Source: Humibacillus sp. DSM 29435
GTDB lineage: Bacteria > Actinomycetota > Actinomycetes > Actinomycetales > Dermatophilaceae
DNA length: 64,000 nt
Reading direction: 5' to 3'
NCBI RefSeq assembly: GCF_001758225.1
Contig: NZ_MAST01000016.1
Span: forward strand, 1-64,000
Of the stretch, positions 1-64,000 are shown piece after piece. The position numbers and the translations under genes are program-made. How positions within the stretch are numbered: position 1 is the stretch's first letter; each line of letters begins with the position of its first letter. The notes under the pieces were generated by a model, which saw only the letters and a program-made list of their open reading frames with translations, searched no databases and was not told the origin of the DNA.

Positions 1-1484
1 AGCTCGATCGCCCGAGCCATTGCGTGGTCGATCGCGGTCCCGTTAGGTGGTGCGGCATCCAGATTCTCGTAGACGGACTCCTCGATTGCGTAGGTTGACC
101 AGATCCGCACAGCGAGCGCGGGCTGAGTCTTCTCATCGACCAGGTGCAGGGCCATCTCGATGTACTTGGTGCCGTTCTCCGAGCCGAGCATGGGGTAGGC
201 CAGCGTGTAGCAGAGCTCGGCCTTGGTGCGGCCGGTCAGCGCGTCGGCATCCGGCACGAGGTCCCACAGCTCGACGGCCCGGGTCAGGTGTGCCTCGGCT
301 TCGTCGGCTCCGAGCTCGAAGGCCGCCATCCCGGCCCGGGTGGAGGCCACCAGAGAGTGGGGCAGGTCGCCCGAGGCGTTCCAGTGGAAAGCGCTCTCGA
401 ACAGGTCACCGATACTGACGGCGGAACCGCGGCCCACCCGTTCGTCGATCAGCCGCCCGTAAGTGGCGTGCAGACGGGCCCGTTCGCTCGGGATCAGTTC
501 CTGATAGACGGCGTCGCGGATCAGGGCGTGGTGGAACACCAACTGGTCACCGCGCTGGTCGAGGACGTTGGCGTCGACCAGGGCACGAAGCCCGTCGTCG
601 AACCGCTCCTCGGTCAGCCCGGCGGACCCCGCCATGTCGGTGAGCAAGGGGAGATCGATCCGGTTGCCGCCCACCGAGGACGCCCTCGCGAGTTGACGGG
701 CATCCTCGGGGAGGGTGCGGACCCGGGTCAGAAGCAGATCCCGCAGCGAGGCCGGCACCCCCGTCCCCCCGTCGGCCAGGATCGCCTTGATGAACAGCGG
801 GTTCCCCTGCGCCCGCCGGCCCAGCTCGACCAACACCTGCGGGTCGGCCGGCGCCGCGGTGCGCCGCTGAACCAAGGCTGCGGTGGCGACGGCGTCGAGC
901 GGGCCGACGTCCAGTCGCGAGACGCCCACACGCCCGTCGAGCTCGGCCAGGCGCCGGCGGAAAGGGTGCTCCCGGGTCAGGTCATCGTCGCGGAAGGTCA
1001 ACGCGAGCAGCAGCGGCTCACGGAACGACCGCACCAGAGCGAGAACGAAGTCCTGCGTCGACGGGTCGGCCCAGTGCAGGTCTTCGATCACCAGCAGCAC
1101 CGGCCGACGCCTAGCGGCCTGAGTGAGCTCGGCGCGCAGCCGGTCGAACGTTGACTCGTTCAGGATGACGCTGGGCGGCGGCCCGGTCGCGGCCGTCGGG
1201 CTGCGCTGGGCAGCGGGTTGTTCAGGCGGCAGGTCGGCGAGGGCGTGCAGCACCGGGCCGAGCGGCACGGCGGCGTCGATGTCGAGACAGTGCCCCTCCA
1301 GCGGCGCGAGCCCAGCCGCGTGGGCCCGCCGCACCAGCGCGTCGACCAGCGTGGTCTTGCCGATGCCGGCGCTTCCGCAGACCACCAGTGTGCGACGCCC
1401 GCCGCCCGCAACCTCAGCCACGACCTCGTCGAAGCGCGCCAGCTCTCGCTCGCGCCCGTAGATGGCGTCGTCGCCACTGGTCAT
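1..1484 (-). CDS. Large ATPase transcriptional regulator (LuxR/MalT, LAL type), 3' end cut by window edge
   Basis: The frame reads without a stop from an ATG at 1484 to the window edge, giving 494 codons of a longer gene. A P-loop GSAGIGKTT sits at residues 37-45 and a Walker B stretch LLVIEDLHWAD near 129-139, followed by the helical AAA-like and tetratricopeptide-type region (AFELGADEAEAHLTRAVEL) seen in LAL regulators. The C-terminal LuxR helix-turn-helix expected for the family lies beyond the edge, so DNA binding is inferred. A GAAAGGGG ribosome site precedes the ATG. The same family appears again at 22350-25241. The upstream gene on the same strand (1661-1936) is separated by a strong hairpin, so this gene probably has its own promoter. 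Confidence 0.85.
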   Translation of the reverse strand, partial: MTSGDDAIYGRERELARFDEVVAEVAGGGRRTLVVCGSAGIGKTTLVDALVRRAHAAGLAPLEGHCLDIDAAVPLGPVLHALADLPPEQPAAQRSPTAATGPPPSVILNESTFDRLRAELTQAARRRPVLLVIEDLHWADPSTQDFVLALVRSFREPLLLALTFRDDDLTREHPFRRRLAELDGRVGVSRLDVGPLDAVATAALVQRRTAAPADPQVLVELGRRAQGNPLFIKAILADGGTGVPASLRDLLLTRVRTLPEDARQLARASSVGGNRIDLPLLTDMAGSAGLTEERFDDGLRALVDANVLDQRGDQLVFHHALIRDAVYQELIPSERARLHATYGRLIDERVGRGSAVSIGDLFESAFHWNASGDLPHSLVASTRAGMAAFELGADEAEAHLTRAVELWDLVPDADALTGRTKAELCYTLAYPMLGSENGTKYIEMALHLVDEKTQPALAVRIWSTYAIEESVYENLDAAPPNGTAIDHAMARAIE

Positions 1485-1582
1485 TCGGGCCCCTTTCGGG
1501 GTGAGCCGGGCGGCCGCTCGCCGCTCGGCTCTTCGAGAGTACGACCGTTGTCGTTGATGCACGAGCAGTTTCCGCACAGGTA

Positions 1583-1612
1583 CGCCCGCCCTGGTGGCAA
1601 CCGGGGCGGGCG
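1583..1612 (-). terminator. Strong hairpin after the small secreted protein gene
   Basis: A 12-bp stem (CGCCCGCCCTGG paired with CCGGGGCGGGCG, one G-U pair) closes a TGGCAA loop, 48 nt past the stop codon of the minus-strand gene at 1661-1936. No U-tract follows, which is common in high-GC actinobacteria. It separates this gene from the downstream ATPase regulator. Confidence 0.65.
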
Positions 1613-1660
1613 CATCTCATGCTGCCTGGTGGGTCGAACCTCGTCAGGGCCACCACCTCG

Positions 1661-1936
1661 TCACCAGTCGCGGTGGCTGTGCATGACGATGGTCAGCTCG
1701 CTGTGCAACATCCGGCGGCCGGCCAGTGAGCTGGTGCTGCGCGCTTGGGCAGCGAGGTCGGCCATGGTGTCCTGCCACGCGATCTTGTCGGACGGGATGT
1801 GCTGGTTGGTTGGGGGGTCGGGCACCGGGCTCGCGGTGGCCGAGGCGATCGGGCCCACGGCCAGTGCGGAGGCCGCAGCGAGGGCGAGGACCATGCGGGT
1901 GGTGGAGGTGGTGGATGGGCGGCTGACCTGGAACAT
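1661..1936 (-). CDS. Small secreted protein of unknown function
   Basis: This 91-residue protein starts at the ATG at 1936, preceded by AAGGAG at good spacing. It has a classical signal peptide: a basic N-region, a hydrophobic core MVLALAAASALAVGPIASA, and a likely cleavage near residues 34-36. The mature part is only about 55 residues, has no cysteine, is polar and ends in MHSHRDW. I recognise no family. The region 77-112 nt upstream of the start carries two TCCCTATCYC-type repeats (plus-strand reading) that recur upstream of the Tat-exported oxidoreductase at 20811-22139. The co-oriented large regulator gene downstream (1-1484) may control it. Confidence 0.7.
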   Translation of the reverse strand: MFQVSRPSTTSTTRMVLALAAASALAVGPIASATASPVPDPPTNQHIPSDKIAWQDTMADLAAQARSTSSLAGRRMLHSELTIVMHSHRDW

Positions 1937-2016
1937 GAGGTTCTCCTTGGAAGGGTGCCAGTTCTGGCGACACCTCCACGATCGGTCGAGCGCCCCTCCC
2001 GCCACATCCGGAGGAC

Positions 2017-2048
2017 TCCCTATCCTCGGCCGCGCGCCTCCCTATCTC
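2017..2048 (-). promoter_or_regulatory. Paired direct-repeat operator (site A)
   Basis: On the plus strand TCCCTATCCTC at 2017-2027 and TCCCTATCTC at 2039-2048 form a direct repeat with a 22-nt period, about two helix turns. The pair lies upstream of the secreted-protein start at 1936. A near-identical pair with the same period lies at 22225-22258. A binding site for a large LuxR-type regulator is the likeliest reading, but this is inferred. Confidence 0.55.
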
Positions 2049-2176
2049 TAGCGGACATCCCGGGACGCACCCGCTGGGGGCAGTGCCACCTCGGGCCCGC
2101 GGTGTGAGCCCGGCGCGATTCGGGGTACGACCCGTGGAGCGTCGCCGACGGCATCCGGCCGAATCGGTGCCCTGCC

Positions 2177-2188
2177 TAGGATCTCAGG
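2177..2188 (+). promoter_or_regulatory. -10 element of a probable leaderless promoter
   Basis: TAGGAT at 2177-2182 is followed by exactly six bases and then the lipid-kinase ATG at 2189. No Shine-Dalgarno is visible, so transcription may start at the A of the ATG. No clear -35 is present. Confidence 0.4.
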
Positions 2189-3187
2189 ATGCCCGACACC
2201 TCATCGTCCACCTCAGCGCAGCCGACCGCAGCACCCGGTGGTGCGCCCGCTCGACGGAGTCTCACCGTCGTGGTCAACCCGACGAAGGTCGACGACCTCA
2301 AGGCGGCCCAGGCCCTGCTCGCCGAGGTGTGTCAGCGCCACGGGTGGCACGAGCCGAACTGGGTGGAGACCACCGAGGATGAGACCGGCGAGCGGCAGAG
2401 CCGTGACGCAGTGGCGGCCGGCGCCGACGTCGTCGCGTCTCTCGGAGGCGACGGCACGGTGCGCGCGGTCGCCGCGGGGCTGGTGGGCACCGACGTGGCC
2501 CTGGGTCTGCTGCCGGCCGGTACGGGCAACCTGCTCGCCCGCAACCTCGGGCTCCCCATCGACTCGCTCGACCAGGCGGCGGAGGCGATGGTGGGCGGCT
2601 CTCAGCACCGGATCGACGTCGGGCTGGTGCGCCCCGGCGTGAATCAGCTCGCGGTCGCCGACGGCCAGGAGCGAGCCGACGACGAGGAGGTGTTTCTCGT
2701 CATGTGCGGGCTCGGGCTCGACGGCGAGGTCATGGCCGGCACCAACGAGAAGATCAAGGGCGTGCTCGGCTGGCCGGCCTACGCGATCGCCGCGGCCAAG
2801 CGCCTGGGTGGTCGTGGTTTCGTCGTGAAGGTCGACCACGCGCGGTCGGAGGACACCGTCGTGCGCCACTGCCGAACGGTGCTCGTCGGCAACTGCGGCA
2901 CGCTGCAGGGGGGCGTCGAGCTGATGCCCGACGCGCGCCCCGACGACGGCATCCTCGATCTCGTCGTCGTGGCACCGCAAGGGCCGTTCGGCTGGCTCTC
3001 GGTGGTCGGTGCCGTCGCCACCCGGGGGCGGATCGGGCACCGGCGTCTGGATCGCCTGCGCAGCACCGCCTTCACCGTCGTGGCCAAGCGGCCGGTCGAG
3101 GCCGAGATCGACGGAGACCCCATCGGCGAGCACCGAGCTCTCGCGGTGCGGGTGCTTCCTGACGCATTGGTGGTGCGCAGTGGCTGA
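2189..3187 (+). CDS. Diacylglycerol kinase family (YegS/DgkB-like) lipid kinase
   Basis: A 332-residue protein with a DAGK catalytic domain: the strand VVVNPTK near residues 27-33, the glycine-rich nucleotide site SLGGDGT at 84-90 and PAGTGNLLARNL at 109-120. Members phosphorylate lipid substrates such as diacylglycerol at the inner face of the membrane with ATP; the exact lipid cannot be read from the sequence. The C-terminal beta-sandwich typical of the family ends in IDGDPIGEHRALAVRVLPDA. The stop overlaps the start of the next gene by 8 nt and two phosphatidic-acid-phosphatase family genes follow, pointing to a kinase/phosphatase lipid cycle. The ATG lacks a ribosome site and probably starts a leaderless message. 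Confidence 0.88.
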   Translation: MPDTSSSTSAQPTAAPGGAPARRSLTVVVNPTKVDDLKAAQALLAEVCQRHGWHEPNWVETTEDETGERQSRDAVAAGADVVASLGGDGTVRAVAAGLVGTDVALGLLPAGTGNLLARNLGLPIDSLDQAAEAMVGGSQHRIDVGLVRPGVNQLAVADGQERADDEEVFLVMCGLGLDGEVMAGTNEKIKGVLGWPAYAIAAAKRLGGRGFVVKVDHARSEDTVVRHCRTVLVGNCGTLQGGVELMPDARPDDGILDLVVVAPQGPFGWLSVVGAVATRGRIGHRRLDRLRSTAFTVVAKRPVEAEIDGDPIGEHRALAVRVLPDALVVRSG

Positions 3188-3989
3188 GCGCCGTGCCTCC
3201 GATGGGGGCGCCCAGGAGCTACCCTCCCAGCATCCGTCGACGGGTGAGCAGCGGATCGGGCGCGGAGGCCGAGTCGGCCGCCTGCTCAAGGCCGTCGGGT
3301 TCGGGCTGGCCTTCGCGGTGCCCGTCACCGTGCTGGCGTTCGTCGTTCGCGAGCGAGTCAGCCAGGTCATCGAGCTTGACGAGCGACTCGTGTCGGCTGC
3401 GACCGACATCACGCGCGACAATCCCTGGCTGCGCACGTTTCTGATCGGCTGGCAGGAGGCCACTCAGCCGAAGTGGCTCTACATCGCCGCCACCGCGGTC
3501 TGCGTCGTCGTGTGGAAGCGGCGCGGAAGCCCGACGCGGGCCGCGTGGGCCTTCGTGACGATGATGGTGGCCTGGAACCTGCAGCTCGTGCTCAAGGAGG
3601 TCGTGCGGCGGGCGCGGCCGATCGTCGCCGATCCGATCGAGCACGCTCCCGGCTTCAGCTTTCCGTCAGGCCATGTGGCCAACGCGGCGGCCATCGCGAC
3701 AGCGATGGTGCTGCTGCTCTGGCCGTTCCTGGGGCGACGGGGGCGAGCGGCCAAGGTGGGGGGCGGCGTGGTGTTCGTCGTCGTCACCTGCCTCGACCGC
3801 GTCTTCCTCGGGGTCCATTACCCGTCTGACACCGCTGCTGGAGTGCTCTTCGGGGTGGGCCTCGTGACCGCTTCGTACCTCGGCTACCGCGGGTGGAACC
3901 CCGTGGCGCCGGATGACCCACCGCCCACCGAACCCGCACCACCACGCACGTCTGCCTACCCGCAGGGAACTCCGAAGGGACCACCATGA
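3180..3989 (+). CDS. PAP2-family membrane phosphatase (first copy)
   Basis: Start chosen at the GTG at 3180, which overlaps the stop of the lipid kinase (GTGGCTGA); the open frame extends further 5' inside that gene but is out of register with coding there. The 269-residue product has the three PAP2 motifs: K139-X6-RP near 139-147, FPSGH at 161-165 and R207-X5-H213-X3-D217. The histidine of the third motif is the family nucleophile. Several hydrophobic segments place it in the membrane, where such enzymes dephosphorylate phosphatidate, undecaprenyl pyrophosphate or related lipids. Its stop overlaps the second PAP2 gene by 4 nt. Confidence 0.85.
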   Translation: MAERRASDGGAQELPSQHPSTGEQRIGRGGRVGRLLKAVGFGLAFAVPVTVLAFVVRERVSQVIELDERLVSAATDITRDNPWLRTFLIGWQEATQPKWLYIAATAVCVVVWKRRGSPTRAAWAFVTMMVAWNLQLVLKEVVRRARPIVADPIEHAPGFSFPSGHVANAAAIATAMVLLLWPFLGRRGRAAKVGGGVVFVVVTCLDRVFLGVHYPSDTAAGVLFGVGLVTASYLGYRGWNPVAPDDPPPTEPAPPRTSAYPQGTPKGPP

Positions 3990-4708
3990 CCACGAACGTG
4001 AAGCGTCGCGACACCGACTCCCGGCCGAGCTTCGTTGGGCGCTACGCGGCCGACGACTCGCGACCGGCGGTGGGGGAGGCCCTGCGCGACGTCGCCGTGC
4101 GCGTGCTCGCCCCGGCCGTCGCGCTCTTCGCCCTGATTCTCGGACTCGGCTTCGTGATCGTCGGCCCGCTGGGCGGCCTCAAGAGCGAAAACGCGCTTAG
4201 CAAGACCATCGCCGAGTCGCGAACCTCGCTCTGGAACTCGGTGACGGCGGTCTGGTCGCACATCGGCAACACGGAGATCATCATCGGCGTGTGTGTCGTG
4301 GTGGTGGTTGCCGTCTGGTGGCGCACCAAGCAGTGGTGGTACGCCGTGGTGCCCGCGATCGCCATCGCCGTGCAGGCCAGCGTGTTCGTGGCGGCCTCGG
4401 CGATCGTCGGCCGTGACCGACCTGACGTCGACAAGCTCGACCCGGCCCCGCCCACCTCGAGCTACCCGAGCGGACATGTCGGCGCCTCCACCGCCCTCTA
4501 CCTGACGCTCGCGCTGATGGCTCAGGGGATCCAACGTGCTTGGCTGCGCAGGCTGGTCACCACCGTGTGCGTGGTGGTGCCTTTCCTGGTCGCCTTCGCC
4601 CGCCTCTACCGCGGGATGCACCACCTCAGCGACATCGCAGTCGGGGCGCTCAACGGCATCGTCTGTGCCCTGCTCGCTTGGAACTACCTCCGCCGCCGCC
4701 CAGCCTGA
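3986..4708 (+). CDS. PAP2-family membrane phosphatase (second copy)
   Basis: A 240-residue membrane protein whose ATG overlaps the previous stop (ATGA). It keeps GRDRP at 142-146, YPSGH at 160-164 and R206-X5-H212-X3-D216. The lysine expected seven residues before the motif-1 arginine is replaced by serine, so substrate binding may differ from the first copy or the protein may be less active. The two copies are not close duplicates: the N-terminal halves differ clearly. It ends the lipid kinase-phosphatase-phosphatase operon; the next gene is convergent. Confidence 0.82.
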   Translation: MTTNVKRRDTDSRPSFVGRYAADDSRPAVGEALRDVAVRVLAPAVALFALILGLGFVIVGPLGGLKSENALSKTIAESRTSLWNSVTAVWSHIGNTEIIIGVCVVVVVAVWWRTKQWWYAVVPAIAIAVQASVFVAASAIVGRDRPDVDKLDPAPPTSSYPSGHVGASTALYLTLALMAQGIQRAWLRRLVTTVCVVVPFLVAFARLYRGMHHLSDIAVGALNGIVCALLAWNYLRRRPA

Positions 4709-4738
4709 GGGCCGTCGGGCCTCACGCTCCCCGGACCG

Positions 4739-5524
4739 TCACACGTCGGCGTAGCGGGCCCGGCCGAAGGAGTACACCCCGTAGGCGACCAGGCCGAGCG
4801 CGACCACCGTGAGCAGCAGCTGACCGTACGGCGCGGCCAGCAGCGTGCGCAGGGCGCCGTCCAGTCCCTTGGCCTCGCTGGGCTTGTGCCGCACGGCGGC
4901 GACCACGAACAGGCCCCCGACGATGGCGAGCGCCACGCCCTTGGCCACGTAGCCGAACTGCCCGGCCCGCACCACCCATCGGCCTGGGTGCGACTCGAGG
5001 TCGTCGAGAAACATCTTCTTGACACCCTTGACGACGAGGTAAGCGCCGACTGCCACCACAGCGACTCCGACGGCTCCGACCAGCCAGACCCCGAACGGCT
5101 TGCCCATCAGGGTGGCGGTGAAGTCGGTCGACTGCTTCTTGCTCGAGCTCGACCCTCCGCGGGCGAAGGTGAAGGCCGACCACGAGAGCACGAGGTAGAC
5201 GACGGCTTTCGCCGCGGCCTTGACGCGGTCGCTGGTCTCTGACGAACCGGTGACGGCCTCGGTCACCTGCCACAGCCCCAACCCGAGCCAGCCGACGACT
5301 GCGACCCAGAGCACCACCTTGCCCAACAGGTTCTCGGACAGGGTTCCCAGGGCGCCCGACTGGTCGGCGCTCGACGCCGAAGAGGCCCAGGCCAGCTGCA
5401 GGGCGATCACCCCGATGATGACGTGCAGCAGCCCGTTGACGGCGTAGCCGACCTTGGCGGCCGACTCCAGAGCAGGGTGGTCGCCGGCCGTACGTGACGC
5501 CGCCTTGACATCGTTGGAATCCAT
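4739..5524 (-). CDS. DUF1206-type integral membrane protein
   Basis: The 261-residue product begins at an ATG at 5524 with AGGAGA upstream; the longer open frame to 5788 would invade the formate dehydrogenase promoter and looks non-coding. It shows six hydrophobic segments in three repeated pairs (VGYAVNGLLHVIIGVIAL, FGYVAKGVALAIVGGLFVV and related blocks with a G-Y-x-x-x-G pattern), as in the DUF1206 family common in actinobacteria. No function is established. It is divergent from the formate dehydrogenase operon, sharing a 253-nt intergenic region. Confidence 0.75.
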   Translation of the reverse strand: MDSNDVKAASRTAGDHPALESAAKVGYAVNGLLHVIIGVIALQLAWASSASSADQSGALGTLSENLLGKVVLWVAVVGWLGLGLWQVTEAVTGSSETSDRVKAAAKAVVYLVLSWSAFTFARGGSSSSKKQSTDFTATLMGKPFGVWLVGAVGVAVVAVGAYLVVKGVKKMFLDDLESHPGRWVVRAGQFGYVAKGVALAIVGGLFVVAAVRHKPSEAKGLDGALRTLLAAPYGQLLLTVVALGLVAYGVYSFGRARYADV

Positions 5525-5686
5525 GGGTCGGGATCCTCTCCTGTGGTCCGGCCCGTGCGGGCTTCCAGGACCATACCCACTCGGGCCCGGATACGAGGGG
5601 GGCACGAGCCGCACCGCCTCGGCCGAGGCGCTGAGTAAGTTGGTGTGTCGCGCAGCGGGCGGGCGGGTTTGAACACCAGTATGTTT

Positions 5687-5719
5687 GCCAGAGCAGGATG
5701 CTGGGTAACCCGCTCTGGC
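5687..5719. promoter_or_regulatory. Inverted repeat in the formate dehydrogenase upstream region
   Basis: GCCAGAGC (5687-5694) and GCTCTGGC (5712-5719) form a perfect 8-bp inverted repeat around a 17-nt centre that itself contains GGGTAACCC. It lies 58 nt before the formate dehydrogenase start, in the gap shared with the divergent DUF1206 gene. It could be an operator or a leader-RNA hairpin; the sequence alone does not decide. Confidence 0.45.
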
Positions 5720-5777
5720 CAGGCGCCTCCCGGCGTGGTGTGATGGTGACGTACTTCGATGAAGAAGGATGAGGTCG

Positions 5778-8700
5778 ATGGATCCCAAGAAGACGTTCCT
5801 GTCGTGGCCCGTCGTACGGCAGCTGAGGTCGGGTGACTACCTCGGTCGAGGGCCGTCGGTCACCTCCAGGGCCACCCGCGAGCTCACGCCCCGCACGTCC
5901 ACTGCCGACAAGGTGGTGCAGAGCATCTGCCCGTACTGCGCCGTCGGCTGCGGGCAGAAGGTCTTCGTCAAAAACGACCACGTCGTGCAGATCGAGGGCG
6001 ACCCCGACTCACCCGTGTCGCGAGGGCGCCTGTGCCCCAAGGGTTCAGCGACCGAGCAGCTGGTCAACAACCCCGGCCGCCAGAAACAGGCCCTCTACCG
6101 TCGGCCCGGCGGGCACGACTGGGAGCCGATCGAGCTCGAGACCGCTGTGTCGATGATCGCCGACCGGTTCGTCAAGAGCCGGAAGCGCACCTGGCAGGAC
6201 ACCGACGAGCACGGCCGCCCGCTACGACGCACCATGGGTATCGCCTCCCTCGGCGGAGCGACGCTCGACAATGAGGAGAACTACCTCATCAAGAAGCTCT
6301 TCACCGCAGCTGGAGCGATCCAGATCGAGAACCAGGCGCGTATTTGACACTCCTCCACGGTCCCCAGTCTGGGGTCCTCGTTCGGACGTGGCGGCGCGAC
6401 GCAGTATGTGCAGGACCTGTCCAACAGTGACTGCATCGTCATCCAGGGCTCCAACATGGCCGAGTGCCACCCGGTGGCCTATCAGTGGGTGACCGAGGCG
6501 CGCCTCAAGGGCGCCAAGGTGATTCACATCGACCCGCGCTTCACGCGCACCTCGGCGACGGCTGACAAGCACATTCCGATCCGGGCCGGCAGCGACGTCG
6601 TTCTGCTGGGCGCCGTCATCAACCACATCCTGGCCAACGACCTGTACTTCAAGGAGTACGTCGTCTCCTACACCAACGCGGCGACCATCGTCAGCGACGA
6701 CTTCCGCGACACCGAAGACCTCGAGGGCCTCTTCTCCGGCTACGACGACCAGAAGGGCAGCTACTCGCAGGACACGTGGGCCTACGCGACAGACGACGGC
6801 TCGGGCGACGACTCGGCTGGAGCCCTCGGGACGATCGGCGGTCCGGCCGCGCAGCACGAAGACGGCGAGGTCGCGTCGGATCGTGCGGCCGGTCACGAGC
6901 ACGGTTCCGGCGGTCCGCCTCTGGAGCACGCCCGGGTCAAGCGCGACGAGACGCTGCAAGACCCCAACACGGTCTTCCAGATCCTCAAGCGGCACTACGC
7001 CCGCTACACCCCGGAGATGGTGCGCGACACGTGCGGCATCTCGGTCGACGACTTCGCCTACCTGGCCAAGGCGGTGACCGAGAACAGCGGTCGCGAACGC
7101 ACCACGGCCTTCGTGTACGCCGTGGGCTGGACCCAGCACACCCTGGGGGCCCAGTTCATCCGCACGGCGGCGATCGTGCAGCTGCTGCTCGGCAACATGG
7201 GCCGTCCCGGCGGTGGGATCATGGCGCTACGGGGGCACGCGAGCATCCAGGGCTCGACCGACATCCCGACGCTCTACAACATCCTGCCCGGCTACCTCGC
7301 GATGCCGGTCGCCGGCCTGCACGACACGTGGGACGACTACATCGCTGCCATCGGCAGCAAGCAGCAGAAGGGCTTCTGGGCCAACGCCGACACGTATGCC
7401 GTGAGCTTCATGAAGTCGTGGTGGGGCGAGAAGGCGACGGCCGCCAACTCCTGGGCCTACGACTACCTGCCGCGGCTCTCCGGTGCCCACGGCACCTACC
7501 AGACGACGATGGCCATGCTCGACGACGAGGTCGAGGGCTACTTCCTGCTGGGGCAGAACCCGGCCGTCGGTTCGGCCCACGGCCGCATGCAGCGACTGGC
7601 CATGTCGCACCTGAAGTGGCTGGTGGTGCGTGACTTCGCGATGATCGAGTCGGCGACGTTCTGGAAGGACGGCCCAGAGATCGCGACGGGCGAGCTGGTC
7701 ACCGAAGACATCGACACGGAGGTGTTCTTCCTGCCGGCCGCGGCGCACACCGAGAAGAGCGGCTCCTTCACCCAGACCCAGCGGATGCTGCAGTGGCACC
7801 ACCAGGCGGTGACGCCCAAGGGCGACTGCCGCAGCGAGCTCCAGTTCTTCCATGAGCTGGGTCAGCGCCTCCGAGCGCTGTTGGCCGACTCGACCGACGA
7901 GCGCGACCGTCCGCTGCTCGACCTGACCTGGGACTACCCGGTCGACGAGCACGGCGAGCCCGATGCGGAAGCCGTACTCGCCGAGATCAACGGCTATCAC
8001 CTCACCGGCGACCAGGCCGGGCAGCCGCTCTCGTCCTTCACCCAGATGAAGGCCGACGGCTCGACCTCGGGTGGGTGTTGGATCTACACCGGTGTCTACG
8101 CCGGCGGGGTCAACCAGGCCGCCAACCGCAAGCCGGGCCGGGAGCAGAACCTCACGGCCCTCGAGTGGGGCTGGGCGTGGCCGGCGAACCGGCGCATCCT
8201 CTACAACCGGGCGTCGGCCGACCCGGAGGGCAACCCCTGGAGCGAGCGCAAGAAGTACGTCTGGTGGGACGCCGACGAAGGCAGGTGGACCGGAAACGAC
8301 GTGCCGGACTTCCCGGTCACGAAGGCTCCGAGCTATCGGCCCGAGCCGGGCACGGGCGGGCCGGACGGCCTCGCCGGTGACGACCCGTTCATCATGCAGG
8401 CCGACGGCAAGGGCTGGCTCTTCACGCCGAAGGGGATGCTCGACGGCCCCCTGCCCAGCCACTACGAGCCCCAGGAGTCACCGGTTCGCAACCCGCTCTA
8501 CGCGCAGCAGTCCAACCCGGCGCGCAAGGTCTTCCCGCGCAAGGACAACCTCTGGAGCCCCTCGGGTGGGGAGCCCGGGTCAGACGTGTACCCCTTCGTG
8601 TTCACGACCTACCGGCTCACCGAGCACCACACCGCCGGCGGCATGAGCCGGTGGCTGCCCTACCTGTCGGAGCTGCAGCCGGAGTTCTTCTGCGAGATAT

Positions 8701-9113
8701 CTCCCGAGCTCGCGCAGGAGCGCGGCCTGACCAACGGCGGCTGGGCCACCATCGTGTCGGCCCGCACGGCGATCGAGGCCCGGGTGATGGTCACCGAGCG
8801 CATGACGCCCCTGATGATCAGCGGGCACACCGTCCATCAGATCGGGCTGCCCTATCACTGGGGAGTCGGCAACAGCGCCGTCGTCAGTGGCGACGCCGCC
8901 AATGACCTGTTGGGGGTGGCGCTCGACCCCAACGTGCAGATCCAGGAGAGCAAGGCCGGCTCCTGCGACATCCAACCGGGTCGTCGACCGACCGGTGAGG
9001 CGCTGCTGCGGCTGGTCGCCGAGTACCAGTCGCGTTCCGGCACGACGACCGAGACGGGCAACCAGCTGCGCACCGGTCACCCGGCATCCACCCCCGACAC
9101 GATGGGAGGCTGA
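5778..9113 (+). CDS. Formate dehydrogenase alpha subunit, selenocysteine-containing, molybdopterin enzyme
   Basis: The catalytic subunit oxidises formate to CO2. It is read through an in-frame TGA at 6345-6347, giving 1111 residues with selenocysteine at position 190 in the family context QARI-U-HSSTV. The [4Fe-4S] cysteines are C51, C54, C58 and C86; the molybdopterin domains follow (CIVIQGSNMAECHP, YAVGWTQHTLG) and the C-terminal molydop-binding domain contains GHTVHQIGLPYHWGVGN. The ATG at 5778 is preferred over 5769 because AAGAAGGA lies 8 nt before it. No twin-arginine signal is visible. An acidic, glycine-rich insertion occupies about residues 325-390. The beta and membrane subunits follow closely. 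A caller ignoring recoding would split the gene at 6347. Confidence 0.95.
6345..6377 (+). promoter_or_regulatory. Selenocysteine UGA codon and bacterial SECIS hairpin
   Basis: The UGA at 6345-6347 is followed after 11 nt by a hairpin at 6359-6377, GGTCCCCAGTCTGGGGTCC. The stem pairs GG/CC and CCCC/GGGG around a U-U mismatch and closes a five-base AGUCU loop. Spacing and loop (GU in the apex, unpaired U in the stem) match the known E. coli fdhF element bound by SelB. The frame stays open on both sides and the flanking protein sequence is conserved formate dehydrogenase. Confidence 0.92.
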
Positions 9114-9118
9114 GCCTG

Positions 9119-10276
9119 ATGGACTTCTGGCGCAACCAGCTGTCCGGCCCGACGAACCCCTCCGTGGACGCGGCCTGGAAGGACGGAGAGCCCCGTAAGG
9201 GCTTCTTCACCGACACGTCCATCTGCATCGGGTGCAAGGCCTGCGAGGTGGCCTGCAAGGAGTGGAACGCCATCCCCGAGGACGGGCTCGACATGTTGAG
9301 CCAGTCGTACGACAACACCGGCGCGCTCGGCGCGAGCACCTGGCGTCACGTCGCCTTCGTCGAGCAGTCGAGCGACCGCATCGAGCAGGCCCGCGAGTCA
9401 GGTCGTCGCCTCGTCGAGCTCGGGATGCCGTCACTGCGCTCACGCGAGGGCTCGGATGCCGTTGGGGCGCCGGGCGGTTCGCCGCTGGGTACCGCTGCGA
9501 CGATGCCGCAGACGAACGGCAGCCTCGCGGTGGCCGACGTGCCCGCCCTTCCCGACATGCGGTGGCTCATGTCGTCAGACGTGTGCAAGCACTGCACGCA
9601 CGCCGCCTGTCTCGACGTGTGTCCGACGGGTTCTCTCTTCCGCAGCGAGTTCGGCACCGTCGTCGTGCAGGACGACATCTGCAACGGCTGTGGCTACTGC
9701 GTGGCAGCGTGCCCCTTCGGGGTGATCGAGCGGCGCAAGGGCGACGAGGGGCACGAGAACGGCAAGCAGTCGCACGGCATCAGCATCCGGGGCTCGTCGT
9801 CCGCGTCGGTGGTTGACGCCACGACGTCGACCACCCAGTCGGTGGGGTCGGCCCACGCCGCCAACAGTGGCTTCGCCAACAATGGTGAGGTCAAGAACGT
9901 CGGCATCGCGCAGAAGTGCACGCTCTGCTACGACCGTCTCGGTGACGGCCAGACACCGGCGTGTGCCCAGGCGTGCCCGACGACCTCGATCAAGTTCGGT
10001 GACCTCGCCGACATGCGGGCGGCCGCGCAGGAGCGCGTGGCGCAGCTGCACGGTCAGGGTTTCACCGAGGCGCGGCTCTACGGCGCCGACCCCAACGACG
10101 GGGTCGGTGGCACCGGATCGGTGTTCCTGCTTCTTGACGAGCCCGAGGTCTACGGGCTGCCCCCGGACCCACGGGTGACGACGGCCGACCTGCCCGACAT
10201 GTTCCGCAAGGCGGGCTACGCCGCCCTCACCATGATGGCCATGGCCGCAGCCGCCTTCGTCAGGAGGCGGCCATGA
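9119..10276 (+). CDS. Formate dehydrogenase beta subunit (four-cluster ferredoxin-type)
   Basis: This 385-residue electron-transfer subunit carries four cysteine clusters: CIGCKACEVACKEWN, CKHCTHAACLDVCP, CNGCGYCVAACPFG, and the split set CTLCYDR ... CAQACPTTSIKFG, enough for four [4Fe-4S] centres. It passes electrons from the selenoprotein to the membrane subunit. A hydrophobic stretch AALTMMAMAAAAFV just before the C-terminus could be a single membrane anchor, as in FdnH-like subunits. Two low-complexity insertions (about residues 88-140 and 210-258) separate the cluster blocks. GGGAGG precedes the ATG; the stop overlaps the next gene by 4 nt. Confidence 0.92.
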   Translation: MDFWRNQLSGPTNPSVDAAWKDGEPRKGFFTDTSICIGCKACEVACKEWNAIPEDGLDMLSQSYDNTGALGASTWRHVAFVEQSSDRIEQARESGRRLVELGMPSLRSREGSDAVGAPGGSPLGTAATMPQTNGSLAVADVPALPDMRWLMSSDVCKHCTHAACLDVCPTGSLFRSEFGTVVVQDDICNGCGYCVAACPFGVIERRKGDEGHENGKQSHGISIRGSSSASVVDATTSTTQSVGSAHAANSGFANNGEVKNVGIAQKCTLCYDRLGDGQTPACAQACPTTSIKFGDLADMRAAAQERVAQLHGQGFTEARLYGADPNDGVGGTGSVFLLLDEPEVYGLPPDPRVTTADLPDMFRKAGYAALTMMAMAAAAFVRRRP

Positions 10277-11418
10277 CGACCAACCCGTTCGACGCTGACC
10301 GTCCGCCGGAGCGTCAGAGCCGACGCGGCGGTGGCCGCCGACGCGGAGGCGGTTCGGGGGCCTCAAGCAACGACTCGAATGGCAGTCAGGCTGGTCGCCG
10401 ACGCACTGACGAGTCGGTGATGGTGCCCGAGGTCAGCTTCGACAGCTACTACGGCCGGCACATCGTCAAGCCGGCCCCGTGGGAGAAGGAGGTCGCGGCC
10501 TATCTGTTCCTCGGTGGAGTGGCCGGCGGCTCGGCCCTGCTCGCCGCGGGCGGCTCGGCCCTGAACTACCCCGCGCTGCGTCGGGTTGGACGCCTCGGCG
10601 CGGTCGCGGGCGCGGCGCTCGGCGGCGCGGCCCTGGCCAAGGACCTCGGCAAGCCCAGCCGGGCGCTGAACATGATGCGCACGGTCAAGCTCACCTCGCC
10701 CATGTCGGTCGGCACCTGGATCCTCACCGCGTTCGGTGGCTTCTCGGGAGTGGCGCTCGCGTCCGAGCTGGGCGGCATCCTGCTCGACGGCGGTTCCGGC
10801 GAGAACCCCACGGGTGGCTCGGCGGTGGCCTTGCTCTCGCGGGCCCTGAAGCTGGCCGACGGCCCGGCCACGGTCGGCTCGGCCCTGTTCGGTGCCCCCC
10901 TCGCGGCCTACACCGCCGTGCTGCTCTCCGACACAGCGACGCCCACGTGGCACGAGTCGTACCACGAGCTGCCGTTGGTCTTCGTCAGCTCGGCCAACCT
11001 CGCCTCGGCCGGGCTGGCCCTGATCGCCGTTCCCACCAGCCAGAACGGCCCGGCCCGCAAGCTGGCCGCGCTCTCGGCGGTCGTCGAGCTCGCCGCGTTC
11101 GAAGTCATGCAGCACCGGATGGGGGCGACGCTCTCGGAGCCGCTGCGCACCGGCAAGGCCGGCAAGCTGCTGCGGCTGAGCCGTGCCCTCACCGTGGGCG
11201 GCGCTGTCGGCGCGGTCACCCTCGGCTCGAACCGGGTGGTGGCCGCCGTGAGCGGTCTGTCGCTGATGGCGGCCTCGGCCCTTACGCGATTCGGCGTGTT
11301 CGACGCGGGGATCGTGTCGGCGATCGACCCGAAGTACACGGTCGAACCTCAACGCGAGCGGTTGGAGCGCCGCCGGGCCGCCGGCGCCACTCACGACTCG
11401 ATCACGACGGCCCGCTGA
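10273..11418 (+). CDS. NrfD/PsrC-family membrane subunit of formate dehydrogenase
   Basis: A 381-residue polytopic protein starting at ATGA overlapping the beta-subunit stop. After a basic, glycine- and arginine-rich cytoplasmic-looking tail of about 70 residues it shows the NrfD-type start KPAPWEKEVAAYLFLGGVAG and about eight to nine hydrophobic segments. This family replaces the haem-b gamma subunit of FdnGHI-type enzymes and exchanges electrons with quinone. Conserved features include DLGKPSRALNMMRTVKLTSP and the membrane segment around ALASELGG. The gene order alpha-beta-NrfD with overlaps supports one membrane complex. Confidence 0.88.
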   Translation: MTTNPFDADRPPERQSRRGGGRRRGGGSGASSNDSNGSQAGRRRTDESVMVPEVSFDSYYGRHIVKPAPWEKEVAAYLFLGGVAGGSALLAAGGSALNYPALRRVGRLGAVAGAALGGAALAKDLGKPSRALNMMRTVKLTSPMSVGTWILTAFGGFSGVALASELGGILLDGGSGENPTGGSAVALLSRALKLADGPATVGSALFGAPLAAYTAVLLSDTATPTWHESYHELPLVFVSSANLASAGLALIAVPTSQNGPARKLAALSAVVELAAFEVMQHRMGATLSEPLRTGKAGKLLRLSRALTVGGAVGAVTLGSNRVVAAVSGLSLMAASALTRFGVFDAGIVSAIDPKYTVEPQRERLERRRAAGATHDSITTAR

Positions 11419-11452
11419 GCCGCGTTATTTCCCCCTCGATGAAGGAGAGCTC

Positions 11453-12745
11453 GTGAGCAGCAAAGACGTGCAGCAGTCCGGTACCAACGCCACGGGCGGC
11501 AACCGGTGGGTCATCCTCGTGGCCGCGGTGCTGGTGCAGCTGGCCATCGGCGCGGTCTACGCGTGGAGCGTCTTCGCCAAGGCGATGCAGAGCGCAGACG
11601 CGTTCGGCTGGTCGAAGTCGCAGGCGGCGGTTCCCTTCGAGGTGGCCATCGGCATGATCTTTCTCGGCAGCTTCATCGGCGGACGGATCCAGGACAAGCG
11701 TGGTCCCCGGGTCGTCGCGTTGACCGGCGGCGTCATCTACAGCGTCGGGATCGTGATTGCCTCCTTCGCCGACAAGGACAGCTTCTGGATCCTGATCGTC
11801 GGCTACGGCATCCTCGGCGGTTTCGGTCTCGGCATGGTCTACATCGTGCCGATCGCCATGCTGCAGAAGTGGTTCCCTGACAAGCCCGGCCTCATCACGG
11901 GCATCGCCGTCGCGGGCTTCGGCTTCGGTGCCGTGATCACCTCGCCCCTGGGTCAAAGCCTCATCGCGCGCGACCCGTCCATGCCGACCAAGGCCTTCCT
12001 CCCCCTAGGTATCGGCTATCTCGTCGCGATCGTGCTCGGCGCCAGCTTCTTCCGTAACCCAGCCGCGCCTCCCGCTGGCAGCACCGCAGCTGCCACGGCA
12101 TCCAGCCCGAAGACGGAAGCTCAGGCCGATGCGGACTACACCACGGAGGAGGCACTGCGCACGCCGCAGTGGTACCTCCTGACCGGCATCCTCACCCTCA
12201 GTGTCACTGCGGGAATCTCCCTCATCGCCGTGGCCGCCAGCAGTGCGACCGACGTGGCGGGCTTCTCGGCGACCGGGGCGGCCAGCCTCGTCGGTGTGCT
12301 GGCCATCTTCAACGGTGGCGGCCGCATCCTGTGGGGCTGGGTGTCCGACCGCATCGGGAAGATGCCGGCCTTCATGGGCATCCTCGGCATCCAGGGCGTC
12401 TGCCTGCTGCTCATCCCGCACATCTCCTCGACCGTGATCTTCGCGATCCTCGCCGCCCTCATCTACACCTGCTACGGCGGGGCCTTCGGCACCATGCCCT
12501 CCACGGCAGGCCGCTTCTTCGGCGTGCGCAACGCCGGAGGCATCTACGGGCTGATGCTCATCGGCTGGAGCCTCGGCGGCATCTTCGGCCCGCTCCTCAT
12601 CGCGGCACTCATCGGGGAGGAGAAGGCCTACACCGTCGGCTTCACCGTGATCGGCATCATCGCGCTCGTCGGGATGGTGCTCCCGCTCATCACCAAGAAG
12701 CCGGCCCCCAGGCAGCACCAAAGCAGCGACCCGGTCGTCAGCTGA
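11453..12745 (+). CDS. OFA-family (oxalate/formate antiporter-like) MFS transporter
   Basis: A 430-residue, twelve-segment major-facilitator protein starting at GTG with GAAGGAGAG upstream, 34 nt after the NrfD gene and so probably co-transcribed. It has the OFA-type beginning WVILVAAVLVQLAIGAVYAWS, the loop motif GGRIQDKRGPR and the central loop between segments 6 and 7. Its place behind formate dehydrogenase suggests that it moves formate or a related small carboxylate, but the substrate is not proven: OFA members also carry oxalate and other organic acids. Confidence 0.85.
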   Translation: MSSKDVQQSGTNATGGNRWVILVAAVLVQLAIGAVYAWSVFAKAMQSADAFGWSKSQAAVPFEVAIGMIFLGSFIGGRIQDKRGPRVVALTGGVIYSVGIVIASFADKDSFWILIVGYGILGGFGLGMVYIVPIAMLQKWFPDKPGLITGIAVAGFGFGAVITSPLGQSLIARDPSMPTKAFLPLGIGYLVAIVLGASFFRNPAAPPAGSTAAATASSPKTEAQADADYTTEEALRTPQWYLLTGILTLSVTAGISLIAVAASSATDVAGFSATGAASLVGVLAIFNGGGRILWGWVSDRIGKMPAFMGILGIQGVCLLLIPHISSTVIFAILAALIYTCYGGAFGTMPSTAGRFFGVRNAGGIYGLMLIGWSLGGIFGPLLIAALIGEEKAYTVGFTVIGIIALVGMVLPLITKKPAPRQHQSSDPVVS

Positions 12746-12755
12746 CTCGTCGGGC

Positions 12756-12796
12756 CTGGCTCTCCGGTTTGGCTCTGCGTCGGCGCGGGGAGCCGG
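12756..12796. terminator. Hairpin between convergent transporter and selD genes
   Basis: CTGGCTCTCC (12756-12765) and GGGGAGCCGG (12787-12796) can form a 10-bp stem with two G-U pairs and a 21-nt loop in the 54-nt gap between two convergent stops. It could end both transcripts. There is no U-tract. Confidence 0.35.
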
Positions 12797-12799
12797 GTC

Positions 12800-13795
12800 T
12801 CACCTCACACGCATGATGTGGGCCCCCTGGGGGACCAGCTCACCGATGACGACCCCGCCGGGTACCTCTCCGGCGATCAGGAGCCCGCCGCTCGTCTGCG
12901 CGTCGGCGAGCAGCAACAGCTCGTCCTCGCCGACGGAGGCGTCGAGGTGCGGCCGCACCCAGTCGAGGTTGCGGCGGCTGCCGCCGGGCACGAAACCGTC
13001 GCGCAGCGAGCTTCGCACCCCGTCGAGGTAGGGCACGGAGGCCGCGTCGATGACGGCAGTCACCCCCGACGCACGAGCCATCTTGAAGAGGTGCCCGAGC
13101 AGGCCGAAGCCCGTGACGTCGGTCGCGGCCAGCACCCCGGCGGCCAGCGCGGCCACACTGGCCTGGTCGTTGAGGGCCACCATCGAGGCGATCGCATGGT
13201 CGAACACTTCGCCGGTGGCCTTGTGGCGGTTGTTGAGCACGCCCACGCCGAGCGGCTTGGTGAGGCTGATCGGCAGCCCGGGGCGGGCGGCATCGTTGCG
13301 CAGCAGATGATCCGGGTCGCCGATGCCCGTGACCGCCATGCCGTACTTCGGCTCCGGATCGTCGATGCTGTGACCACCAGCGACAGGGCAGCCGGCGGAC
13401 GCCGCGACGTCGAGGCCACCGCGGAGCACCTCTGCCGCCAGTTCCAGGGGCAGCACGTCGCGGGGCCAGCCGAGGAGGTTGACGGCCAGCACCGGGTGCC
13501 CGCCCATGGCGTAGATGTCGGAGAGCGCGTTCGCGGCCGCGATCCGCCCCCAGTCGTAGGCGTCGTCGACGACGGGGGTGAAGAAGTCGGCGGTCGCCAG
13601 CACTGCGACACCACCGGCAATGCGCACCGCAGCGGCGTCGTCGCCGTCGTCGAGACCGACGAGCAGGTCGGGATGCGCCACACCGGTCAAACCCTGGACC
13701 ATGCGCTCGAGGTCACCCGGGGGGATCTTGCAGGCGCAGCCACCGCCCTTGGCGAACTGGGTCAGTCGGACAGCGGCCTGCAGTGCGGCATCCAT
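12800..13795 (-). CDS. selD: Selenide, water dikinase (selenophosphate synthetase)
   Basis: A 331-residue protein that makes selenophosphate, the selenium donor for selenocysteine synthesis, from selenide and ATP. The catalytic Cys-Lys pair of the family is at C20 and K23 in GGGCACK (cysteine, not selenocysteine). Further family features are VGLDDGDDAAA, the DFFTPVVDD metal/ATP block, YAMGGHPVLAVNLLGWP, and GGHSIDDPEPKYGMAVTG. It is divergent from tRNA-Sec, selA and selB. The start lacks a ribosome site; TAGGGT followed by six bases precedes the ATG, suggesting a leaderless transcript. Confidence 0.95.
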   Translation of the reverse strand: MDAALQAAVRLTQFAKGGGCACKIPPGDLERMVQGLTGVAHPDLLVGLDDGDDAAAVRIAGGVAVLATADFFTPVVDDAYDWGRIAAANALSDIYAMGGHPVLAVNLLGWPRDVLPLELAAEVLRGGLDVAASAGCPVAGGHSIDDPEPKYGMAVTGIGDPDHLLRNDAARPGLPISLTKPLGVGVLNNRHKATGEVFDHAIASMVALNDQASVAALAAGVLAATDVTGFGLLGHLFKMARASGVTAVIDAASVPYLDGVRSSLRDGFVPGGSRRNLDWVRPHLDASVGEDELLLLADAQTSGGLLIAGEVPGGVVIGELVPQGAHIMRVR

Positions 13796-13807
13796 GACCT
13801 GACCCTA
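13796..13807 (-). promoter_or_regulatory. selD: -10 element of a probable leaderless selD promoter
   Basis: On the minus strand TAGGGT (13807-13802) precedes the selD ATG by exactly six bases (CAGGTC). The same geometry occurs at several other genes in this window. Confidence 0.4.
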
Positions 13808-13846
13808 GGCCGTCGCGTCGGATGGCCGGCGGGGGAGGCCGGGCGC

Positions 13847-13866
13847 GGGTGGGTACGGGTGGGTAC
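13847..13866 (+). repeat. Tandem decamer upstream of tRNA-Sec
   Basis: GGGTGGGTAC occurs twice in a row, ending 11 nt before the first base of tRNA-Sec. The second copy overlaps TACGGT (13864-13869), which could serve as a -10 for the tRNA. Function is inferred from position only. Confidence 0.5.
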
Positions 13867-13877
13867 GGTGTGGTGGT

Positions 13878-13973
13878 GGAGGTGTCTGGGCACCTGGTGG
13901 TCCCCCCGGTCTTCAACACCGGTGAGGCCGAGCATCTCGGCCTGGCGGGTTCGATTCCCGTCCACCTCCGCCA
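13878..13973 (+). tRNA. selC: tRNA-Sec (anticodon UCA)
   Basis: The 96-nt molecule has an extended acceptor stem (GGAGGTG paired with CACCTCC, eighth pair U-C mismatched), anticodon stem CCGGT/ACCGG around the loop CTTCAAC with anticodon TCA, a very long variable arm (AGGCCGAG / CTCGGCCT, 8 bp, CAT loop), and a T-arm GCGGG/CCCGT with loop TTCGATT. G is the discriminator base and CCA is encoded. The 8+5 arrangement, long extra arm and UCA anticodon identify tRNA-Sec. The D-stem pairs best with one bulged C. It lies between divergent selD and selA. Confidence 0.94.
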
Positions 13974-14030
13974 TGACGACTGACGGGTAACGGATGACGC
14001 GGAATCTCGGGTTCCGCGGAGGAGGCAGCA

Positions 14031-15332
14031 GTGTCGCAGCCCGACCCGCGCCGACTCATCCCGCGCACCGACACGCTGCTGGCCCTCCCGGTGTTCGTCG
14101 AGGCCGCCGCTCGGCTCGGTGACGCGGTGGTGCGGGCGGCCATCGTGACCGCTCAGCAGCAGGCTCGCGACGGCCAGATCGCTCCCGAGGCGGTCGCCGA
14201 CGCTGCCCGCGCCGGGCTGCCGACGAGCTCGACGACCCTGGAGCCAGTGCTCAACGCCACCGGCATCGTGGTGCACACCAACCTCGGTCGCGCCCCCCTG
14301 TCGTCGGGGGCGGTCGCGGCGCTCGTGCGGGCGGCCGGCTACGTCGACGTCGAGTTCGACCTCGCGACGGGCGCGCGGGCACGCCGCGGCCGCGGCACCC
14401 TCGAGGCATTGCTCGAGCAGGTACCGACGGCGGGTGACGCCCTCGTGGTGAACAACGGCGCCGCGGCCCTCGTGCTCGCCACGACCGCCCTCGCCGCAGG
14501 ACGCGAAGTGGTGGTCAGCCGCGGCGAGCTCGTCGAGATCGGGGACGGGTTCCGGCTGCCCGACCTGATCGAGTCGACCGGCGCGCGGCTGCGCGAGGTC
14601 GGCACGACCAACCGCACGCACCTGGCCGACTACGCCGCTGCTGTCGGCCCCCACACGGGCTGCATCCTCAAGGTGCACCCGAGCAACTTCCGCGTCGCGG
14701 GGTTCACCTCCGCCGTGGGCCTCACCGAGCTGGCGACGCTCGGGGTGCCGGTCGTCATGGACATCGGCAGCGGGTTGTTGACGTTCGACTCGTCGACGCC
14801 CGAGGAGCCCGACGCTACAAGGGCGCTCGCCGCCGGTGCCACGGTCGTGACCGCGAGCGGCGACAAGCTGCTCGGCGGTCCGCAGGCGGGGCTCGTGCTC
14901 GGCGACCGGCAGGTGGTCGAGCGACTGCGCCGGCATCCCCTCGCTCGCGCCCTGCGCGTCGACAAGCTGACCCTGGCGGCGCTCGAGGCCACCCTGCGGG
15001 GGCCGGTGGTGCCGGTACAGGCCTACCTGCACGCCGACTCCGCCGTTGTGCGCGCCCGCACCGAGCGCCTCGCTGCCGCCCTGGGTCGCGAGGTCGTCGA
15101 CGTCGTCGGTGCCGTCGGCGGTGGCGCTGCTCCCGGGATGCCGCTGCCCGGGTGTGCGGTCGAGCTTCCCTCCCGATGTGCCGAGGCCCTTCGCCTCCGC
15201 CGTCCTGTCGTCGTCGCGCGGGTCGAGCGGGGACGCTGTCTCGTCGACCTGCGCTGTGTCCCGGCCGACGACGACCTGTTGGTGGAAAGCGCCATCCGCG
15301 CGGTGCTCGACGCTCCCGACAGCGGTGGCTGA
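14031..15332 (+). CDS. selA: L-seryl-tRNA(Sec) selenium transferase (selenocysteine synthase)
   Basis: A 433-residue PLP enzyme that converts seryl-tRNA-Sec to selenocysteinyl-tRNA-Sec using selenophosphate. The PLP lysine is K279 in ASGDKLLGGPQAGLVLG, and VLNATGIVVHTNLGRAPLS is a family signature near the N-terminus. The GTG start is preceded by GGAGGAGG. Length is close to the usual 430-460. It begins 57 nt after tRNA-Sec, and selB starts 2 nt after its stop, so selA and selB are coupled. Confidence 0.95.
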   Translation: MSQPDPRRLIPRTDTLLALPVFVEAAARLGDAVVRAAIVTAQQQARDGQIAPEAVADAARAGLPTSSTTLEPVLNATGIVVHTNLGRAPLSSGAVAALVRAAGYVDVEFDLATGARARRGRGTLEALLEQVPTAGDALVVNNGAAALVLATTALAAGREVVVSRGELVEIGDGFRLPDLIESTGARLREVGTTNRTHLADYAAAVGPHTGCILKVHPSNFRVAGFTSAVGLTELATLGVPVVMDIGSGLLTFDSSTPEEPDATRALAAGATVVTASGDKLLGGPQAGLVLGDRQVVERLRRHPLARALRVDKLTLAALEATLRGPVVPVQAYLHADSAVVRARTERLAAALGREVVDVVGAVGGGAAPGMPLPGCAVELPSRCAEALRLRRPVVVARVERGRCLVDLRCVPADDDLLVESAIRAVLDAPDSGG

Positions 15333-15334
15333 GC

Positions 15335-17284
15335 GTGGCCGTCATCGCCACTGCCGGCCACGTAGACCACGGTAAGTCGGCTCTCGTTCGGGCCCTGACC
15401 GGGATCGAGCCCGACCGGTGGCAGGAGGAGCGCCGCAGGGGCATGACGATCGACCTCGGCTATGCGTGGACGACACTGCCCTCCGGCGCCGAGGTGGCCT
15501 TCGTCGACGTGCCGGGCCACGAGCGCTTCATCGGCAACATGATCGCCGGTCTCGGGCCGGTTCCGGCCGTGCTCTTCGTCGTCGCAGCCGACGAGGGGTG
15601 GCGCCAGCAGTCGGAGGAGCATCTCACGGCCGTCGAGGCTCTCGGCCTGAAGCACGGGCTGCTCGTGGTGACCCGCTCCGACCTCGCCGACCCTGACGCC
15701 GCCCTCGGTGCAGCAGCGGAGCGGTTGCAGGCTGCCGGTCTCGGCGGGTGGGAGGCGAGGGCGGTGTCGGCGCGAACCGGGCAGGGGCTGCCCGAGCTGC
15801 GCTCCGCCCTCGACCGTCTCGTCGCAGGCCTGCCCGAGCCGGAGACCGACGCTCCGGCGAGGCTGTGGGTCGACCGCAGCTTCACCGTGCGCGGCAGCGG
15901 CACCGTCGTCACGGGCACTCTCGGCCAGGGACGCATCGGCGTGGGTGACCGCCTGCGGCTCGTCACCCAGCACGAGACGGAGCGCGTGCTTACCGTGCGC
16001 GGCCTGGAGTCACTGGGGCGGCCGCGTGAGGAGGTGTCCTCGGTGGCGCGGGTGGCCCTCAACCTGCGTGGAGTGAGTGCCGACGAGATCGGCCGGGGCG
16101 ATCGGCTGGTCGGCGCCGGAGCCTGGCACACGACAGCGGTGGTCGACGTCGAGCTCACCGTGGTCGGCGCCGGGGGAGGGCACGAAGGTTCGGGAGCAGG
16201 GCAGGTCGGGCAGCCGGTTGGGCTGCAGGTTGGGCAGGTCGAACGAGGTCAGGCGACGGCGCTGCCCACCCACGTCATGGCTCACGTGGGAACCTTGGCC
16301 ATCGAGGCGCGGGTACGCCCGCTGGCACCAGCGGACGCGCCAAGCTCGACGAGCCTCTCGACCTCCTCGAGCAGCACGGCGCGGCTGACCTTCGGTCGGG
16401 CCCTGCCGCTGCGCCCCGGTGACCGGCTCATCCTGCGTGACGCCGGAGCTCGGCGGGGGCTGGCCGGGGCCCGTGTGCTCGACACCGACCCACCCGGCCT
16501 TTCTCGGCGAGGATCGGCCGCCCGGCGTGCCCTCGACCTCGCCGCCCTGTCAGCGGGGCCCGACCTCGATCGCGAGGTCGGGCGACGGGGGGCGATGACG
16601 GTCGCCGACGCCCTCACCCTCGGCCACCGCCTCGAGACGATTCCCGACGAAGAGACGGGCCCTGCCGCCGGTGCGCTCGACGATGCGTCGAAAGTGCACC
16701 GTCGAGGGGCCTGGCTCGTCGACGCCGCACAGTGGCTCGACTGGGTACAGGCGCTTCGAGCCGGCGCCGAGAACCAGGCCCGCACCGACCCACTTCAACC
16801 CAGCCTCTCGCTGGAGGCGGCCCGCGCCGCGGTCGGCGTGCCCGACCGCGCGTTGCTGGCGAGGCTGGCCGTGGAGTCGGGCCTCGAGGTGGTCGACGGC
16901 CGGGTCGGGCTTCCGGGAGTCCGGGCGGCCCTCGACCCGCGCACAGAGGCCGGCCTCCAGGCGATCGAGCAGCGGTTACAGGGCGCGCCCTACGCGGCCC
17001 CCGAGCAGCACGATCTCGACGCCGCCGGTCTGGGGCCCCGACAGCTGGCTGCGGCCGAGAAGGCCGGACGCGTTCTCCGGCTGCCCGGCGAGGTCGTGCT
17101 GCTTCCCTCGGCCCCGGCCCGGGCGATGCGGGTGCTGGCAGCCCTGCCTCAGCCCTTCACGACGAGCGAGGCCCGTCAGGCCCTCGACTCGACCCGGCGC
17201 ACCGTGGTGCCCCTGCTCGAGCACCTCGACGGGCGCGGCTGGACCAGGCGCCTCGACGGCACCCATCGTGAGGTGCGTCGCTGA
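15335..17284 (+). CDS. selB: Selenocysteine-specific elongation factor
   Basis: The GTP-binding factor brings Sec-tRNA to the ribosome at UGA codons next to SECIS hairpins. I start it at GTG 15335, giving 649 residues, because the family sequence begins exactly there (GHVDHGKS at residues 8-15); the open frame extends into selA but is not conserved. G2/G3 features are GMTIDLGYAW and DVPGHERFIGNM. After the EF-Tu-like domains a glycine- and glutamine-rich insertion (near 16175-16260) interrupts domain III. The C-terminal winged helices that bind SECIS RNA end in LLEHLDGRGWTRRLDGTHREV. Confidence 0.95.
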   Translation: MAVIATAGHVDHGKSALVRALTGIEPDRWQEERRRGMTIDLGYAWTTLPSGAEVAFVDVPGHERFIGNMIAGLGPVPAVLFVVAADEGWRQQSEEHLTAVEALGLKHGLLVVTRSDLADPDAALGAAAERLQAAGLGGWEARAVSARTGQGLPELRSALDRLVAGLPEPETDAPARLWVDRSFTVRGSGTVVTGTLGQGRIGVGDRLRLVTQHETERVLTVRGLESLGRPREEVSSVARVALNLRGVSADEIGRGDRLVGAGAWHTTAVVDVELTVVGAGGGHEGSGAGQVGQPVGLQVGQVERGQATALPTHVMAHVGTLAIEARVRPLAPADAPSSTSLSTSSSSTARLTFGRALPLRPGDRLILRDAGARRGLAGARVLDTDPPGLSRRGSAARRALDLAALSAGPDLDREVGRRGAMTVADALTLGHRLETIPDEETGPAAGALDDASKVHRRGAWLVDAAQWLDWVQALRAGAENQARTDPLQPSLSLEAARAAVGVPDRALLARLAVESGLEVVDGRVGLPGVRAALDPRTEAGLQAIEQRLQGAPYAAPEQHDLDAAGLGPRQLAAAEKAGRVLRLPGEVVLLPSAPARAMRVLAALPQPFTTSEARQALDSTRRTVVPLLEHLDGRGWTRRLDGTHREVRR

Positions 17285-17332
17285 AGCGGTGACGGGACGC
17301 GACGGCAGGCAGTGGCGCCGGTTGGTGGTGTG

Positions 17333-17372
17333 CACGGGGCGACGCCTGAGTCCCTCCCGCCGTCGCCCCGTG
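17333..17372. terminator. Bidirectional terminator between selB and the DUF3516 helicase gene
   Basis: CACGGGGCGACG (17333-17344) and CGTCGCCCCGTG (17361-17372) form a perfect 12-bp stem with a 16-nt loop, midway between two convergent stop codons. Confidence 0.75.
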
Positions 17373-17439
17373 GTCCTGCCCCCATAGTCCGTTCGGAGCA
17401 GTGCGAAGGGCGGATTGGTGCCGCCACAGAGTTTCTCGG

Positions 17440-19986
17440 TCAGCCGCCGAGACGTTCGAACCCGGTCACGATCAGCACCGCAGCCCCCACATCGTCGGAT
17501 GCCGTGAGGTCGACGTGCGCGACGACCGCCCAGTCGTGGTCGCCGTCGGGGTCGACGACGACCTGCCGCAGCCGCCACTCCGTCGGGGTCTTCTCGATCT
17601 GCAGCAGGGCCGGGGAGCGCGCCGCCTGGTCGGTCGCGATGGAGTCGTGGTCGTCGTAGTAGGCACCGAGGGCGTTGTTCCAGGCCTCGGTCGTCATGAC
17701 GACCTTCTGCGGCGGGTCGGTGAGCTCGGCCACCCGGGCCTCGAGCTCGCCGAGAGCCTCCCAGTGGTCGCGCGACGCGAGCTCGACCCGGTGGAACATC
17801 GCGTTGCGGATCATCACGGTGAAGGCCCGCACGTTGCCGGTCAGCGGCCGCGTGGGTGGCGCGAGGTCGCCCGCCTGCGGCAGGGCGGCATCCGGGTTGA
17901 CCAGGTCTTCCCACTCGTCGAGCAGGCTCGAGTCGGTCTGGCGAACCAGCTCACCCAGCCACTCGATGACGTCCTCGAGCTCGTCGGTGCGGTGGGTCTC
18001 AGGCACCGTGTGACGCAGCGTGCGATAGGCGTCGGTGAGGTAGCGCAGCAGCAGCCCCTCCGACCGCGACAGCCCGTAGACCGAGACGAACTCGTTGAAG
18101 GTCATGCCCTGTTCGAACATCTCGCGCACGATCGACTTCGGCGACAGGGCGTCGGGCGAGATCCAGGGGTGGGTCTGCCGGTAGGTGCCCAGGGTGGCCT
18201 CGAGCAGGTCGGCGAGCGGCTTCGGCCAGCTGACCTCATCGAGGCGCTCCATCCGTTCCTCGTACTCGATGCCGTCGAGCTTCATGGCGGCGACCGCCTC
18301 GCCACGCGCCTTCGACTCCTGGGCCCACAGCACCTGCCGGGGGTTCTCGAGGATCGCCTCGATGACCGACACGAGATCCTTGGCGTAGCTCTCCGACTCG
18401 GGATCGAGAGTGTCCATGACGGCCAGGGCGAACGGCGCCAACGGCTGGTTGAGGGCGAAGTCGCGCTGGAGGTCGATGGTGAGGGCGTGGCGACGGCCCG
18501 ACGCCTCGGCGACCGGCAGCCGCTCCACGACCCCTGAGCTGAGCAGCTCGCGGGCCAGCACGAGGGCGTGCTTCTGCAGGCGCCGCTGGTCTTTGGGCTC
18601 ATGGTGGTTGTCGGTGAGCAGGCGCGACATGTGGGCCACCGGGTTGCCTTCTCGGCCAAGGATGTTCACCAACATGGAGTGCGAAACGCGCATGCGCGGC
18701 TGCAGCGGTTCGGGGTCAGAGTTGATGAGGCGGTCGAACGTCTCCTCCGACCAGCTGATGAAACCCTCCGGCGGCTTCTTGCGCTGGATCTTGCGTTGCT
18801 TCTTGGGGTCGTCACCCGCCTTCTCCACGGCCCGGTGGTTCTCGATGACGTGCTCCGGCGCCTGGGCCACCACCCAGCCCCGGGTGTCGAACCCGGCCCG
18901 GCCGGCACGACCCACGATCTGGTGGAACTCGCGCACCTTGAGCATCCGCTGCTTCGTGCCGTCGAACTTGGTCAGGCCGGTCAGAACGACAGTGCGGATC
19001 GGCACGTTGATGCCGACGCCGAGGGTGTCGGTGCCGCAGATCACCTTGAGCAGGCCGTCCTGGGCGAGCTGTTCGACGAGCCGCCGGTACTTGGGCAGCA
19101 TCCCGGCGTGGTGCACCCCGATGCCGTTGCGCACCAGCCGCGAGAGGGTGCGGCCGAACCCCGAGCCGAACCGAAAACCGCCGATGCGGGCCGCGATGGC
19201 GTCGCGCTCCTCCCGGCTGGTGATCTTGACGGCGAGAAGGCTCTGGGCGCGTTCGAGTGCGGACGCCTGCGTGAAGTGCACGACGTAGACGGGCGCGCGA
19301 TCCTGCGCGAGCAGCTTCTCGATGGTCTCGTGCATGGGGGTCAGCACGTACGAGAACTCCAGCGGCACGGGCCGTTCGGTGCCGGCGATGACCGCGGTCG
19401 AGCGGCCGGTGCGGCGGGTGAGGTCGTCCTCGAACATGGTCACGTCGCCGAGGGTGGCCGACATCAGCACGAACTGCGCCTGCGGGAGCTCGATGATCGG
19501 CACCTGCCACGCCCAGCCGCGGTCGGGTTCGCTGTAGAAGTGGAACTCATCCATGACGACGAGGCCGATGTCGGCCGAGCTGCCTTCGCGCAGAGCGATG
19601 TTCGCGAGGATCTCGGCGGTGCAGCAGATGATCGGGGCATCGCCGTTGACCGTGGCGTCACCGGTGATCATGCCGACGTTGTCGGCGCCGAACTGCTCAC
19701 AGAGGGCGAAGAACTTCTCCGAGACCAGCGCCTTGATCGGGGCGGTGTAGAAGCTGACCCGGTCTTCGGCCAGGGCGTAGAAGTGAGCGGCCGTGGCGAC
19801 GAGCGACTTTCCCGACCCGGTCGGCGTGGCCAGGATGAGGTTGCTGCCGCTCAGGATCTCGAGAAAGGCATCGTCCTGGTGGGGGTAGAGAGTCAGGCCT
19901 CGCTCGGTCGTCCACGCGGTGAACCGCTCGTAGAGCGCGTCGGGGTCGGGGTCCCGCGGGATGCGCTCGCTGAGGTTCTTCACCAC
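17440..19986 (-). CDS. DEAD/DEAH-box helicase with C-terminal DUF3516
   Basis: An 848-residue superfamily 2 helicase of the Ski2-like branch: Walker A ATPTGSGKS at about 53-61, the DEAH-type box VVMDEFHFYSEPDRGW, motif III SATLGD, and motif VI QIVGRAGRAGF. The long C-terminal half corresponds to DUF3516, found mostly in actinobacterial helicases. The role is unproven; RNA or DNA unwinding in repair or RNA turnover is the general expectation. Two GTG codons at 19986 and 19983 are possible starts; neither has a good ribosome site, and CATACT six bases before the second may be a -10. Confidence 0.85.
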   Translation of the reverse strand: MVKNLSERIPRDPDPDALYERFTAWTTERGLTLYPHQDDAFLEILSGSNLILATPTGSGKSLVATAAHFYALAEDRVSFYTAPIKALVSEKFFALCEQFGADNVGMITGDATVNGDAPIICCTAEILANIALREGSSADIGLVVMDEFHFYSEPDRGWAWQVPIIELPQAQFVLMSATLGDVTMFEDDLTRRTGRSTAVIAGTERPVPLEFSYVLTPMHETIEKLLAQDRAPVYVVHFTQASALERAQSLLAVKITSREERDAIAARIGGFRFGSGFGRTLSRLVRNGIGVHHAGMLPKYRRLVEQLAQDGLLKVICGTDTLGVGINVPIRTVVLTGLTKFDGTKQRMLKVREFHQIVGRAGRAGFDTRGWVVAQAPEHVIENHRAVEKAGDDPKKQRKIQRKKPPEGFISWSEETFDRLINSDPEPLQPRMRVSHSMLVNILGREGNPVAHMSRLLTDNHHEPKDQRRLQKHALVLARELLSSGVVERLPVAEASGRRHALTIDLQRDFALNQPLAPFALAVMDTLDPESESYAKDLVSVIEAILENPRQVLWAQESKARGEAVAAMKLDGIEYEERMERLDEVSWPKPLADLLEATLGTYRQTHPWISPDALSPKSIVREMFEQGMTFNEFVSVYGLSRSEGLLLRYLTDAYRTLRHTVPETHRTDELEDVIEWLGELVRQTDSSLLDEWEDLVNPDAALPQAGDLAPPTRPLTGNVRAFTVMIRNAMFHRVELASRDHWEALGELEARVAELTDPPQKVVMTTEAWNNALGAYYDDHDSIATDQAARSPALLQIEKTPTEWRLRQVVVDPDGDHDWAVVAHVDLTASDDVGAAVLIVTGFERLGG

Positions 19987-20150
19987 GTGAGTATGCCGCC
20001 CCGCCGACGCCGGCTCCCAAACGGTCGATCCGACCTCGCCACCACCAGCCCTGCAAGGGCGTGGGTATCAGCCGGGCGCTCACGGCGCTCTGGCTCATGG
20101 GGCCGCGGCTGCGGTCCCGTGCGGGCGAAGCGGACGGGGACGGGGGCGGA

Positions 20151-20789
20151 ATGACGACACCGGTGTCGTTCGACTTCGTTGTCGCGACGCTGGCCTTGCT
20201 GGCAGTGCCCGGGCCGTCCGTCGTGTTCGTCGTGACGAGGGCGCTCTCGCACGGCCGGGCGGCCGGCTTCTTCTGCCTGATCGGGCTCGAGGCGGGGCTG
20301 ATGGTGCACGTCATACTGGTGACCGTCGGCGTCGGTGCCCTGCTGGCCGCCTCCGGCCCGGCGCTCACGGTGCTGCGCACGGCCGGGGTGTCCTGCCTCG
20401 TGGTCCTCGGGCTGAGGCAGATCTTCGCGCCCGTCGCCGTCGGTGGCGCCACGACGGCCGCGCACCGATCCGGCCGGTGGGTCCTGGCCCGTGACGCCTT
20501 CGTCGTTGACCTGTTCAACCCGCAGACCCTGCTGCTCCTGCTCGCCTTCCTGCCTCAGTTCACCTCGCGTCAGCCGGCGCCGGCGCCCGGCTCGATGGTT
20601 GTTGTCGGATTGTGCGTGCTCGGCCTCGCGGTCGTCTGCGACACGGCCTGGGTCGTGGCCTGCACGAGCGGCTTCGTGCGCCGTTCGGCCGCGACGCGGC
20701 TGTCCTGGCTGGGGGAGGGGTCCCGCCGGTCTGCCGTGGCGAGGGGCGCGGTCTACCTCGGCCTGGCCGGCTGGGCGTTGATCGGGTGA
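20151..20789 (+). CDS. LysE/RhtB-family amino-acid exporter
   Basis: A 212-residue membrane protein with the LysE family start: FVVATLALLAVPGPSVVFV, in which PGP is the conserved motif, then ALSHGRAAGF and NPQTLLLLLAFLPQF. Six hydrophobic segments are visible. Members export amino acids or their analogues by proton exchange. The ATG at 20151 is chosen because upstream codons in the same frame look non-coding and the family begins here. It is divergent from the helicase gene and convergent with the oxidoreductase, with only 21 nt between stops. Confidence 0.85.
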   Translation: MTTPVSFDFVVATLALLAVPGPSVVFVVTRALSHGRAAGFFCLIGLEAGLMVHVILVTVGVGALLAASGPALTVLRTAGVSCLVVLGLRQIFAPVAVGGATTAAHRSGRWVLARDAFVVDLFNPQTLLLLLAFLPQFTSRQPAPAPGSMVVVGLCVLGLAVVCDTAWVVACTSGFVRRSAATRLSWLGEGSRRSAVARGAVYLGLAGWALIG

Positions 20790-20810
20790 GCCGCCGCATC
20801 GAGGCGCCCA

Positions 20811-22139
20811 CTACGAGGGGAGGACGATGGTACGAGTGATCTGTTGGTTGGCCTCCCAGTACGTACGCCGGTCGGCGATGACCGGGTCGTCCGGCTTCGG
20901 CTGAACCGCTCCGTTCACGTCGATGGCGCGGGAGGCGACGGTGTGGCGCCCGGATCGGGCCCGACCCCAGTCGAAGGTCCACAGCTTCCAGGCCAGTCCC
21001 TGGTCCGGGTCTCCGTGTCGACCGCCCTTGACCACACGGGCCTGGCGCCACGGGCCACCGTCGATGGAGACCTCGACGCGGGCGATGGTGCCACCCCAGG
21101 CGACCCCGATGACCTGGTACCGGCTCCGTCCGCCGGTGCTGTTTCGGGTGACCTTGGCCGGTGCCGACTTCAGCCGGTAGCGGCCGACGGTCTCGAAGCT
21201 CCACGTCACCTTGCCCAAGGCGTCGGTCTGCTCGCGGAACGTCACGTAGTCACGGGCCATGAACCGCCCGGCGTAGCGATGGTCGATCAGCTCGATGCGC
21301 GAAAGCCACTTCACGTTCGCGACGCCGTACCAGCCAGGGGCGATGAGGCGCACCGGGTAGCCGTGCTCGATGGGCAGCGGCCGGCCGTTCATCTCGTAGC
21401 AGAGGAGGTTGCCGGGCGCCATGGCCTCCGCCACGGTCATGCTGCGCGCGAACTGCTCGTTGATGGTGATGTCCCAGCGGTCGGGGTTGTCGGGGTCCGG
21501 TGTGCCGGTGCCCGTGGACCCCGGGCTGATGACGCCCGAGTCGTCGCGGATCGTGACGGCGCCGGCGTCGGTTCCCCAGAACACGACCTCCGTGGCCGAT
21601 GCCATGGGTTTCGCGCTCTTCAGCAGAGGGGCCAGGGGTGCCCCGCCCCACACGGCGTTGCCGATGCCGCCGATGAACGGGGGAAAGGCGGTGTTGCCAG
21701 CGCACTCCAACGTGAACTCCACCCGCTCACGCGGACGCGACGTCAGGCTGGCCAGCGACAGCGAGCGAGGGCGAGCGACGAGGCCGTCGATGCCGAGTCG
21801 CCAGGTGACCGGGTCGATCACCGGCTGGTTGTAGTGGCTGACGAAGAAGAAGTTGTCAGTGGGTGTGAGACGGGTCGAGAGCTCGTCCCAGACCAGCTGC
21901 TGGCCGATGCCGTTGCCCGGCGGGAAGGGAGGCGGTTGGTCCTCCCAGAGGACAACCTCGTCGTCGGGGCCGCCAGGAAAGCTCTCGGGCGGATCTCCCT
22001 GGTTTCGCAGCCACGGTACCGATTCAGCACTCCCGGTGCCGAGGGCCTGCGCCGACCCCGAGACCTGCAAGACCGACATTCCGGCGGCAGCGGTCCCTCC
22101 GGCCAGAAGGCCGCGGCGAGTGAGTGAACCTGTGGTCAT
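20811..22139 (-). CDS. Tat-exported sulfite-oxidase-like molybdopterin oxidoreductase
   Basis: The 442-residue product starts at ATG 22139 (AAGGGAG upstream). The N-terminus TRRGLLAGG followed by a hydrophobic stretch is a twin-arginine signal, so the folded cofactor-bearing enzyme is exported. The oxidoreductase domain has FTLECAGNTAFPP, whose cysteine is the molybdenum ligand, and CYEMNGRPLPIEHGYPVRLIAPGWYG; the C-terminal Mo-cofactor dimerisation domain begins near RYRLKSAPAKVTRN. Substrate is uncertain: sulfite or another small oxo-acid. It sits downstream of a large LuxR-type regulator on the same strand, and its upstream region carries the paired repeat also found at 2017-2048. Confidence 0.88.
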   Translation of the reverse strand: MTTGSLTRRGLLAGGTAAAGMSVLQVSGSAQALGTGSAESVPWLRNQGDPPESFPGGPDDEVVLWEDQPPPFPPGNGIGQQLVWDELSTRLTPTDNFFFVSHYNQPVIDPVTWRLGIDGLVARPRSLSLASLTSRPRERVEFTLECAGNTAFPPFIGGIGNAVWGGAPLAPLLKSAKPMASATEVVFWGTDAGAVTIRDDSGVISPGSTGTGTPDPDNPDRWDITINEQFARSMTVAEAMAPGNLLCYEMNGRPLPIEHGYPVRLIAPGWYGVANVKWLSRIELIDHRYAGRFMARDYVTFREQTDALGKVTWSFETVGRYRLKSAPAKVTRNSTGGRSRYQVIGVAWGGTIARVEVSIDGGPWRQARVVKGGRHGDPDQGLAWKLWTFDWGRARSGRHTVASRAIDVNGAVQPKPDDPVIADRRTYWEANQQITRTIVLPS

Positions 22140-22224
22140 TTCGAGCTCCCTTCGATGCGTTCGAGGCGACGATCGACCCCCCTCCACGTTCGCTGACGCC
22201 ACCCCTTGGCCGCATCGGGCAAAA

Positions 22225-22258
22225 TCCCTATTCTCAGCCTCCGACCTCCCCAATCCTC
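22225..22258 (-). promoter_or_regulatory. Paired direct-repeat operator (site B)
   Basis: On the plus strand TCCCTATTCTC (22225-22235) and TCCCCAATCCTC (22247-22258) repeat with a 22-nt period, 86-119 nt upstream of the oxidoreductase start. Sequence, period and distance match site A at 2017-2048. The large LuxR-type regulator encoded immediately upstream is the obvious candidate to bind it. Confidence 0.55.
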
Positions 22259-22278
22259 GCCGTGTGCCACCGTCGCCC

Positions 22279-22314
22279 GGTGGTCGGCTGTGGGCCGGTG
22301 GTCGGCTGTGGGCC
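22279..22314. repeat. Perfect 18-bp tandem duplication
   Basis: GGTGGTCGGCTGTGGGCC occurs twice with no spacer, between the regulator's terminator hairpin and operator site B. It may be a recent slippage product or a spacer-changing promoter duplication. Confidence 0.85.
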
Positions 22315-22335
22315 GATCCGCCGCCGGACGCATCG

Positions 22336-22355
22336 GGCTGACGAGAGCGTCAGCC
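22336..22355 (-). terminator. Hairpin over the stop codon of the large LuxR-type regulator
   Basis: GGCTGACG and CGTCAGCC form a perfect 8-bp stem with an AGAG tetraloop. It includes the regulator's stop codon (22350-22352) and separates it from the oxidoreductase gene. Confidence 0.55.
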
Positions 22356-25241
22356 GTCGCGTTGCCGCTCCGCCGCTCGAGCCAGGGCGGCCGCCTCGCC
22401 GCGGTTGGCCACGCCCAGCTTCGCGAGCACGTTGCCGACGTGCGTGCTCGCGGTCTTCTCAGTGATGAACAACGCCTCGGCGACGGCGCGGTTCGTGGCA
22501 CCGCCGACGACGAGCGCGAGTACCTCACGCTCTCGGGGGGTGAGCCGGTCGAGGGGTCCGGGGGCGTCATGTTCGAGGGGAAGTGGCACGCGGAACCGTC
22601 TGGCCGCGAGGGCGGCCTGCCCCTGGAGCCACCCGGCACCCATCGACCGGGCCTCATGCCAGACCACGGCGAGCAGATCCTTGCCGTCGTCGCGCTCGCC
22701 GTGCTCCAGCTGTGCCCGAGCCAGCTCGAGTCTTGGCCGCAACGAGGTGTACCGACCGAAGCGGGCCGCAACCTCGACGGCCCGTCGCCACTGAGGGATG
22801 CTCGAGCGGCCGGTCAGCCTGGTCTTCTGTGCCTGCGCCATGAACAGGTGCATCCCGTACTGGCTGCTCGTCCAGTCGGTGGTGGCGTGGTTGTTGGCCA
22901 GCTCCAGCGAGGTCTCCGCCAACCGGACGAGCTGGGCGCTCGGTGCGGTTCTCGTGGCCGCAGCCAGCGCCAGCGCCCGGTAGGCATAGTCGCAGGCCAG
23001 CGCCTGCTCCAGAGGGGAGTCGCTCGAGCCGACCTCAGCCAGCATGGACTCGGCCGCGCTCAACGCGCGACCGGGGTCACTCAGGGCTTCGCAGATCTCG
23101 ATGAGGCGCGGTGAGTGATGGACCCCCGGTTCGTTGGCGTGGTCGGCGAAGGCCGCCTCCTCGAGCGCCAGGGCACCGCGCATGTCTCCCCGCGCGATGC
23201 GCAGGCGCGACCGCGTCCACCGCAGTCGCCACTCGAGCCTTGGCGAGACACAGTGGGTCTCGAACAGGGCCTCCGCTTCGTCGAGATGGCCTTGGCCTAC
23301 CAGAATCGCCACCTCCTGCTCGGCGCCGAACGCGACGAAGCGAGAGACCCCGGCTCGCGTCGCATCCTCGCGGACCCGGCGTGAGAGGGCGGCGGCCTCG
23401 TCGAGCGCACCGGAGAGAAAGAGGTAGAGCGCCAGCTCGCCGGAGGCCTCGAGCGCGGCGCCCAGCTCGCCGGCCCTCTTGGCCGCGCGCACGGCCTGCC
23501 TGTGCACGTCCAGCGACTCGCTGCATCGGCCGAGAAACCACAGTGGCTCGGAGAGCTCCCACAGCGCCTCGCTGACCAGGTCATCGGCCCCGATCGCCCG
23601 GGAGGCGTCCAGTCCCCGCGTCGCGAACCCGAGGGCTTCGACGTAACGGCTGACGCGGCATCCGTGGAAGGCCGACGCGAGCAGGGCCTCGGCGAGCTCA
23701 CGACTCGGCGTCACGCCGGCCAGCCCCACGGCACGGTCGAGAGCCGTACGACGACTCATCAGGGCCGGTACGTCACCCCATTGGCTTCCGATGGCGGTGT
23801 AGACCCGGCACGCCGTCAGGGGGTCACCGTCTGGTTCGAGCAGGTCGACGGCCTGTCGCAGCAGGCCGTGCACCCGGTCACGGACCCCTTCGTTGGCCAG
23901 CACCCGGGCTGCCAGGCGCGGGAGGTCGGCCTTGGCGAGACCCGTGCGCGCGGCAGCATTGGGCACTCGGTCCCACAGCTCGAGGGCGCGCTCGAAGTGG
24001 TCGGCCGCCGCAGCCGAGCCGTACTGCTTGCCTGCCGCACCGGCCCAGACCGAGGCCTCGAGGGCGAGGGGCCAGTCGTGGGCGCCCGTCGCGTGCAGGG
24101 CGAGGGAGGCGCCATAGCGCCAACGGCGGTCGGTCGCCCCGGTCTCGACCCGACCGCGGAGAACCCGCGCGTACGCTTCGTGCAGCCCGACGAGCTCTCC
24201 GGGCAGTAGGTCGTCGTGCACCGACTCCCGGAGCAGGGCGTGGCGGAAGGTGAAATGGTCGCCGCGACGTGTGACGACATTGGTTTCGAGCATCTCGGTG
24301 ATCGCCGAGGTGAACCTCTCCCCGTCGAGGGTGGAGGCCTCCTGAAGGACCTCGAGATCGAGGTGGCTGCCGCCCACCGAGGCGAGTCGGGCGAGCCGGG
24401 CCGTGCTCGGTGAGAGCCGTTCGACGTGGCGGAGCAGCAGGTCGTGCAGGAGGGCGGGGACACCCGGTTCATCGGCCGCGACCAGCTCCTCGATGTAGAG
24501 CGGGTTGCCGTCTGAACGGGTCAGCAGGCTGGCGAGCTCGTCTGCGTCGGGGGGCCGGCCCGAACGGCGAACGACCAGCTCGTGAACGTCGTGCCGGGCC
24601 AGGCCCTCGAGGTCGAGGCGCACCGTTCCCCGGCTTCTGGTGAGCTCCACCAGCGCCGTCCCGAACGGGTGACCGCTGGTCAGGTCGTCGGCCCGGAAGG
24701 TCAGAACGAGCAGAAGCGGTGCGCGGCCGGTGCGCAGCAGCCCGAGCACGAAGTCCCGCACCGAGGCGTCGGCCCAGTGGAGGTCCTCGAGCACGAGCAC
24801 GAAAGGCGCCTGGCCTGCGAGCACCTCGGATGCCGCGAGGAGAGACTCCAGAGAGGCGGACATCCACCGTGGTTCGGATACCAGCCAGCCAGTGCGGGCC
24901 AACGTGGAGTTGGAGTCGGCGGTGCTCAGCTGGGTGTGAACGTCGCGCAACGCCTCGACGGCGGGCCCGAACGGTGCGCCCGTCGCGAGGTCGAGGCAGT
25001 GACCGACCGCACAGATCAGTCCCATCGCGCGACATCGCTCCACGAGGACGTGGACCAAGGTCGTCTTTCCGATGCCGGCGTCACCGCCGATGAGGAGGCC
25101 GCGAACCCTGGGCTCACCCTCTTGTACGTCCGCGTCTGCGTGCTCTTCTGCGTCGCGGAGGACGGCATGGAGCAGCTCGTCGACGAGACCGATCTGCGCG
25201 TCTCGGCCGATGGGTACCTCGTGCTGCGACGACCTGACCAT
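22350..25241 (-). CDS. Large ATPase LuxR-type transcriptional regulator (LAL family)
   Basis: A 963-residue regulator, complete. The N-terminal P-loop is [10 protein letters not shown] at 52-61, Walker B is [11 protein letters not shown], a central region of helical repeats follows, and the C-terminus has a LuxR helix-turn-helix ([15 protein letters not shown] then [19 protein letters not shown]). LAL proteins bind ATP and an inducer and activate transcription. GGGAG lies upstream of the ATG. Unlike many members it directly precedes its likely target, the oxidoreductase gene. It resembles the partial protein at 1-1484 in layout but is not an obvious recent duplicate. Confidence 0.9.
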
Positions 25242-25397
25242 CCGCGACTCCCAGGCCGAGGAGGGGTGCGGTGCTGTTCGACCTGCCGCTCAGCATAGGA
25301 GCGCTTGGTGGCCATGTGCACAGGACGGCCGAACCTGCTGCGTTCCCGGCGCCGACACGACTGTGGATCGTGCGTTCGGTGGGCACGTCTTTCGCTC

Positions 25398-25409
25398 TAG
25401 CATCGCCAG
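25398..25409 (+). promoter_or_regulatory. -10 element of a probable leaderless promoter
   Basis: TAGCAT (25398-25403) precedes the ATG at 25410 by exactly six bases; no ribosome site is visible. Confidence 0.4.
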
Positions 25410-25886
25410 ATGCGCGCATCCGGCACACGCTCGGTCTTCCTCGCGATGATCCCCGTGCATCTGCTGATCCTCGGGTGGGTGTGGATCGGGCGGGCCGCCT
25501 TCGGGAACGGCGGATGGATGACGCTGATCCTGCTCGTCACCGTCATCCCGGTCGTGGCGCTTGCCCTCGCGCTGACGACCCTCCTGTCGTTCCGTCGTCG
25601 GCCGGCGCCGCGAGCCCTGACGGCGCGCCAGGTGAGAGCACAGCTGGTGACGTGGGCAGGCCTGTTCGTCGTGGGGTTGTTCATGTACGACTTCACCGAC
25701 GCACCCGAGAGCGACAAGACGGTGCTGACGCAGCTGTTCGGCTACTCCGACGCGTTGTTCACCCTGAGTGCGGTGCTCATCGGAGTCGGCGCGATCACGG
25801 CGACCGGCGGCTGGGTCTGGCTGCTCTCCGAGCTGCTGCGCGACCAGACCCGACTGGCGGTCCCGACGGGAGTCGGTCACGACTGA
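25410..25886 (+). CDS. Small four-segment membrane protein, unknown
   Basis: 158 residues with four hydrophobic stretches: SVFLAMIPVHLLILGWVWIG, WMTLILLVTVIPVVALALAL, AQLVTWAGLFVVGLFMYDFT and FTLSAVLIGVGAITATGGWV. The second and third are separated by a basic loop (RRRPAPRALTARQVRAQ). I recognise no family. It is divergent from the large regulator gene and convergent with the sortase gene, leaving 26 nt between stops. Confidence 0.65.
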   Translation: MRASGTRSVFLAMIPVHLLILGWVWIGRAAFGNGGWMTLILLVTVIPVVALALALTTLLSFRRRPAPRALTARQVRAQLVTWAGLFVVGLFMYDFTDAPESDKTVLTQLFGYSDALFTLSAVLIGVGAITATGGWVWLLSELLRDQTRLAVPTGVGHD

Positions 25887-25912
25887 GCGATTCGGGCTGT
25901 TCCGGAGGCGCC

Positions 25913-26629
25913 TCAGGCCCGGTTGGCGAAAACAATGAGGTTGTCCTGACTGCTCATAGTCACAGCGGGCGAGAGCAGGCAGGTGATGACTACGAGCTGG
26001 TCGCCTCTGGACTTCCGGTCGCGCCAGATTCGCGGATCGCGCGCTGCCTCGCCCTTGGTCTCGATCGCTGTTCCGGTCACCACGTAGGCGACCCCGTCGA
26101 CCGTCAACGGGTCACCGGCGAAGACGAGGGGATGCCGCCCGGCTGAGGCGTCGTCGGCGGCATCCGTGGGCGGGTTGATGAAGGCGTTGCCCGGCCCTCG
26201 ACCACCACGCACCGAGTGCATGGTGACCACGACCAGCCCGGTGCTCGGGTCACCGACCTGGCCGTAGTCACGCATGACGAAGGCGTCGGTGAACGTCGGT
26301 GGCGTGATGACGCCGTCGACGACCGAGGCAGCGAGCAGTGGCACCGAGAGCTTCTGACGGGAGGCGACGAAGCGACCCCCGGTGGGCTTGGCCTTCGCTC
26401 GGTCGAGCTCGGGCGCGGCTTGCCAGACCACCCGGTTCCCGTCGAGGTCTCGGCTGACCTGCGCCCCTGGGGGAGAAGTGTTGCGATCGAGCCCGGCGCG
26501 CAGCAGCAGCCCAGAGGTGATGGCGGCGACGAGGGTGACCGTGGCGATCACCACGGTCACCCATCGTCGCGGCGCCACTCGTGCCCGGCTCAGGGAGTCG
26601 ACCCGCCTCGACGCCGTCGTGCGAGCCAC
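25913..26629 (-). CDS. Sortase (class E/F-like) of the adhesin operon
   Basis: A 238-residue, single-pass membrane transpeptidase. After a basic tail and one hydrophobic anchor (VTVVIATVTLVAAITSGLLL) the sortase fold shows the catalytic histidine in VTMHSV, cysteine in LVVITC and arginine in FANR. Sortases link proteins bearing a sorting motif to cell-wall precursors or to each other. It is the last gene of the operon and its substrate is probably the adhesin just upstream. GTG 26629 overlaps the adhesin stop by 40 nt; an in-frame GTG at 26578, 11 nt after that stop, is the alternative start. Confidence 0.82.
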   Translation of the reverse strand: MARTTASRRVDSLSRARVAPRRWVTVVIATVTLVAAITSGLLLRAGLDRNTSPPGAQVSRDLDGNRVVWQAAPELDRAKAKPTGGRFVASRQKLSVPLLAASVVDGVITPPTFTDAFVMRDYGQVGDPSTGLVVVTMHSVRGGRGPGNAFINPPTDAADDASAGRHPLVFAGDPLTVDGVAYVVTGTAIETKGEAARDPRIWRDRKSRGDQLVVITCLLSPAVTMSSQDNLIVFANRA

Positions 26630-29600
26630 GCGCCACCCAGGGAGGCGAGCAGGGCCGCGAGCCCGGAGCCGACGAGCAGTCGGGTGCCCGATCCGCTGAG
26701 CTGGCCACCGGTGTCTGACACCGGTCCGCCGTTGCCTGCGTTGCCGTTGCCTGCGTTGCCGTTCCCACCCTTGCCGGCGCCCGGCGGAGTGGTCGCTCCA
26801 GTGATCGGTGGGGTGGTGTTGGGCGGTGTCGTCGGCGTCGGACCGTTGAACGTGTTGGTCACCGTCACGGTCACCACCGTGCCGTCACCCACGGTCACCG
26901 TGGGCTGGTCGATCGTCGTGCGGTCGGCCCCACCGGCATCCGGCTCGGTGACATCGCACTTCGCCCCCGTCGGCAGGCCATCGAAGACGGCCCGGTAGCC
27001 GTTGTCCTTCGACACCGTCGCCTGCCCGCCGCCGGGCAGCACGACCGGCGTGGTCGTGTCGCCCAGCAGGTAGGTGCACGACAGCGCCACCGTGAACGTC
27101 TTGTCGGCCGCCGCCCCTGCGCCGTCACCGTCGATCTCCTTGACGACCGCGACCGATCCGCCGGCGAAGGTGTTCGTCAAAGTGAACGCCACCGGGGTGG
27201 TGCCCGCGGCATCGACCGTGACCGACGAGGGCGTGAGCACGGCTCCCGTGGCCCCACCGTTGTCGGTCTCGGTCACGCTGCACAGGGCCTTGTCGGGCAA
27301 CCCTTCCCAGGTGGTCGACAGGCTGCTGCCCCTCGAGAGCTGACGGATGCCGTCTGCGTCGATCGTGACGGGGGCGGGCTTGCCGTTGACCTCGATGGTG
27401 CACGACAGCGCAACCGTGAACACGCGGTCGTCGCCGACCTGGCCGGCGGCCGGGCCGTCGATGACCTTGGTCACCGTGACCGACCCGACATCGAACCGGT
27501 TCGTCACCGTCAGCAGGGCCGGCGTCTTGGCCTTGGCGTCGACCGTTACTGAGTCGGGAGCGACGTCACTTGCGCTTGCCCTGCCGTCGTCGGTCTCGGT
27601 GGCCTTGCAGATGGCGCCGTCGGGCAGGTCGCCCCACGTCGTCGTCAGCCCGGCGGCGGCCGAGAGCGTGCGCTCGGCGTCCTTGCCCAGGTCGATGGGC
27701 TTGACCTCACCGTTGACCGTGACCTCGCAGGAGAGGCGCACCGTGAACTCCTGCTTTGGGTTCACCTGGTCGGCGCCGTCGCCCTCAATCTTCTTGGTGA
27801 CCTCGACCGACCCGAGCAGGAAGGTGTTGGTGATCGTCACCTTCAGGGGCTCGGCCGAGTCGCCGTCGATGGTCACCGGCATGTCTGGCGTGATCGCGGT
27901 GCTGCTGGCCCCTCCGGCATCCGGCTCGGTGACATTGCACTTCGCGGCGTCGGGCAGGTTCTTGATCTCCTCAGTCAGCTTGTCGCGACTGAGGGTGAGC
28001 GTGCGCTGGTACACCGTGACGTCGTCGAGCGTGCACGACACCTCGACGGTGAACGTGCCGACCGTCGGATCGTCAGCCCCGGCGCCGGCGAGCTTCTTCG
28101 TGATCTGCAGACTGCCGACCCTGAAGGTGTTGTTGAAGGCCACGGCGTTGGTCGCCCCACCCTGCGCGTCGTCGGCGGTCAGCGCGAGCGTGATGACGTC
28201 GGTGCCGGTGACCGTCTGGTCGGCGATCGTGCCGGTCGAGGTCGTTGTCTTGGCTCCGCGTGTGTCGGTCTCGGTCGCCGTGCACTCGGAACCGGCCGGC
28301 AGGTCGTCGAACCGAGCAGTCTCGCCCGCGAGGAAGCTGGCGGTCATCGGTTGGTCGGCCGAGTAGCCGGTCGCATAGATGGGCTCGCCCAGGAAGGTAC
28401 AGGCGACCTCGAAACCGAACGGGCCGTAGACGACCGGCTTGCCGTTCTGGTCGAGCGCCGAGTCGGTGACCTTCTTCGACAGCACGAGCGAGGCGAACTC
28501 GTAGGTGTTCGTGGCGATGACGATGGGCACCGTCTGGCCATCGCGGGCCACCGTGACGGTCGTGGCCTCGAACTGCGAGGCTCCAGAAGTGGCCCGGTCG
28601 TCCTTGACCGTGCACTTCGAACCCCAGGGGATGTCGCTCAACGTCGCCTCTTCGTCGGCGGCGAGGGTGATCTTCCCGTCGTTCGCCAGGGTCACCGCCT
28701 GGCCGACCGAGGTGCAGGTGGTCACGAGGTCGAAGCTCACCGGTGCGTTGACCGCGGCCGGGCCCTGCACCTTCTTGGTGACCTTGATCGGCCCGGTGGC
28801 GAGCGCCGCGCCGACCTTGTTGCCTTCCGAGCGAGGTGCGAAGCCAGAGCCGGCCCCGTTGCGGGTACGCGCGGCCTGGGCCACGGTGTTCCACGCGATG
28901 GTGTCGGCGCCGGGTGTCTTCGACTCGGCCGGGGCCGTCGTCGTGATGTCGATCGACAGCCGTGCGCCGGGTTGCCACAGGCTGTCGAAGTCGGTCTCGA
29001 ACTTCAGGGCCACGACGTCGGCGGGGTCGACGTCCGTGGTCCAGGGCTTCCAGCTGCCGGCCGGGCAGCTCTTGTTGCTCAGTTCGGCGACGCACAACGG
29101 CAGGTCACTCGTGTAGTAGACCCGGAAGTCGGAGACGGTGCCGCTCGTCGTGCCGACGAGCTTGACGTCCTTGAGGTTTGGGCGCCACTTCGAGTCGCGC
29201 GGCGTGGTCACGAACGCGCCGGTGTCACCGACATCGGGCATCCGGTCGATGGCACGCACCTGGTCGATGGGCAGGTTGCCGCTGTTGCTGAAGGTCAGGC
29301 GCCACACGTCGTCGCCACCGGGCTTGGTGACCGGCACGCAGCCGCCCTGGTAGAAGCCCGCCGCGTCAGGGGTGCAGCCGGTGGGGTCGTCGCGGATGTT
29401 GAGCACGCCGAGGGCGTCGTCGGTAGCCTTGACCGACTTGACCCCTCGAATGGCGCCGGCGACCGTCGGGTAGACGGTGGCCGAGGCGCGGCACTCGCCG
29501 GTGGCGTCGTCGAGGGTGGCCTTGCACCCGTCCCACGGCCGCTGCCCGACGATGCCGGTGGTGTTGGTGACGTCGGTGTTGCCGGCCAGGCCGGGGCGGA

Positions 29601-32600
29601 AGACGAGGTCGGTCGTGATCGTGTAGGTCTGGCCGACCTCGAGCACCGTCCCCGTGGGGAAGCTGAAGGTCAGCAAGGTCGGGGTCGCCGCCACCGTCAC
29701 CCCGGTCTGGGTGGTCGGCATCGGCGGACCGCTCGGCGGGCTGGGGGCATCTCCCTCGAGTCCGTAGGTGTACGGGCTCTGACCCGGGGGCAGGTCGGGG
29801 TTGATCACGAGCAGCGGGCCGGAGCCATCGCTCGGGATGCGGTCGTTGATGAACGGGTCGGTGATCGCGACGTCACCGTCGTTGCGGAACGTCAGCACGT
29901 ACGGGATTCCCACACTGGGAGGGCGCGCTCCCGTGGGCGCCTTGGTGACGACGACGGAGTTCTTCGCGTGCTGGTAGCGGATGGTGTTCTCGGCCGTGGT
30001 GTCGGCCGTGATCGGCTGGCCGCCCACGAGGGCGGCGCCGCGCACGGCGCTCTGGATCGTGTTGGTGGCCAGGCCCGCGGTCGTCTCACCGGGCGCGGGG
30101 GTGTTGCCCGCGAGGTCGGAGGGGACGGGGCCGCCAGTGTTGAGCTCGACGCGGCGCTGCACCTGCATCGGCATCGAGGCCTGGGGCGTGGCCGGGTTCT
30201 CCCAGACAGTGCCGTCGGCGCGGGTGAAGGTGTAGCGGATACCCTGCACCTGGGTAGGGGTGACCCCCGGCGGCAGCGTCGGCGTCGTCGCCGCTGTGCC
30301 GGTGACCCAGGCGCCGCCGGTGAGCACCGGCTCGCCGCCGCCGACGCTCCACGTACCGCCGGTGAACGCGTCGACCTGCACCCGGTTGATGGGCGCGGTG
30401 AGCGTGAAGTTCGGGCCGAAGCTGAGGAAGTCGTACTGGTCGAAGAACGAGGTGTCGGCGTCGGTCACGACCATCTGGTTGGTGCGCGAGGGGCCCTTGG
30501 GGGTGGAGGTGAGGGTCATGGTGACGGGCGAGCGGTTGGGCTCGACCTGCACGCCGGGCGAGAAGGCCTTGGTCGCCACCACCCCGATGCCCTGGGTGAT
30601 CAGCGCGATGCTGGCGGAGTCGTCGTCAGTGGCCGAGACGATCGGCGTGCCCGGGTAGTTGACGAGATCCTCCACCAGCACATCGGCATCGTTGCCCACG
30701 GTGCCCGTCTTGACCGGCGAGCCGTCACTGCGCAGGGTCGGACGCAGTCGCGTGTCGAGCACGAGGTTCGCGACGGCACCAGGAACGATGCGCCCGGTGT
30801 AGACGATCGTCAGACCGACGATGTCGGCCAGGGATGCCGTGGTGGCAGCGAGGGCCTCGGCGCGGGTGAGTGTTCGCGTCGACCCGTCGGCGGCGCTCAG
30901 CGTGATCGCCACGCCAATCGCCCCGATCGTGGTCGGGTCGGTGATGGTGACGAACCCCTTGAGGTCGAACGTGTCGAAGGGGTTGGTGGCACCGACGGGG
31001 TCGGTGATCGTCAGCCGGTCGACGTTGCGCGGAGTCGTGTTCTTCGCGGCGATCGAGGCCCGGCCCGACGGGTAGTCGCCCACAGGCGAGCCGGCCGGGG
31101 GCACACCGAGCGGGCCACCAGCCCAGTTCTTGGTGATGTTGGCGGTGACCGGCACGTCGACGATCGAGATGATGTCGGAGTCGGTGTCGCTGACGATGAC
31201 CTTGCCCGCGACGAGCCCGTCGGCACTCGCCGTGTTGCTGACGTCACCGGGAGCGCCGGCGACGTTGTAGACGGAGGTCGCGAGCACCGGCTTCGTCGCG
31301 GCGCTGCGCCGGTCGTCGCGAATGGTGAACACCGGGTGGATCTGCCGGTCGTTGTCGAACGAGCGGGCGACGCCGCTGCCCACCGGGGGAGCGGTGGGGT
31401 CGTTGCCGATACGGCTCGCGCGGGTCGGGCTCTCCTCGAACACGAGACGGAAGGCGATGGTCGAGGCGCGCTCGGCCCCGCTCAGGGCGACGCCGGGGAA
31501 GGTGCCGTCGCAGCGCCCCGGGCAGGGGTCGGCCGAGGCCGTGGTCCAGGCGCCGGTCGAGGCGTTGAACAGCTCCACCCGGTTGACCCGGTCGTAGGTC
31601 AGCAGCGGGTCCAGCGCGGGGGTGATGGCGTCGATCCGTGCCAGGTCGAAGCTGTCGAAGACGGCCCCGGCCACGGCGCCGGCCGACGGGTTCGGCACGT
31701 CGCTGACGATCTCCTGGTCGAGGCCCGAGCGGCCCCCGGTCGACCAACGGATGGTCAGACCGGCGTTGGCGCCGGTGCGCTCGCCGATGGTCTTAGGCGC
31801 GTCCCAGTCCTTGGTGATGAGGTTGCCGACGCCCGGCTCGGGCGGGACGAGCTGGATGACCGGGCAGTTCGGTGGCGCGAGGGCGGCGCCCGTCGGGTCG
31901 ACCCCGGGAGCGGTGGCGGCCGAGGCGGCACAGTCCTCGATCGTGATGTCCTGGCCGGCCAACGCCGGCTTGAGGGCGAACGAGAGGTTCGGCTTGACCG
32001 AGGTGCCGGGGGCGAACCCGGCGTCGCTGCGGTAGACGAAGCGCAGGCCCTGCGCCTTTGCCTGCACGTCGGCGGGTAGGTCGCCGGAGTAGACCTGCGG
32101 GCCGGCGAGGTCGGTCATGTTCGACACGTCGACCCAGGCGTTGCCGTTCCACCACTGCACGGTCAGCGTCGAGTCGGCCGGGATGGGCGTCGCGGCCACG
32201 GTGCGAGGCGCGAACGCCTTCCACCAGCCGTCGGTCGCGAAGTCGGCGGGGTCCTGGACGATGAGCTCGTTCGCGGCGGTGGTGGAGTCGGGGAAGGGCT
32301 TGAGGGTGCCGCTGAGGCGCACGGTGGCGGTCTCACCCGGGATCGACAGCAGGCTCTTCGGCGAGATGGTCTTGCCGACCTCGACCGCCAGGCGCTTCTT
32401 CAGTGTCGTCAGGGTGGCGGTGGCGGTATCGGTGCCCGTGAAGCCGCCGGGGGCGGTGGAGTCGGCTGAGATCGTGTTGGGGCGCTCCACGGAGTCGGCC
32501 GTCTGGGCGGCGTCGCTGCTCACCGTGAACGGGGCGGTGGCCGCGGAGCCCGCGACGATGGGGCCGGTGTAGCGGATGGTGAAGCCGACAACCTCGCCAG

Positions 32601-34005
32601 CGGGCGGGTCCGGCAGGGTGTTCGGGCCGGTGGCGGGCACGGTGACCTCGCCGCCACCGGCGAGGGTGTAGGTCACCGAGGCACCGGTGGCTCCGGAGGG
32701 CCAGCGGATGCCGCTCGCCCAGCCGGTGAACGTCAGTCCGTTCGTGAACGGGTTGGTTCCACCGCTCGGCTCGGTGATGGTCAACGAGCCGAGGGTGCGG
32801 TCGCTGCTGTTCCTGGCCTTGAGGGTGACCGTGCTCGTGCCCTCGGCGGCGATGGTGGCGGGGTCGAAGGACTTCGCGGCTGTGACCTTCAGGTCGGGGG
32901 TGAGCACGGTGTAGCGCGCGTTGGCCGTGGCCGGTTCCGAGGTGGCGCCGCCCGCGGTGACGGTCGTGGCGGCGGTGTTGTCGACCGGGCCGACCGCGAC
33001 GGCATCCGACTGCTCGAGGCCAAGGCCGAGCGAGACGGTGGTACCCGCCTCGATGGGCGCTCCACCGATGCTGGCGTAGGTGACCCGGAAGCCGCGCACG
33101 TCGGCGGGGTCGATGCCCGGGGGCAGAGTCGCGGTGGCGCCGGGCGGGCCGTTCACCCAGGCGCCGCCCACCCACACGTCGACCTGCACCTGCTCGGCGC
33201 CGGCGGGCAGCGGGGCGGTGATGGCGCCGGTGAAGGCGAGCGAGTCGAACGGGTTGGGAGCGGCAGCCGGGTCGGCCGGGTCGACGATCTGGAGGGAGTC
33301 GACCGGAACGTTCGAGGTGTTGCGGCCGGTGAGCGAGAGCTGAACCGGCGTGCCCGGCGACGCGATGCCCGAGGCCGGCGAGTACGCCTTGGTCGTCGCC
33401 GCCGCAAGGAGGATTTCGACCTCGGGCACGACCGTGAAGTCGTCGCTCTTCGCGTCGGTATTGGTGCCGTCCACCGTCGCGACGTTCCGCAGGGGTCGAC
33501 CGTTCTCGGTGGCCGGGATGTCGGCAGACACCACGACCGGCACCAAGATGGTGACCGACGAGCCGCCCTGAAGGCCGACCGCACCGGGCGGGTCTGACAG
33601 GCGCTCGGTGAAGACGACCTTGACGTCCTGACCGCTCACGTTTGCAGTGCCGGGTGCACCGGTGACACTGATCGCCCCGGTCACCGACAGGTACCCCGGC
33701 AGCGGGTCGGTGAGCACCGCGTTGGTGCAACCACCGGTGGCGTCGGTGTTGCTGCAGGTGACGACGATGCTGTACACGAGGCGTTCGCCTGGCGCGACGG
33801 GTGCGTTGTCGGCTCGGCCGACGATCCGCTTGTCGATGGTGAAGAACCCGGGGCTCTCGGCCGCGGCGGGAGCCGCGGCGATGATCGGGGCCAGTACGAG
33901 CCCAAGCGCAGCGACGACGGCGGTGAGGATCCGTCCTCGTTTCGGGCGCGTGGCTCGCCCGGCTGGGGAGGCGCGGCGAGTGCGGTGCGGGCGGTGGTCA
34001 GCCAT
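26590..34005 (-). CDS. Giant surface adhesin with six DUF5979-like repeats and C-terminal anchor
   Basis: A 2471-residue exported protein. ATG 34005 is preferred over GTG 34017 because it overlaps the lipoprotein stop (ATGGCTGA) and has AGGAAG 11 nt upstream. Signal peptide: basic tail, then ILTAVVAALGLVLAPIIAAA, cleaved near residue 49. Residues about 50-1730 form a long series of beta-rich modules of the DUF11/isopeptide type. Residues about 1740-2387 hold six tandem domains, each with a (V/I)xxTKK-like start, two cysteines and an NTF end. A proline/threonine and GNGNAG linker leads to VSDTGG, a hydrophobic segment LLVGSGLAALLASLGGAWLA and RRRR, a sorting signal with a non-standard motif. 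The sortase gene follows directly. Confidence 0.85.
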   Translation of the reverse strand: MADHRPHRTRRASPAGRATRPKRGRILTAVVAALGLVLAPIIAAAPAAAESPGFFTIDKRIVGRADNAPVAPGERLVYSIVVTCSNTDATGGCTNAVLTDPLPGYLSVTGAISVTGAPGTANVSGQDVKVVFTERLSDPPGAVGLQGGSSVTILVPVVVSADIPATENGRPLRNVATVDGTNTDAKSDDFTVVPEVEILLAAATTKAYSPASGIASPGTPVQLSLTGRNTSNVPVDSLQIVDPADPAAAPNPFDSLAFTGAITAPLPAGAEQVQVDVWVGGAWVNGPPGATATLPPGIDPADVRGFRVTYASIGGAPIEAGTTVSLGLGLEQSDAVAVGPVDNTAATTVTAGGATSEPATANARYTVLTPDLKVTAAKSFDPATIAAEGTSTVTLKARNSSDRTLGSLTITEPSGGTNPFTNGLTFTGWASGIRWPSGATGASVTYTLAGGGEVTVPATGPNTLPDPPAGEVVGFTIRYTGPIVAGSAATAPFTVSSDAAQTADSVERPNTISADSTAPGGFTGTDTATATLTTLKKRLAVEVGKTISPKSLLSIPGETATVRLSGTLKPFPDSTTAANELIVQDPADFATDGWWKAFAPRTVAATPIPADSTLTVQWWNGNAWVDVSNMTDLAGPQVYSGDLPADVQAKAQGLRFVYRSDAGFAPGTSVKPNLSFALKPALAGQDITIEDCAASAATAPGVDPTGAALAPPNCPVIQLVPPEPGVGNLITKDWDAPKTIGERTGANAGLTIRWSTGGRSGLDQEIVSDVPNPSAGAVAGAVFDSFDLARIDAITPALDPLLTYDRVNRVELFNASTGAWTTASADPCPGRCDGTFPGVALSGAERASTIAFRLVFEESPTRASRIGNDPTAPPVGSGVARSFDNDRQIHPVFTIRDDRRSAATKPVLATSVYNVAGAPGDVSNTASADGLVAGKVIVSDTDSDIISIVDVPVTANITKNWAGGPLGVPPAGSPVGDYPSGRASIAAKNTTPRNVDRLTITDPVGATNPFDTFDLKGFVTITDPTTIGAIGVAITLSAADGSTRTLTRAEALAATTASLADIVGLTIVYTGRIVPGAVANLVLDTRLRPTLRSDGSPVKTGTVGNDADVLVEDLVNYPGTPIVSATDDDSASIALITQGIGVVATKAFSPGVQVEPNRSPVTMTLTSTPKGPSRTNQMVVTDADTSFFDQYDFLSFGPNFTLTAPINRVQVDAFTGGTWSVGGGEPVLTGGAWVTGTAATTPTLPPGVTPTQVQGIRYTFTRADGTVWENPATPQASMPMQVQRRVELNTGGPVPSDLAGNTPAPGETTAGLATNTIQSAVRGAALVGGQPITADTTAENTIRYQHAKNSVVVTKAPTGARPPSVGIPYVLTFRNDGDVAITDPFINDRIPSDGSGPLLVINPDLPPGQSPYTYGLEGDAPSPPSGPPMPTTQTGVTVAATPTLLTFSFPTGTVLEVGQTYTITTDLVFRPGLAGNTDVTNTTGIVGQRPWDGCKATLDDATGECRASATVYPTVAGAIRGVKSVKATDDALGVLNIRDDPTGCTPDAAGFYQGGCVPVTKPGGDDVWRLTFSNSGNLPIDQVRAIDRMPDVGDTGAFVTTPRDSKWRPNLKDVKLVGTTSGTVSDFRVYYTSDLPLCVAELSNKSCPAGSWKPWTTDVDPADVVALKFETDFDSLWQPGARLSIDITTTAPAESKTPGADTIAWNTVAQAARTRNGAGSGFAPRSEGNKVGAALATGPIKVTKKVQGPAAVNAPVSFDLVTTCTSVGQAVTLANDGKITLAADEEATLSDIPWGSKCTVKDDRATSGASQFEATTVTVARDGQTVPIVIATNTYEFASLVLSKKVTDSALDQNGKPVVYGPFGFEVACTFLGEPIYATGYSADQPMTASFLAGETARFDDLPAGSECTATETDTRGAKTTTSTGTIADQTVTGTDVITLALTADDAQGGATNAVAFNNTFRVGSLQITKKLAGAGADDPTVGTFTVEVSCTLDDVTVYQRTLTLSRDKLTEEIKNLPDAAKCNVTEPDAGGASSTAITPDMPVTIDGDSAEPLKVTITNTFLLGSVEVTKKIEGDGADQVNPKQEFTVRLSCEVTVNGEVKPIDLGKDAERTLSAAAGLTTTWGDLPDGAICKATETDDGRASASDVAPDSVTVDAKAKTPALLTVTNRFDVGSVTVTKVIDGPAAGQVGDDRVFTVALSCTIEVNGKPAPVTIDADGIRQLSRGSSLSTTWEGLPDKALCSVTETDNGGATGAVLTPSSVTVDAAGTTPVAFTLTNTFAGGSVAVVKEIDGDGAGAAADKTFTVALSCTYLLGDTTTPVVLPGGGQATVSKDNGYRAVFDGLPTGAKCDVTEPDAGGADRTTIDQPTVTVGDGTVVTVTVTNTFNGPTPTTPPNTTPPITGATTPPGAGKGGNGNAGNGNAGNGGPVSDTGGQLSGSGTRLLVGSGLAALLASLGGAWLARRRRGGSTP
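26850..28790 (-). repeat. Six tandem DUF5979-like domain repeats inside the adhesin
   Basis: The repeats begin near minus-strand positions 28788, 28490, 28112, 27808, 27482 and 27152. Starts read IKVTKKV, LVLSKKV, LQITKKL, VEVTKKI, VTVTKVI and VAVVKEI. Each has one cysteine in a (T/S)C(T/E) strand and one in a (K/E/I/L)C(T/N/K/S/D) turn, well placed for a disulfide. Copies 4-6 are the most alike, suggesting later duplication. Confidence 0.8.
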
Positions 34006-34651
34006 GGGAGGTGACACTTCCTGTGGAGGGCGCCGCCTGCGAGGGGCCAGGGGATGCGGTGGTGCATCGGGTGGAGGTCGGGGTCGACAAGGTGACGTCG
34101 CCGAGCAGAGCGTCGAGGAGGTCGTGCGCCTCGGCGCTGGACGTATGGTCGAGATCGATCAGCCGGGACTGCCCGTCTTCGATCGTGATGAGGAGTGGGT
34201 CGTTGCGCTCGCCGTCACCGGCCTGCTGCGACGTGCCGTTGGATGTCGGTGGCGCTGATCGCGTCGCTACGTTGCCCACCGGGCTGACGGCCAAGAGCGT
34301 CAGGAGTCGTTGCTGCGCCGGCGTCAAGGCGCACACCCTGCCGCGCACCACGCGGGAGTCGACGTGCACGCGTCCGTTGGCCTCCAGGACGAGATGGTCG
34401 TCGAACCCGGCCACCCCACCGGTGCGTACCACGGTGAGCGGGAACACGATCCGCGGGGTACCGGCGAGCTGTTGCAGGCCTGAGCGGTTGGGCGAGTTTG
34501 CTGTATCACCGGTGGCGCCGGAGAGAGCTCTGGATGCCGGCGGTTCCGGCGCGAGCGCACAGCTGCTCATCGCGAGCGTGCAGACCGCGATGAGGGCAGA
34601 GTCGAGGCAGCGAGCTGACCTCGACCGGACTCTCGGCACACCAGGATCCAT
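33998..34651 (-). CDS. Putative lipoprotein resembling emfourin protease inhibitors
   Basis: 217 residues. The N-terminus LIAVCTLAMSSCALAPEPP has a lipobox-like MSSC, so a lipid-anchored exported protein is likely. Residues about 70-125 (FPLTVVRTGGVAGFDDHLVL, then VRGRVCALTPAQQRLLTLL) resemble emfourin, the inhibitor of protealysin-like metalloproteases, chiefly in the V-x-R-x-GG-x-AG motif. This is motif-level similarity only. The gene starts 4 nt after the channel gene's stop and its stop overlaps the adhesin start by 8 nt. It may protect or position the adhesin; this is inference. Confidence 0.6.
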   Translation of the reverse strand: MDPGVPRVRSRSARCLDSALIAVCTLAMSSCALAPEPPASRALSGATGDTANSPNRSGLQQLAGTPRIVFPLTVVRTGGVAGFDDHLVLEANGRVHVDSRVVRGRVCALTPAQQRLLTLLAVSPVGNVATRSAPPTSNGTSQQAGDGERNDPLLITIEDGQSRLIDLDHTSSAEAHDLLDALLGDVTLSTPTSTRCTTASPGPSQAAPSTGSVTSHG

Positions 34652-34655
34652 CCGG

Positions 34656-36125
34656 TCACCTCCGCACGATTCCGGCGGTCGCAGGCGGTGAGGACGGCGA
34701 CGTCGAACTGGTCGTCAGCTGGCGGTCGGCGTTCTCCACGGCTGCCGTGAGCTGTTGGCCCCGGCGGTCGATGTCCTGACCGATGTCGCGCGAGAGTCGT
34801 ACGTTGTGGCGGGCGAGCTCGTCGAGCACCTCGGCCGGAACCGTCAGCACGGTGAGCTCGGTCGCCGCGACGCAGGTGTAGGCGCTCGGCTGTTTGGTCA
34901 AAGCGGTGAGCCCGGTCAGGTCGCCGCGGCTCAGGGTGAGAGGGCTGATCGTGCCGGCGCGACCGTAGGGGATGGTGACTCGTGCTTGGCCGTCGGCGAT
35001 CCATCGCACCGTGCCCGGAACCCGGCCGATCTGGTCGATGATCTCACCAGGTGCGAACCGCTCGAGGTCGAGGCGCGGCGCGAGCTCGTCGAGCTGCTCT
35101 GGTTTGATGTGCAGCCGGCTCGCCGCCTGGCGCAGCAGGTCCAGCACGTCGTCGGCGCTCTCGTCCTTCCAGATGTCGGCGCCATCGAGCGCGATGTTGG
35201 CTCGTCTCGCGGCGTACCAGAGCCGCAGCTGGAACTGGGCCCTGGCTTCTCCGGCGGCGGCGAAGGTGCCGAGCGTGAAGCTGGTGGTGAAACGGCCGGC
35301 GCCCACGAAGCTCACGTCGGGTCGGCTGCCGGGCAGCTGCCCGGGGATGGCGTCGGCGACCCCCTGCAGGGTGGCCATGACCACGGCGGGGGAGTCCTCC
35401 TTGGCGAAGGCCGACTCGATGGTCTCGGTGACGGTGGCGTTGGGCCGGCTGAGGTTGGTGAACGACGCCCCGGCCAGCGACGAGTTCGGCACGATCTGCA
35501 GCCCGGCGTCGGTCTGGATGTGCACCGCTCGCCAGTTCACCTCGACGACGCGGCCCTTGACGCCTCCTGCGTCGAGCCAATCACCCAGGGTGAAGGGCTG
35601 CTCGAAGAGCAGCAGCAGCCCGGCCACGATCGAGCCGATGGCGGTCTGCAGGGCGAGGCCGATGACGATCGAGGTGACCCCGAGGGCGGTGAAGATGCCT
35701 CCGACGTCGGCCCCCCACACCCACGAGAAGAGGATGGCGAGGCCGATGGCGATGATGATGATGCGCGCGATGTCAATGAAGATCGACGGCAGCTTCTTGC
35801 GCCACGAGCCGCGGTCGGCGTTGACGAACAGGGCCGTGTTCAGGCTGGAGATGGCGAAGTTGAGAAGCAGCAGCCCGAGACCGGTGGCGGCGATCTTGAA
35901 CCAGTTCGAGTCGTTGGCAACGATGTCGTCGGGGATGACTGCGAGCAGCACGACGAGCGCCGCGAGCGGCAGCACATAGGTGCGGAACACGTGTAGCGGC
36001 CGGGTCATCGAGCTGCGTCGTCGCTCGAGGTTGGTCTCCACTTCGGCGAGGAAGATGCTCAGCACGGGTAGCCCGACGACCACCACACCGCACCAGATCA
36101 GCCACGACTGGCTCCAGACGCTCAC
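34656..36125 (-). CDS. MscS-family mechanosensitive channel with cyclic-nucleotide-binding domain
   Basis: A 489-residue protein. Start is GTG 36125, overlapping the sensor stop (GTGA); the longer open frame upstream is an out-of-frame reading of the sensor gene. Four hydrophobic segments precede the MscS pore and beta domain (GVTSIVIGLALQTAIGSIVA, FTLGDWLDAGGVKGRVVEVN, IVPNSSLAGASFTN). The C-terminal third (residues about 350-465, ERFAPGEIIDQIGRVPGTVR, ISPLTLSRGDLTGLTALT) has the layout of a cyclic-nucleotide-binding domain. Such fusions may be gated by membrane tension and a nucleotide. The paired upstream gene is a cyclase-like sensor that looks inactive. Confidence 0.85.
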   Translation of the reverse strand: MSVWSQSWLIWCGVVVVGLPVLSIFLAEVETNLERRRSSMTRPLHVFRTYVLPLAALVVLLAVIPDDIVANDSNWFKIAATGLGLLLLNFAISSLNTALFVNADRGSWRKKLPSIFIDIARIIIIAIGLAILFSWVWGADVGGIFTALGVTSIVIGLALQTAIGSIVAGLLLLFEQPFTLGDWLDAGGVKGRVVEVNWRAVHIQTDAGLQIVPNSSLAGASFTNLSRPNATVTETIESAFAKEDSPAVVMATLQGVADAIPGQLPGSRPDVSFVGAGRFTTSFTLGTFAAAGEARAQFQLRLWYAARRANIALDGADIWKDESADDVLDLLRQAASRLHIKPEQLDELAPRLDLERFAPGEIIDQIGRVPGTVRWIADGQARVTIPYGRAGTISPLTLSRGDLTGLTALTKQPSAYTCVAATELTVLTVPAEVLDELARHNVRLSRDIGQDIDRRGQQLTAAVENADRQLTTSSTSPSSPPATAGIVRR

Positions 36126-38380
36126 GACTGCTCCCCCTCCGCCAGCAGCCACGCCTGCTGGGGCCCGGTCTTGGTCTGGAACTGGCCCGCCTCGGTGAAC
36201 GGCACGGCATCCCGCGCGGTGTCGTACACGGTCTGGGTGACGTAGACGCCGGGCTGGTTGTCGGACTGCACCCGGAAGGCGAGGTTCACGCTGTCGCCCC
36301 AGAGGTCGTAGACGGCCGAGCCTCCGACCAGCCCGCTGGTCACCGGTCCGCTGTCGATACCAGCCCTGATCGCCAGCGTGATGCCGTGCTGGGCGCCGAC
36401 CATCGCGACGTCGCGCTGCACCTCCTTGGCGAAGTCGAGGCAACGCCCGACATGGTCGACCCGCGGAACGACGAGGCCGCAGGTGGCCGAGAACCCGGAA
36501 CGGAGCGTGCGCACCTTCTCCAGCCCGTGCTTGTTGGCGGCACGGTCTATGACGGCCACGATCTCGTTGAGCACCACCAGCGACTCGGCGGCCGACCGGT
36601 CGCGGGTGCCCTCGTCGAGGCCGTCGATGGTGCCGTAGACGACCGACACGTCGATGTGTTCCTCGACGATGTTCTGCTCACCTTCGCGGTAGCGGCGGGC
36701 CACGTTCTCGGGCATGAGCGTGGAGACCATGCGGTCGTTCTCCTGCGTCTGCTCGTCGAGCAGCTCCTGTTTCGTGCTGAGGCTGGTGGCCATGTCGTTG
36801 AAGGCGAGGCCCAGGTCGGCAAACTCGTCGTCACCCTTGGGCACGACGCGAGCCGCGAGGTTGCCGCCGGCCACCTCGCGCACGGCCGTGAGCAACCGCT
36901 TGACCGGTCGCGTGAAGGCTCGGGCCAGCAGGGTCGACAGCAAGGTGATGAGCAGCACCGCCCCGATGGTGATGGCGGCGAGCACCCGGAAGAGGTTCGT
37001 CACCGGCGCGAGCGCCTCGTCCTCATCCACCTGGGCGAGCACCGACCAGGTCAGCCCGTCGACGGTGAGTGGTGCGTAGGCGGTGATAACGCGGCGCCCG
37101 AGGTAGTCGGTCTCGGTGACCGTTCCGGTCTTGCCGGCCAGGGCCATCGACACCGAGGGGCTGTCGACCTTCTGCAACAGGATCGGGTTCTTCTCCTTGA
37201 CGATGGCGTCAGCCACGGCCGCCGGTGTGCCGTTGTCGATGGTGAGCTGGCGGTACTCCTTCGGCTTCTGCAGCAGAATCCGGGAGGTTGAGCGCATGGT
37301 GTGATCGGGCCCGACGAGATAGACCTCACCGCTCTGGCCGAGGCCGCTGGTGGCCCAGGTGCCCTTGCCGGTCATCGTGTTGTTGATCGTGTCGACCGGC
37401 AGCTGCACGACGAGCGCTCCCGTCAGCTTGCCGTCGACCCCGATGGGGGAGACGCCGAAGATGGTGGGCGTGTTGTAGCTGGGGGCGTAGGCCTCGTAGT
37501 CGACCACGGCGAAGGCGTTGACGGAGTTGGCCTTGAACACGTCCTTGATGGCGGTGGCCAGGGCCGAGTCGCGGTAGGCCCCGTTGAGGAGGTTGACGCC
37601 GAGGTCGGCGCCCTTGTACGTCGTGTAGACCGAGTTGCCATCGGGGTCGACGAGCATGACGTCCTCGAACCCGTTCTGCACGGTGACGTTGCGAAAGAAC
37701 GGGTGGTACTTGGCGTGGGCCGTCGACCACGCGCTGCCATCGCCGGCGTCGGTGTTCTCGACGGCCTTGTCGAAGTCGGTGAAGGGTGCGGTGTACTTCG
37801 CCTGCAGGTACCAGCCGGCGTTGCTGCGCGGGTAGAAGGCCGGGGGGGCGACCTCACCGTTGACGTGCGGCGCCAGGTTCGGCACGAACACGTTCTGGTA
37901 GTACCTCTCGACCGCGGCCCGGTCGGCGGGGGCCACCGGTTGCCGGTTCAGGCTCTGGTAGCCGGTCTCGAAGTCGCGCATGGCGTCCTGGGCGATGCCG
38001 GTGCTGTTGAGGATGGTGTTGGTGCGCAGCGACGCCTCGGCGGCGGTGATCTGCTTCAGCCGGGCGTCACCCACCGCGATGACCTTGTCCTTGGCCGCCT
38101 GAGTGAGCGCCGTGCTGGCCAACCGGTAGCTGATCAGCCCCGTGGCCAGGATGGACACGATGCTGACGCCGAGCAGCATCGCGAGCAGCTTCGACTGGAT
38201 GCCGAGCCGCGACCACATCCCAGCCCGACGGTGTGGCGTGGCCGAGGTGGGCGTCAACGCCGGCGAGGCACCACCGTTGCCCGGGTCAGCGGGCGATGCG
38301 GTTGCGGCGCTGGGCGCTGGTGACGGGGCGTCTGCCTCTGATGAGGCCTCGCGCTGCGTGGGGGTGAGCGGCTGAGTCAT
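36122..38380 (-). CDS. Membrane sensor with degenerate class III cyclase domain
   Basis: 752 residues: a low-complexity N-terminal tail, a membrane segment (LLAMLLGVSIVSILATGLIS), a large extracellular Cache-like sensor, a second membrane segment (LAAITIGAVLLITLLSTLLA), HAMP, then a class III adenylate/guanylate cyclase domain. WGDSVNLAFRVQS is intact, but the first metal aspartate (FADI in active enzymes) reads YGTI, with threonine at 584. The second (GD in KTIGD) reads RS, with serine at 628. Both catalytic metal ligands therefore appear lost. It is probably a signalling pseudo-enzyme, or its product differs. It heads the channel-lipoprotein-adhesin-sortase operon. Confidence 0.82.
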   Translation of the reverse strand: MTQPLTPTQREASSEADAPSPAPSAATASPADPGNGGASPALTPTSATPHRRAGMWSRLGIQSKLLAMLLGVSIVSILATGLISYRLASTALTQAAKDKVIAVGDARLKQITAAEASLRTNTILNSTGIAQDAMRDFETGYQSLNRQPVAPADRAAVERYYQNVFVPNLAPHVNGEVAPPAFYPRSNAGWYLQAKYTAPFTDFDKAVENTDAGDGSAWSTAHAKYHPFFRNVTVQNGFEDVMLVDPDGNSVYTTYKGADLGVNLLNGAYRDSALATAIKDVFKANSVNAFAVVDYEAYAPSYNTPTIFGVSPIGVDGKLTGALVVQLPVDTINNTMTGKGTWATSGLGQSGEVYLVGPDHTMRSTSRILLQKPKEYRQLTIDNGTPAAVADAIVKEKNPILLQKVDSPSVSMALAGKTGTVTETDYLGRRVITAYAPLTVDGLTWSVLAQVDEDEALAPVTNLFRVLAAITIGAVLLITLLSTLLARAFTRPVKRLLTAVREVAGGNLAARVVPKGDDEFADLGLAFNDMATSLSTKQELLDEQTQENDRMVSTLMPENVARRYREGEQNIVEEHIDVSVVYGTIDGLDEGTRDRSAAESLVVLNEIVAVIDRAANKHGLEKVRTLRSGFSATCGLVVPRVDHVGRCLDFAKEVQRDVAMVGAQHGITLAIRAGIDSGPVTSGLVGGSAVYDLWGDSVNLAFRVQSDNQPGVYVTQTVYDTARDAVPFTEAGQFQTKTGPQQAWLLAEGEQS

Positions 38381-38440
38381 GTCCAGGTTCCCGATTGAGG
38401 TTAAGGGGGAGGAAGGGAGAGGGGGCGCAAAGGCGCGGGT

Positions 38441-39187
38441 CTACTGCGGTACCGAGGCGCTGGTGGGGTCCTTGTCGCCCTTGGGAACGGCGGTCTCGAA
38501 GAGGGGAGCGACGAGGGCGGCGAGAGCGCCTCCGATCATGGGGGCGACGATGAACATCCACAGGTGGGTCAGGGGGGTGCCGCCTTCGAAGAGGGCGGGG
38601 CCGATGGAGCGGGCGGGGTTGACCGAGGTGCCGTCCAGGGGAATCCCGACGAGGTGGATGACGGTGAGCACGAGCCCGATGGCGAGGCCGGCGAAGCCGG
38701 GGGCGGCGGCCCGGCTGGTGACCAGCAGCACGACGAAGACGAGCAGGAAGGTGAGCACGACCTCGAGCACGAAGGTGCCGCCGGCAGTGATGCTCTTGCC
38801 CCAGTCGTTGGTGCCGAGCCCGCCGGTCTGGTCGGTGACGCCCCCGAACCCGGACACCATGAGCTTGATCAGCGCGGCGGCCACGATGGCCCCCACGAGC
38901 TGGGCCACCCAGTAGTAGGCGGCCTCGGTGGTGGTGATTCCCTTGTTCAGCAGCACCCCGAGGGTTACGGCGGGGTTGACGTGGCAGCCGGAGACCGGCC
39001 CGATGGAGTAGGCCAGGGCGAGCAGGACCAGCCCGAAGCTGAGCGCGACGCCGACCGGGCCGAGCCGGTCGATGCCGAAGACGGCTGAGCCGACGCCGAA
39101 GAAGACGAGGATGAAGGTGCCCACGGCTTCGGCCACCGCTTGTCGGGTGGCGGTCGGCTTGAGGATGGGCGTGGTCTCGCTGGACAT
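38441..39187 (-). CDS. MIP-family channel (aquaporin/glycerol facilitator)
   Basis: A 248-residue, six-segment channel with both family signatures, HVNPAVT and SVNPARS. ATG 39187 is chosen because GAAAGG precedes it and upstream residues in the open frame look non-coding. The residues around the second NPA box (GTSVNPARSIGPALF) fit a water channel better than a glycerol facilitator, which usually has NPARD; this is an inference. It lies 60 nt upstream of the cyclase-like sensor on the same strand and could be co-transcribed, an interesting link to the mechanosensitive channel. Confidence 0.88.
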   Translation of the reverse strand: MSSETTPILKPTATRQAVAEAVGTFILVFFGVGSAVFGIDRLGPVGVALSFGLVLLALAYSIGPVSGCHVNPAVTLGVLLNKGITTTEAAYYWVAQLVGAIVAAALIKLMVSGFGGVTDQTGGLGTNDWGKSITAGGTFVLEVVLTFLLVFVVLLVTSRAAAPGFAGLAIGLVLTVIHLVGIPLDGTSVNPARSIGPALFEGGTPLTHLWMFIVAPMIGGALAALVAPLFETAVPKGDKDPTSASVPQ

Positions 39188-39296
39188 GGAGGGGCCTTTC
39201 GGGGTTCGAGGTCGTCGGAGGGGGCGAAGGTGGGCGGGGCAGTGGTGGAGCGGCGGAACAGGCGAGTCAGGGGTCGGTGGCAATCGGGCGGTGGGT

Positions 39297-39971
39297 TCAT
39301 TCGTGAGGGTCGCGTCGGAGCGCCCGCACCTCGCTGGCCAGAAAACGGCGGTGGTTGCCGAGCGTGCGCACCGAGGTCAGACGACCGCTCTCGGCCCATC
39401 TCGTGATCGTCTTGGGATGCACCCGGAAGTACGCTGCGACCTCACCCGGCGTCAGCAGCTGCTCGTCAGCCTCGGAGATGGCGTCCTGCCCGTCGCGATG
39501 GGTTCCGGACGACGAAGACGCAGGTGGCCGCGACGACTCCATGACGTGCAGGCTGACCGCTGGCTCGCTCCCCAGGTTCACAACCCGGTGGAGGTGTCGG
39601 GCGAAGAAGACCACCTGCTCCGGGGCTGGCACGGTAAGAACCCGTGACGGAGTCGCTGCGGGAGAGTCGAGGTCGACGGCAGAGGGGTAGTTCGCGACCT
39701 GCTCCGTCAGCTCACCTCGAACCGCCGCGAACCCCCCCGCGTTCTGGTGGACGTGCCATGTTGTCGCCTGCTGCGGCAACCACGTCAGCAGCCACGCCTC
39801 GACGTCTCCGTCTGCCAGCCTGATCCTTAGTCGTTCGACAGCGTCGAACCGAACCAGGTGCTGCCACTCTTCGCCTCGCGCCGTGACCTGGGCCAAGGCG
39901 TCTGTGACCGATCCCGGACCGACGACGGTGTCGCCGCCCTGGCCGGTGCCCTCGATGTCGTGACTTATCAC
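39297..39971 (-). CDS. Cupin (cysteine-dioxygenase-like) and BldC-like HTH fusion protein
   Basis: 224 residues from GTG 39971; the open frame reaches GTG 40100, but those 43 codons have poor third-position GC and an arginine-rich product. The N-terminal two-thirds has the cysteine-dioxygenase cupin pattern: WLLTWLPQQATTWHVHQNAGG, GELTEQV and HLHRVVNLGSEPAVSLHV, with three histidines placed as metal ligands. The C-terminus is a MerR/BldC-like DNA-binding helix-turn-helix: LTPGEVAAYFRVHPKTITRW then LGNHRRFLASEVRAL. It may be a metabolite- or thiol-sensing regulator rather than an enzyme. Two copies of a 24-bp sequence with a palindromic core lie at its start codon and about 200 nt upstream. 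Confidence 0.75.
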   Translation of the reverse strand: MISHDIEGTGQGGDTVVGPGSVTDALAQVTARGEEWQHLVRFDAVERLRIRLADGDVEAWLLTWLPQQATTWHVHQNAGGFAAVRGELTEQVANYPSAVDLDSPAATPSRVLTVPAPEQVVFFARHLHRVVNLGSEPAVSLHVMESSRPPASSSSGTHRDGQDAISEADEQLLTPGEVAAYFRVHPKTITRWAESGRLTSVRTLGNHRRFLASEVRALRRDPHE

Positions 39972-39972
39972 G
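39949..39972. promoter_or_regulatory. Operator-like repeat copy 1 (overlaps start of the cupin-HTH gene)
   Basis: A 24-bp sequence beginning CCCTCGATGT and ending in CGTGACTTATCACG, an inverted repeat with one mismatch, spans the chosen GTG start. A copy matching 23 of 24 positions lies at 40156-40179. Confidence 0.55.
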
Positions 39973-40272
39973 GCGCTGACACTGACCGATCCCCGTGAAG
40001 TACGGAACCAGGAGTTCCGGATTTGTCGGCACCGGAGCGCGCGCCTTGTGCGGACCGAAGAGTCTCTCGTCGAGAAGCCGTGCCGGAATCGTCGGACCAC
40101 GACTCACATGGATTGCCGTGGCGGTGGTGCGATGAGTTGCGTGTCATCGTGATGTCCCTCGATGTCGTGACTTGTCACGTCCATCATTCGGGTCATCTCG
40201 GGCCATCGTCGACCTAGTTCGGCGTCAACCGTCCGACACTTCCGGCCAACGGTGGCGGGCTGAGATAGGCAG
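39972..40272. other. Intergenic region between the cupin-HTH and DJ-1/AraC regulator genes
   Basis: About 300 nt with lower GC than its surroundings. It contains the second operator-like repeat (40156-40179) and part of an open reading frame that I judge non-coding. No RNA gene or conserved protein is visible. Confidence 0.5.
40156..40179. promoter_or_regulatory. Operator-like repeat copy 2
   Basis: It starts CCCTCGATGT and ends in CGTGACTTGTCACG, here a perfect 6-2-6 palindrome. It differs from copy 1 at one position and lies 207 nt from it. Confidence 0.6.
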
Positions 40273-41223
40273 TCAAACGGCGAAGGTGCGGCGGTACTCG
40301 TGCGGTGTCAGGCCGATCTCGCGGACGAAGTGCCGCCGGAGCGCGGTGCTGGACGGGAAGCCACACCGTCGCGCCGTCCCCTCCATGTCCAGATCGGTCG
40401 CCTCGAGAAGATGCCGAGCCCGCAGCACCCGCTGCACGGTGAGCCAGCGGTGGGGGGTCGTTCCGACCTGCTCGCTGAACTTGCGGGTGAACGTGCGTTC
40501 TGACATGTGGGCCCTCGCGGCCAGATCCGGTACGGCGTGGTCGCGTTCGAGATGTTCGACCGCCCACTCCATGACCTTTTGGAGACCTGCGTCGCCGGTC
40601 TCGATCGGCACCTGGTAGTCGATGTACTGCCGCTGGCCACCGATCCGGTGAGGAGCCACGATCATGCGTCTGGCAATGACGTTGGCGACCTCTGATCCCA
40701 GCTCGCTCCGCACCACGTGCAGGCAGGCGTCGATGCCCGCCGCGGTGCCGGCGCTGGTCAGCACCGGCCCGTCTTGCACGTACAGCACGTCGAGGTCGAC
40801 CACGGCGTCGGGGTAGAGCAGCGACAACAGTCGAGAGAAGCGCCAGTGGGTGGCGCAGGTGCGTCCGTCGAGCAATCCTGCTGCGCCCAGGGTGAACGCG
40901 CCGGAGCACACCGACATCACCCGCGCGTCTCGGCTGGCGCAGTCGCGAAGCACGTCGAGCATGTCGTCGTTGAAGGGCCCCCGCACCGGACCACCCGGGA
41001 TGGCCACGAGGTCGGCGTCGCGGGCGCCGTCCAGGGAGTGGGAGGCGACGATGGAGATCCCGGACGGGGTCTTGAGGGGAATGTCCGGGGTGGGTGAGCA
41101 GACCCTGAAGTCGAAGGCCGGAACGCCGTCACTCGTGCGGTCGACACCGAAGATCTCGCACATGACCCCGAGCTCGAAGACAGCCACGGGCTCCTGGACG
41201 ATCACCGCCACGGTGCTCAACAT
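40273..41223 (-). CDS. GlxA-type AraC regulator with DJ-1/PfpI-like domain
   Basis: A 316-residue regulator. ATG 41223 has GAGGAC upstream. The N-terminal DJ-1/PfpI-like domain (VAVIVQEPVAVFELGVMCEI, LVAIPGGP, VMSVCSGAFTLGAAGLLDGR with the elbow cysteine) is a ligand-sensing fold. The C-terminal AraC DNA-binding region has two helix-turn-helices (LAARAHMSERTFTRKFSEQV, TARRCGFPSSTALRRHF) ending in GLTPHEYRRTF. The ligand is unknown. It is divergent from another AraC-type gene, and an extended palindrome lies between them. Confidence 0.9.
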   Translation of the reverse strand: MLSTVAVIVQEPVAVFELGVMCEIFGVDRTSDGVPAFDFRVCSPTPDIPLKTPSGISIVASHSLDGARDADLVAIPGGPVRGPFNDDMLDVLRDCASRDARVMSVCSGAFTLGAAGLLDGRTCATHWRFSRLLSLLYPDAVVDLDVLYVQDGPVLTSAGTAAGIDACLHVVRSELGSEVANVIARRMIVAPHRIGGQRQYIDYQVPIETGDAGLQKVMEWAVEHLERDHAVPDLAARAHMSERTFTRKFSEQVGTTPHRWLTVQRVLRARHLLEATDLDMEGTARRCGFPSSTALRRHFVREIGLTPHEYRRTFAV

Positions 41224-41269
41224 GTCCTCAGTATGGTGCCTGGCCAGACGATATCTCGGTCTCACCATT

Positions 41270-41288
41270 CCGCTAATCTGGTTAGCGG
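41270..41288. promoter_or_regulatory. Palindromic operator between divergent AraC-family genes
   Basis: CCGCTAATCTGGTTAGCGG is a perfect inverted repeat (7-bp arms, 5-nt centre), 47 nt from the GlxA-type start and 58 nt from the AraC start chosen at 41346. It is AT-richer than its surroundings. Confidence 0.6.
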
Positions 41289-41345
41289 TCCTGCAGTCGG
41301 TGCAAAGGGGTGGTCGATGTTCTCGTCCCAGGGTCGCGTTCCGGA

Positions 41346-42341
41346 ATGGTCAGCGACGTGAGGCAAGGTCGGTGGGCCCACACCTTCGACTCCGGCCTCA
41401 CCGTCGGGGGCCCTGAGGGGCTCGATCTGATGTCCCTCTCCTGTCGCATGACGAGCCCGGTGCCGAACCTCTTCCGCGCACGAATTCATAGTTTTGCCTT
41501 CGACGACCTCCACGTGACGCGCACGCGTGCGCAGCACCTGGTCTCCGTCCGAGAGAAAGACATGGTCGAGGACTCCGTCTCTGAGCACCTGCAGATCGAC
41601 TTCCTGGTCGCCGGCGGCATGCACACCGACCACCAGCGCCGGACGTTCACCACCGAAGCCGGGCAGGTCGCGATCCTCTTTCCGGGCGACCCCTTCACGG
41701 TCACGGTCACCGAGCCCGCCGAGTCGGTTCAGTTCTACCTCCCGGTCAGTTTCTTGGCAGAGCACGGACTGTCGCCTCGCGACCTGGCCGGTTTCGGGGG
41801 CGAGCCTTCTCCGATCGGATTGGCGACCCGTCAGTTCCTCACGTCGCTGTCGGGTGGCTCGTCGGGGCCGGTGTCTGCGATGTCCGCCGGAGCCGTCTCT
41901 CGAGCCCTGCTCGAGCTCGGTCTCGGCATGCTCCTCGAGATGCAGGGTGGGCAGCCGGCTCCGGCGGATGTCCGCGAAGCGCTTCGCGTTCGGGCGAGGG
42001 CTCATGTGGCGAGGCGGGCACATGACCCCGATCTCAGCGTTGACCAGGTGGCCGCCCACATCGGCACGAGCCGCCGCTACCTGCAGTCGCTCTTCACCGA
42101 CGAGCCCCTGGGCGTGGGCGATCTGATCCGTGATGTGCGGTTGCAGCGCGCTGCTGAGAACCTGCTCATGCAACCGAGTCTCCCGATCGGCCGGGTAGCG
42201 TTGGCGACCGGGTTTCGTGGGCCCGACCAGTTCAATCGCGCCTTCCGGTCGGCTTACGGCGACTCGCCCTCCGAGTTCCGGCGACGAAATCAGCGCCTCG
42301 GGCCGCCGGACGAGCAGGTGGGTGCTGTCGCCGAGGCGTGA
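41346..42341 (+). CDS. AraC-family transcriptional regulator
   Basis: 331 residues from ATG 41346; a GTG at 41310 in the same frame is the alternative and neither has a clear ribosome site. The N-terminal part resembles the AraC-binding-like domain with a beta-rich core (LQIDFLVAGGMHTDHQRRTF, GQVAILFPGDPFTVTV). The C-terminal DNA-binding domain has VDQVAAHIGTSRRYLQSLF and GRVALATGFRGPDQFNRAFR, ending in GDSPSEFRRRN, the usual signature. No target is known; the divergent GlxA-type gene and the shared palindrome suggest cross-regulation. Confidence 0.85.
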   Translation: MVSDVRQGRWAHTFDSGLTVGGPEGLDLMSLSCRMTSPVPNLFRARIHSFAFDDLHVTRTRAQHLVSVREKDMVEDSVSEHLQIDFLVAGGMHTDHQRRTFTTEAGQVAILFPGDPFTVTVTEPAESVQFYLPVSFLAEHGLSPRDLAGFGGEPSPIGLATRQFLTSLSGGSSGPVSAMSAGAVSRALLELGLGMLLEMQGGQPAPADVREALRVRARAHVARRAHDPDLSVDQVAAHIGTSRRYLQSLFTDEPLGVGDLIRDVRLQRAAENLLMQPSLPIGRVALATGFRGPDQFNRAFRSAYGDSPSEFRRRNQRLGPPDEQVGAVAEA

Positions 42342-42416
42342 GCGCGGCGTTGGCGGGCCTGCCGTTGAAGAACACGATGGATGCCGCTGTCGGCGGCGGG
42401 TGGCAGGGTGGTGGAG

Positions 42417-45400
42417 ATGGCCAAGGTCAAGAAGACAGACGCGCTCGCGCGGTTCTCACCGGCAACTGCCGAATGGTTCCGCAACAGCTTCAGCGTGCCC
42501 ACCCCCGCCCAGGAGGGGGCCTGGAACGCCATCAGCTCGGGCCATCACTGCGTCGTCGTGGCGCCCACGGGGTCGGGCAAGACCCTCTCCGCCTTTCTCT
42601 GGGCCATCGACCGCATGACCACCGAGCCGGCGCCGGAAGAGAAGCTGGCCCGCTGCCGAGTGCTGTACATCTCCCCGATGAAGGCCCTTGCCGTCGACGT
42701 CGAACGCAACCTGCGCGCCCCGCTCGTCGGCATCGGTCACGCTGCCGCCCGCCTCGGGGTGGCGCCACCCGACATCAGTGTCAGTGTGCGCTCGGGTGAC
42801 ACCCCGGCCATCGAGCGACGCCAGTTCGCCCGCACGCCGAGCGACATCCTCATCACCACCCCCGAGTCGTTGTTCCTCATGCTCACTTCGGCCTTGCGCG
42901 AGGCGCTCAAGGGGGTGCAGACCGTCATCGTCGACGAGGTGCACGCGGTCGCAGGCACCAAGCGCGGAGCCCACCTGGCCCTCAGTCTCGACCGCCTCGA
43001 CGCGCTGCTCGACAAGCCCGCCCAGCGGGTGGGCCTGTCGGCGACGGTGCGCCCCGTCGAGGAGGTGGCCCGCTTCCTCGCCGGCGGCCGCCCCGTCGAG
43101 ATCGTGCAGCCGGTGTCGACCAAGCAGTGGGACCTCGAGGTCGTCGTGCCGGTGCCCGACCTCGGCGAGCTGGCCGGGGCCGCCGCCGAGATCTCGCCGG
43201 GAGTGCCCGACCTCAGCGGGCCGGCGGCGGGTCAGGCGCCCCAGGCGAGCATCTGGCCGCACGTCGAGGAGCGCATCGTCGACCTGATCGCCGGCCATCG
43301 CTCGACCATCGTGTTCGCCAACTCGCGCCGCCTGGCCGAGCGGCTCACCTCCCGCCTCAACGAGATCTGGGAAGACCGCCTCGCCGCCGCCGAGCTCGAG
43401 GCCGCCGCTCTCGACGGGTCACCGATCGAGCTGGCGGATGCCGCAGAGCGCGCTGAGCGGCATCCGGCCGGATCGGTGCGCACCCCCGCCGTGGTGATGG
43501 CGCAGGCGGGCACCTCGCGCGGGGCCCCTGCGGTGCTCGCCCGGGCCCACCACGGCTCGGTGAGCAAAGACCACCGCGCCGCGATCGAGGACGACCTCAA
43601 GGCGGGTCGGCTGCCCGCCGTGGTCGCCACGAGCAGCCTCGAGCTCGGCATCGACATGGGCGCCGTCGACCTCGTGATCCAGGTCGAGAGCCCGCCCAGC
43701 GTCGCCAGCGGCCTGCAGCGGGTCGGTCGGGCGGGGCACCAGGTGGGCGCCGTCAGCCAGGGGGTGATGTTCCCGAAGTTCCGCGGCGACCTCGTGCAGA
43801 CTGCGGTGGTCGTCGAGCGGATGCGGGCCGGCGCCATCGAGAGCCTGCGCATCCCGGCCAACCCGGTCGACGTGCTCGCCCAGCACATCGTGGCGATGTG
43901 CGCGATGGACGAGTGGAGCGTGGCCGACCTCGAGGCGCTGGTGCGCCGGTCGGCCAGCTTCGCCGGGCTGCCCCACTCGGTGCTCGAGGCGACCCTCGAC
44001 ATGCTGGCCGGGCGCTACCCGAGCGACGAGTTCGCCGAGCTGCGCCCTCGCATCGTCTGGGATCGTGTCGCCGACACCCTCACCGGTCGGCGCGGTGCCC
44101 AGCGCCTGGCCGTGACGAGTGGCGGCACCATCCCCGACCGCGGCCTCTACGCCGTCTTCCTCGCCACCGGCGAGGGTCCGGGACGCCGAGTCGGCGAGCT
44201 CGACGAGGAGATGGTCTACGAGTCGCGGGTGGGCGACGTGTTCACCCTCGGCACCTCCACCTGGCGCATTGAAGACATCACCCACGATCGCGTGCTCGTC
44301 ACGCCCGCGCCGGGGCAGCCGGGCAAGCTGCCGTTCTGGAAGGGCGACCAGCAGGGTCGGCCCGCCGAGCTGGGCCGGGCCCTCGGCGCGTTCGTACGCG
44401 AGATCGTCGGCCTGACGCCCGAGCGGGCCCGCGAGCGGGTCACCGCGGCCGGGCTCGACGAGTGGGCCGCCGACAACCTGCTGGGCTACCTGCACGAGCA
44501 GAAGGAGGCCACCCGGCACGTGCCCGACGACCGCACCATCGTGGTCGAGCGGTTCCGTGACGAGATCGGCGACTGGCGGGTCGCCGTGCTGTCGCCGTTC
44601 GGTGGGCAGGTGCACGCGCCGTGGGCCCTCTGCGTGGCGGCGCGCATGCGCGAGCGCTTCGGCGTCGACGTGCAGGCCATGCACGGCGACGACGGCATCG
44701 TCTTTCGCCTGCCCGACCTCGAGTTCGAAGAGGCCTCGGGCGACGGTGGCGCCATCGGCCAGCAGCTGATCGAGCTGATCAGCATGGAGCCCGACGAGGT
44801 GAGCGAGCTCGTCACCACCGAGATCGGCGGATCGGCCCTGTTCGCAGCCCGGTTCAGGGAATGCGCGGCTCGTGCTCTGCTGCTTCCGCGGCGCCGTCCC
44901 GACCGCCGTCAGCCGCTCTGGCAGCAGCGCCAGCGGTCGGCGGCCCTGCTCGAGGTCGCCAGCCAGTACCCGACCTTCCCGATCGTGCTCGAGGCGGTGC
45001 GTGAGTGCGTGCAAGACGTGTTCGACGTGCCCGGCCTCGTCGAGCTGATGACCCAGGTGCGCTCGCGGGCGGTCACGCTCGTCGACGTCGAGTCACGCCA
45101 ACCCTCGCCCTTCGCCAAGTCGCTCGTGTTCGGCTACGTCGCCCAGTACCTCTACGAGGGCGACTCCCCGCTGGCCGAGCGCCGCGCTGCTGCTCTCGCC
45201 CTCGACCCGTCGCTGCTCGCCGAGCTGCTCGGCCAGGGCGAGGTGCTCGCCCTTCGCGACCTGCTCGACCCTCAGGCGGTGGCCCGCACCGAGGCCGAGC
45301 TGCAACGGCTCACCCCCGAACGGGGAGCCCGCGATGCCGACGACCTCTCTGACCTCGTACGGGTGCTCGGGCCGCTGTCGATGAGCGACATCGTGGCGCG

Positions 45401-47441
45401 GGCCGCCGAGGGGTTCGCGCCTGCTGCCGTCGAGGCGGCTCTGACCGACCTGGAGTCGGCCCGGCGCATCATCGCGGTGCGGGTCGGCGGTGAGCAGCGC
45501 TGGGCCGCCATCGAGGATGCCGCTCGGCTGCGTGACGCTCTCGGCACCGCCCTCCCGGTCGGCGTGCCGAGGGCGTTCCTCGAGTCGGTGCCCGACCCCC
45601 TCGGTGACCTCGTCGCGCGGTTCGCCCGCACCCACGGGCCCTTTGCGGTGGGCACGGTCGCGTCGTGGTGGGGGCTCGGGCCGGCTGTGGTGCACGACGC
45701 GTTGCGCCGGCTCGTGTCGGCGGGCCGGGTGGTCGAGGGCGAGCTGCTGCCCACCGAGAACGGCGGTGGCCACGGCCCCGAGTTCTGCGACGCCGAGGTG
45801 CTGCGGCTGCTGCGGCGTAGGTCGCTCGCCGCGCTGCGTCACGAGGTCGAGCCGGTCGACCAGGCCGACCTCGCGCGCTTCCTGCCGCAGTGGCAGGGCG
45901 TCGGCGGCGGCCAGCGCGGGCGCGACGGGTTGTTGCGCGCCGTCGAGCAGCTCACCGGAGCGGTGGTGCCCGCGAGCGCCCTCGAGACCCTGGTGCTGCC
46001 CGCTCGGGTCGCCGACTACCGTCCGTCGCTGCTCGACGAGGTGATGAGCGCGGGCGAGGTGGTCTGGCGCGGCCACGGTTCGCTGCCCGGCGACGACGGT
46101 TGGGTCAGCCTGCACCTCGCCGACGCGGCCCATCTCACGCTGACCCCGCCCGAGTCGCTCGATCTCACCGACGCCGAGGATGCCGTGCTCGACGCTCTTG
46201 CCGGTGGTGGCGCGTGGTTCTTCCGCGCCCTCGCCAGCCGCGTCGACCGGGGCGATGCCGACGTGCTCGAGGCGCTGTGGTCGCTGGTGTGGTCGGGGCG
46301 CGTCACGAACGACACGGCGGCGCCCCTGCGAGCGCTGCTCGCCGGCGGCCGCACCGCCCACAAGCGCACCGTCACCGCACCGAGGTCGACCCGGTACTCC
46401 GGGCGTCGGGGGTCGTTGGGGCGGTTCGGTTCGCTGCGTGGTGCGCTCGCCGGCACCACCCCCGAGCAGGTCGGGGCGGCCGAGTCGAAGGCGGAGGCTG
46501 CCAGCCTGCATGCCGGTCGGGCAGCGAGCTCGGGTCCGGCATCCGGCGTCGGGAGATGGGCGCTGCTTCCCGTGGCCGAGAGTGACCCGACCGTGCGGGC
46601 CGTCACCACCGCCGAGCTGCTGCTCGACCGCTACGGAGTGCTGACCCGGGGGTCGGTGATGTCGGAGGACGTGCCCGGCGGTTTCGCCGCCGTCTACCGG
46701 GTGCTGGCCGCTGCCGAAGAGGCCGGCAAGGTGCGACGCGGCTACTTCGTCGAGGGGCTCGGCGCCTCTCAGTTCGCCCCCACCGGAGCTGTTGACCGGT
46801 TGCGTTCCCTGACCCGACTGCCCGGCGCCACATCGGGATCGGGTGCGGGGTCGACGGAGGGCCGCGACGGGGTGTCGCGAGGTTCGGGGCCCGACGACCA
46901 ATGGCTCCGGCCGCCGCCGCGCACCGGTCGTGACCACGACAGCCGACGGGAGGCGTCCCGGCTCCCCGCGCTGGTGCTCGCGGCGAGCGACCCGGCCAAC
47001 CCGTACGGGGCCGCGCTCGGCTGGCCCGAGCGGCCCGCCACCGACGCCACCGACCCCGACGACGGGCCTGAGGTCAGTGCCGGCTCGAGCGGCTCCGCCG
47101 TGGCAGCGGCATCCGACGCTGGGCCAGTGCGGCGAACGTCACGCCGCAAGGGCCATCAGCCGGGGCGCAAGGCCGGCGCGCTCGTGGTGCTCGTCGACGG
47201 TGAGCTCGTGCTCTACGTCGAGCGCGGCGGCAAGACGATGCTGTGCTGGTCTGACGACGTCGAACAGCTGCAGGCCGCCGCCGACGCGCTTGCGCTGTCG
47301 GTGCGCGAAGGGGCGCTCGGTCGCCTCACCGTCGAGAAGGCCGACGGCGCGTCTCTGCTCGGCTCCGACCACCCTCTGGTGCAGGCTCTCTCGCAAGCCG
47401 GGTTCCACATGACCCCGCGCGGCCTGCGCCTGCGCCGCTGA
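42417..47441 (+). CDS. lhr: Lhr-family ATP-dependent DNA helicase
   Basis: A 1674-residue superfamily 2 helicase: Walker A APTGSGKT at 49-56, the DEVH box (VIVDEVHAVAGTKRGAHLAL), SATVRP, and the motif VI region LQRVGRAGHQVG. It is followed by the Lhr winged-helix core and the long C-terminal region of large actinobacterial Lhr proteins. Lhr unwinds DNA and RNA-DNA hybrids in the 3'-5' direction and acts in repair. ATG 42417 follows GGTGGAG. Low-complexity segments lie near residues 1460-1580. The Nei gene follows on the same strand after 142 nt, as in mycobacteria. Confidence 0.93.
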   Translation: MAKVKKTDALARFSPATAEWFRNSFSVPTPAQEGAWNAISSGHHCVVVAPTGSGKTLSAFLWAIDRMTTEPAPEEKLARCRVLYISPMKALAVDVERNLRAPLVGIGHAAARLGVAPPDISVSVRSGDTPAIERRQFARTPSDILITTPESLFLMLTSALREALKGVQTVIVDEVHAVAGTKRGAHLALSLDRLDALLDKPAQRVGLSATVRPVEEVARFLAGGRPVEIVQPVSTKQWDLEVVVPVPDLGELAGAAAEISPGVPDLSGPAAGQAPQASIWPHVEERIVDLIAGHRSTIVFANSRRLAERLTSRLNEIWEDRLAAAELEAAALDGSPIELADAAERAERHPAGSVRTPAVVMAQAGTSRGAPAVLARAHHGSVSKDHRAAIEDDLKAGRLPAVVATSSLELGIDMGAVDLVIQVESPPSVASGLQRVGRAGHQVGAVSQGVMFPKFRGDLVQTAVVVERMRAGAIESLRIPANPVDVLAQHIVAMCAMDEWSVADLEALVRRSASFAGLPHSVLEATLDMLAGRYPSDEFAELRPRIVWDRVADTLTGRRGAQRLAVTSGGTIPDRGLYAVFLATGEGPGRRVGELDEEMVYESRVGDVFTLGTSTWRIEDITHDRVLVTPAPGQPGKLPFWKGDQQGRPAELGRALGAFVREIVGLTPERARERVTAAGLDEWAADNLLGYLHEQKEATRHVPDDRTIVVERFRDEIGDWRVAVLSPFGGQVHAPWALCVAARMRERFGVDVQAMHGDDGIVFRLPDLEFEEASGDGGAIGQQLIELISMEPDEVSELVTTEIGGSALFAARFRECAARALLLPRRRPDRRQPLWQQRQRSAALLEVASQYPTFPIVLEAVRECVQDVFDVPGLVELMTQVRSRAVTLVDVESRQPSPFAKSLVFGYVAQYLYEGDSPLAERRAAALALDPSLLAELLGQGEVLALRDLLDPQAVARTEAELQRLTPERGARDADDLSDLVRVLGPLSMSDIVARAAEGFAPAAVEAALTDLESARRIIAVRVGGEQRWAAIEDAARLRDALGTALPVGVPRAFLESVPDPLGDLVARFARTHGPFAVGTVASWWGLGPAVVHDALRRLVSAGRVVEGELLPTENGGGHGPEFCDAEVLRLLRRRSLAALRHEVEPVDQADLARFLPQWQGVGGGQRGRDGLLRAVEQLTGAVVPASALETLVLPARVADYRPSLLDEVMSAGEVVWRGHGSLPGDDGWVSLHLADAAHLTLTPPESLDLTDAEDAVLDALAGGGAWFFRALASRVDRGDADVLEALWSLVWSGRVTNDTAAPLRALLAGGRTAHKRTVTAPRSTRYSGRRGSLGRFGSLRGALAGTTPEQVGAAESKAEAASLHAGRAASSGPASGVGRWALLPVAESDPTVRAVTTAELLLDRYGVLTRGSVMSEDVPGGFAAVYRVLAAAEEAGKVRRGYFVEGLGASQFAPTGAVDRLRSLTRLPGATSGSGAGSTEGRDGVSRGSGPDDQWLRPPPRTGRDHDSRREASRLPALVLAASDPANPYGAALGWPERPATDATDPDDGPEVSAGSSGSAVAAASDAGPVRRTSRRKGHQPGRKAGALVVLVDGELVLYVERGGKTMLCWSDDVEQLQAAADALALSVREGALGRLTVEKADGASLLGSDHPLVQALSQAGFHMTPRGLRLRR

Positions 47442-47463
47442 CCCCACCCCCCCCGCTTCCCCG

Positions 47464-47535
47464 CGAACGACTCGTTCGAGGTCGAACGCGCTGGTGTACC
47501 GCGTCGTTCGCTCATCAACCCGTCGTTCGACGAAC
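47464..47535 (+). promoter_or_regulatory. Cluster of CGAAC/GTTCG half-sites upstream of nei
   Basis: Six half-sites occur in 72 nt: CGAAC 47464, GTTCG 47474, CGAAC 47483, GTTCG 47506, GTTCG 47525, CGAAC 47531. They build the perfect palindrome GTTCGAGGTCGAAC (47474-47487) and GTTCGACGAAC (47525-47535). Actinobacterial LexA boxes use CGAAC-N4-GTTCG; here the CGAAC-GTTCG spacing is 5, so it is SOS-like but not canonical. Confidence 0.45.
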
Positions 47536-47583
47536 TGAGACAATGGCGACGGACGGATTCGAACCGAGCGAGAGCGGAGCCAG

Positions 47584-48453
47584 ATGCCTGAGGGTGACAC
47601 GGTCTGGCGCACCGCTACGCGCCTGCACCAGGCGCTGGGCGGAAAACAGACCGTCGAGAGCGACCTGCGCTGGCCCGAGATCTCGACCGCAGACCTCACC
47701 GGCCGACACACCCTCGAGGTGGTCAGCCGAGGAAAGCACATCCTGCACCGTTTCGAGGGTGGACTGACCCTGCACTCGCACCTTCGGATGGAGGGGCAGT
47801 GGCGAGTGGAGGCGACGCCGGGGCTGCCGAGGCGGTGGCGCGCCAACTCGGGTCTCCGGGCGCTGGTCGCGGCCTCCGACTGGACGGCGCTCGGGCTGCG
47901 CCTCGGAATGCTCGACCTCGTACCCACGTCGCGCGAAGACGATCTCGTCGGCCACCTCGGGCCGGATGTGCTGGGCCCCGACTGGGATGCCGTTCAGGCC
48001 GTTGACAACCTGGCCCGCGCGGCGGTGCCGGTAGGGCAGGCACTGCTCGACCAGCGCAACCTCGCCGGGGTCGGCACGATGTGGTGCGCCGAGACCCTCT
48101 TCCTCGAGAAGGTGAACCCGTGGCTCACGGCATCCGAGCTGGGTCGTGGGCGTCTCGAGCGGATCGTCGCGCGCGCCCACCGGCTCATCGACAACGGCAA
48201 GAACCATGCGGTGCAGTCGAGCACCGGCTCCTACCGCCTGGGCGAGGCGCACTACGCGCACGCCCGAAGTGGGCGACCCTGTCGCCGCTGTGGAGCGACC
48301 GTGCGGGTCGCCCCGATCGGTCGGCCACCCCAGGAACGCACGATGTTCTACTGCCCCGGGTGCCAGGGCGGGCTGGGGCCCACCGATGACGGCAACCGCC
48401 AGCGACCCCTGGGCTCGGAGGGCAGCACGAAGCGATCACCGCGGGCCCGCTGA
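47584..48453 (+). CDS. nei: Fpg/Nei-family DNA glycosylase (endonuclease VIII-like)
   Basis: A 289-residue base-excision repair enzyme. The ATG at 47584 must be right because the mature N-terminal proline of PEGDTVWRTA is the catalytic nucleophile, followed by the conserved glutamate. LHSHLRMEGQW, the helix-two-turn-helix containing RNLAGVGTMWCAETLF, and the C-terminal zinc finger CRRCG ... CPGCQ are all present. It excises oxidised bases and cuts the abasic site. GGAG lies upstream. The neighbouring Lhr helicase points to a repair pair. Confidence 0.93.
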   Translation: MPEGDTVWRTATRLHQALGGKQTVESDLRWPEISTADLTGRHTLEVVSRGKHILHRFEGGLTLHSHLRMEGQWRVEATPGLPRRWRANSGLRALVAASDWTALGLRLGMLDLVPTSREDDLVGHLGPDVLGPDWDAVQAVDNLARAAVPVGQALLDQRNLAGVGTMWCAETLFLEKVNPWLTASELGRGRLERIVARAHRLIDNGKNHAVQSSTGSYRLGEAHYAHARSGRPCRRCGATVRVAPIGRPPQERTMFYCPGCQGGLGPTDDGNRQRPLGSEGSTKRSPRAR

Positions 48454-48491
48454 GCCCACCAGATGTGTTCAGTGTGAACTTCTCGCGGAAA

Positions 48492-48507
48492 ACCCCGTCG
48501 GCGGGGT
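48492..48507 (+). terminator. Terminator after nei
   Basis: ACCCCG-TCGG-CGGGGT, a 6-bp stem with a tetraloop, followed by TCTCG, 38 nt after the stop. A GTTCAGTGTGAAC palindrome lies just before it at 48467-48479. Confidence 0.55.
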
Positions 48508-48560
48508 CTCGCTGGGCCTAGTCTGCGATGGTCGACGACAGCACAGCGAAGGAGCACGCC

Positions 48561-49001
48561 ATGGGATCCCGGCTCAACCCCTACCTCAGCTTTCGTGACA
48601 ACGCCCGAGAGGCGATGGAGTTCTACCAAGGGGTCTTCGGCGGCGACCTGGCGATCAGCACGTTCGGCGAGTTCGGTCCCACCGACGGGGTGGCGGCCGA
48701 CGGCGTCATGCACGCCCAGCTCGATACCCCGAGCGGTTACACGCTGATGGCGTCTGACACCCCGGAGGCCATGGGTGACGTGACCGCCGGCAACACCATC
48801 GCGGTCAGCCTGAGCGGCGATGACGTCGACGAGCTGAGCGGCTACTTCGCCAAGCTGTCCGACGGCGGAACCGTGACGATGCCGCTGGCGGAGCAGATGT
48901 GGGGAGACCACTTCGGGATGGTCACCGACAAGTTCGGCAACTCCTGGATGGTCAACATCGCCGGACCGGAAGACGCCGAGGCGCCCCCAGCCGGCGCCTG
49001 A
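48561..49001 (+). CDS. VOC-superfamily protein (PhnB/glyoxalase-like)
   Basis: 146 residues from ATG 48561, which has GAAGGAG upstream. The fold is that of PhnB-like VOC proteins: LNPYLSFRDNAREAMEFYQG at the start, VMHAQLDTPSGYTLMASD, and WGDHFGMVTDKFGNSWMVNI at the end. These proteins often have only part of the metal site and unknown substrates. No neighbour suggests a pathway. Confidence 0.85.
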   Translation: MGSRLNPYLSFRDNAREAMEFYQGVFGGDLAISTFGEFGPTDGVAADGVMHAQLDTPSGYTLMASDTPEAMGDVTAGNTIAVSLSGDDVDELSGYFAKLSDGGTVTMPLAEQMWGDHFGMVTDKFGNSWMVNIAGPEDAEAPPAGA

Positions 49002-49021
49002 GCGAGGTCTGGATGCCGCTC

Positions 49022-49516
49022 TCAGCCGAGGGCGGCCACGGCTGCGTCGTAGTCGGGCTCCTGGCCGATGCTCGGCACGAGCTCGGTGTAGGTCACCTTG
49101 CCCGTCTCGTCGAGCACCACGACGGCGCGCGCCAGCAGGCCCCGCATGCCGGTGTCGGTGAGGGTGAGGCCGTAGTCGTCGCCGAACGACGAGCGGAAGC
49201 CAGAGGCAACGGTGACGTTCTCGATGCCCTCGGCGCCGCAGAAGCGGTTCATCGCGAAGGGCAGGTCGTTCGAGATGCAGAGGACCGTCGCGTTGTCGAG
49301 GCCGGCGGCCAGCTCGTTGAACTTGCGCACGCTCGCCGAGCAGACCCCGGTGTCGACGCTCGGGAAGATGTTGAGCACCACCCGGGTGCCTCCGGTGGGG
49401 AGCGTGACGTCGCCGAGGTCGACGCCGGTCAACGTGAAGTCAGGAGCCTGATCGCCGACGGCGGGAAGGTCGCCGACGGTGTGGGCGGGAGTATCTCCGA
49501 GTGCAGTGGTAGCCAT
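49022..49516 (-). CDS. tpx: Thiol peroxidase (Tpx, atypical 2-Cys peroxiredoxin)
   Basis: A 164-residue peroxiredoxin that reduces hydrogen peroxide and alkyl hydroperoxides. The peroxidatic cysteine is C59 in [17 protein letters not shown] and the resolving cysteine is C93 in [12 protein letters not shown], spaced as in Tpx. [11 protein letters not shown] marks the N-terminal strand. The gene is convergent with the VOC gene and divergent from the ankyrin gene. Upstream lies the self-complementary GCATCCGGATGC. Confidence 0.93.
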
Positions 49517-49620
49517 GCTGCATTTCTAGCATCCGGATGCGGCGCACGTCGGAGCGGTCCGCCACGCACCACCTCCGCGCCACGGGATGAGCGCGAGAGC
49601 GGTCGCGGGGCGCCAGTGCG

Positions 49621-49632
49621 TAGGTTTGGACA
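49621..49632 (+). promoter_or_regulatory. -10 element of a probable leaderless promoter
   Basis: TAGGTT (49621-49626) stands exactly six bases before the ankyrin-protein ATG at 49633; no ribosome site is seen. Confidence 0.4.
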
Positions 49633-50049
49633 ATGACCGAGCCACCCATCAGCGCCGATGACGAAGCCCGCATCGTGGCCGTCGCCATGGATCTCGCCCG
49701 CGAGGGCAACACCTCCGAGCTGGTTGCCTTTCTCGAGCACTCCTTCCCGGTCGATGCCCGCGACGCGCAGGGAAACACCCTGCTCATGCTGGCCGCCTAC
49801 CACGGTCACCCCGACACGGTCGACGCGCTGATCTCGCACGGGGCCGATGTCGACCTGGCCAACGACCGCAACCAGTCTCCGGTCGCCGGTGCCATCTTCA
49901 AGGGCGAGGAGCAGGTCGTGCGCGCCCTGGTGGCCGCCGGCGCCGACCTCGACTCCGGCAGCCCGAGCGCTCGCGAGACCGCCGCGATGTTCGGCCGTGC
50001 CGGCCTGCTCGAGCTGCCGGTTGACAATCCCGACAGCGAACAGGCCTGA
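49633..50049 (+). CDS. Small ankyrin-repeat protein
   Basis: 138 residues with about two to three ankyrin repeats: DAQGNTLLMLAAYHGHPDTV, DALISHGADVDLANDRNQSP, VRALVAAGADLDSGSPSARE. It is a cytoplasmic protein-interaction module. Similar small ankyrin proteins often accompany oxidative-stress genes such as catalases in other bacteria; here tpx is the neighbour and katA lies 8 kb away. A small membrane protein gene begins 4 nt after the stop. Confidence 0.85.
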   Translation: MTEPPISADDEARIVAVAMDLAREGNTSELVAFLEHSFPVDARDAQGNTLLMLAAYHGHPDTVDALISHGADVDLANDRNQSPVAGAIFKGEEQVVRALVAAGADLDSGSPSARETAAMFGRAGLLELPVDNPDSEQA

Positions 50050-50053
50050 GCCG

Positions 50054-50305
50054 GTGGCAGGCCCAGCGGAGACCTCGGGTGCGGGCCGTCGGTTCGTGAT
50101 CAACATCGTCGGTGTCATCGGCCTGGTGTTCGGGGCGCTGGCGGTGCTGCGCTACCTGCTCGACAGCGACATCCTCGCGTTCAGCGACGCCCCCTACCGC
50201 TGGCTTGCGCTCGAGGGCGGGGCCCGGTTCATCCCACCGGTGATGGTGCTCGTGGTGTGCATCGCGGTCGCCTACTGGTTGGAGCGCGGCTCCGACGACG
50301 ACTGA
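50054..50305 (+). CDS. Small two-segment membrane protein, unknown
   Basis: 83 residues from GTG 50054, immediately after the ankyrin gene and probably translated with it. Two hydrophobic stretches are present: FVINIVGVIGLVFGALAVLR and FIPPVMVLVVCIAVAYWLE, with an acidic C-terminus. No family recognised. It could anchor the ankyrin protein, which is inference from the operon. Confidence 0.6.
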   Translation: MAGPAETSGAGRRFVINIVGVIGLVFGALAVLRYLLDSDILAFSDAPYRWLALEGGARFIPPVMVLVVCIAVAYWLERGSDDD

Positions 50306-50414
50306 GCCGGGAACGAACCAGGGCGGCGCGCGCGGCCCCTCCCGCCGCCCGGCTGGGGGCCCTGCCCGTCGACTGCCCGCACGCCGAGCACGGTTGCCGT
50401 GATCTGATAGTGGT

Positions 50415-53400
50415 ATGCCGGTCGGGCCGCGGGGCGGATCACTCAGAAATCGGCCGGCCCGTCGCGTGATGGCCCGGTCGTTCGTCGTTGTCGGGCTCGC
50501 CGCCGCGGCTCTGGCGGCACCGACCGTGTCGGCCGTGGCCCCGGCGACGGCCTACGCGGCCGGCGCGGTCGACTCCCACGCCGCGAGCTCGCCCAGCGTG
50601 AGCCGACCCGGAGCAGCGCTCGGTGTGCCGGCGCTGCGCCCGCAGGCCGACCAGCCGGCCCCCGTGGCGGCCAAGCTCCCGGTGCGCGCCGAGCCCGACG
50701 GATCCGCGGTCCAGCTCGACATCTCCTTCTACGGACAGTCCGACGGCACCCGGCATCCGCTCGTCTTGCTGGCCCACGGTTTCGGTGGCAGCAAGGACTC
50801 CGTCGCCGGCCAGGCCGCCGCGCTGCAGGCGCGCGGCTACGTGGTGGCCACGTGGAGCGCTCGCGGGCACGGCAGTTCGGGAGGCCGCATCCATCTCGAC
50901 GACCCCGACTACGAGGTGAACGACGCGAAGGCACTCGTCGACCTCGCCGCCAAGCGACCCGACGTCGAGCTCGACGGCGCCGGAGACCCGCGGTTCGGCG
51001 TCATGGGCGGCTCGTACGGCGGCGCGCTCGGGCTGATGCTGGCCGGCGCCGACCCCCGCGTGGATGCCGTCGTGTCGGCGATCACGTGGAACGACCTGGC
51101 CCAGGCGTTCTTCCCCCAGTCGGCGCTCGCTGCCGCTCCGACGACGGCCGCCGGGCGAGACCCGATCGCCGTCGCGGGCCCGTTCAAGCAGGTCTGGGCC
51201 AGCACCTTCTTCCTCTCGGCCCGAGGGGGCGGCAGCGCCGGAGCTGTCGATGGCGGCGCCGGGGCGGCGACGGGTGCACCCGGGGGTCAGCCCCCCGGTG
51301 CCACCACCGCTGAGGCCACGCCCGCGCCGGGAGCAGCGGCTGGGTCGGGTGCCTCCCGTGGCCCGGCCACCGGGGCGCCGACAGCCGCCGACTCGTGCGG
51401 CCGGTTCGACACGGCGCTGTGCCGGCTCTTCCTGAAGGCCTCCGACTCCGGAGTGGCCAGCCCCGAGCTGCTGACGCTGCTGGCCGCGCACAGCCCCAAG
51501 CCCAGCCTGGCCCGGGTGAAGGCGCCGACGATGCTGATCCAGGGCATCGGCGACTCGCTCTTCGGGCTCGACCAGGCCGACGCGACCGCCGCCGCCCTCG
51601 ACGCCGGTGGCACCCCCTACGCGGTGCGCTGGAGCGATGGCGGCCACGACGCCCCGAGCACCCACGAGGCCGAAGAGACCGAGGCCTCCTACGCCTGGCT
51701 CGACCACTACGTCCGCGACAAGGCCCCACGCGACTCGGCCCTGCCCACCGCGAAGTTCACCTACCCCATCGCCGCCACCCGGGCGGGTCAGCCGTCCACG
51801 CTGCACACCCTGCCCGCCTACCCAGGCCTGTCGGGCACGAGTCTGGCGACCCAGAGCGTCCCTCTCGCGCAGAAGCAGGGAGCGCTGGTGCACCCTCCCG
51901 GCGGGTTGCCGGCCTCGATCATCGCAGTGCCCGGCCTCGCCGCCCTCGGTATCAGCCTCTCGACCTACCAGGTGGCCGCGCTGCCGGGACAGTCGACCGC
52001 CTTCGACACCGAGCCGCTGACCGAGGCCCGCACCGTGGTCGGGTCACCGACCCTGACGATGACGGTCACCTCCGACACCGCCGACGTGACGCTGTTCGGG
52101 TCGGTGTGGCGGGTCACCGGTTCGTCCGTCACCCTGGCCAACCCGCTCGTGGCGCCGCTTCGGCTGAAGGTCACCCCCGGGCAGCCCACGCCGGTGACCC
52201 TGTCGCTGCCTGGCGCCACCTACGACCTGCCGTCGGGCAGCCGGCTCCGGGTGCTGCTGACGAGCACCGAGTCGACGTTCTCGAACGCGCGCGAACCCAG
52301 CCAGATCGCCGTGCAGGCCGGTGGCAGCCTCATCCTGCCCGTGTCGCAGCTCGACGGAGCCGCCCCGGGCACCACCGTCTCGGTGGTCGACACCGAGGTC
52401 GTGCTCGCGCTGTCTGCTCTCGGCGCCCTGCTGCTGCTCGCGCTCGGGGGCTTCCTCGTGCGGCGGCGGCGTCGCCGCCTGCTGCCGTCGCGCCCCGACC
52501 TCGCGGACATCCCGCTTGTGATCGAGGGGCTGGTCAAGACCTACTCCGACGGTCACCGCGCCGTCGACGACGTGTCGTGGCGAGCCGAGAAGGGCCAGGT
52601 GGTGGGCCTGCTCGGGCCCAACGGCGCCGGCAAGACCACGACCATGCGCATGGTCATGGGGCTGATCTCCTCCGACGCCGGTTCGGTGCACGTGCTGGGC
52701 GAGCCGGTGTCGGCCGGCTCCGCGGTGCTCGCTCGGGTCGGTGCGCTCATCGAGGGGCCGGGGTTCTTGCCGCACCTCACCGGCCGGGCCAACCTCGAGG
52801 CCTACTGGGCCGCGACGGGGCGGGCACCCGAGGAGGCGCACTTCGACGAGGCCCTCGACGTGGCCGCCCTAGGGGGAGCCGTTGACCGGCCCATGAAGAG
52901 CTACAGCCACGGCATGAAGCAACGGCTCGGTATCGCCCAGGCCATGCTCGGGCTGCCTGAGCTGCTCATCCTCGACGAGCCCACCAACGGACTCGACCCG
53001 CCCCAGATCGCCGCGATGCGCCCGATCCTGCGGCGCTACGCCGAGACCGGTCGCACGGTCGTCGTCTCGAGCCACATGCTGGCCGAGGTCGAGATGACCT
53101 GCACCCATGTCGTGGTCATGCACGCCGGCCGGGTCGTCACGCAGGGCCTCGTGGCTGACCTCGTCGACTCCGACGACACGACGATCCTCGACCTGCCCGA
53201 AGACGCGGATGCCGCGCTGGTGCGAGCCGGGGTGCACGCGCTCGAGCGGCACGACGGCATCCACGAGGTGAGGGTCGACACGGCATCCCGGCTCGTCGTC
53301 GTGGGCGAGCTGTCGCGCGTGGCGGTCGTGCAGGCCGCGGTCGCGGCCGGGTTGCCCGTGGTGGGGGTCAGCAGCCGGCGTCACCTCGAGGAGGTCTTCC

Positions 53401-53498
53401 TCGGCGTCATCTCGTCGGCGTCCGCGACACCGGGCGGCGAACCCATCGACGAGAACATCTCGCTCGTCGAGCGACTGAGGCAGGTGAGGGCCCGATGA
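50415..53498 (+). CDS. Secreted alpha/beta hydrolase fused to an ABC transporter ATPase
   Basis: A 1027-residue two-part protein. A signal-like segment near residues 20-48 leads to an alpha/beta hydrolase of the CocE/X-Pro peptidase type. The nucleophile is S200 in GGSYGG, the acid lies in QGIGDSLFG and the histidine in GGHDAPS. An alanine/glycine/proline-rich loop (about 272-320) and a jelly-roll-like domain follow. A membrane segment (VVLALSALGALLLLALGGFL) crosses to an ABC ATPase: GPNGAGKTTT with K740, the signature region SYSHGMKQRLGIAQAM, and LLILDEPTNGLDPP. The permease gene overlaps by 4 nt. ATG 50469 is an alternative start. Confidence 0.88.
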   Translation: MPVGPRGGSLRNRPARRVMARSFVVVGLAAAALAAPTVSAVAPATAYAAGAVDSHAASSPSVSRPGAALGVPALRPQADQPAPVAAKLPVRAEPDGSAVQLDISFYGQSDGTRHPLVLLAHGFGGSKDSVAGQAAALQARGYVVATWSARGHGSSGGRIHLDDPDYEVNDAKALVDLAAKRPDVELDGAGDPRFGVMGGSYGGALGLMLAGADPRVDAVVSAITWNDLAQAFFPQSALAAAPTTAAGRDPIAVAGPFKQVWASTFFLSARGGGSAGAVDGGAGAATGAPGGQPPGATTAEATPAPGAAAGSGASRGPATGAPTAADSCGRFDTALCRLFLKASDSGVASPELLTLLAAHSPKPSLARVKAPTMLIQGIGDSLFGLDQADATAAALDAGGTPYAVRWSDGGHDAPSTHEAEETEASYAWLDHYVRDKAPRDSALPTAKFTYPIAATRAGQPSTLHTLPAYPGLSGTSLATQSVPLAQKQGALVHPPGGLPASIIAVPGLAALGISLSTYQVAALPGQSTAFDTEPLTEARTVVGSPTLTMTVTSDTADVTLFGSVWRVTGSSVTLANPLVAPLRLKVTPGQPTPVTLSLPGATYDLPSGSRLRVLLTSTESTFSNAREPSQIAVQAGGSLILPVSQLDGAAPGTTVSVVDTEVVLALSALGALLLLALGGFLVRRRRRRLLPSRPDLADIPLVIEGLVKTYSDGHRAVDDVSWRAEKGQVVGLLGPNGAGKTTTMRMVMGLISSDAGSVHVLGEPVSAGSAVLARVGALIEGPGFLPHLTGRANLEAYWAATGRAPEEAHFDEALDVAALGGAVDRPMKSYSHGMKQRLGIAQAMLGLPELLILDEPTNGLDPPQIAAMRPILRRYAETGRTVVVSSHMLAEVEMTCTHVVVMHAGRVVTQGLVADLVDSDDTTILDLPEDADAALVRAGVHALERHDGIHEVRVDTASRLVVVGELSRVAVVQAAVAAGLPVVGVSSRRHLEEVFLGVISSASATPGGEPIDENISLVERLRQVRAR

Positions 53499-54478
53499 CC
53501 GACCAGCAGACGAGCGGTTCGACCGACGACGCGGCCGATCAGAACCCAGGCTCCCGGCACTCAACCGACCACCGGCCCGGCGAAGCGCTGCTCGAGGTCA
53601 TGGAGTCGGCCCCGGCTCTCACCGACGCGGCGACCGAGCCCATCGTGCAGGTGCACGACCCGCTCTCGTGGCGGGCCGAGCTGAGGCGGCAGTGGGGTCG
53701 GCGTCGCACCCTCTGGGCCTTCGGGCTCCTGCTCGCCCTTCCGCTCATCCTCGTCGCCTCCTTCGCGTTCGGTGACCGCAACGGCAACCCCAACCGCAGC
53801 AGCCCCAGCAGCCGCATCTTCGACCTCGCCCAGAGCGGGGCCGCGAACTTCAGCCTCGTGCTCGTGTTCCTCGCGTCCGAGCTGCTGCTCATCCTGCTCG
53901 CCGCCCTCTTCTGCGGGGATGCCGTGCCGGCGGAGGCGTCGTGGTCATCGTTGCGCTACCTGCTCATCGCCCCCGTGCGACGGGCCCGGCTGCTGACGAG
54001 CAAGCTGTTCATCGGCGTCGCCTCGACCCTGTTCGCGACGTTCCTGCTGCCGGCGTGGGGCCTGCTCGTCGGGGGTGTGGCCTACGGCTGGGACCCGCTC
54101 ACCAACCCGCTCGGTGACAACCTCACCTGGGGCCAGTTCCTGCCCCGGCTCGCCCTGGCGATGGCCTACATCTTCGTCACGCTGCTGCCGATCGCGGCCA
54201 TCGCCTTCTGGCTGGGGGTGCGATCAGACGCACCACTGGCTGCGGTCGGGGGGGCGGTGCTCGTCTCGATCGTCTTCAACATCCTCGACCAGCTCGACGC
54301 TCTCGAGCCCTACCGCAACGCCTTCCCGGGCCACTACGGGCGATCCTGGCAGGACGCCCTGGCCGTGAGCCCCGACTACAGCAACATGCTGCACGGGTCG
54401 CTGTGGGCCCTGGTGTGGACGGTCGCGTTCACGATGCTGGCCTACCGGCGCTTCCGTAGGGTTGACATCCTCAGCTGA
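53495..54478 (+). CDS. ABC-2-type permease partner of the hydrolase-ATPase fusion
   Basis: 327 residues with about six hydrophobic segments (LWAFGLLLALPLILVASFAF, LVLVFLASELLLILLAALFC and others), preceded by a polar acidic tail of about 50 residues. Its ATG overlaps the fusion gene stop. The layout matches ABC-2 permeases, and the short spacing makes the pair an exporter whose ATPase is tethered to an extracellular hydrolase. The cargo is unknown. Confidence 0.85.
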   Translation: MTDQQTSGSTDDAADQNPGSRHSTDHRPGEALLEVMESAPALTDAATEPIVQVHDPLSWRAELRRQWGRRRTLWAFGLLLALPLILVASFAFGDRNGNPNRSSPSSRIFDLAQSGAANFSLVLVFLASELLLILLAALFCGDAVPAEASWSSLRYLLIAPVRRARLLTSKLFIGVASTLFATFLLPAWGLLVGGVAYGWDPLTNPLGDNLTWGQFLPRLALAMAYIFVTLLPIAAIAFWLGVRSDAPLAAVGGAVLVSIVFNILDQLDALEPYRNAFPGHYGRSWQDALAVSPDYSNMLHGSLWALVWTVAFTMLAYRRFRRVDILS

Positions 54479-54514
54479 GTGGGGCACGGATGCTGCTACG
54501 CGGGGTCGGCGGGT

Positions 54515-55222
54515 TCAGTCCGTCGACGCAGGGGACTCGGCGACACAGACGACTCCCGTGTTGCCGTCCTGGTCGGCGATCACGGTGAGCGACGGTGCGT
54601 CGCTGTCATCGACGACGGTCCCACCCGCGGCGACCGCTGCGGCGATTCGTTGCTCGGCTGCCTCGGGCGCCACGTAGACCTCGACGTGGAACCGCTGACG
54701 CGGGGTCTCGTGCTCGTCGGCGTCGCCGAACCACAGGTTCGGTACCCGCCCCGTGGCGTCCCTGATCTCATCGCTCGGCGACCCGTGGCCCTGGGCCTCG
54801 GCGCTTCCGGTCAGCAGGGCAGCCCACACCGGGGCGATGGTCGCAGAGTGCGCCGTGTCGAGGCCGAGCTCGATGACGCTGACCGAGGCCGGGTCGGCGC
54901 CGATCTTGTGGTCGGCGGCGATCTCGGTGATCCGTCGGGCCAGGTCGATGTCCTGCTGGGTCACCCATTCGACGACGTGTTCGGTGCCTTCGTCGTCGCG
55001 GTAGATGGCGTCGGGACTGACCAGCTTGAGGTCGACGTAGCCGGTGCCGATCGACACGCTCGGGTGATGTCGGATCGCGTCGCCCGCCTCGCCCACCGCG
55101 GTGACGAACCGTGCGCCGGTGCTGAAGTCGGCGACCAGGAAGCGGGCGTGCAGGCCCTGGGCCAGCTTGCGCCAGTCGGCCAGCCTGGCCCCGGTGATCT
55201 CCTCGCCCCTCAGCATGTCCAT
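54515..55222 (-). CDS. Pterin-4a-carbinolamine dehydratase and VOC fusion
   Basis: 235 residues from ATG 55222. The first 105 match pterin-4a-carbinolamine dehydratase: EITGARLADWRKLAQGLHAR, IRHHPSVSIGTGYVDLKLVS with the paired histidines, and WVTQQDIDLARRITEIA. This enzyme recycles tetrahydropterin cofactors. The second half is a glyoxalase/VOC domain (VPNLWFGDADEHETPRQRFH, ADQDGNTGVVCV). ATG 55216 is a close alternative start. Whether the fusion acts on pterins here is uncertain; no aromatic hydroxylase is nearby. Confidence 0.85.
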   Translation of the reverse strand: MDMLRGEEITGARLADWRKLAQGLHARFLVADFSTGARFVTAVGEAGDAIRHHPSVSIGTGYVDLKLVSPDAIYRDDEGTEHVVEWVTQQDIDLARRITEIAADHKIGADPASVSVIELGLDTAHSATIAPVWAALLTGSAEAQGHGSPSDEIRDATGRVPNLWFGDADEHETPRQRFHVEVYVAPEAAEQRIAAAVAAGGTVVDDSDAPSLTVIADQDGNTGVVCVAESPASTD

Positions 55223-55416
55223 GCTCGGGGACCCTACCGGTGACCGCGTCGCGGTGCTCGCTCTCGTCGCTTGACCCGCGTTCTCGTTCTGGTCGCGCCT
55301 GCCGAGGGCCGGTCCATGCTCTTTCCACCGGCGCGTGAACCTCACGGGCAAGGTCTAGGCACTGATCGGCCGAAAACCCATGTGCGCGCTAGCGAGGCGT
55401 TGGGTTTGATGGGCGC

Positions 55417-56301
55417 ATGGCAACCACCTTCCAGTCCGGTACGGCCGCCATGCTGGAGGAAGTCGTCGACGCCGTCGCGAGCTGGCAGCAGGAGGGGGCG
55501 CCGGTCCAGGTTCACCCTGGTGACCTCGGCTGGAACTGGCGTTTCGGCGCCCAGGCACTCGCCGACGTCGTTCGGGTGTGGCGCCGTGACGGGCAGATCC
55601 TGGCCGCTGGCATGGTGGACGACGAGAGCAGGCTGATCCGGATGGCGATCGCCCCCACCGTCAACGACGACGAGACCTTCGCCGGCGAGCTTCTGGCCGA
55701 CCTGTCGGATCCGGGGCGCGGGGTGCTGCCCGCCACTCAGGGGTCTGTCGAGGCCCGGTCCGGCACCGCGTTCCGCTCACTCCTACGCCGCAGCGGCTGG
55801 GTCGCCGACGAGTCCTGGACCCCACTCAGGCGTGACCTGACCGAAGCCGTAGAGGACTGCGGCCTTCGCATCGAGGCGGTCGACGCGCATCACGTGCGGG
55901 ATCAGATCGTGCGGGATCGAGTCGCGGTGCAGCGTGCTTCTTTCCCGAGCTCGACCTTCACCGTCGACCGCTGGAGTGCGATGGCCGGCTCCGCGGCATA
56001 CCGCCGGGCTCGTTGCCTGGTGGCCTACGACCACGACGACAACGCCGTGGCGGCCGCGACGGTGTGGTCGGCGGGGCCCGGCCGTCCCGGCCTGATCGAG
56101 CCGCTGGGCGGGCACCGAGACCACCGTGGCCACGGATACGGCCGAGCCATCACCGTGGCCGCGGCCGCTGCGCTGCGCGACATGGGGTCATCGAGCGTCA
56201 CGGTGTGCACCCCCAGCAGCAACCTCGGCGGTGTGGCGGCCTACGTGTCGGCGGGCTTCGAGAGGCTCCCGAACGTGCTCGACCTCCGCCGCCCGGGCTG
56301 A
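55417..56301 (+). CDS. GNAT-family N-acetyltransferase
   Basis: A 294-residue protein whose C-terminal half has the acetyl-CoA site of GNAT enzymes (EPLGGHRDHRGHGYGRAITV, then NLGGVAAYVSAGFE). The N-terminal half is probably a second, degenerate GNAT-like fold (AAGMVDDESRLIRMAIAPTV). The substrate cannot be inferred. TTTGAT six bases before the ATG could be a weak leaderless -10. Confidence 0.82.
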   Translation: MATTFQSGTAAMLEEVVDAVASWQQEGAPVQVHPGDLGWNWRFGAQALADVVRVWRRDGQILAAGMVDDESRLIRMAIAPTVNDDETFAGELLADLSDPGRGVLPATQGSVEARSGTAFRSLLRRSGWVADESWTPLRRDLTEAVEDCGLRIEAVDAHHVRDQIVRDRVAVQRASFPSSTFTVDRWSAMAGSAAYRRARCLVAYDHDDNAVAAATVWSAGPGRPGLIEPLGGHRDHRGHGYGRAITVAAAAALRDMGSSSVTVCTPSSNLGGVAAYVSAGFERLPNVLDLRRPG

Positions 56302-56337
56302 CCGACCTCTGCCGGTCCCAGACCCCAGCGACGCAAC

Positions 56338-56363
56338 GGGCCGGCCGTAGCGACTACCGGCCC
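56338..56363. terminator. Hairpin between convergent GNAT and exporter genes
   Basis: GGGCCGG (56338-56344) and CCGGCCC (56357-56363) form a 7-bp stem with a 12-nt loop, overlapping the last codons of the exporter gene. Confidence 0.45.
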
Positions 56364-57544
56364 TCGGCGAGCGGGTGGCTGCCACGGCTCGCCCAGCCCA
56401 CGGCCAGCGCCATGAGCGCCAAACCGGTCATGACCGTCCCGAGAAAGAGGGGCCCGTCTGAGGCGCCGCGCCCTGCGAGCGGACCGATCCCACCGCCGAT
56501 GACGAACTGCGTGGCGCCCAGCAGCGCCGACGCCGCCCCGGCACTGTGCGGGTGGGCCTGCATCGCGTTGGCGCTGATGGAGGGGATGCAGAGTCCGAAC
56601 GCCGTACCCACGAGAAAGAAGCCCGGTAGCAGCAGGAGCAGCCCGGCGCCGGTGAGCCCACTCAGCCAGACGGCGACCGCGCCTACGGTCAAGAGCAGCA
56701 GGCCTCGCGCGAGGCCCACGTACGCCGCGCAGCGGGTGCCGATGATCAGCCCGACGGCGTTGGTGCCGAACACCAGGCTGAACAGCTGTGCGGAGAAGCC
56801 GTAGTGGTTCTGCAGCACGAACGGTGCCGCCGAGATGTACGCGAACAGCGTTGCGAACGCGAACGCCCCGGAGAGCACCTGGCCCACGAAGCGGAGGTCG
56901 CCGATCAGGAAGAGGTAGCTGTGTAACGCATCGGCCAGGCCGCCGACCCGGCGCTTGGCGGGGGGCAACGACTCGGGAACCGCCCGCCAGACGAGGAGGA
57001 GGATGAGCGCACCGAGAACGGCGAGGGCGACGAACGAGTACCGCCACGACACCACCCGCAACAGCTGACCGCCCAGCACCGGCGCCAGCACCGGCGCGAG
57101 GCCGTTCACCGCGAGCATGAGCGAGAACAGCCGCACCAGCTCTGCACCGGACCGCAGGTCGCGTGCCACCGCGCGGGCGAGCACGATCCCGGCGGATCCA
57201 CCCAGGGCCTGAACGAACCGCGCGGCGACGAGCAGCGGGAGCGTCTGGGCAACCGCGCAGACGAGCGAGAAGACGGTGAAGAGCACGATCCCGGCGACCA
57301 GCGGCCGGCGCCGCCCCCAGCGGTCCGAGAGCGGCCCGACGACCAGCTGGCCGATACCGAGTCCGAGCGTGCACGAGGTCAGGGTGAGGGCCACGCCACC
57401 CGGAGAGACGCCCAGATCCCGCGCCACCTGGGGCAAGGCCGGTAGGTAGAGGTCGATCGACAGCGGACCGAACGACGACATCAAGCCGAGCGCGACCACC
57501 GTGGCCACCCCGGAGGTGCCCTGAGGGACAGGCTCCTTCGTCAC
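56354..57544 (-). CDS. Bcr/CflA-type multidrug MFS exporter
   Basis: A 396-residue, twelve-segment drug/proton antiporter. The start is placed at GTG 57544 because AGGAGG lies 9 nt before it; the longer frame to 57553 puts the ribosome site directly against the start codon. The family features are MSSFGPLSIDLYLPALPQVA at the N-terminus, GPLSDRWGRRRPL in loop 2-3 and RFVQALGGSAGIVLARAVAR in segment 5. Members export chloramphenicol, bicyclomycin or similar compounds; the substrate here is unknown. Confidence 0.88.
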   Translation of the reverse strand: MTKEPVPQGTSGVATVVALGLMSSFGPLSIDLYLPALPQVARDLGVSPGGVALTLTSCTLGLGIGQLVVGPLSDRWGRRRPLVAGIVLFTVFSLVCAVAQTLPLLVAARFVQALGGSAGIVLARAVARDLRSGAELVRLFSLMLAVNGLAPVLAPVLGGQLLRVVSWRYSFVALAVLGALILLLVWRAVPESLPPAKRRVGGLADALHSYLFLIGDLRFVGQVLSGAFAFATLFAYISAAPFVLQNHYGFSAQLFSLVFGTNAVGLIIGTRCAAYVGLARGLLLLTVGAVAVWLSGLTGAGLLLLLPGFFLVGTAFGLCIPSISANAMQAHPHSAGAASALLGATQFVIGGGIGPLAGRGASDGPLFLGTVMTGLALMALAVGWASRGSHPLAEGR

Positions 57545-57698
57545 GACGGCCACCCTCCTGAGTGTGAAGACGTCGCCACGCCGGCGGTCACGCCGACCAC
57601 CCGTGCGGCTGGAGCACCCTACCGAGAACAGCGGAGGGCGCCGGTCGCCCCCTGGCCGCGCCAGATGCTGCCGCCCAAGGACGTTCGGTGACCGGACG

Positions 57699-57738
57699 CC
57701 GCAGGGCCGGTCACGCGTCTGCGTGACCGACCCTGCGG
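57699..57738 (-). terminator. Terminator of katA
   Basis: A 17-bp stem with one C-A mismatch (outer CCGCAGGG/CCCTGCGG, inner GGTCACGC/GCGTGACC) and a GTCT loop lies 14 nt beyond the katA stop. It is among the strongest hairpins in the window. Confidence 0.8.
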
Positions 57739-57752
57739 GGGTGAAACCTCTA

Positions 57753-59333
57753 TCAGTGGGTCGTGACGAACCCCTGGCTGTCCGACCGCTCGACCGGCGC
57801 GCCGGTCGTGGGGGCGTTGTCGTCGCCGGCGCCCTTCGAGACGTCCTGCGCAGCGTCTGCGTTGAGGGCGTCGATGGCGGCCCGCACTCCTGCGCCGTAG
57901 GCCGGGTCGGCCTGGGTGCAGTTGTGGATGTGACGCTCGATGGTCTCCCTCGAGGCGCCGGTGATGCCGCGGGCCGTGTTCTCGAACAGCACCTGCTGCT
58001 GCGCCGGCGTCATCTTCTCGCGGAAGAGGATGCCGACCTGGCTGAAGTAGTCCTGGTCGTCCTCACGGTGGTTGAACCGGTCGGCGGTCGAGTCGATGGC
58101 CCACGACGGCTCCTTGTACTGCGGCTGGCTGGAGTAGCGGCCGTAGGAGTTCGGGGTGATCGACGGGGTGCCGCCGGCCGAGATGCGCCCGGGACCGTCG
58201 CGGTGCGGGTCGTTCGGGTGCTCGACGCCACGGGGGGCGTTGACCGGGATCTGGTGGTGGTTGACCCCGAGGCGGTAGCGCTGGGCGTCACCGTAGGAGA
58301 AGAGCCGGCCCTGCAGCATCCGGTCGGGAGAGAAGCTGATGCCCGGCACGATGTTCGTGGGCGAGAAGGCAGCCTGCTCGACGTCGAGGAAGTAGTTCTC
58401 GGGGTTGCGGTTGAGCTCCCACTCGCCGACCTCGATGAGCGGGTAGTCGGCCTTGGGCCACACCTTGGTCAGGTCGAACGGGTGGTAGGGCACCTTGGCG
58501 GCGTCGGCCTCGGGCATGACCTGCACGAAGAGCTTCCACTTCGGGAAGTCGCCGGCCTCGATCGCGTCGAAGAGGTCGCGCTGGTGGCTCTCGCGGTCGC
58601 TGCCGATGAGCTCGGTCGACTCGGCGTCGGTGAGGTTCTTGATGCCCTGCTGGGTGCGGTGGTGGAACTTGACCCAGAAGCGCTCGCCCTCGGCGTTGTA
58701 GAACGAGTACGTGTGCGAGCCGAAGCCGTGCATGTTGCGGTACGACGCGGGGATGCCGCGGTCGGACATGACGATGGTGACCTGGTGCAGCGCTTCGGGC
58801 AGGTTGGTCCAGAAGTCCCAGTTGTTCTCGGCGTTGCGCAGGTTGGTGCGCGGGTCACGCTTGACGGCGTGGTTGAGGTCGGGGAACTGCAGCGGGTCGC
58901 GGAAGAAGAAGACGGGCGTGTTGTTGCCGACGATGTCCCAGTTGCCCTCCTCGGTGTAGAACTTCACGGCGAAGCCGCGGATGTCGCGCTCGGCGTCGGC
59001 CGCACCACGCTCACCGGCGACGGTGGAGAAGCGGGCGAACATCTCGGTCTGCTTGCCGACCTCGGAGAAGACCTTGGCGCAGGAGTACTTCGAGATGTCG
59101 TTCGTGACGGTGAAGGTGCCGTGGGCGCCGGAGCCCTTGGCGTGCATGCGCCGCTCGGGGATGACCTCACGGTCGAAGTGGGCCAGCTTCTCGAGGAACC
59201 AGACGTCCTGGAGCAGCAGCGGCCCACGCGGGCCGGCGGTGACGGAGTTCTCGCCGTCCCAGACGGGGGCTCCCGCGACGGTGGTCAGCGGCTTGGTGTT
59301 TCCCGCATCCTGGCGGGGTCCTTCAACAGACAT
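57753..59333 (-). CDS. katA: Monofunctional haem catalase
   Basis: A 526-residue clade-3-sized catalase that breaks down hydrogen peroxide. The distal histidine is in [15 protein letters not shown], the distal asparagine in [15 protein letters not shown], and the haem-ligand tyrosine in [34 protein letters not shown] is also typical. AGGAGA stands 8 nt upstream. It follows the fur gene by 46 nt on the same strand, so the regulator and the catalase probably form one transcript induced by peroxide. Confidence 0.95.
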
Positions 59334-59379
59334 CAGCTTGTCTCCTAGTTGGGTCGGGCAGTCGTGCAGTGGAAGAAGC

Positions 59380-59814
59380 TCAGTTCAACGGTGATGCGGT
59401 GCGGGCGGCACACGCTCGGCAACGGCCCCAGTAGATGACCTCGGCCTCGTCGATCTCGAAGCCGTGGTCGGCGGCGGGATGGAGGCAGGGGCGCTCGCCG
59501 ACGGCGCAGTCGACGTCGACGATCTCGCCACACTCGCGGCACACCAGGTGGTGGTGGTTGTCATCCACCCTCAGCTCGAACCGCGCCGGTGAGCCGGCGG
59601 GCTCGATGCGGCGCACCAGGCCGGCTTCGGTGAGCGCGGCGAGCACGTCGTAGACGGCTTGGGTCGACACGGTCCCGAGCTGGGTGCGGGCGCCTCTAGA
59701 GATCGCGTCGGCGTCGGCGTGCGGGCTCTGCCGCAGGTGCTCGAGCACTGCGAGCCGTGGACGCGTGACCCTCAGCCTGGCGCTACGCAACAGGGTTTCG
59801 GGTTCGAACGTCAT
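59380..59814 (-). CDS. Fur-family peroxide/metal regulator
   Basis: A 144-residue regulator of the FurA/PerR/CatR type: winged helix [20 protein letters not shown] and [20 protein letters not shown], metal-binding [20 protein letters not shown], and a second CxxC pair in WGRCRACA. Position before katA mirrors furA-katG and catR-catA pairs, so repression of katA relieved by peroxide is expected. It lacks a ribosome site; promoter geometry suggests a leaderless transcript. Confidence 0.92.
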
Positions 59815-59820
59815 GCATCC

Positions 59821-59850
59821 ACTGAACCACTTGATCTGGAATCAGTCAAG
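59821..59850 (-). promoter_or_regulatory. fur-katA promoter with overlapping Fur-type palindrome
   Basis: Minus strand: -35 TTGACT (59849-59844), 17-nt spacer, weak -10 TTCAGT (59826-59821), six bases, then the ATG. CTTGA/TCAAG (59830-59850) and the inner TGAT-N5-ATCA (59832-59844) form nested inverted repeats over the spacer and -35, a good place for autorepression. Confidence 0.5.
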
Positions 59851-59890
59851 AAAGCGGTCGTGCCGCGAGTCAGCGGTCGGGGATGGCCGC

Positions 59891-60763
59891 TCAGAGCTCG
59901 CGGGCCCGCGGGATGACCTCTGCTCCGAACAGCTCGATCTGCCTGGCGTCCGAGCTGTCGCTCAGGCCCGTCTGCACGTGGGTGATGCCGAGGGCCGAGA
60001 GCTCGCTGAGGTGCGCCAGCGTCTCGTCGACCTTCTCGCCGTTCTCGCCGAGGTCGAGCCGGCTCATGACCGTCTTCTCGATCTCGTCGTAGTCGCGGCC
60101 CAGGGCATCGCAGTGCCCGCGCAGCACGTCGAGTTTGTGGCCGAGCTCGGGGCTGTCGAACAGGTTGCAGGCCTGCGCGTACTGGGCCACCATGCGCAGT
60201 GTCTTCTTCTCGCCGCTGCCGCCGATGAGGATCGGCGGGTGGGGCCGCTGAACCGACTGGGGCGAGTTGAGGGTGCTGGCGAGACGATAGTGCTTACCGT
60301 CGTAGGGCTCCACGCTGTCGCTCCACATCTGCAGACAGATCTGCAGGGTCTCCTCGAGCCGTTCGAACCGCTCCGCGGTCGGCGGGAAGGTGAGCCCCAG
60401 GCCCAGTGACTCCTCCTCGTTCCACGCCGCGCCGATACCGAGCCAGGCACGCCCCTTCGACAGCACGTCGAGGGTGGTGACCTGCTTGGCCAGCAGCCCG
60501 GGCTCGCGGTAGACCGCTGCGGTCACCCAGGCGAGCAGCTCGATGCGCTCGGTCACGGCGGCGAGGTAGCCAAGGGCCGTGTAGGCCTCGAGCATCTCGT
60601 GCTCCTTCGGACCGACACCGCGAATCTGCCAGACGTGGTCCATTACCGACAGCTTGGTGAAGCCGACATCCTCGGCGGCCTGGGCCGTGCGGCGGAGGTC
60701 GTCGACGAAGGTGGCCGAACCACCCGGCCAGGTGAAGTTCGCGAGGTGCAGTCCGAGGTCCAT
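59891..60763 (-). CDS. LLM-class (luciferase-like) F420-type oxidoreductase
   Basis: A 290-residue TIM-barrel enzyme: MDLGLHLANFTWPGGSATFV at the start, FTKLSVMDHVWQ, RIELLAWVTAAVYREPGLLA and KGRAWLGIGAAWNEEES are typical of F420-dependent luciferase-like enzymes, as is PPILIGGSGEKKTLRMVAQY. Such proteins move hydride between F420 or FMN and varied substrates. It begins 9 nt after the phosphoribosyltransferase stop, making an HxlR-phosphoribosyltransferase-LLM operon. Confidence 0.88.
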   Translation of the reverse strand: MDLGLHLANFTWPGGSATFVDDLRRTAQAAEDVGFTKLSVMDHVWQIRGVGPKEHEMLEAYTALGYLAAVTERIELLAWVTAAVYREPGLLAKQVTTLDVLSKGRAWLGIGAAWNEEESLGLGLTFPPTAERFERLEETLQICLQMWSDSVEPYDGKHYRLASTLNSPQSVQRPHPPILIGGSGEKKTLRMVAQYAQACNLFDSPELGHKLDVLRGHCDALGRDYDEIEKTVMSRLDLGENGEKVDETLAHLSELSALGITHVQTGLSDSSDARQIELFGAEVIPRAREL

Positions 60764-60772
60764 GAGGCGACG

Positions 60773-61309
60773 CTACGCCTGCTGCTCGGCTGGCGTCAGC
60801 CTGCCGGATGCCGTCACCGGGGGCTCGGCCGACCAGGGGAAGACGATCCACTGGTCGGTCTTGCGCCACACGAAGTCAGGGGCCACCTCGGAGGCCGACT
60901 TGCAGTAGAGCACCGCGCTGCGGCACTCAGCGCCGTGTTCGCGCAGCAGCTCGAGCACAAGCGCCAGGGTGCGACCGGAGTCGGCGACGTCGTCGACCAC
61001 GAGCAGCCGCCGGTCCTTGATGCTGTCGGTGTCGAGCAGGGGCGCGAGCAGCACCGGGTCGGGCAGGGTCTCGTGGACGTCGGTGTAGAACTCGACGTTG
61101 ATGGCGTCGGTCAGCTTCACCCCGAGGGCGTACGAGAGGGCTCCGCCCGGCAGCAGCCCACCTCGGGCCACGGCGATGAGGATCTCGGGCTCGAAGCCGG
61201 AGTCGACGACGGCGGTCGCCAGCTCACGGCAGGCCGAGCCGAACGTCTCCCACGTCAGCACCTCCTTGTCGGTGAGCTCGGAGGAGTCGGCGTGGTAGGC
61301 GGTCGTCAT
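60773..61309 (-). CDS. Type I phosphoribosyltransferase (hypoxanthine/xanthine type)
   Basis: A 178-residue enzyme with the PRPP-binding motif LLVVDDVADSGRTL and the upstream flexible loop region ILIAVARGGLLPGG. C-terminal FVWRKTDQWIVFPW resembles Gpt/Hpt-like members, so purine-base salvage is likely, but the base is not certain. Its ATG overlaps the HxlR stop by 4 nt. Confidence 0.85.
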   Translation of the reverse strand: MTTAYHADSSELTDKEVLTWETFGSACRELATAVVDSGFEPEILIAVARGGLLPGGALSYALGVKLTDAINVEFYTDVHETLPDPVLLAPLLDTDSIKDRRLLVVDDVADSGRTLALVLELLREHGAECRSAVLYCKSASEVAPDFVWRKTDQWIVFPWSAEPPVTASGRLTPAEQQA

Positions 61310-61818
61310 GAATGCAGGCTAGATGCTTGTGTCTGGATCGCCACGGCGTAAGCGGTGTCGAGTTGTTCGCCGACGGACGGTCGACCGGTGTGGGGCGCGG
61401 GAATGCCGCGATGACGCTCGCGTAGCTCGCTCATGAAGTCGTCCCAGAGCGGGGGGCCGCCGTCGTGCAGGACTTGTGCGCGCACGCGTAATGGTTCGGT
61501 GGTGGGCCGATGCCGCAGGCCCCACCAGCCCAGCTCGGCCAGCACGGGGACCAGCTGGATCGCGGCTTCGGTGAGGCTGTAGGCGGCTCGGTGGCCGGCG
61601 CCGGAGTCCTCTCGGGTGAGCAGCCCCGCGGCAACGAGGCCGCGAAGCCGGCTAGCGAGAATGTTCGAGGCAATGCCCTCTTCCGACTCGCGTTGCAGGG
61701 TCCGGAAGTGGCGACGGTCGCCGAAGATGATGTCGCGAAGCACGATGAGACTCCACCGGTCACCGAGCACTTCGACGGCGGCGTTGATCGGGCACCCGGA
61801 CCGGGGCGAAGTCGCCAT
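61306..61818 (-). CDS. HxlR-family transcriptional regulator
   Basis: 170 residues from ATG 61818 (GGAGGA just upstream). The winged-helix domain has the HxlR signature: CPINAAVEVLGDRWSLIVLR with the conserved cysteine, HFRTLQRESEEGIASNILAS and LTEAAIQLVPVLAELGWWG. The cysteine may sense electrophiles or oxidants, as in HxlR relatives. It is divergent from a VOC gene; two TTGCAA hexamers lie in the 90-nt gap. Confidence 0.9.
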   Translation of the reverse strand: MATSPRSGCPINAAVEVLGDRWSLIVLRDIIFGDRRHFRTLQRESEEGIASNILASRLRGLVAAGLLTREDSGAGHRAAYSLTEAAIQLVPVLAELGWWGLRHRPTTEPLRVRAQVLHDGGPPLWDDFMSELRERHRGIPAPHTGRPSVGEQLDTAYAVAIQTQASSLHS

Positions 61819-61836
61819 CTTCCTCCTCCAAGCTGC

Positions 61837-61880
61837 TTGCAATCTACCACCACCTGTGCTGGACTCGAGACCGGTTGCAA
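61837..61880. promoter_or_regulatory. Two TTGCAA hexamers in the HxlR-VOC divergent gap
   Basis: TTGCAA occurs at 61837-61842 and 61875-61880, 38 nt apart, in AT-richer sequence between the two start codons. Each hexamer is self-complementary. They are candidate half-sites for HxlR. Confidence 0.35.
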
Positions 61881-61908
61881 ACAGCAATCACCAAGGGAGA
61901 GGCCCGTC

Positions 61909-62241
61909 ATGATTCATCGCGTGCTCGCCAACTGCACCGTCACCGATCTCGACCGAGCCGAGCAGTGGTACACCCCTCTGTTCGAGCGCGAGCCCGACGC
62001 CCGTCCCATGCCCGGCCTGATCGAGTGGCACCTCGGCGACACCTTCGGCGTGCAGGTGTGGTGCGAACCCGACCGGGCGGGGCAGTCATCGGTCGTGCTC
62101 GACGAGACCGACCTCGACGCCGCCGCCGCGCGGCTGACCGCTGCCGGCATCGGCCACGACGGCCCGCAGCCCGGCGGCAGGGCGCGCATCCTGCAGCTGG
62201 CCGACCCCGACGGCAACCGGGTGGTCCTCAGCGGAGCCTGA
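61909..62241 (+). CDS. Small VOC-superfamily protein
   Basis: 110 residues from ATG 61909, with AAGGGAGAGG upstream. It is a single glyoxalase-like domain: RVLANCTVTDLDRAEQWYTP at the start, IEWHLGDTFGVQVW in the middle and RILQLADPDGNRVVLSG at the end. Divergence from an HxlR regulator suggests inducible detoxification or antibiotic-binding, as other HxlR-VOC pairs do. The substrate is unknown. Confidence 0.85.
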   Translation: MIHRVLANCTVTDLDRAEQWYTPLFEREPDARPMPGLIEWHLGDTFGVQVWCEPDRAGQSSVVLDETDLDAAAARLTAAGIGHDGPQPGGRARILQLADPDGNRVVLSGA

Positions 62242-62304
62242 ACACGATCACGGGTCTGCCGGAAGGCGACTCGACCGGCCCAGGCGACGCTCCCACCAGA
62301 CAGA

Positions 62305-62763
62305 ATGGACGAGCACATGGACGTTGTACACGAAACCCTGCGCTTCACCCGCGAGGTTGACCAGCCGGTCGACGCGGTGTGGGCCGCCTACGCCGATGTC
62401 GACCACCGCACCCAGTGGTCAGTCCCCAGCGGCGAGCAGATCATCTACGACTCGGCAGACTTCACCGTGAACGGACAAGACCGCTACCGGTGCGGACCGC
62501 CTGGCGACCTCTCCAACTTCGGAACTCACTGCTACTACTTCATCGACTCGCCCCAGCGCCTGGTCTACAGCGACACGATCCGCCGCGAGGGGCAGCTAAT
62601 GGCCGTCGCGATCCTGACCTGGGACTTCGAGGCGAGCGACCAGGGCACCCGGATCACCGTCGTCGACCAGGTCACCTCGCTGGTCGGCCAAGGCATGATC
62701 GACGGCCACCGAAACGGCCACGACAAGACACTCGACCGACTCCGAGGCTGGTTCGGTCGATAA
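62305..62763 (+). CDS. SRPBCC (AHSA1-like) ligand-binding protein
   Basis: 152 residues with the START/AHSA1 pattern: LRFTREVDQPVDAVWAAYAD, then HRTQWSVPSGEQIIYDSADF and a long C-terminal helix (GMIDGHRNGHDKTLDRLRGW). Such proteins bind hydrophobic ligands, and some pair with ArsR or TetR regulators. ATG 62317 is an alternative start. It is convergent with the TetR gene. Confidence 0.82.
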   Translation: MDEHMDVVHETLRFTREVDQPVDAVWAAYADVDHRTQWSVPSGEQIIYDSADFTVNGQDRYRCGPPGDLSNFGTHCYYFIDSPQRLVYSDTIRREGQLMAVAILTWDFEASDQGTRITVVDQVTSLVGQGMIDGHRNGHDKTLDRLRGWFGR

Positions 62764-62794
62764 GGCCGCCCACCAGCCCGCCAACTCATGATGG

Positions 62795-63427
62795 CTACGG
62801 CTCTGCCGTGATGCCGGACAGCAGCACGTCGGCGACCGCCGTCGACAGTTCCTGCGGATCGACCTCGGGGTGGGCTTGCAGGTAGCCGATCATCGCGTCG
62901 ATAACCCCTTGGTAGCTGACCGCCATGACTCGGACGTCCAGCCCCCGGATGGATCCTTCGGACTGGCCTCGGGTGAGTAGCTGTTCGTGCTCGGCGTAGG
63001 TCGCGTCGTAGTCGCGCATGCTGATCTGCTGATGGCCACCAGGGCTTCTCAGGTTGTGGACGATCTGGTCGATCGCCTCGAGCTCGGTCGCGTGGGTGCG
63101 CGTGAGCGTCGCGGTGCTGGCCAGCACCGCGCGGACGACGAGGGGGACCTCCGTGGTGAGGTCGAGATCGGTGATGACCGCCTCGCGAACCTGCCGCGCC
63201 AGATGTCGCAGTGTCTGCTGCATGAGGTCGTCGCGGTCTTGGAAGTAGTGCCACAGAAGTCCCTTGGCGACGCCGGCCGTCTCGGCGATGTCCGTCAGCG
63301 TGGCATTCGCGTAGCCCTTTCCGGCGAGGACCTCGGTGGTGGCCCGGAAGATCTGCGTGCGTCGCTCATCCGCGCTCAGGCGTTGGCGCGGCGGCGGCTC
63401 GGTGCGTCGTGCTGAACGGGCGGGCAT
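62795..63427 (-). CDS. TetR-family transcriptional regulator
   Basis: A 210-residue repressor with an N-terminal helix-turn-helix: QIFRATTEVLAGKGYANATL, then DIAETAGVAKGLLWHYFQDR. The C-terminal ligand domain is of TetR type. It starts 18 nt after the small membrane protein gene, with AGGA at suitable spacing, so the two are co-transcribed. Two perfect TTGAC-N6-GTCAA sites on the operon promoter are its probable operators. Confidence 0.92.
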   Translation of the reverse strand: MPARSARRTEPPPRQRLSADERRTQIFRATTEVLAGKGYANATLTDIAETAGVAKGLLWHYFQDRDDLMQQTLRHLARQVREAVITDLDLTTEVPLVVRAVLASTATLTRTHATELEAIDQIVHNLRSPGGHQQISMRDYDATYAEHEQLLTRGQSEGSIRGLDVRVMAVSYQGVIDAMIGYLQAHPEVDPQELSTAVADVLLSGITAEP

Positions 63428-63445
63428 GAGGTCAATCCTGTCCGA

Positions 63446-63862
63446 TCAGCGTCCATCGGCTATTACCACCCAGCGAACGACGTCGAGCACGACCACGAGC
63501 ATCAGCACGGCGACCACATACATCTGCGCGCGCATCCAGGCCGGCACGAAGCCTGGGATGAGCGCTTCGATGACGTTCACCAGGAAGAGCACGGCCGAGA
63601 TCAGGCCGACGGCCTGTATGGCGCTGCGACGCCCCGCCTGTGCGCTGCGCAGCCGCAGTGGCAGCACGACCGCAAACACCGCCACCACGATCGCGTGACC
63701 CCAGGCATTGCTCGTCGCCTGGGGCGACGCAGTGAACGCCAGGATCACCAGGCCCACCAACGTCGCGATGACGAGGATCAGGTAGACGCGGATCGCGGCT
63801 GCGGCCGCCGGAAGCGGCGTCGATGCTGATAACGGGGCGGTGTCGCGAGAACTGTTGACCAC
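63446..63862 (-). CDS. Small four-segment membrane protein of the TetR operon
   Basis: 138 residues with four hydrophobic segments (VYLILVIATLVGLVILAFTA, AIVVAVFAVVLPLRL, AVGLISAVLFLVNVIEALIP, YVVAVLMLVVVLDVVRWVVI). No family recognised. GTG 63862 lies six bases after TATATT and inside the first operator, so the transcript is probably leaderless. TetR-controlled small membrane proteins often serve in efflux or membrane stress; nothing here proves it. Confidence 0.72.
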   Translation of the reverse strand: MVNSSRDTAPLSASTPLPAAAAAIRVYLILVIATLVGLVILAFTASPQATSNAWGHAIVVAVFAVVLPLRLRSAQAGRRSAIQAVGLISAVLFLVNVIEALIPGFVPAWMRAQMYVVAVLMLVVVLDVVRWVVIADGR

Positions 63863-63870
63863 ACAGTCAA
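63855..63870 (-). promoter_or_regulatory. TetR operator 1 (over the start site)
   Basis: TTGACCACACAGTCAA is an inverted repeat TTGAC-N6-GTCAA. It spans the end of the -10, the presumed transcription start and the GTG start codon. Confidence 0.75.
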
Positions 63871-63896
63871 TATAGCCTGATTGACCGTCGAGTCAA
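63869..63896 (-). promoter_or_regulatory. Sigma-70-type promoter of the TetR operon
   Basis: On the minus strand -35 TTGACT (63896-63891), a 16-nt spacer and -10 TATATT (63874-63869) precede the GTG by six bases. It is the best consensus promoter in the window. Confidence 0.75.
63881..63896 (-). promoter_or_regulatory. TetR operator 2 (over the -35)
   Basis: TTGACCGTCGAGTCAA repeats TTGAC-N6-GTCAA 26 nt from operator 1 and contains the -35 hexamer, so binding would block RNA polymerase. Confidence 0.75.
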
Positions 63897-64000
63897 TAGG
63901 CGTCCGCCCATGGCGCGCGCGACTCCCACGGTGCGCGTCGAGCGGCATGGACGCACCGGTTCGTGACTCAGCTGCGGAATCAGCTGCTGGCTCAGGCCGC

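Follow-up and report, generated by a model that had tools for sequence, protein, structure and literature searches.

A receptor with a degenerate class III cyclase domain and an MscS-type channel with a remodelled CNB domain are encoded as a strict gene pair in Humibacillus and other actinobacteria

Genes and features of the Humibacillus locus

The window, that is, the whole stretch of DNA analysed, comprised 64,000 nt of Humibacillus sp. DSM 29435 (contig NZ_MAST01000016.1), in which five ORFs were found on the minus strand at the coordinates claimed in a preliminary description of this DNA. The first of them (36122-38380) encodes a receptor of 752 aa, for which Pfam, TM prediction and residue alignment gave a TM segment (residues 65-83), an extracellular dCache domain, a second TM segment (466-484), a HAMP domain and a degenerate Guanylate_cyc domain. 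HAMP and Guanylate_cyc were both found by Pfam, the cyclase catalytic fold (PF00211) scoring 82.9 bits against a cut-off of 21.9, and dCache stayed under the Pfam cut-off. The second gene (34656-36125, minus strand) encodes an MscS-type channel of 489 aa with a C-terminal remodelled CNB domain. Both of its Pfam domains, PF00924 (MscS beta domain) and PF00027 (cNMP_binding), were above cut-off, and its AlphaFold model (mean pLDDT of 76) matched MscS and CNB domains in Foldseek. Receptor and channel are coupled by a 4-nt stop/start overlap on the minus strand (36122-36125), where the receptor stop TGA sits within GTGA; its sequence bore out the overlap described before. The longest channel ORF would have 595 aa, opening at a TTG that lies too far upstream by 318 nt; translation likely starts at GTG 36125, which yields the 489 aa and is implied by the 4-nt overlap together with a purine-rich ribosome site, the stretch GGAGGGGGAG, just 5′ of it.

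The channel is separated by a real 4-nt gap (34652-34655) from a lipoprotein gene (33998-34651, minus strand), an extra paralogue of an Intrasporangiaceae-type family with an emfourin-like motif. Relatives of this lipoprotein were found in 25 of 100 family genomes, and a second copy lies in this genome on another contig (C9:29041). The label ‘emfourin-like’ lacks Pfam support, as there was no emfourin match for the lipoprotein at E≤10 nor for one relative at 0.01, but a short motif and relatives that adjoin M4 proteases speak for it. Several relatives have such a protease next to them (one Pfam-confirmed as thermolysin-type), and none was found in this window; a candidate role of the family near M4 proteases is that of a secreted inhibitor or partner. 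The loci where an emfourin-like lipoprotein adjoins an M4 thermolysin-type protease were L172, L173, L176-L179 and L181.

The remaining two genes encode a giant surface protein (26590-34005, minus strand), in which Pfam confirmed six DUF5979 domains and the sequence revealed a signal peptide, the sorting signal VSDTGG and a C-terminal TM segment, and its partner, a divergent sortase with His138 and Cys217 (25913-26629, minus strand). The 8-nt overlap reported between lipoprotein and adhesin (33998-34005) holds provided that ATG 34005 is the adhesin start. Likewise, the 40-nt overlap reported between adhesin and sortase holds with the first GTG (26629), but becomes a 29-nt gap with GTG 26560, the start picked by the gene caller. 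No Pfam family matched the sortase at thresholds up to E=10, but the label found support in the fold match of a low-confidence model, for which the 50 best PDB matches in Foldseek were all sortases. Moreover, the MH and TC motifs are conserved, and the position before DN, where the catalytic Arg of strand beta-8 would be expected, holds Q, V and V in the three members, an assignment limited by that low-confidence model. Relatives of the sortase were found in 3 of 100 family genomes. The adhesin-sortase pair occurs without the channel in another genus of the family (L170), where the two proteins are 43% and 42% identical to those of the window, the adhesin relative has 2505 aa and the genes overlap by 4 nt. 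DUF5979-type surface proteins with a divergent sortase apparently devoid of the usual Arg were observed at L170 (5540-13746) and L171 (5261-7961), and xTGG was common to the sorting signals VSDTGG, SVSTGG and SVNTGG.

The five genes fill nearly all of a variable block of ~13.1 kb (25312-38433), delimited by comparison with a genome of the same genus (G001). In the latter, the block flanks lie ~100 nt apart: the part matching the window up to 25311, a LuxR-type gene with the region upstream of it, is followed by the aquaporin end (window 38434), and a second G001 contig begins inside the same aquaporin gene. A small gene on the plus strand (25446-25886) also belongs to the block; in G001 it lies at a different place. 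Since the channel is rare (no other family genome was found with it) and the sortase is present in only 3 of 100 genomes, it is suggested that the block was gained here rather than lost in G001, a direction that a comparison of two genomes cannot prove. Repeats at the block ends amounted to an 11-bp match only, with no mobile-element signature, and the scan for promoters and terminators gave counts at or below the level of shuffled sequences, so it does not settle the transcript ends. In another part of the window (5778-17284), a tRNA-SeC (13878-13973) was observed near two genes placed like selA and selB, along with a formate dehydrogenase-like gene whose reading frame contains a TGA (6345-6347, ARI*HSST), likely encoding selenocysteine.

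Outside the block and 60 nt upstream of the receptor lies an AqpZ-type aquaporin gene identified by Pfam (38441-39283, minus strand); no second aquaporin was found in this genome, and G001 has the gene without the block. Its proposed link to the upstream end of the operon gained support, recurring in three other lineages: Plantibacter, Agreia and one Mycolicibacterium, in addition to this genome, carry an AqpZ-type gene on the strand of the receptor-channel pair and at most two genes away from it. With 2.4 aquaporins per genome, ~0.12 such adjacencies would be expected per 100 loci, and three lineages correspond to P(≥3) ~2.5e−4, an estimate that presumes random gene order for a link seen in few lineages. 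The pair-adjacent aquaporins group in the tree with the AqpZ of their own species, and thus the linkage arose more than once. Such recurrent neighbours suggest an osmotic or cell-volume role of the receptor-channel pair, being the sole hint of such a role.

The preliminary description had regarded the five genes as a single system under mechanical or osmotic control of attachment. Among everything searched, the five-gene order was present in this genome only, an outcome which that description had itself named as speaking against it. No lipoprotein, adhesin or sortase was seen near any of the 100 other cyclase-channel loci (most of them with 8 kb of flank), and the adhesin-sortase pair exists elsewhere without the channel, so mechanical control of adhesion found no backing. 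It would be very unlikely that the channel, by sensing tension or osmotic state, steers the production or anchoring of the adhesin within one five-gene system: all five genes are tightly spaced and present or absent as one block, but their combination recurs at no other locus, the adhesin and sortase are known in another genus without the channel, and the lipoprotein family is placed elsewhere near M4 proteases. Association beyond chance was found for the first two genes and for the adhesin with the sortase, not for the five-gene order. Therefore, the five genes make up three parts, namely a core of receptor and channel, an extra copy of the emfourin-like lipoprotein, and the DUF5979 adhesin together with a sortase of its own. 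The second and third parts lie in the block as cargo distinct from the core pair, with which they are probably co-transcribed in this genome. Of the single expression unit proposed earlier, what stands is a plausible co-expression here, all five genes lying within one variable block.

Conservation of the pair and loss of canonical residues

In 99 of 100 channel loci, the gene immediately upstream of the channel, closely spaced and in the same orientation, encoded the cyclase; the sole exception lies at a contig end, with 39 nt of contig before the channel. Furthermore, 33 full-length cyclases matched 33 channels one to one in 395 genomes of the class, where each search scored the top candidates per genome, and three of these genomes had two receptor-channel pairs each. 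Channel orthologues (37-48% identity) appeared in Microbacteriaceae, mycobacteria, Rhodococcus, Saccharopolyspora and others, while only this genome among 38 relatives presented a full-length channel relative. Tree distances of receptors and channels correlated with r=0.949 over 97 pairs (best of 500 permutations, 0.14), part of which is shared species history. Receptor and channel are strictly paired and co-inherited, and in several families as well as in a second class their frames are intact and many positions invariant. The genes flanking the pair vary by lineage, and an ABC exporter, sugar ABC permeases, GH13-like genes, cysteine genes and antigen-85-like genes were discarded as further partners, their recurrence tracking lineage synteny. 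No relative was found in viral contigs, and the plasmid candidates were rejected for being only distant MscS-CNB proteins (25-31% identity, none at 80% query coverage), with no cyclase beside them in three annotated neighbourhoods (the fourth one, from Ensifer, was without annotation).

In the window receptor, the two metal sites are occupied by T584 (Asp1) and S628 (Asp2), so the two metal-binding Asp of active class III cyclases are missing. Among 127 aligned receptors, Asp2 was Asp in none, being replaced by Asn, Gly, Ser, Glu, Gln and others, while Asp1 was Asp in 78 and Glu in 45, thus acidic in 123. The Lys/Arg specificity and transition-state residues vary across the family, the specificity Lys being often lost and the transition-state Arg being Arg in 69 of the 127 receptors. 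From these residues we infer a loss of enzyme activity in the receptor. A weak cyclase activity would nevertheless be possible in fifteen family receptors on account of their acidic residues at both metal sites. The base-contact Asp was retained in all 127 receptors, and for this reason the cyclase domain may still bind a nucleotide. The other cyclase found in this genome, the only one, is soluble, is encoded on another contig and has intact metal-site motifs (FADLVNF and VGDE).

The channel presents a parallel loss, as the phosphate-cassette Glu was found in 0 of 109 channels and the cassette Arg in 0 of 109 under either of two alignments, whose Arg columns differ by two positions; the family thus falls outside the canonical cNMP-binding cassette of bCNG channels. 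In 17 of the 109 channels, an Arg appeared one place before the realigned cassette-Arg column. Moreover, a new CNB motif, GxTxLTR[EQ], was nearly invariant, and positions near the lost cassette residues were G in 108, L in 106, T in 105, R in 107 and A in 109 of the channels, the near-invariant motif Arg being Lys in the window channel. With both cassette residues missing and the neighbouring G, L, T, R and A hardly varying, the Crp-type pocket of the CNB domain is rebuilt rather than decayed. The Crp of this genome and an Azospirillum MscS-CNB protein retain both cassette residues, while other proteobacterial MscS-CNB relatives, from Burkholderia and Lichenicola, miss one or both of them, so MscS-CNB proteins outside this family have lost cassette residues too. 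The gene of the Azospirillum channel with the canonical cassette (L207, 3692-5164) adjoins genes for the osmoprotectant N-acetylglutaminylglutamine amide and is without a cyclase. Overall, the earlier labels ‘cyclase-like’ and ‘nucleotide-binding’ are misleading, since the whole family has lost residues required to make cAMP and to bind it in the canonical way.

Deep relatives were found in three genomes from other families of the phylum, with a receptor A, a channel and a receptor B in one tight operon (L204, 4193-10004; L205, 4327-10183; L206, 5013-10833), so that two different non-canonical cyclase receptors surround one channel. Receptor A and the channel overlap by 4 nt in all three operons. 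The four deep receptors scanned by Pfam all had the cyclase fold, and most had dCache and HAMP. In receptor A, Asp1 is lost and GDAY at Asp2 is intact in two genomes, while receptor B has lost both metal Asps; a complete metal site is restored neither within one chain nor by pairing. The cassette residues are absent from the CNB domain of the deep-operon channels as well.

Possible working of the receptor-channel pair

With a probability of about 0.6, the core pair would be a two-protein receptor-gated channel that works without cAMP, a reading drawn from the sequences and their conservation. The dCache domain of the receptor would bind an extracellular signal, which would pass via HAMP to a class III cyclase fold no longer producing cAMP. 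The cyclase fold, or a non-cAMP ligand on receptor or channel, would then act upon the rebuilt CNB domain of the MscS-type channel, which is translated from the same mRNA, and would set whether the channel opens. Both the physical coupling and the direction of gating belong to this proposal. We lean towards gating by contact, as the receptor was never separated from the channel, though a new ligand would be equally possible considering the precedent of a trypanosome PKA CNB domain. A receptor-channel contact would bring together a heptamer (MscS channels) and a dimer (class III cyclases), so its stoichiometry is not obvious. More tentatively, and with odds somewhat short of even, the pair could be an ancient bacterial complex that made a direct conformational relay out of both components of a cAMP circuit, the cyclase and the cyclic-nucleotide receptor, so that an outside ligand gates an MscS pore without a second messenger; in deep lineages, two different dead-cyclase receptors would flank one channel.

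The domain names and the gene adjacency would fit a classical circuit in which the cyclase makes cAMP or another cNMP that opens a neighbouring bCNG-type channel, and so would the acidic Asp1 in 123 of 127 receptors and the invariant base-contact Asp. However, this is unlikely given the loss of Asp2 in 127 of 127 receptors and of the cassette Glu and Arg in 109 of 109 channels, along with the variable specificity and transition-state residues. The invariance of the base-contact Asp despite the loss of metal Asp also recalls the C2 half of mammalian cyclases, in which the base contact is kept and the metal Asps are lost. Thus, the receptor might give the base-contact residues and another cyclase the metal site of an active heterodimer, and the two receptors encoded in deep relatives are in line with it. 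Yet the metal site is incomplete in both of those partners, a soluble protein encoded on another contig is the one further cyclase found here, and the specificity Lys and transition-state Arg are frequently lost too, making an active heterodimer quite unlikely. Finally, the absence of catalytic residues could point to decaying pseudogenes of an old cAMP circuit whose function was lost, which is scarcely credible for genes that keep intact frames and many invariant positions in several families and a second class, and in which receptor and channel were duplicated together as pairs.

If the receptor-gated channel proposed here is right, ligand-gated channels of a class widespread in actinobacteria have so far escaped notice, and both a cyclase and its cyclic-nucleotide sensor gave up signalling by a chemical messenger in favour of another mode, probably contact. 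Moreover, the mycobacterial members are counted among the adenylate cyclases feeding cAMP signalling, and such counts would be wrong if they are non-catalytic channel receptors. Mycobacterium smegmatis would offer a clean test case for the idea.

Comparison with known systems

The primers for MSMEG_3578 of M. smegmatis (PMC3961136) translate to IVNKLV and LHNGYL, the motif of the receptor family with Asn at the Asp2 site, and the same paper pairs MSMEG_3578 with Rv2435. Judged by these translations, the receptor belongs to the family of mycobacterial Rv2435c/MSMEG_3578, and Rv2435c carries a dCache domain like the window receptor. MSMEG_4477 was discarded as the M. smegmatis member, Table 2 of that paper indicating MSMEG_3578. 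In the literature, Rv2435c is presented as one of the adenylate cyclases in the cAMP network and Rv2434c as a cyclic-nucleotide-binding membrane protein; as of 2014, five annotated M. tuberculosis cyclases were without demonstrated activity, without it being stated whether Rv2435c is one of them. A literature search, which covered a 2004 survey (PMC2447327) by its abstract and references, found no paper on a cyclase-MscS pair; this survey names both Rv2435c and Rv2434c and may already note their adjacency.

In the regulatory subunit of trypanosome PKA, the cassette Arg is replaced and the CNB domain moved from cAMP to nucleosides (PMC6440977, PMC10959531), although this is a eukaryotic kinase with substitutions other than those of the window channel family. 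In mammalian PKA, loss of the CNB Arg alone leaves the cAMP response (PMC6440977), a result that counts against gating without cAMP.

The layout TM-dCache-TM-HAMP-cyclase is common to class III receptor adenylate cyclases and the window receptor, but the complete metal site has been lost in all members of the window family. The idea of a cyclase with a CNB effector is shared with Pycsar, which was set aside, the PADLOC matches to cyclase and effector being weak (E of 0.002-0.01). Pycsar depends on an active cyclase and is not known to be built around a dCache-HAMP receptor. Finally, bCNG channels are bacterial cyclic nucleotide-gated members of the MscS superfamily (Caldwell 2010 and Malcolm 2012, cited in PMC4560390). 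Both these and the window channel carry a CNB domain behind the MscS pore and beta domain, whereas the window channel family differs in lacking the cassette Glu and Arg and in having a new motif and an obligate receptor partner.
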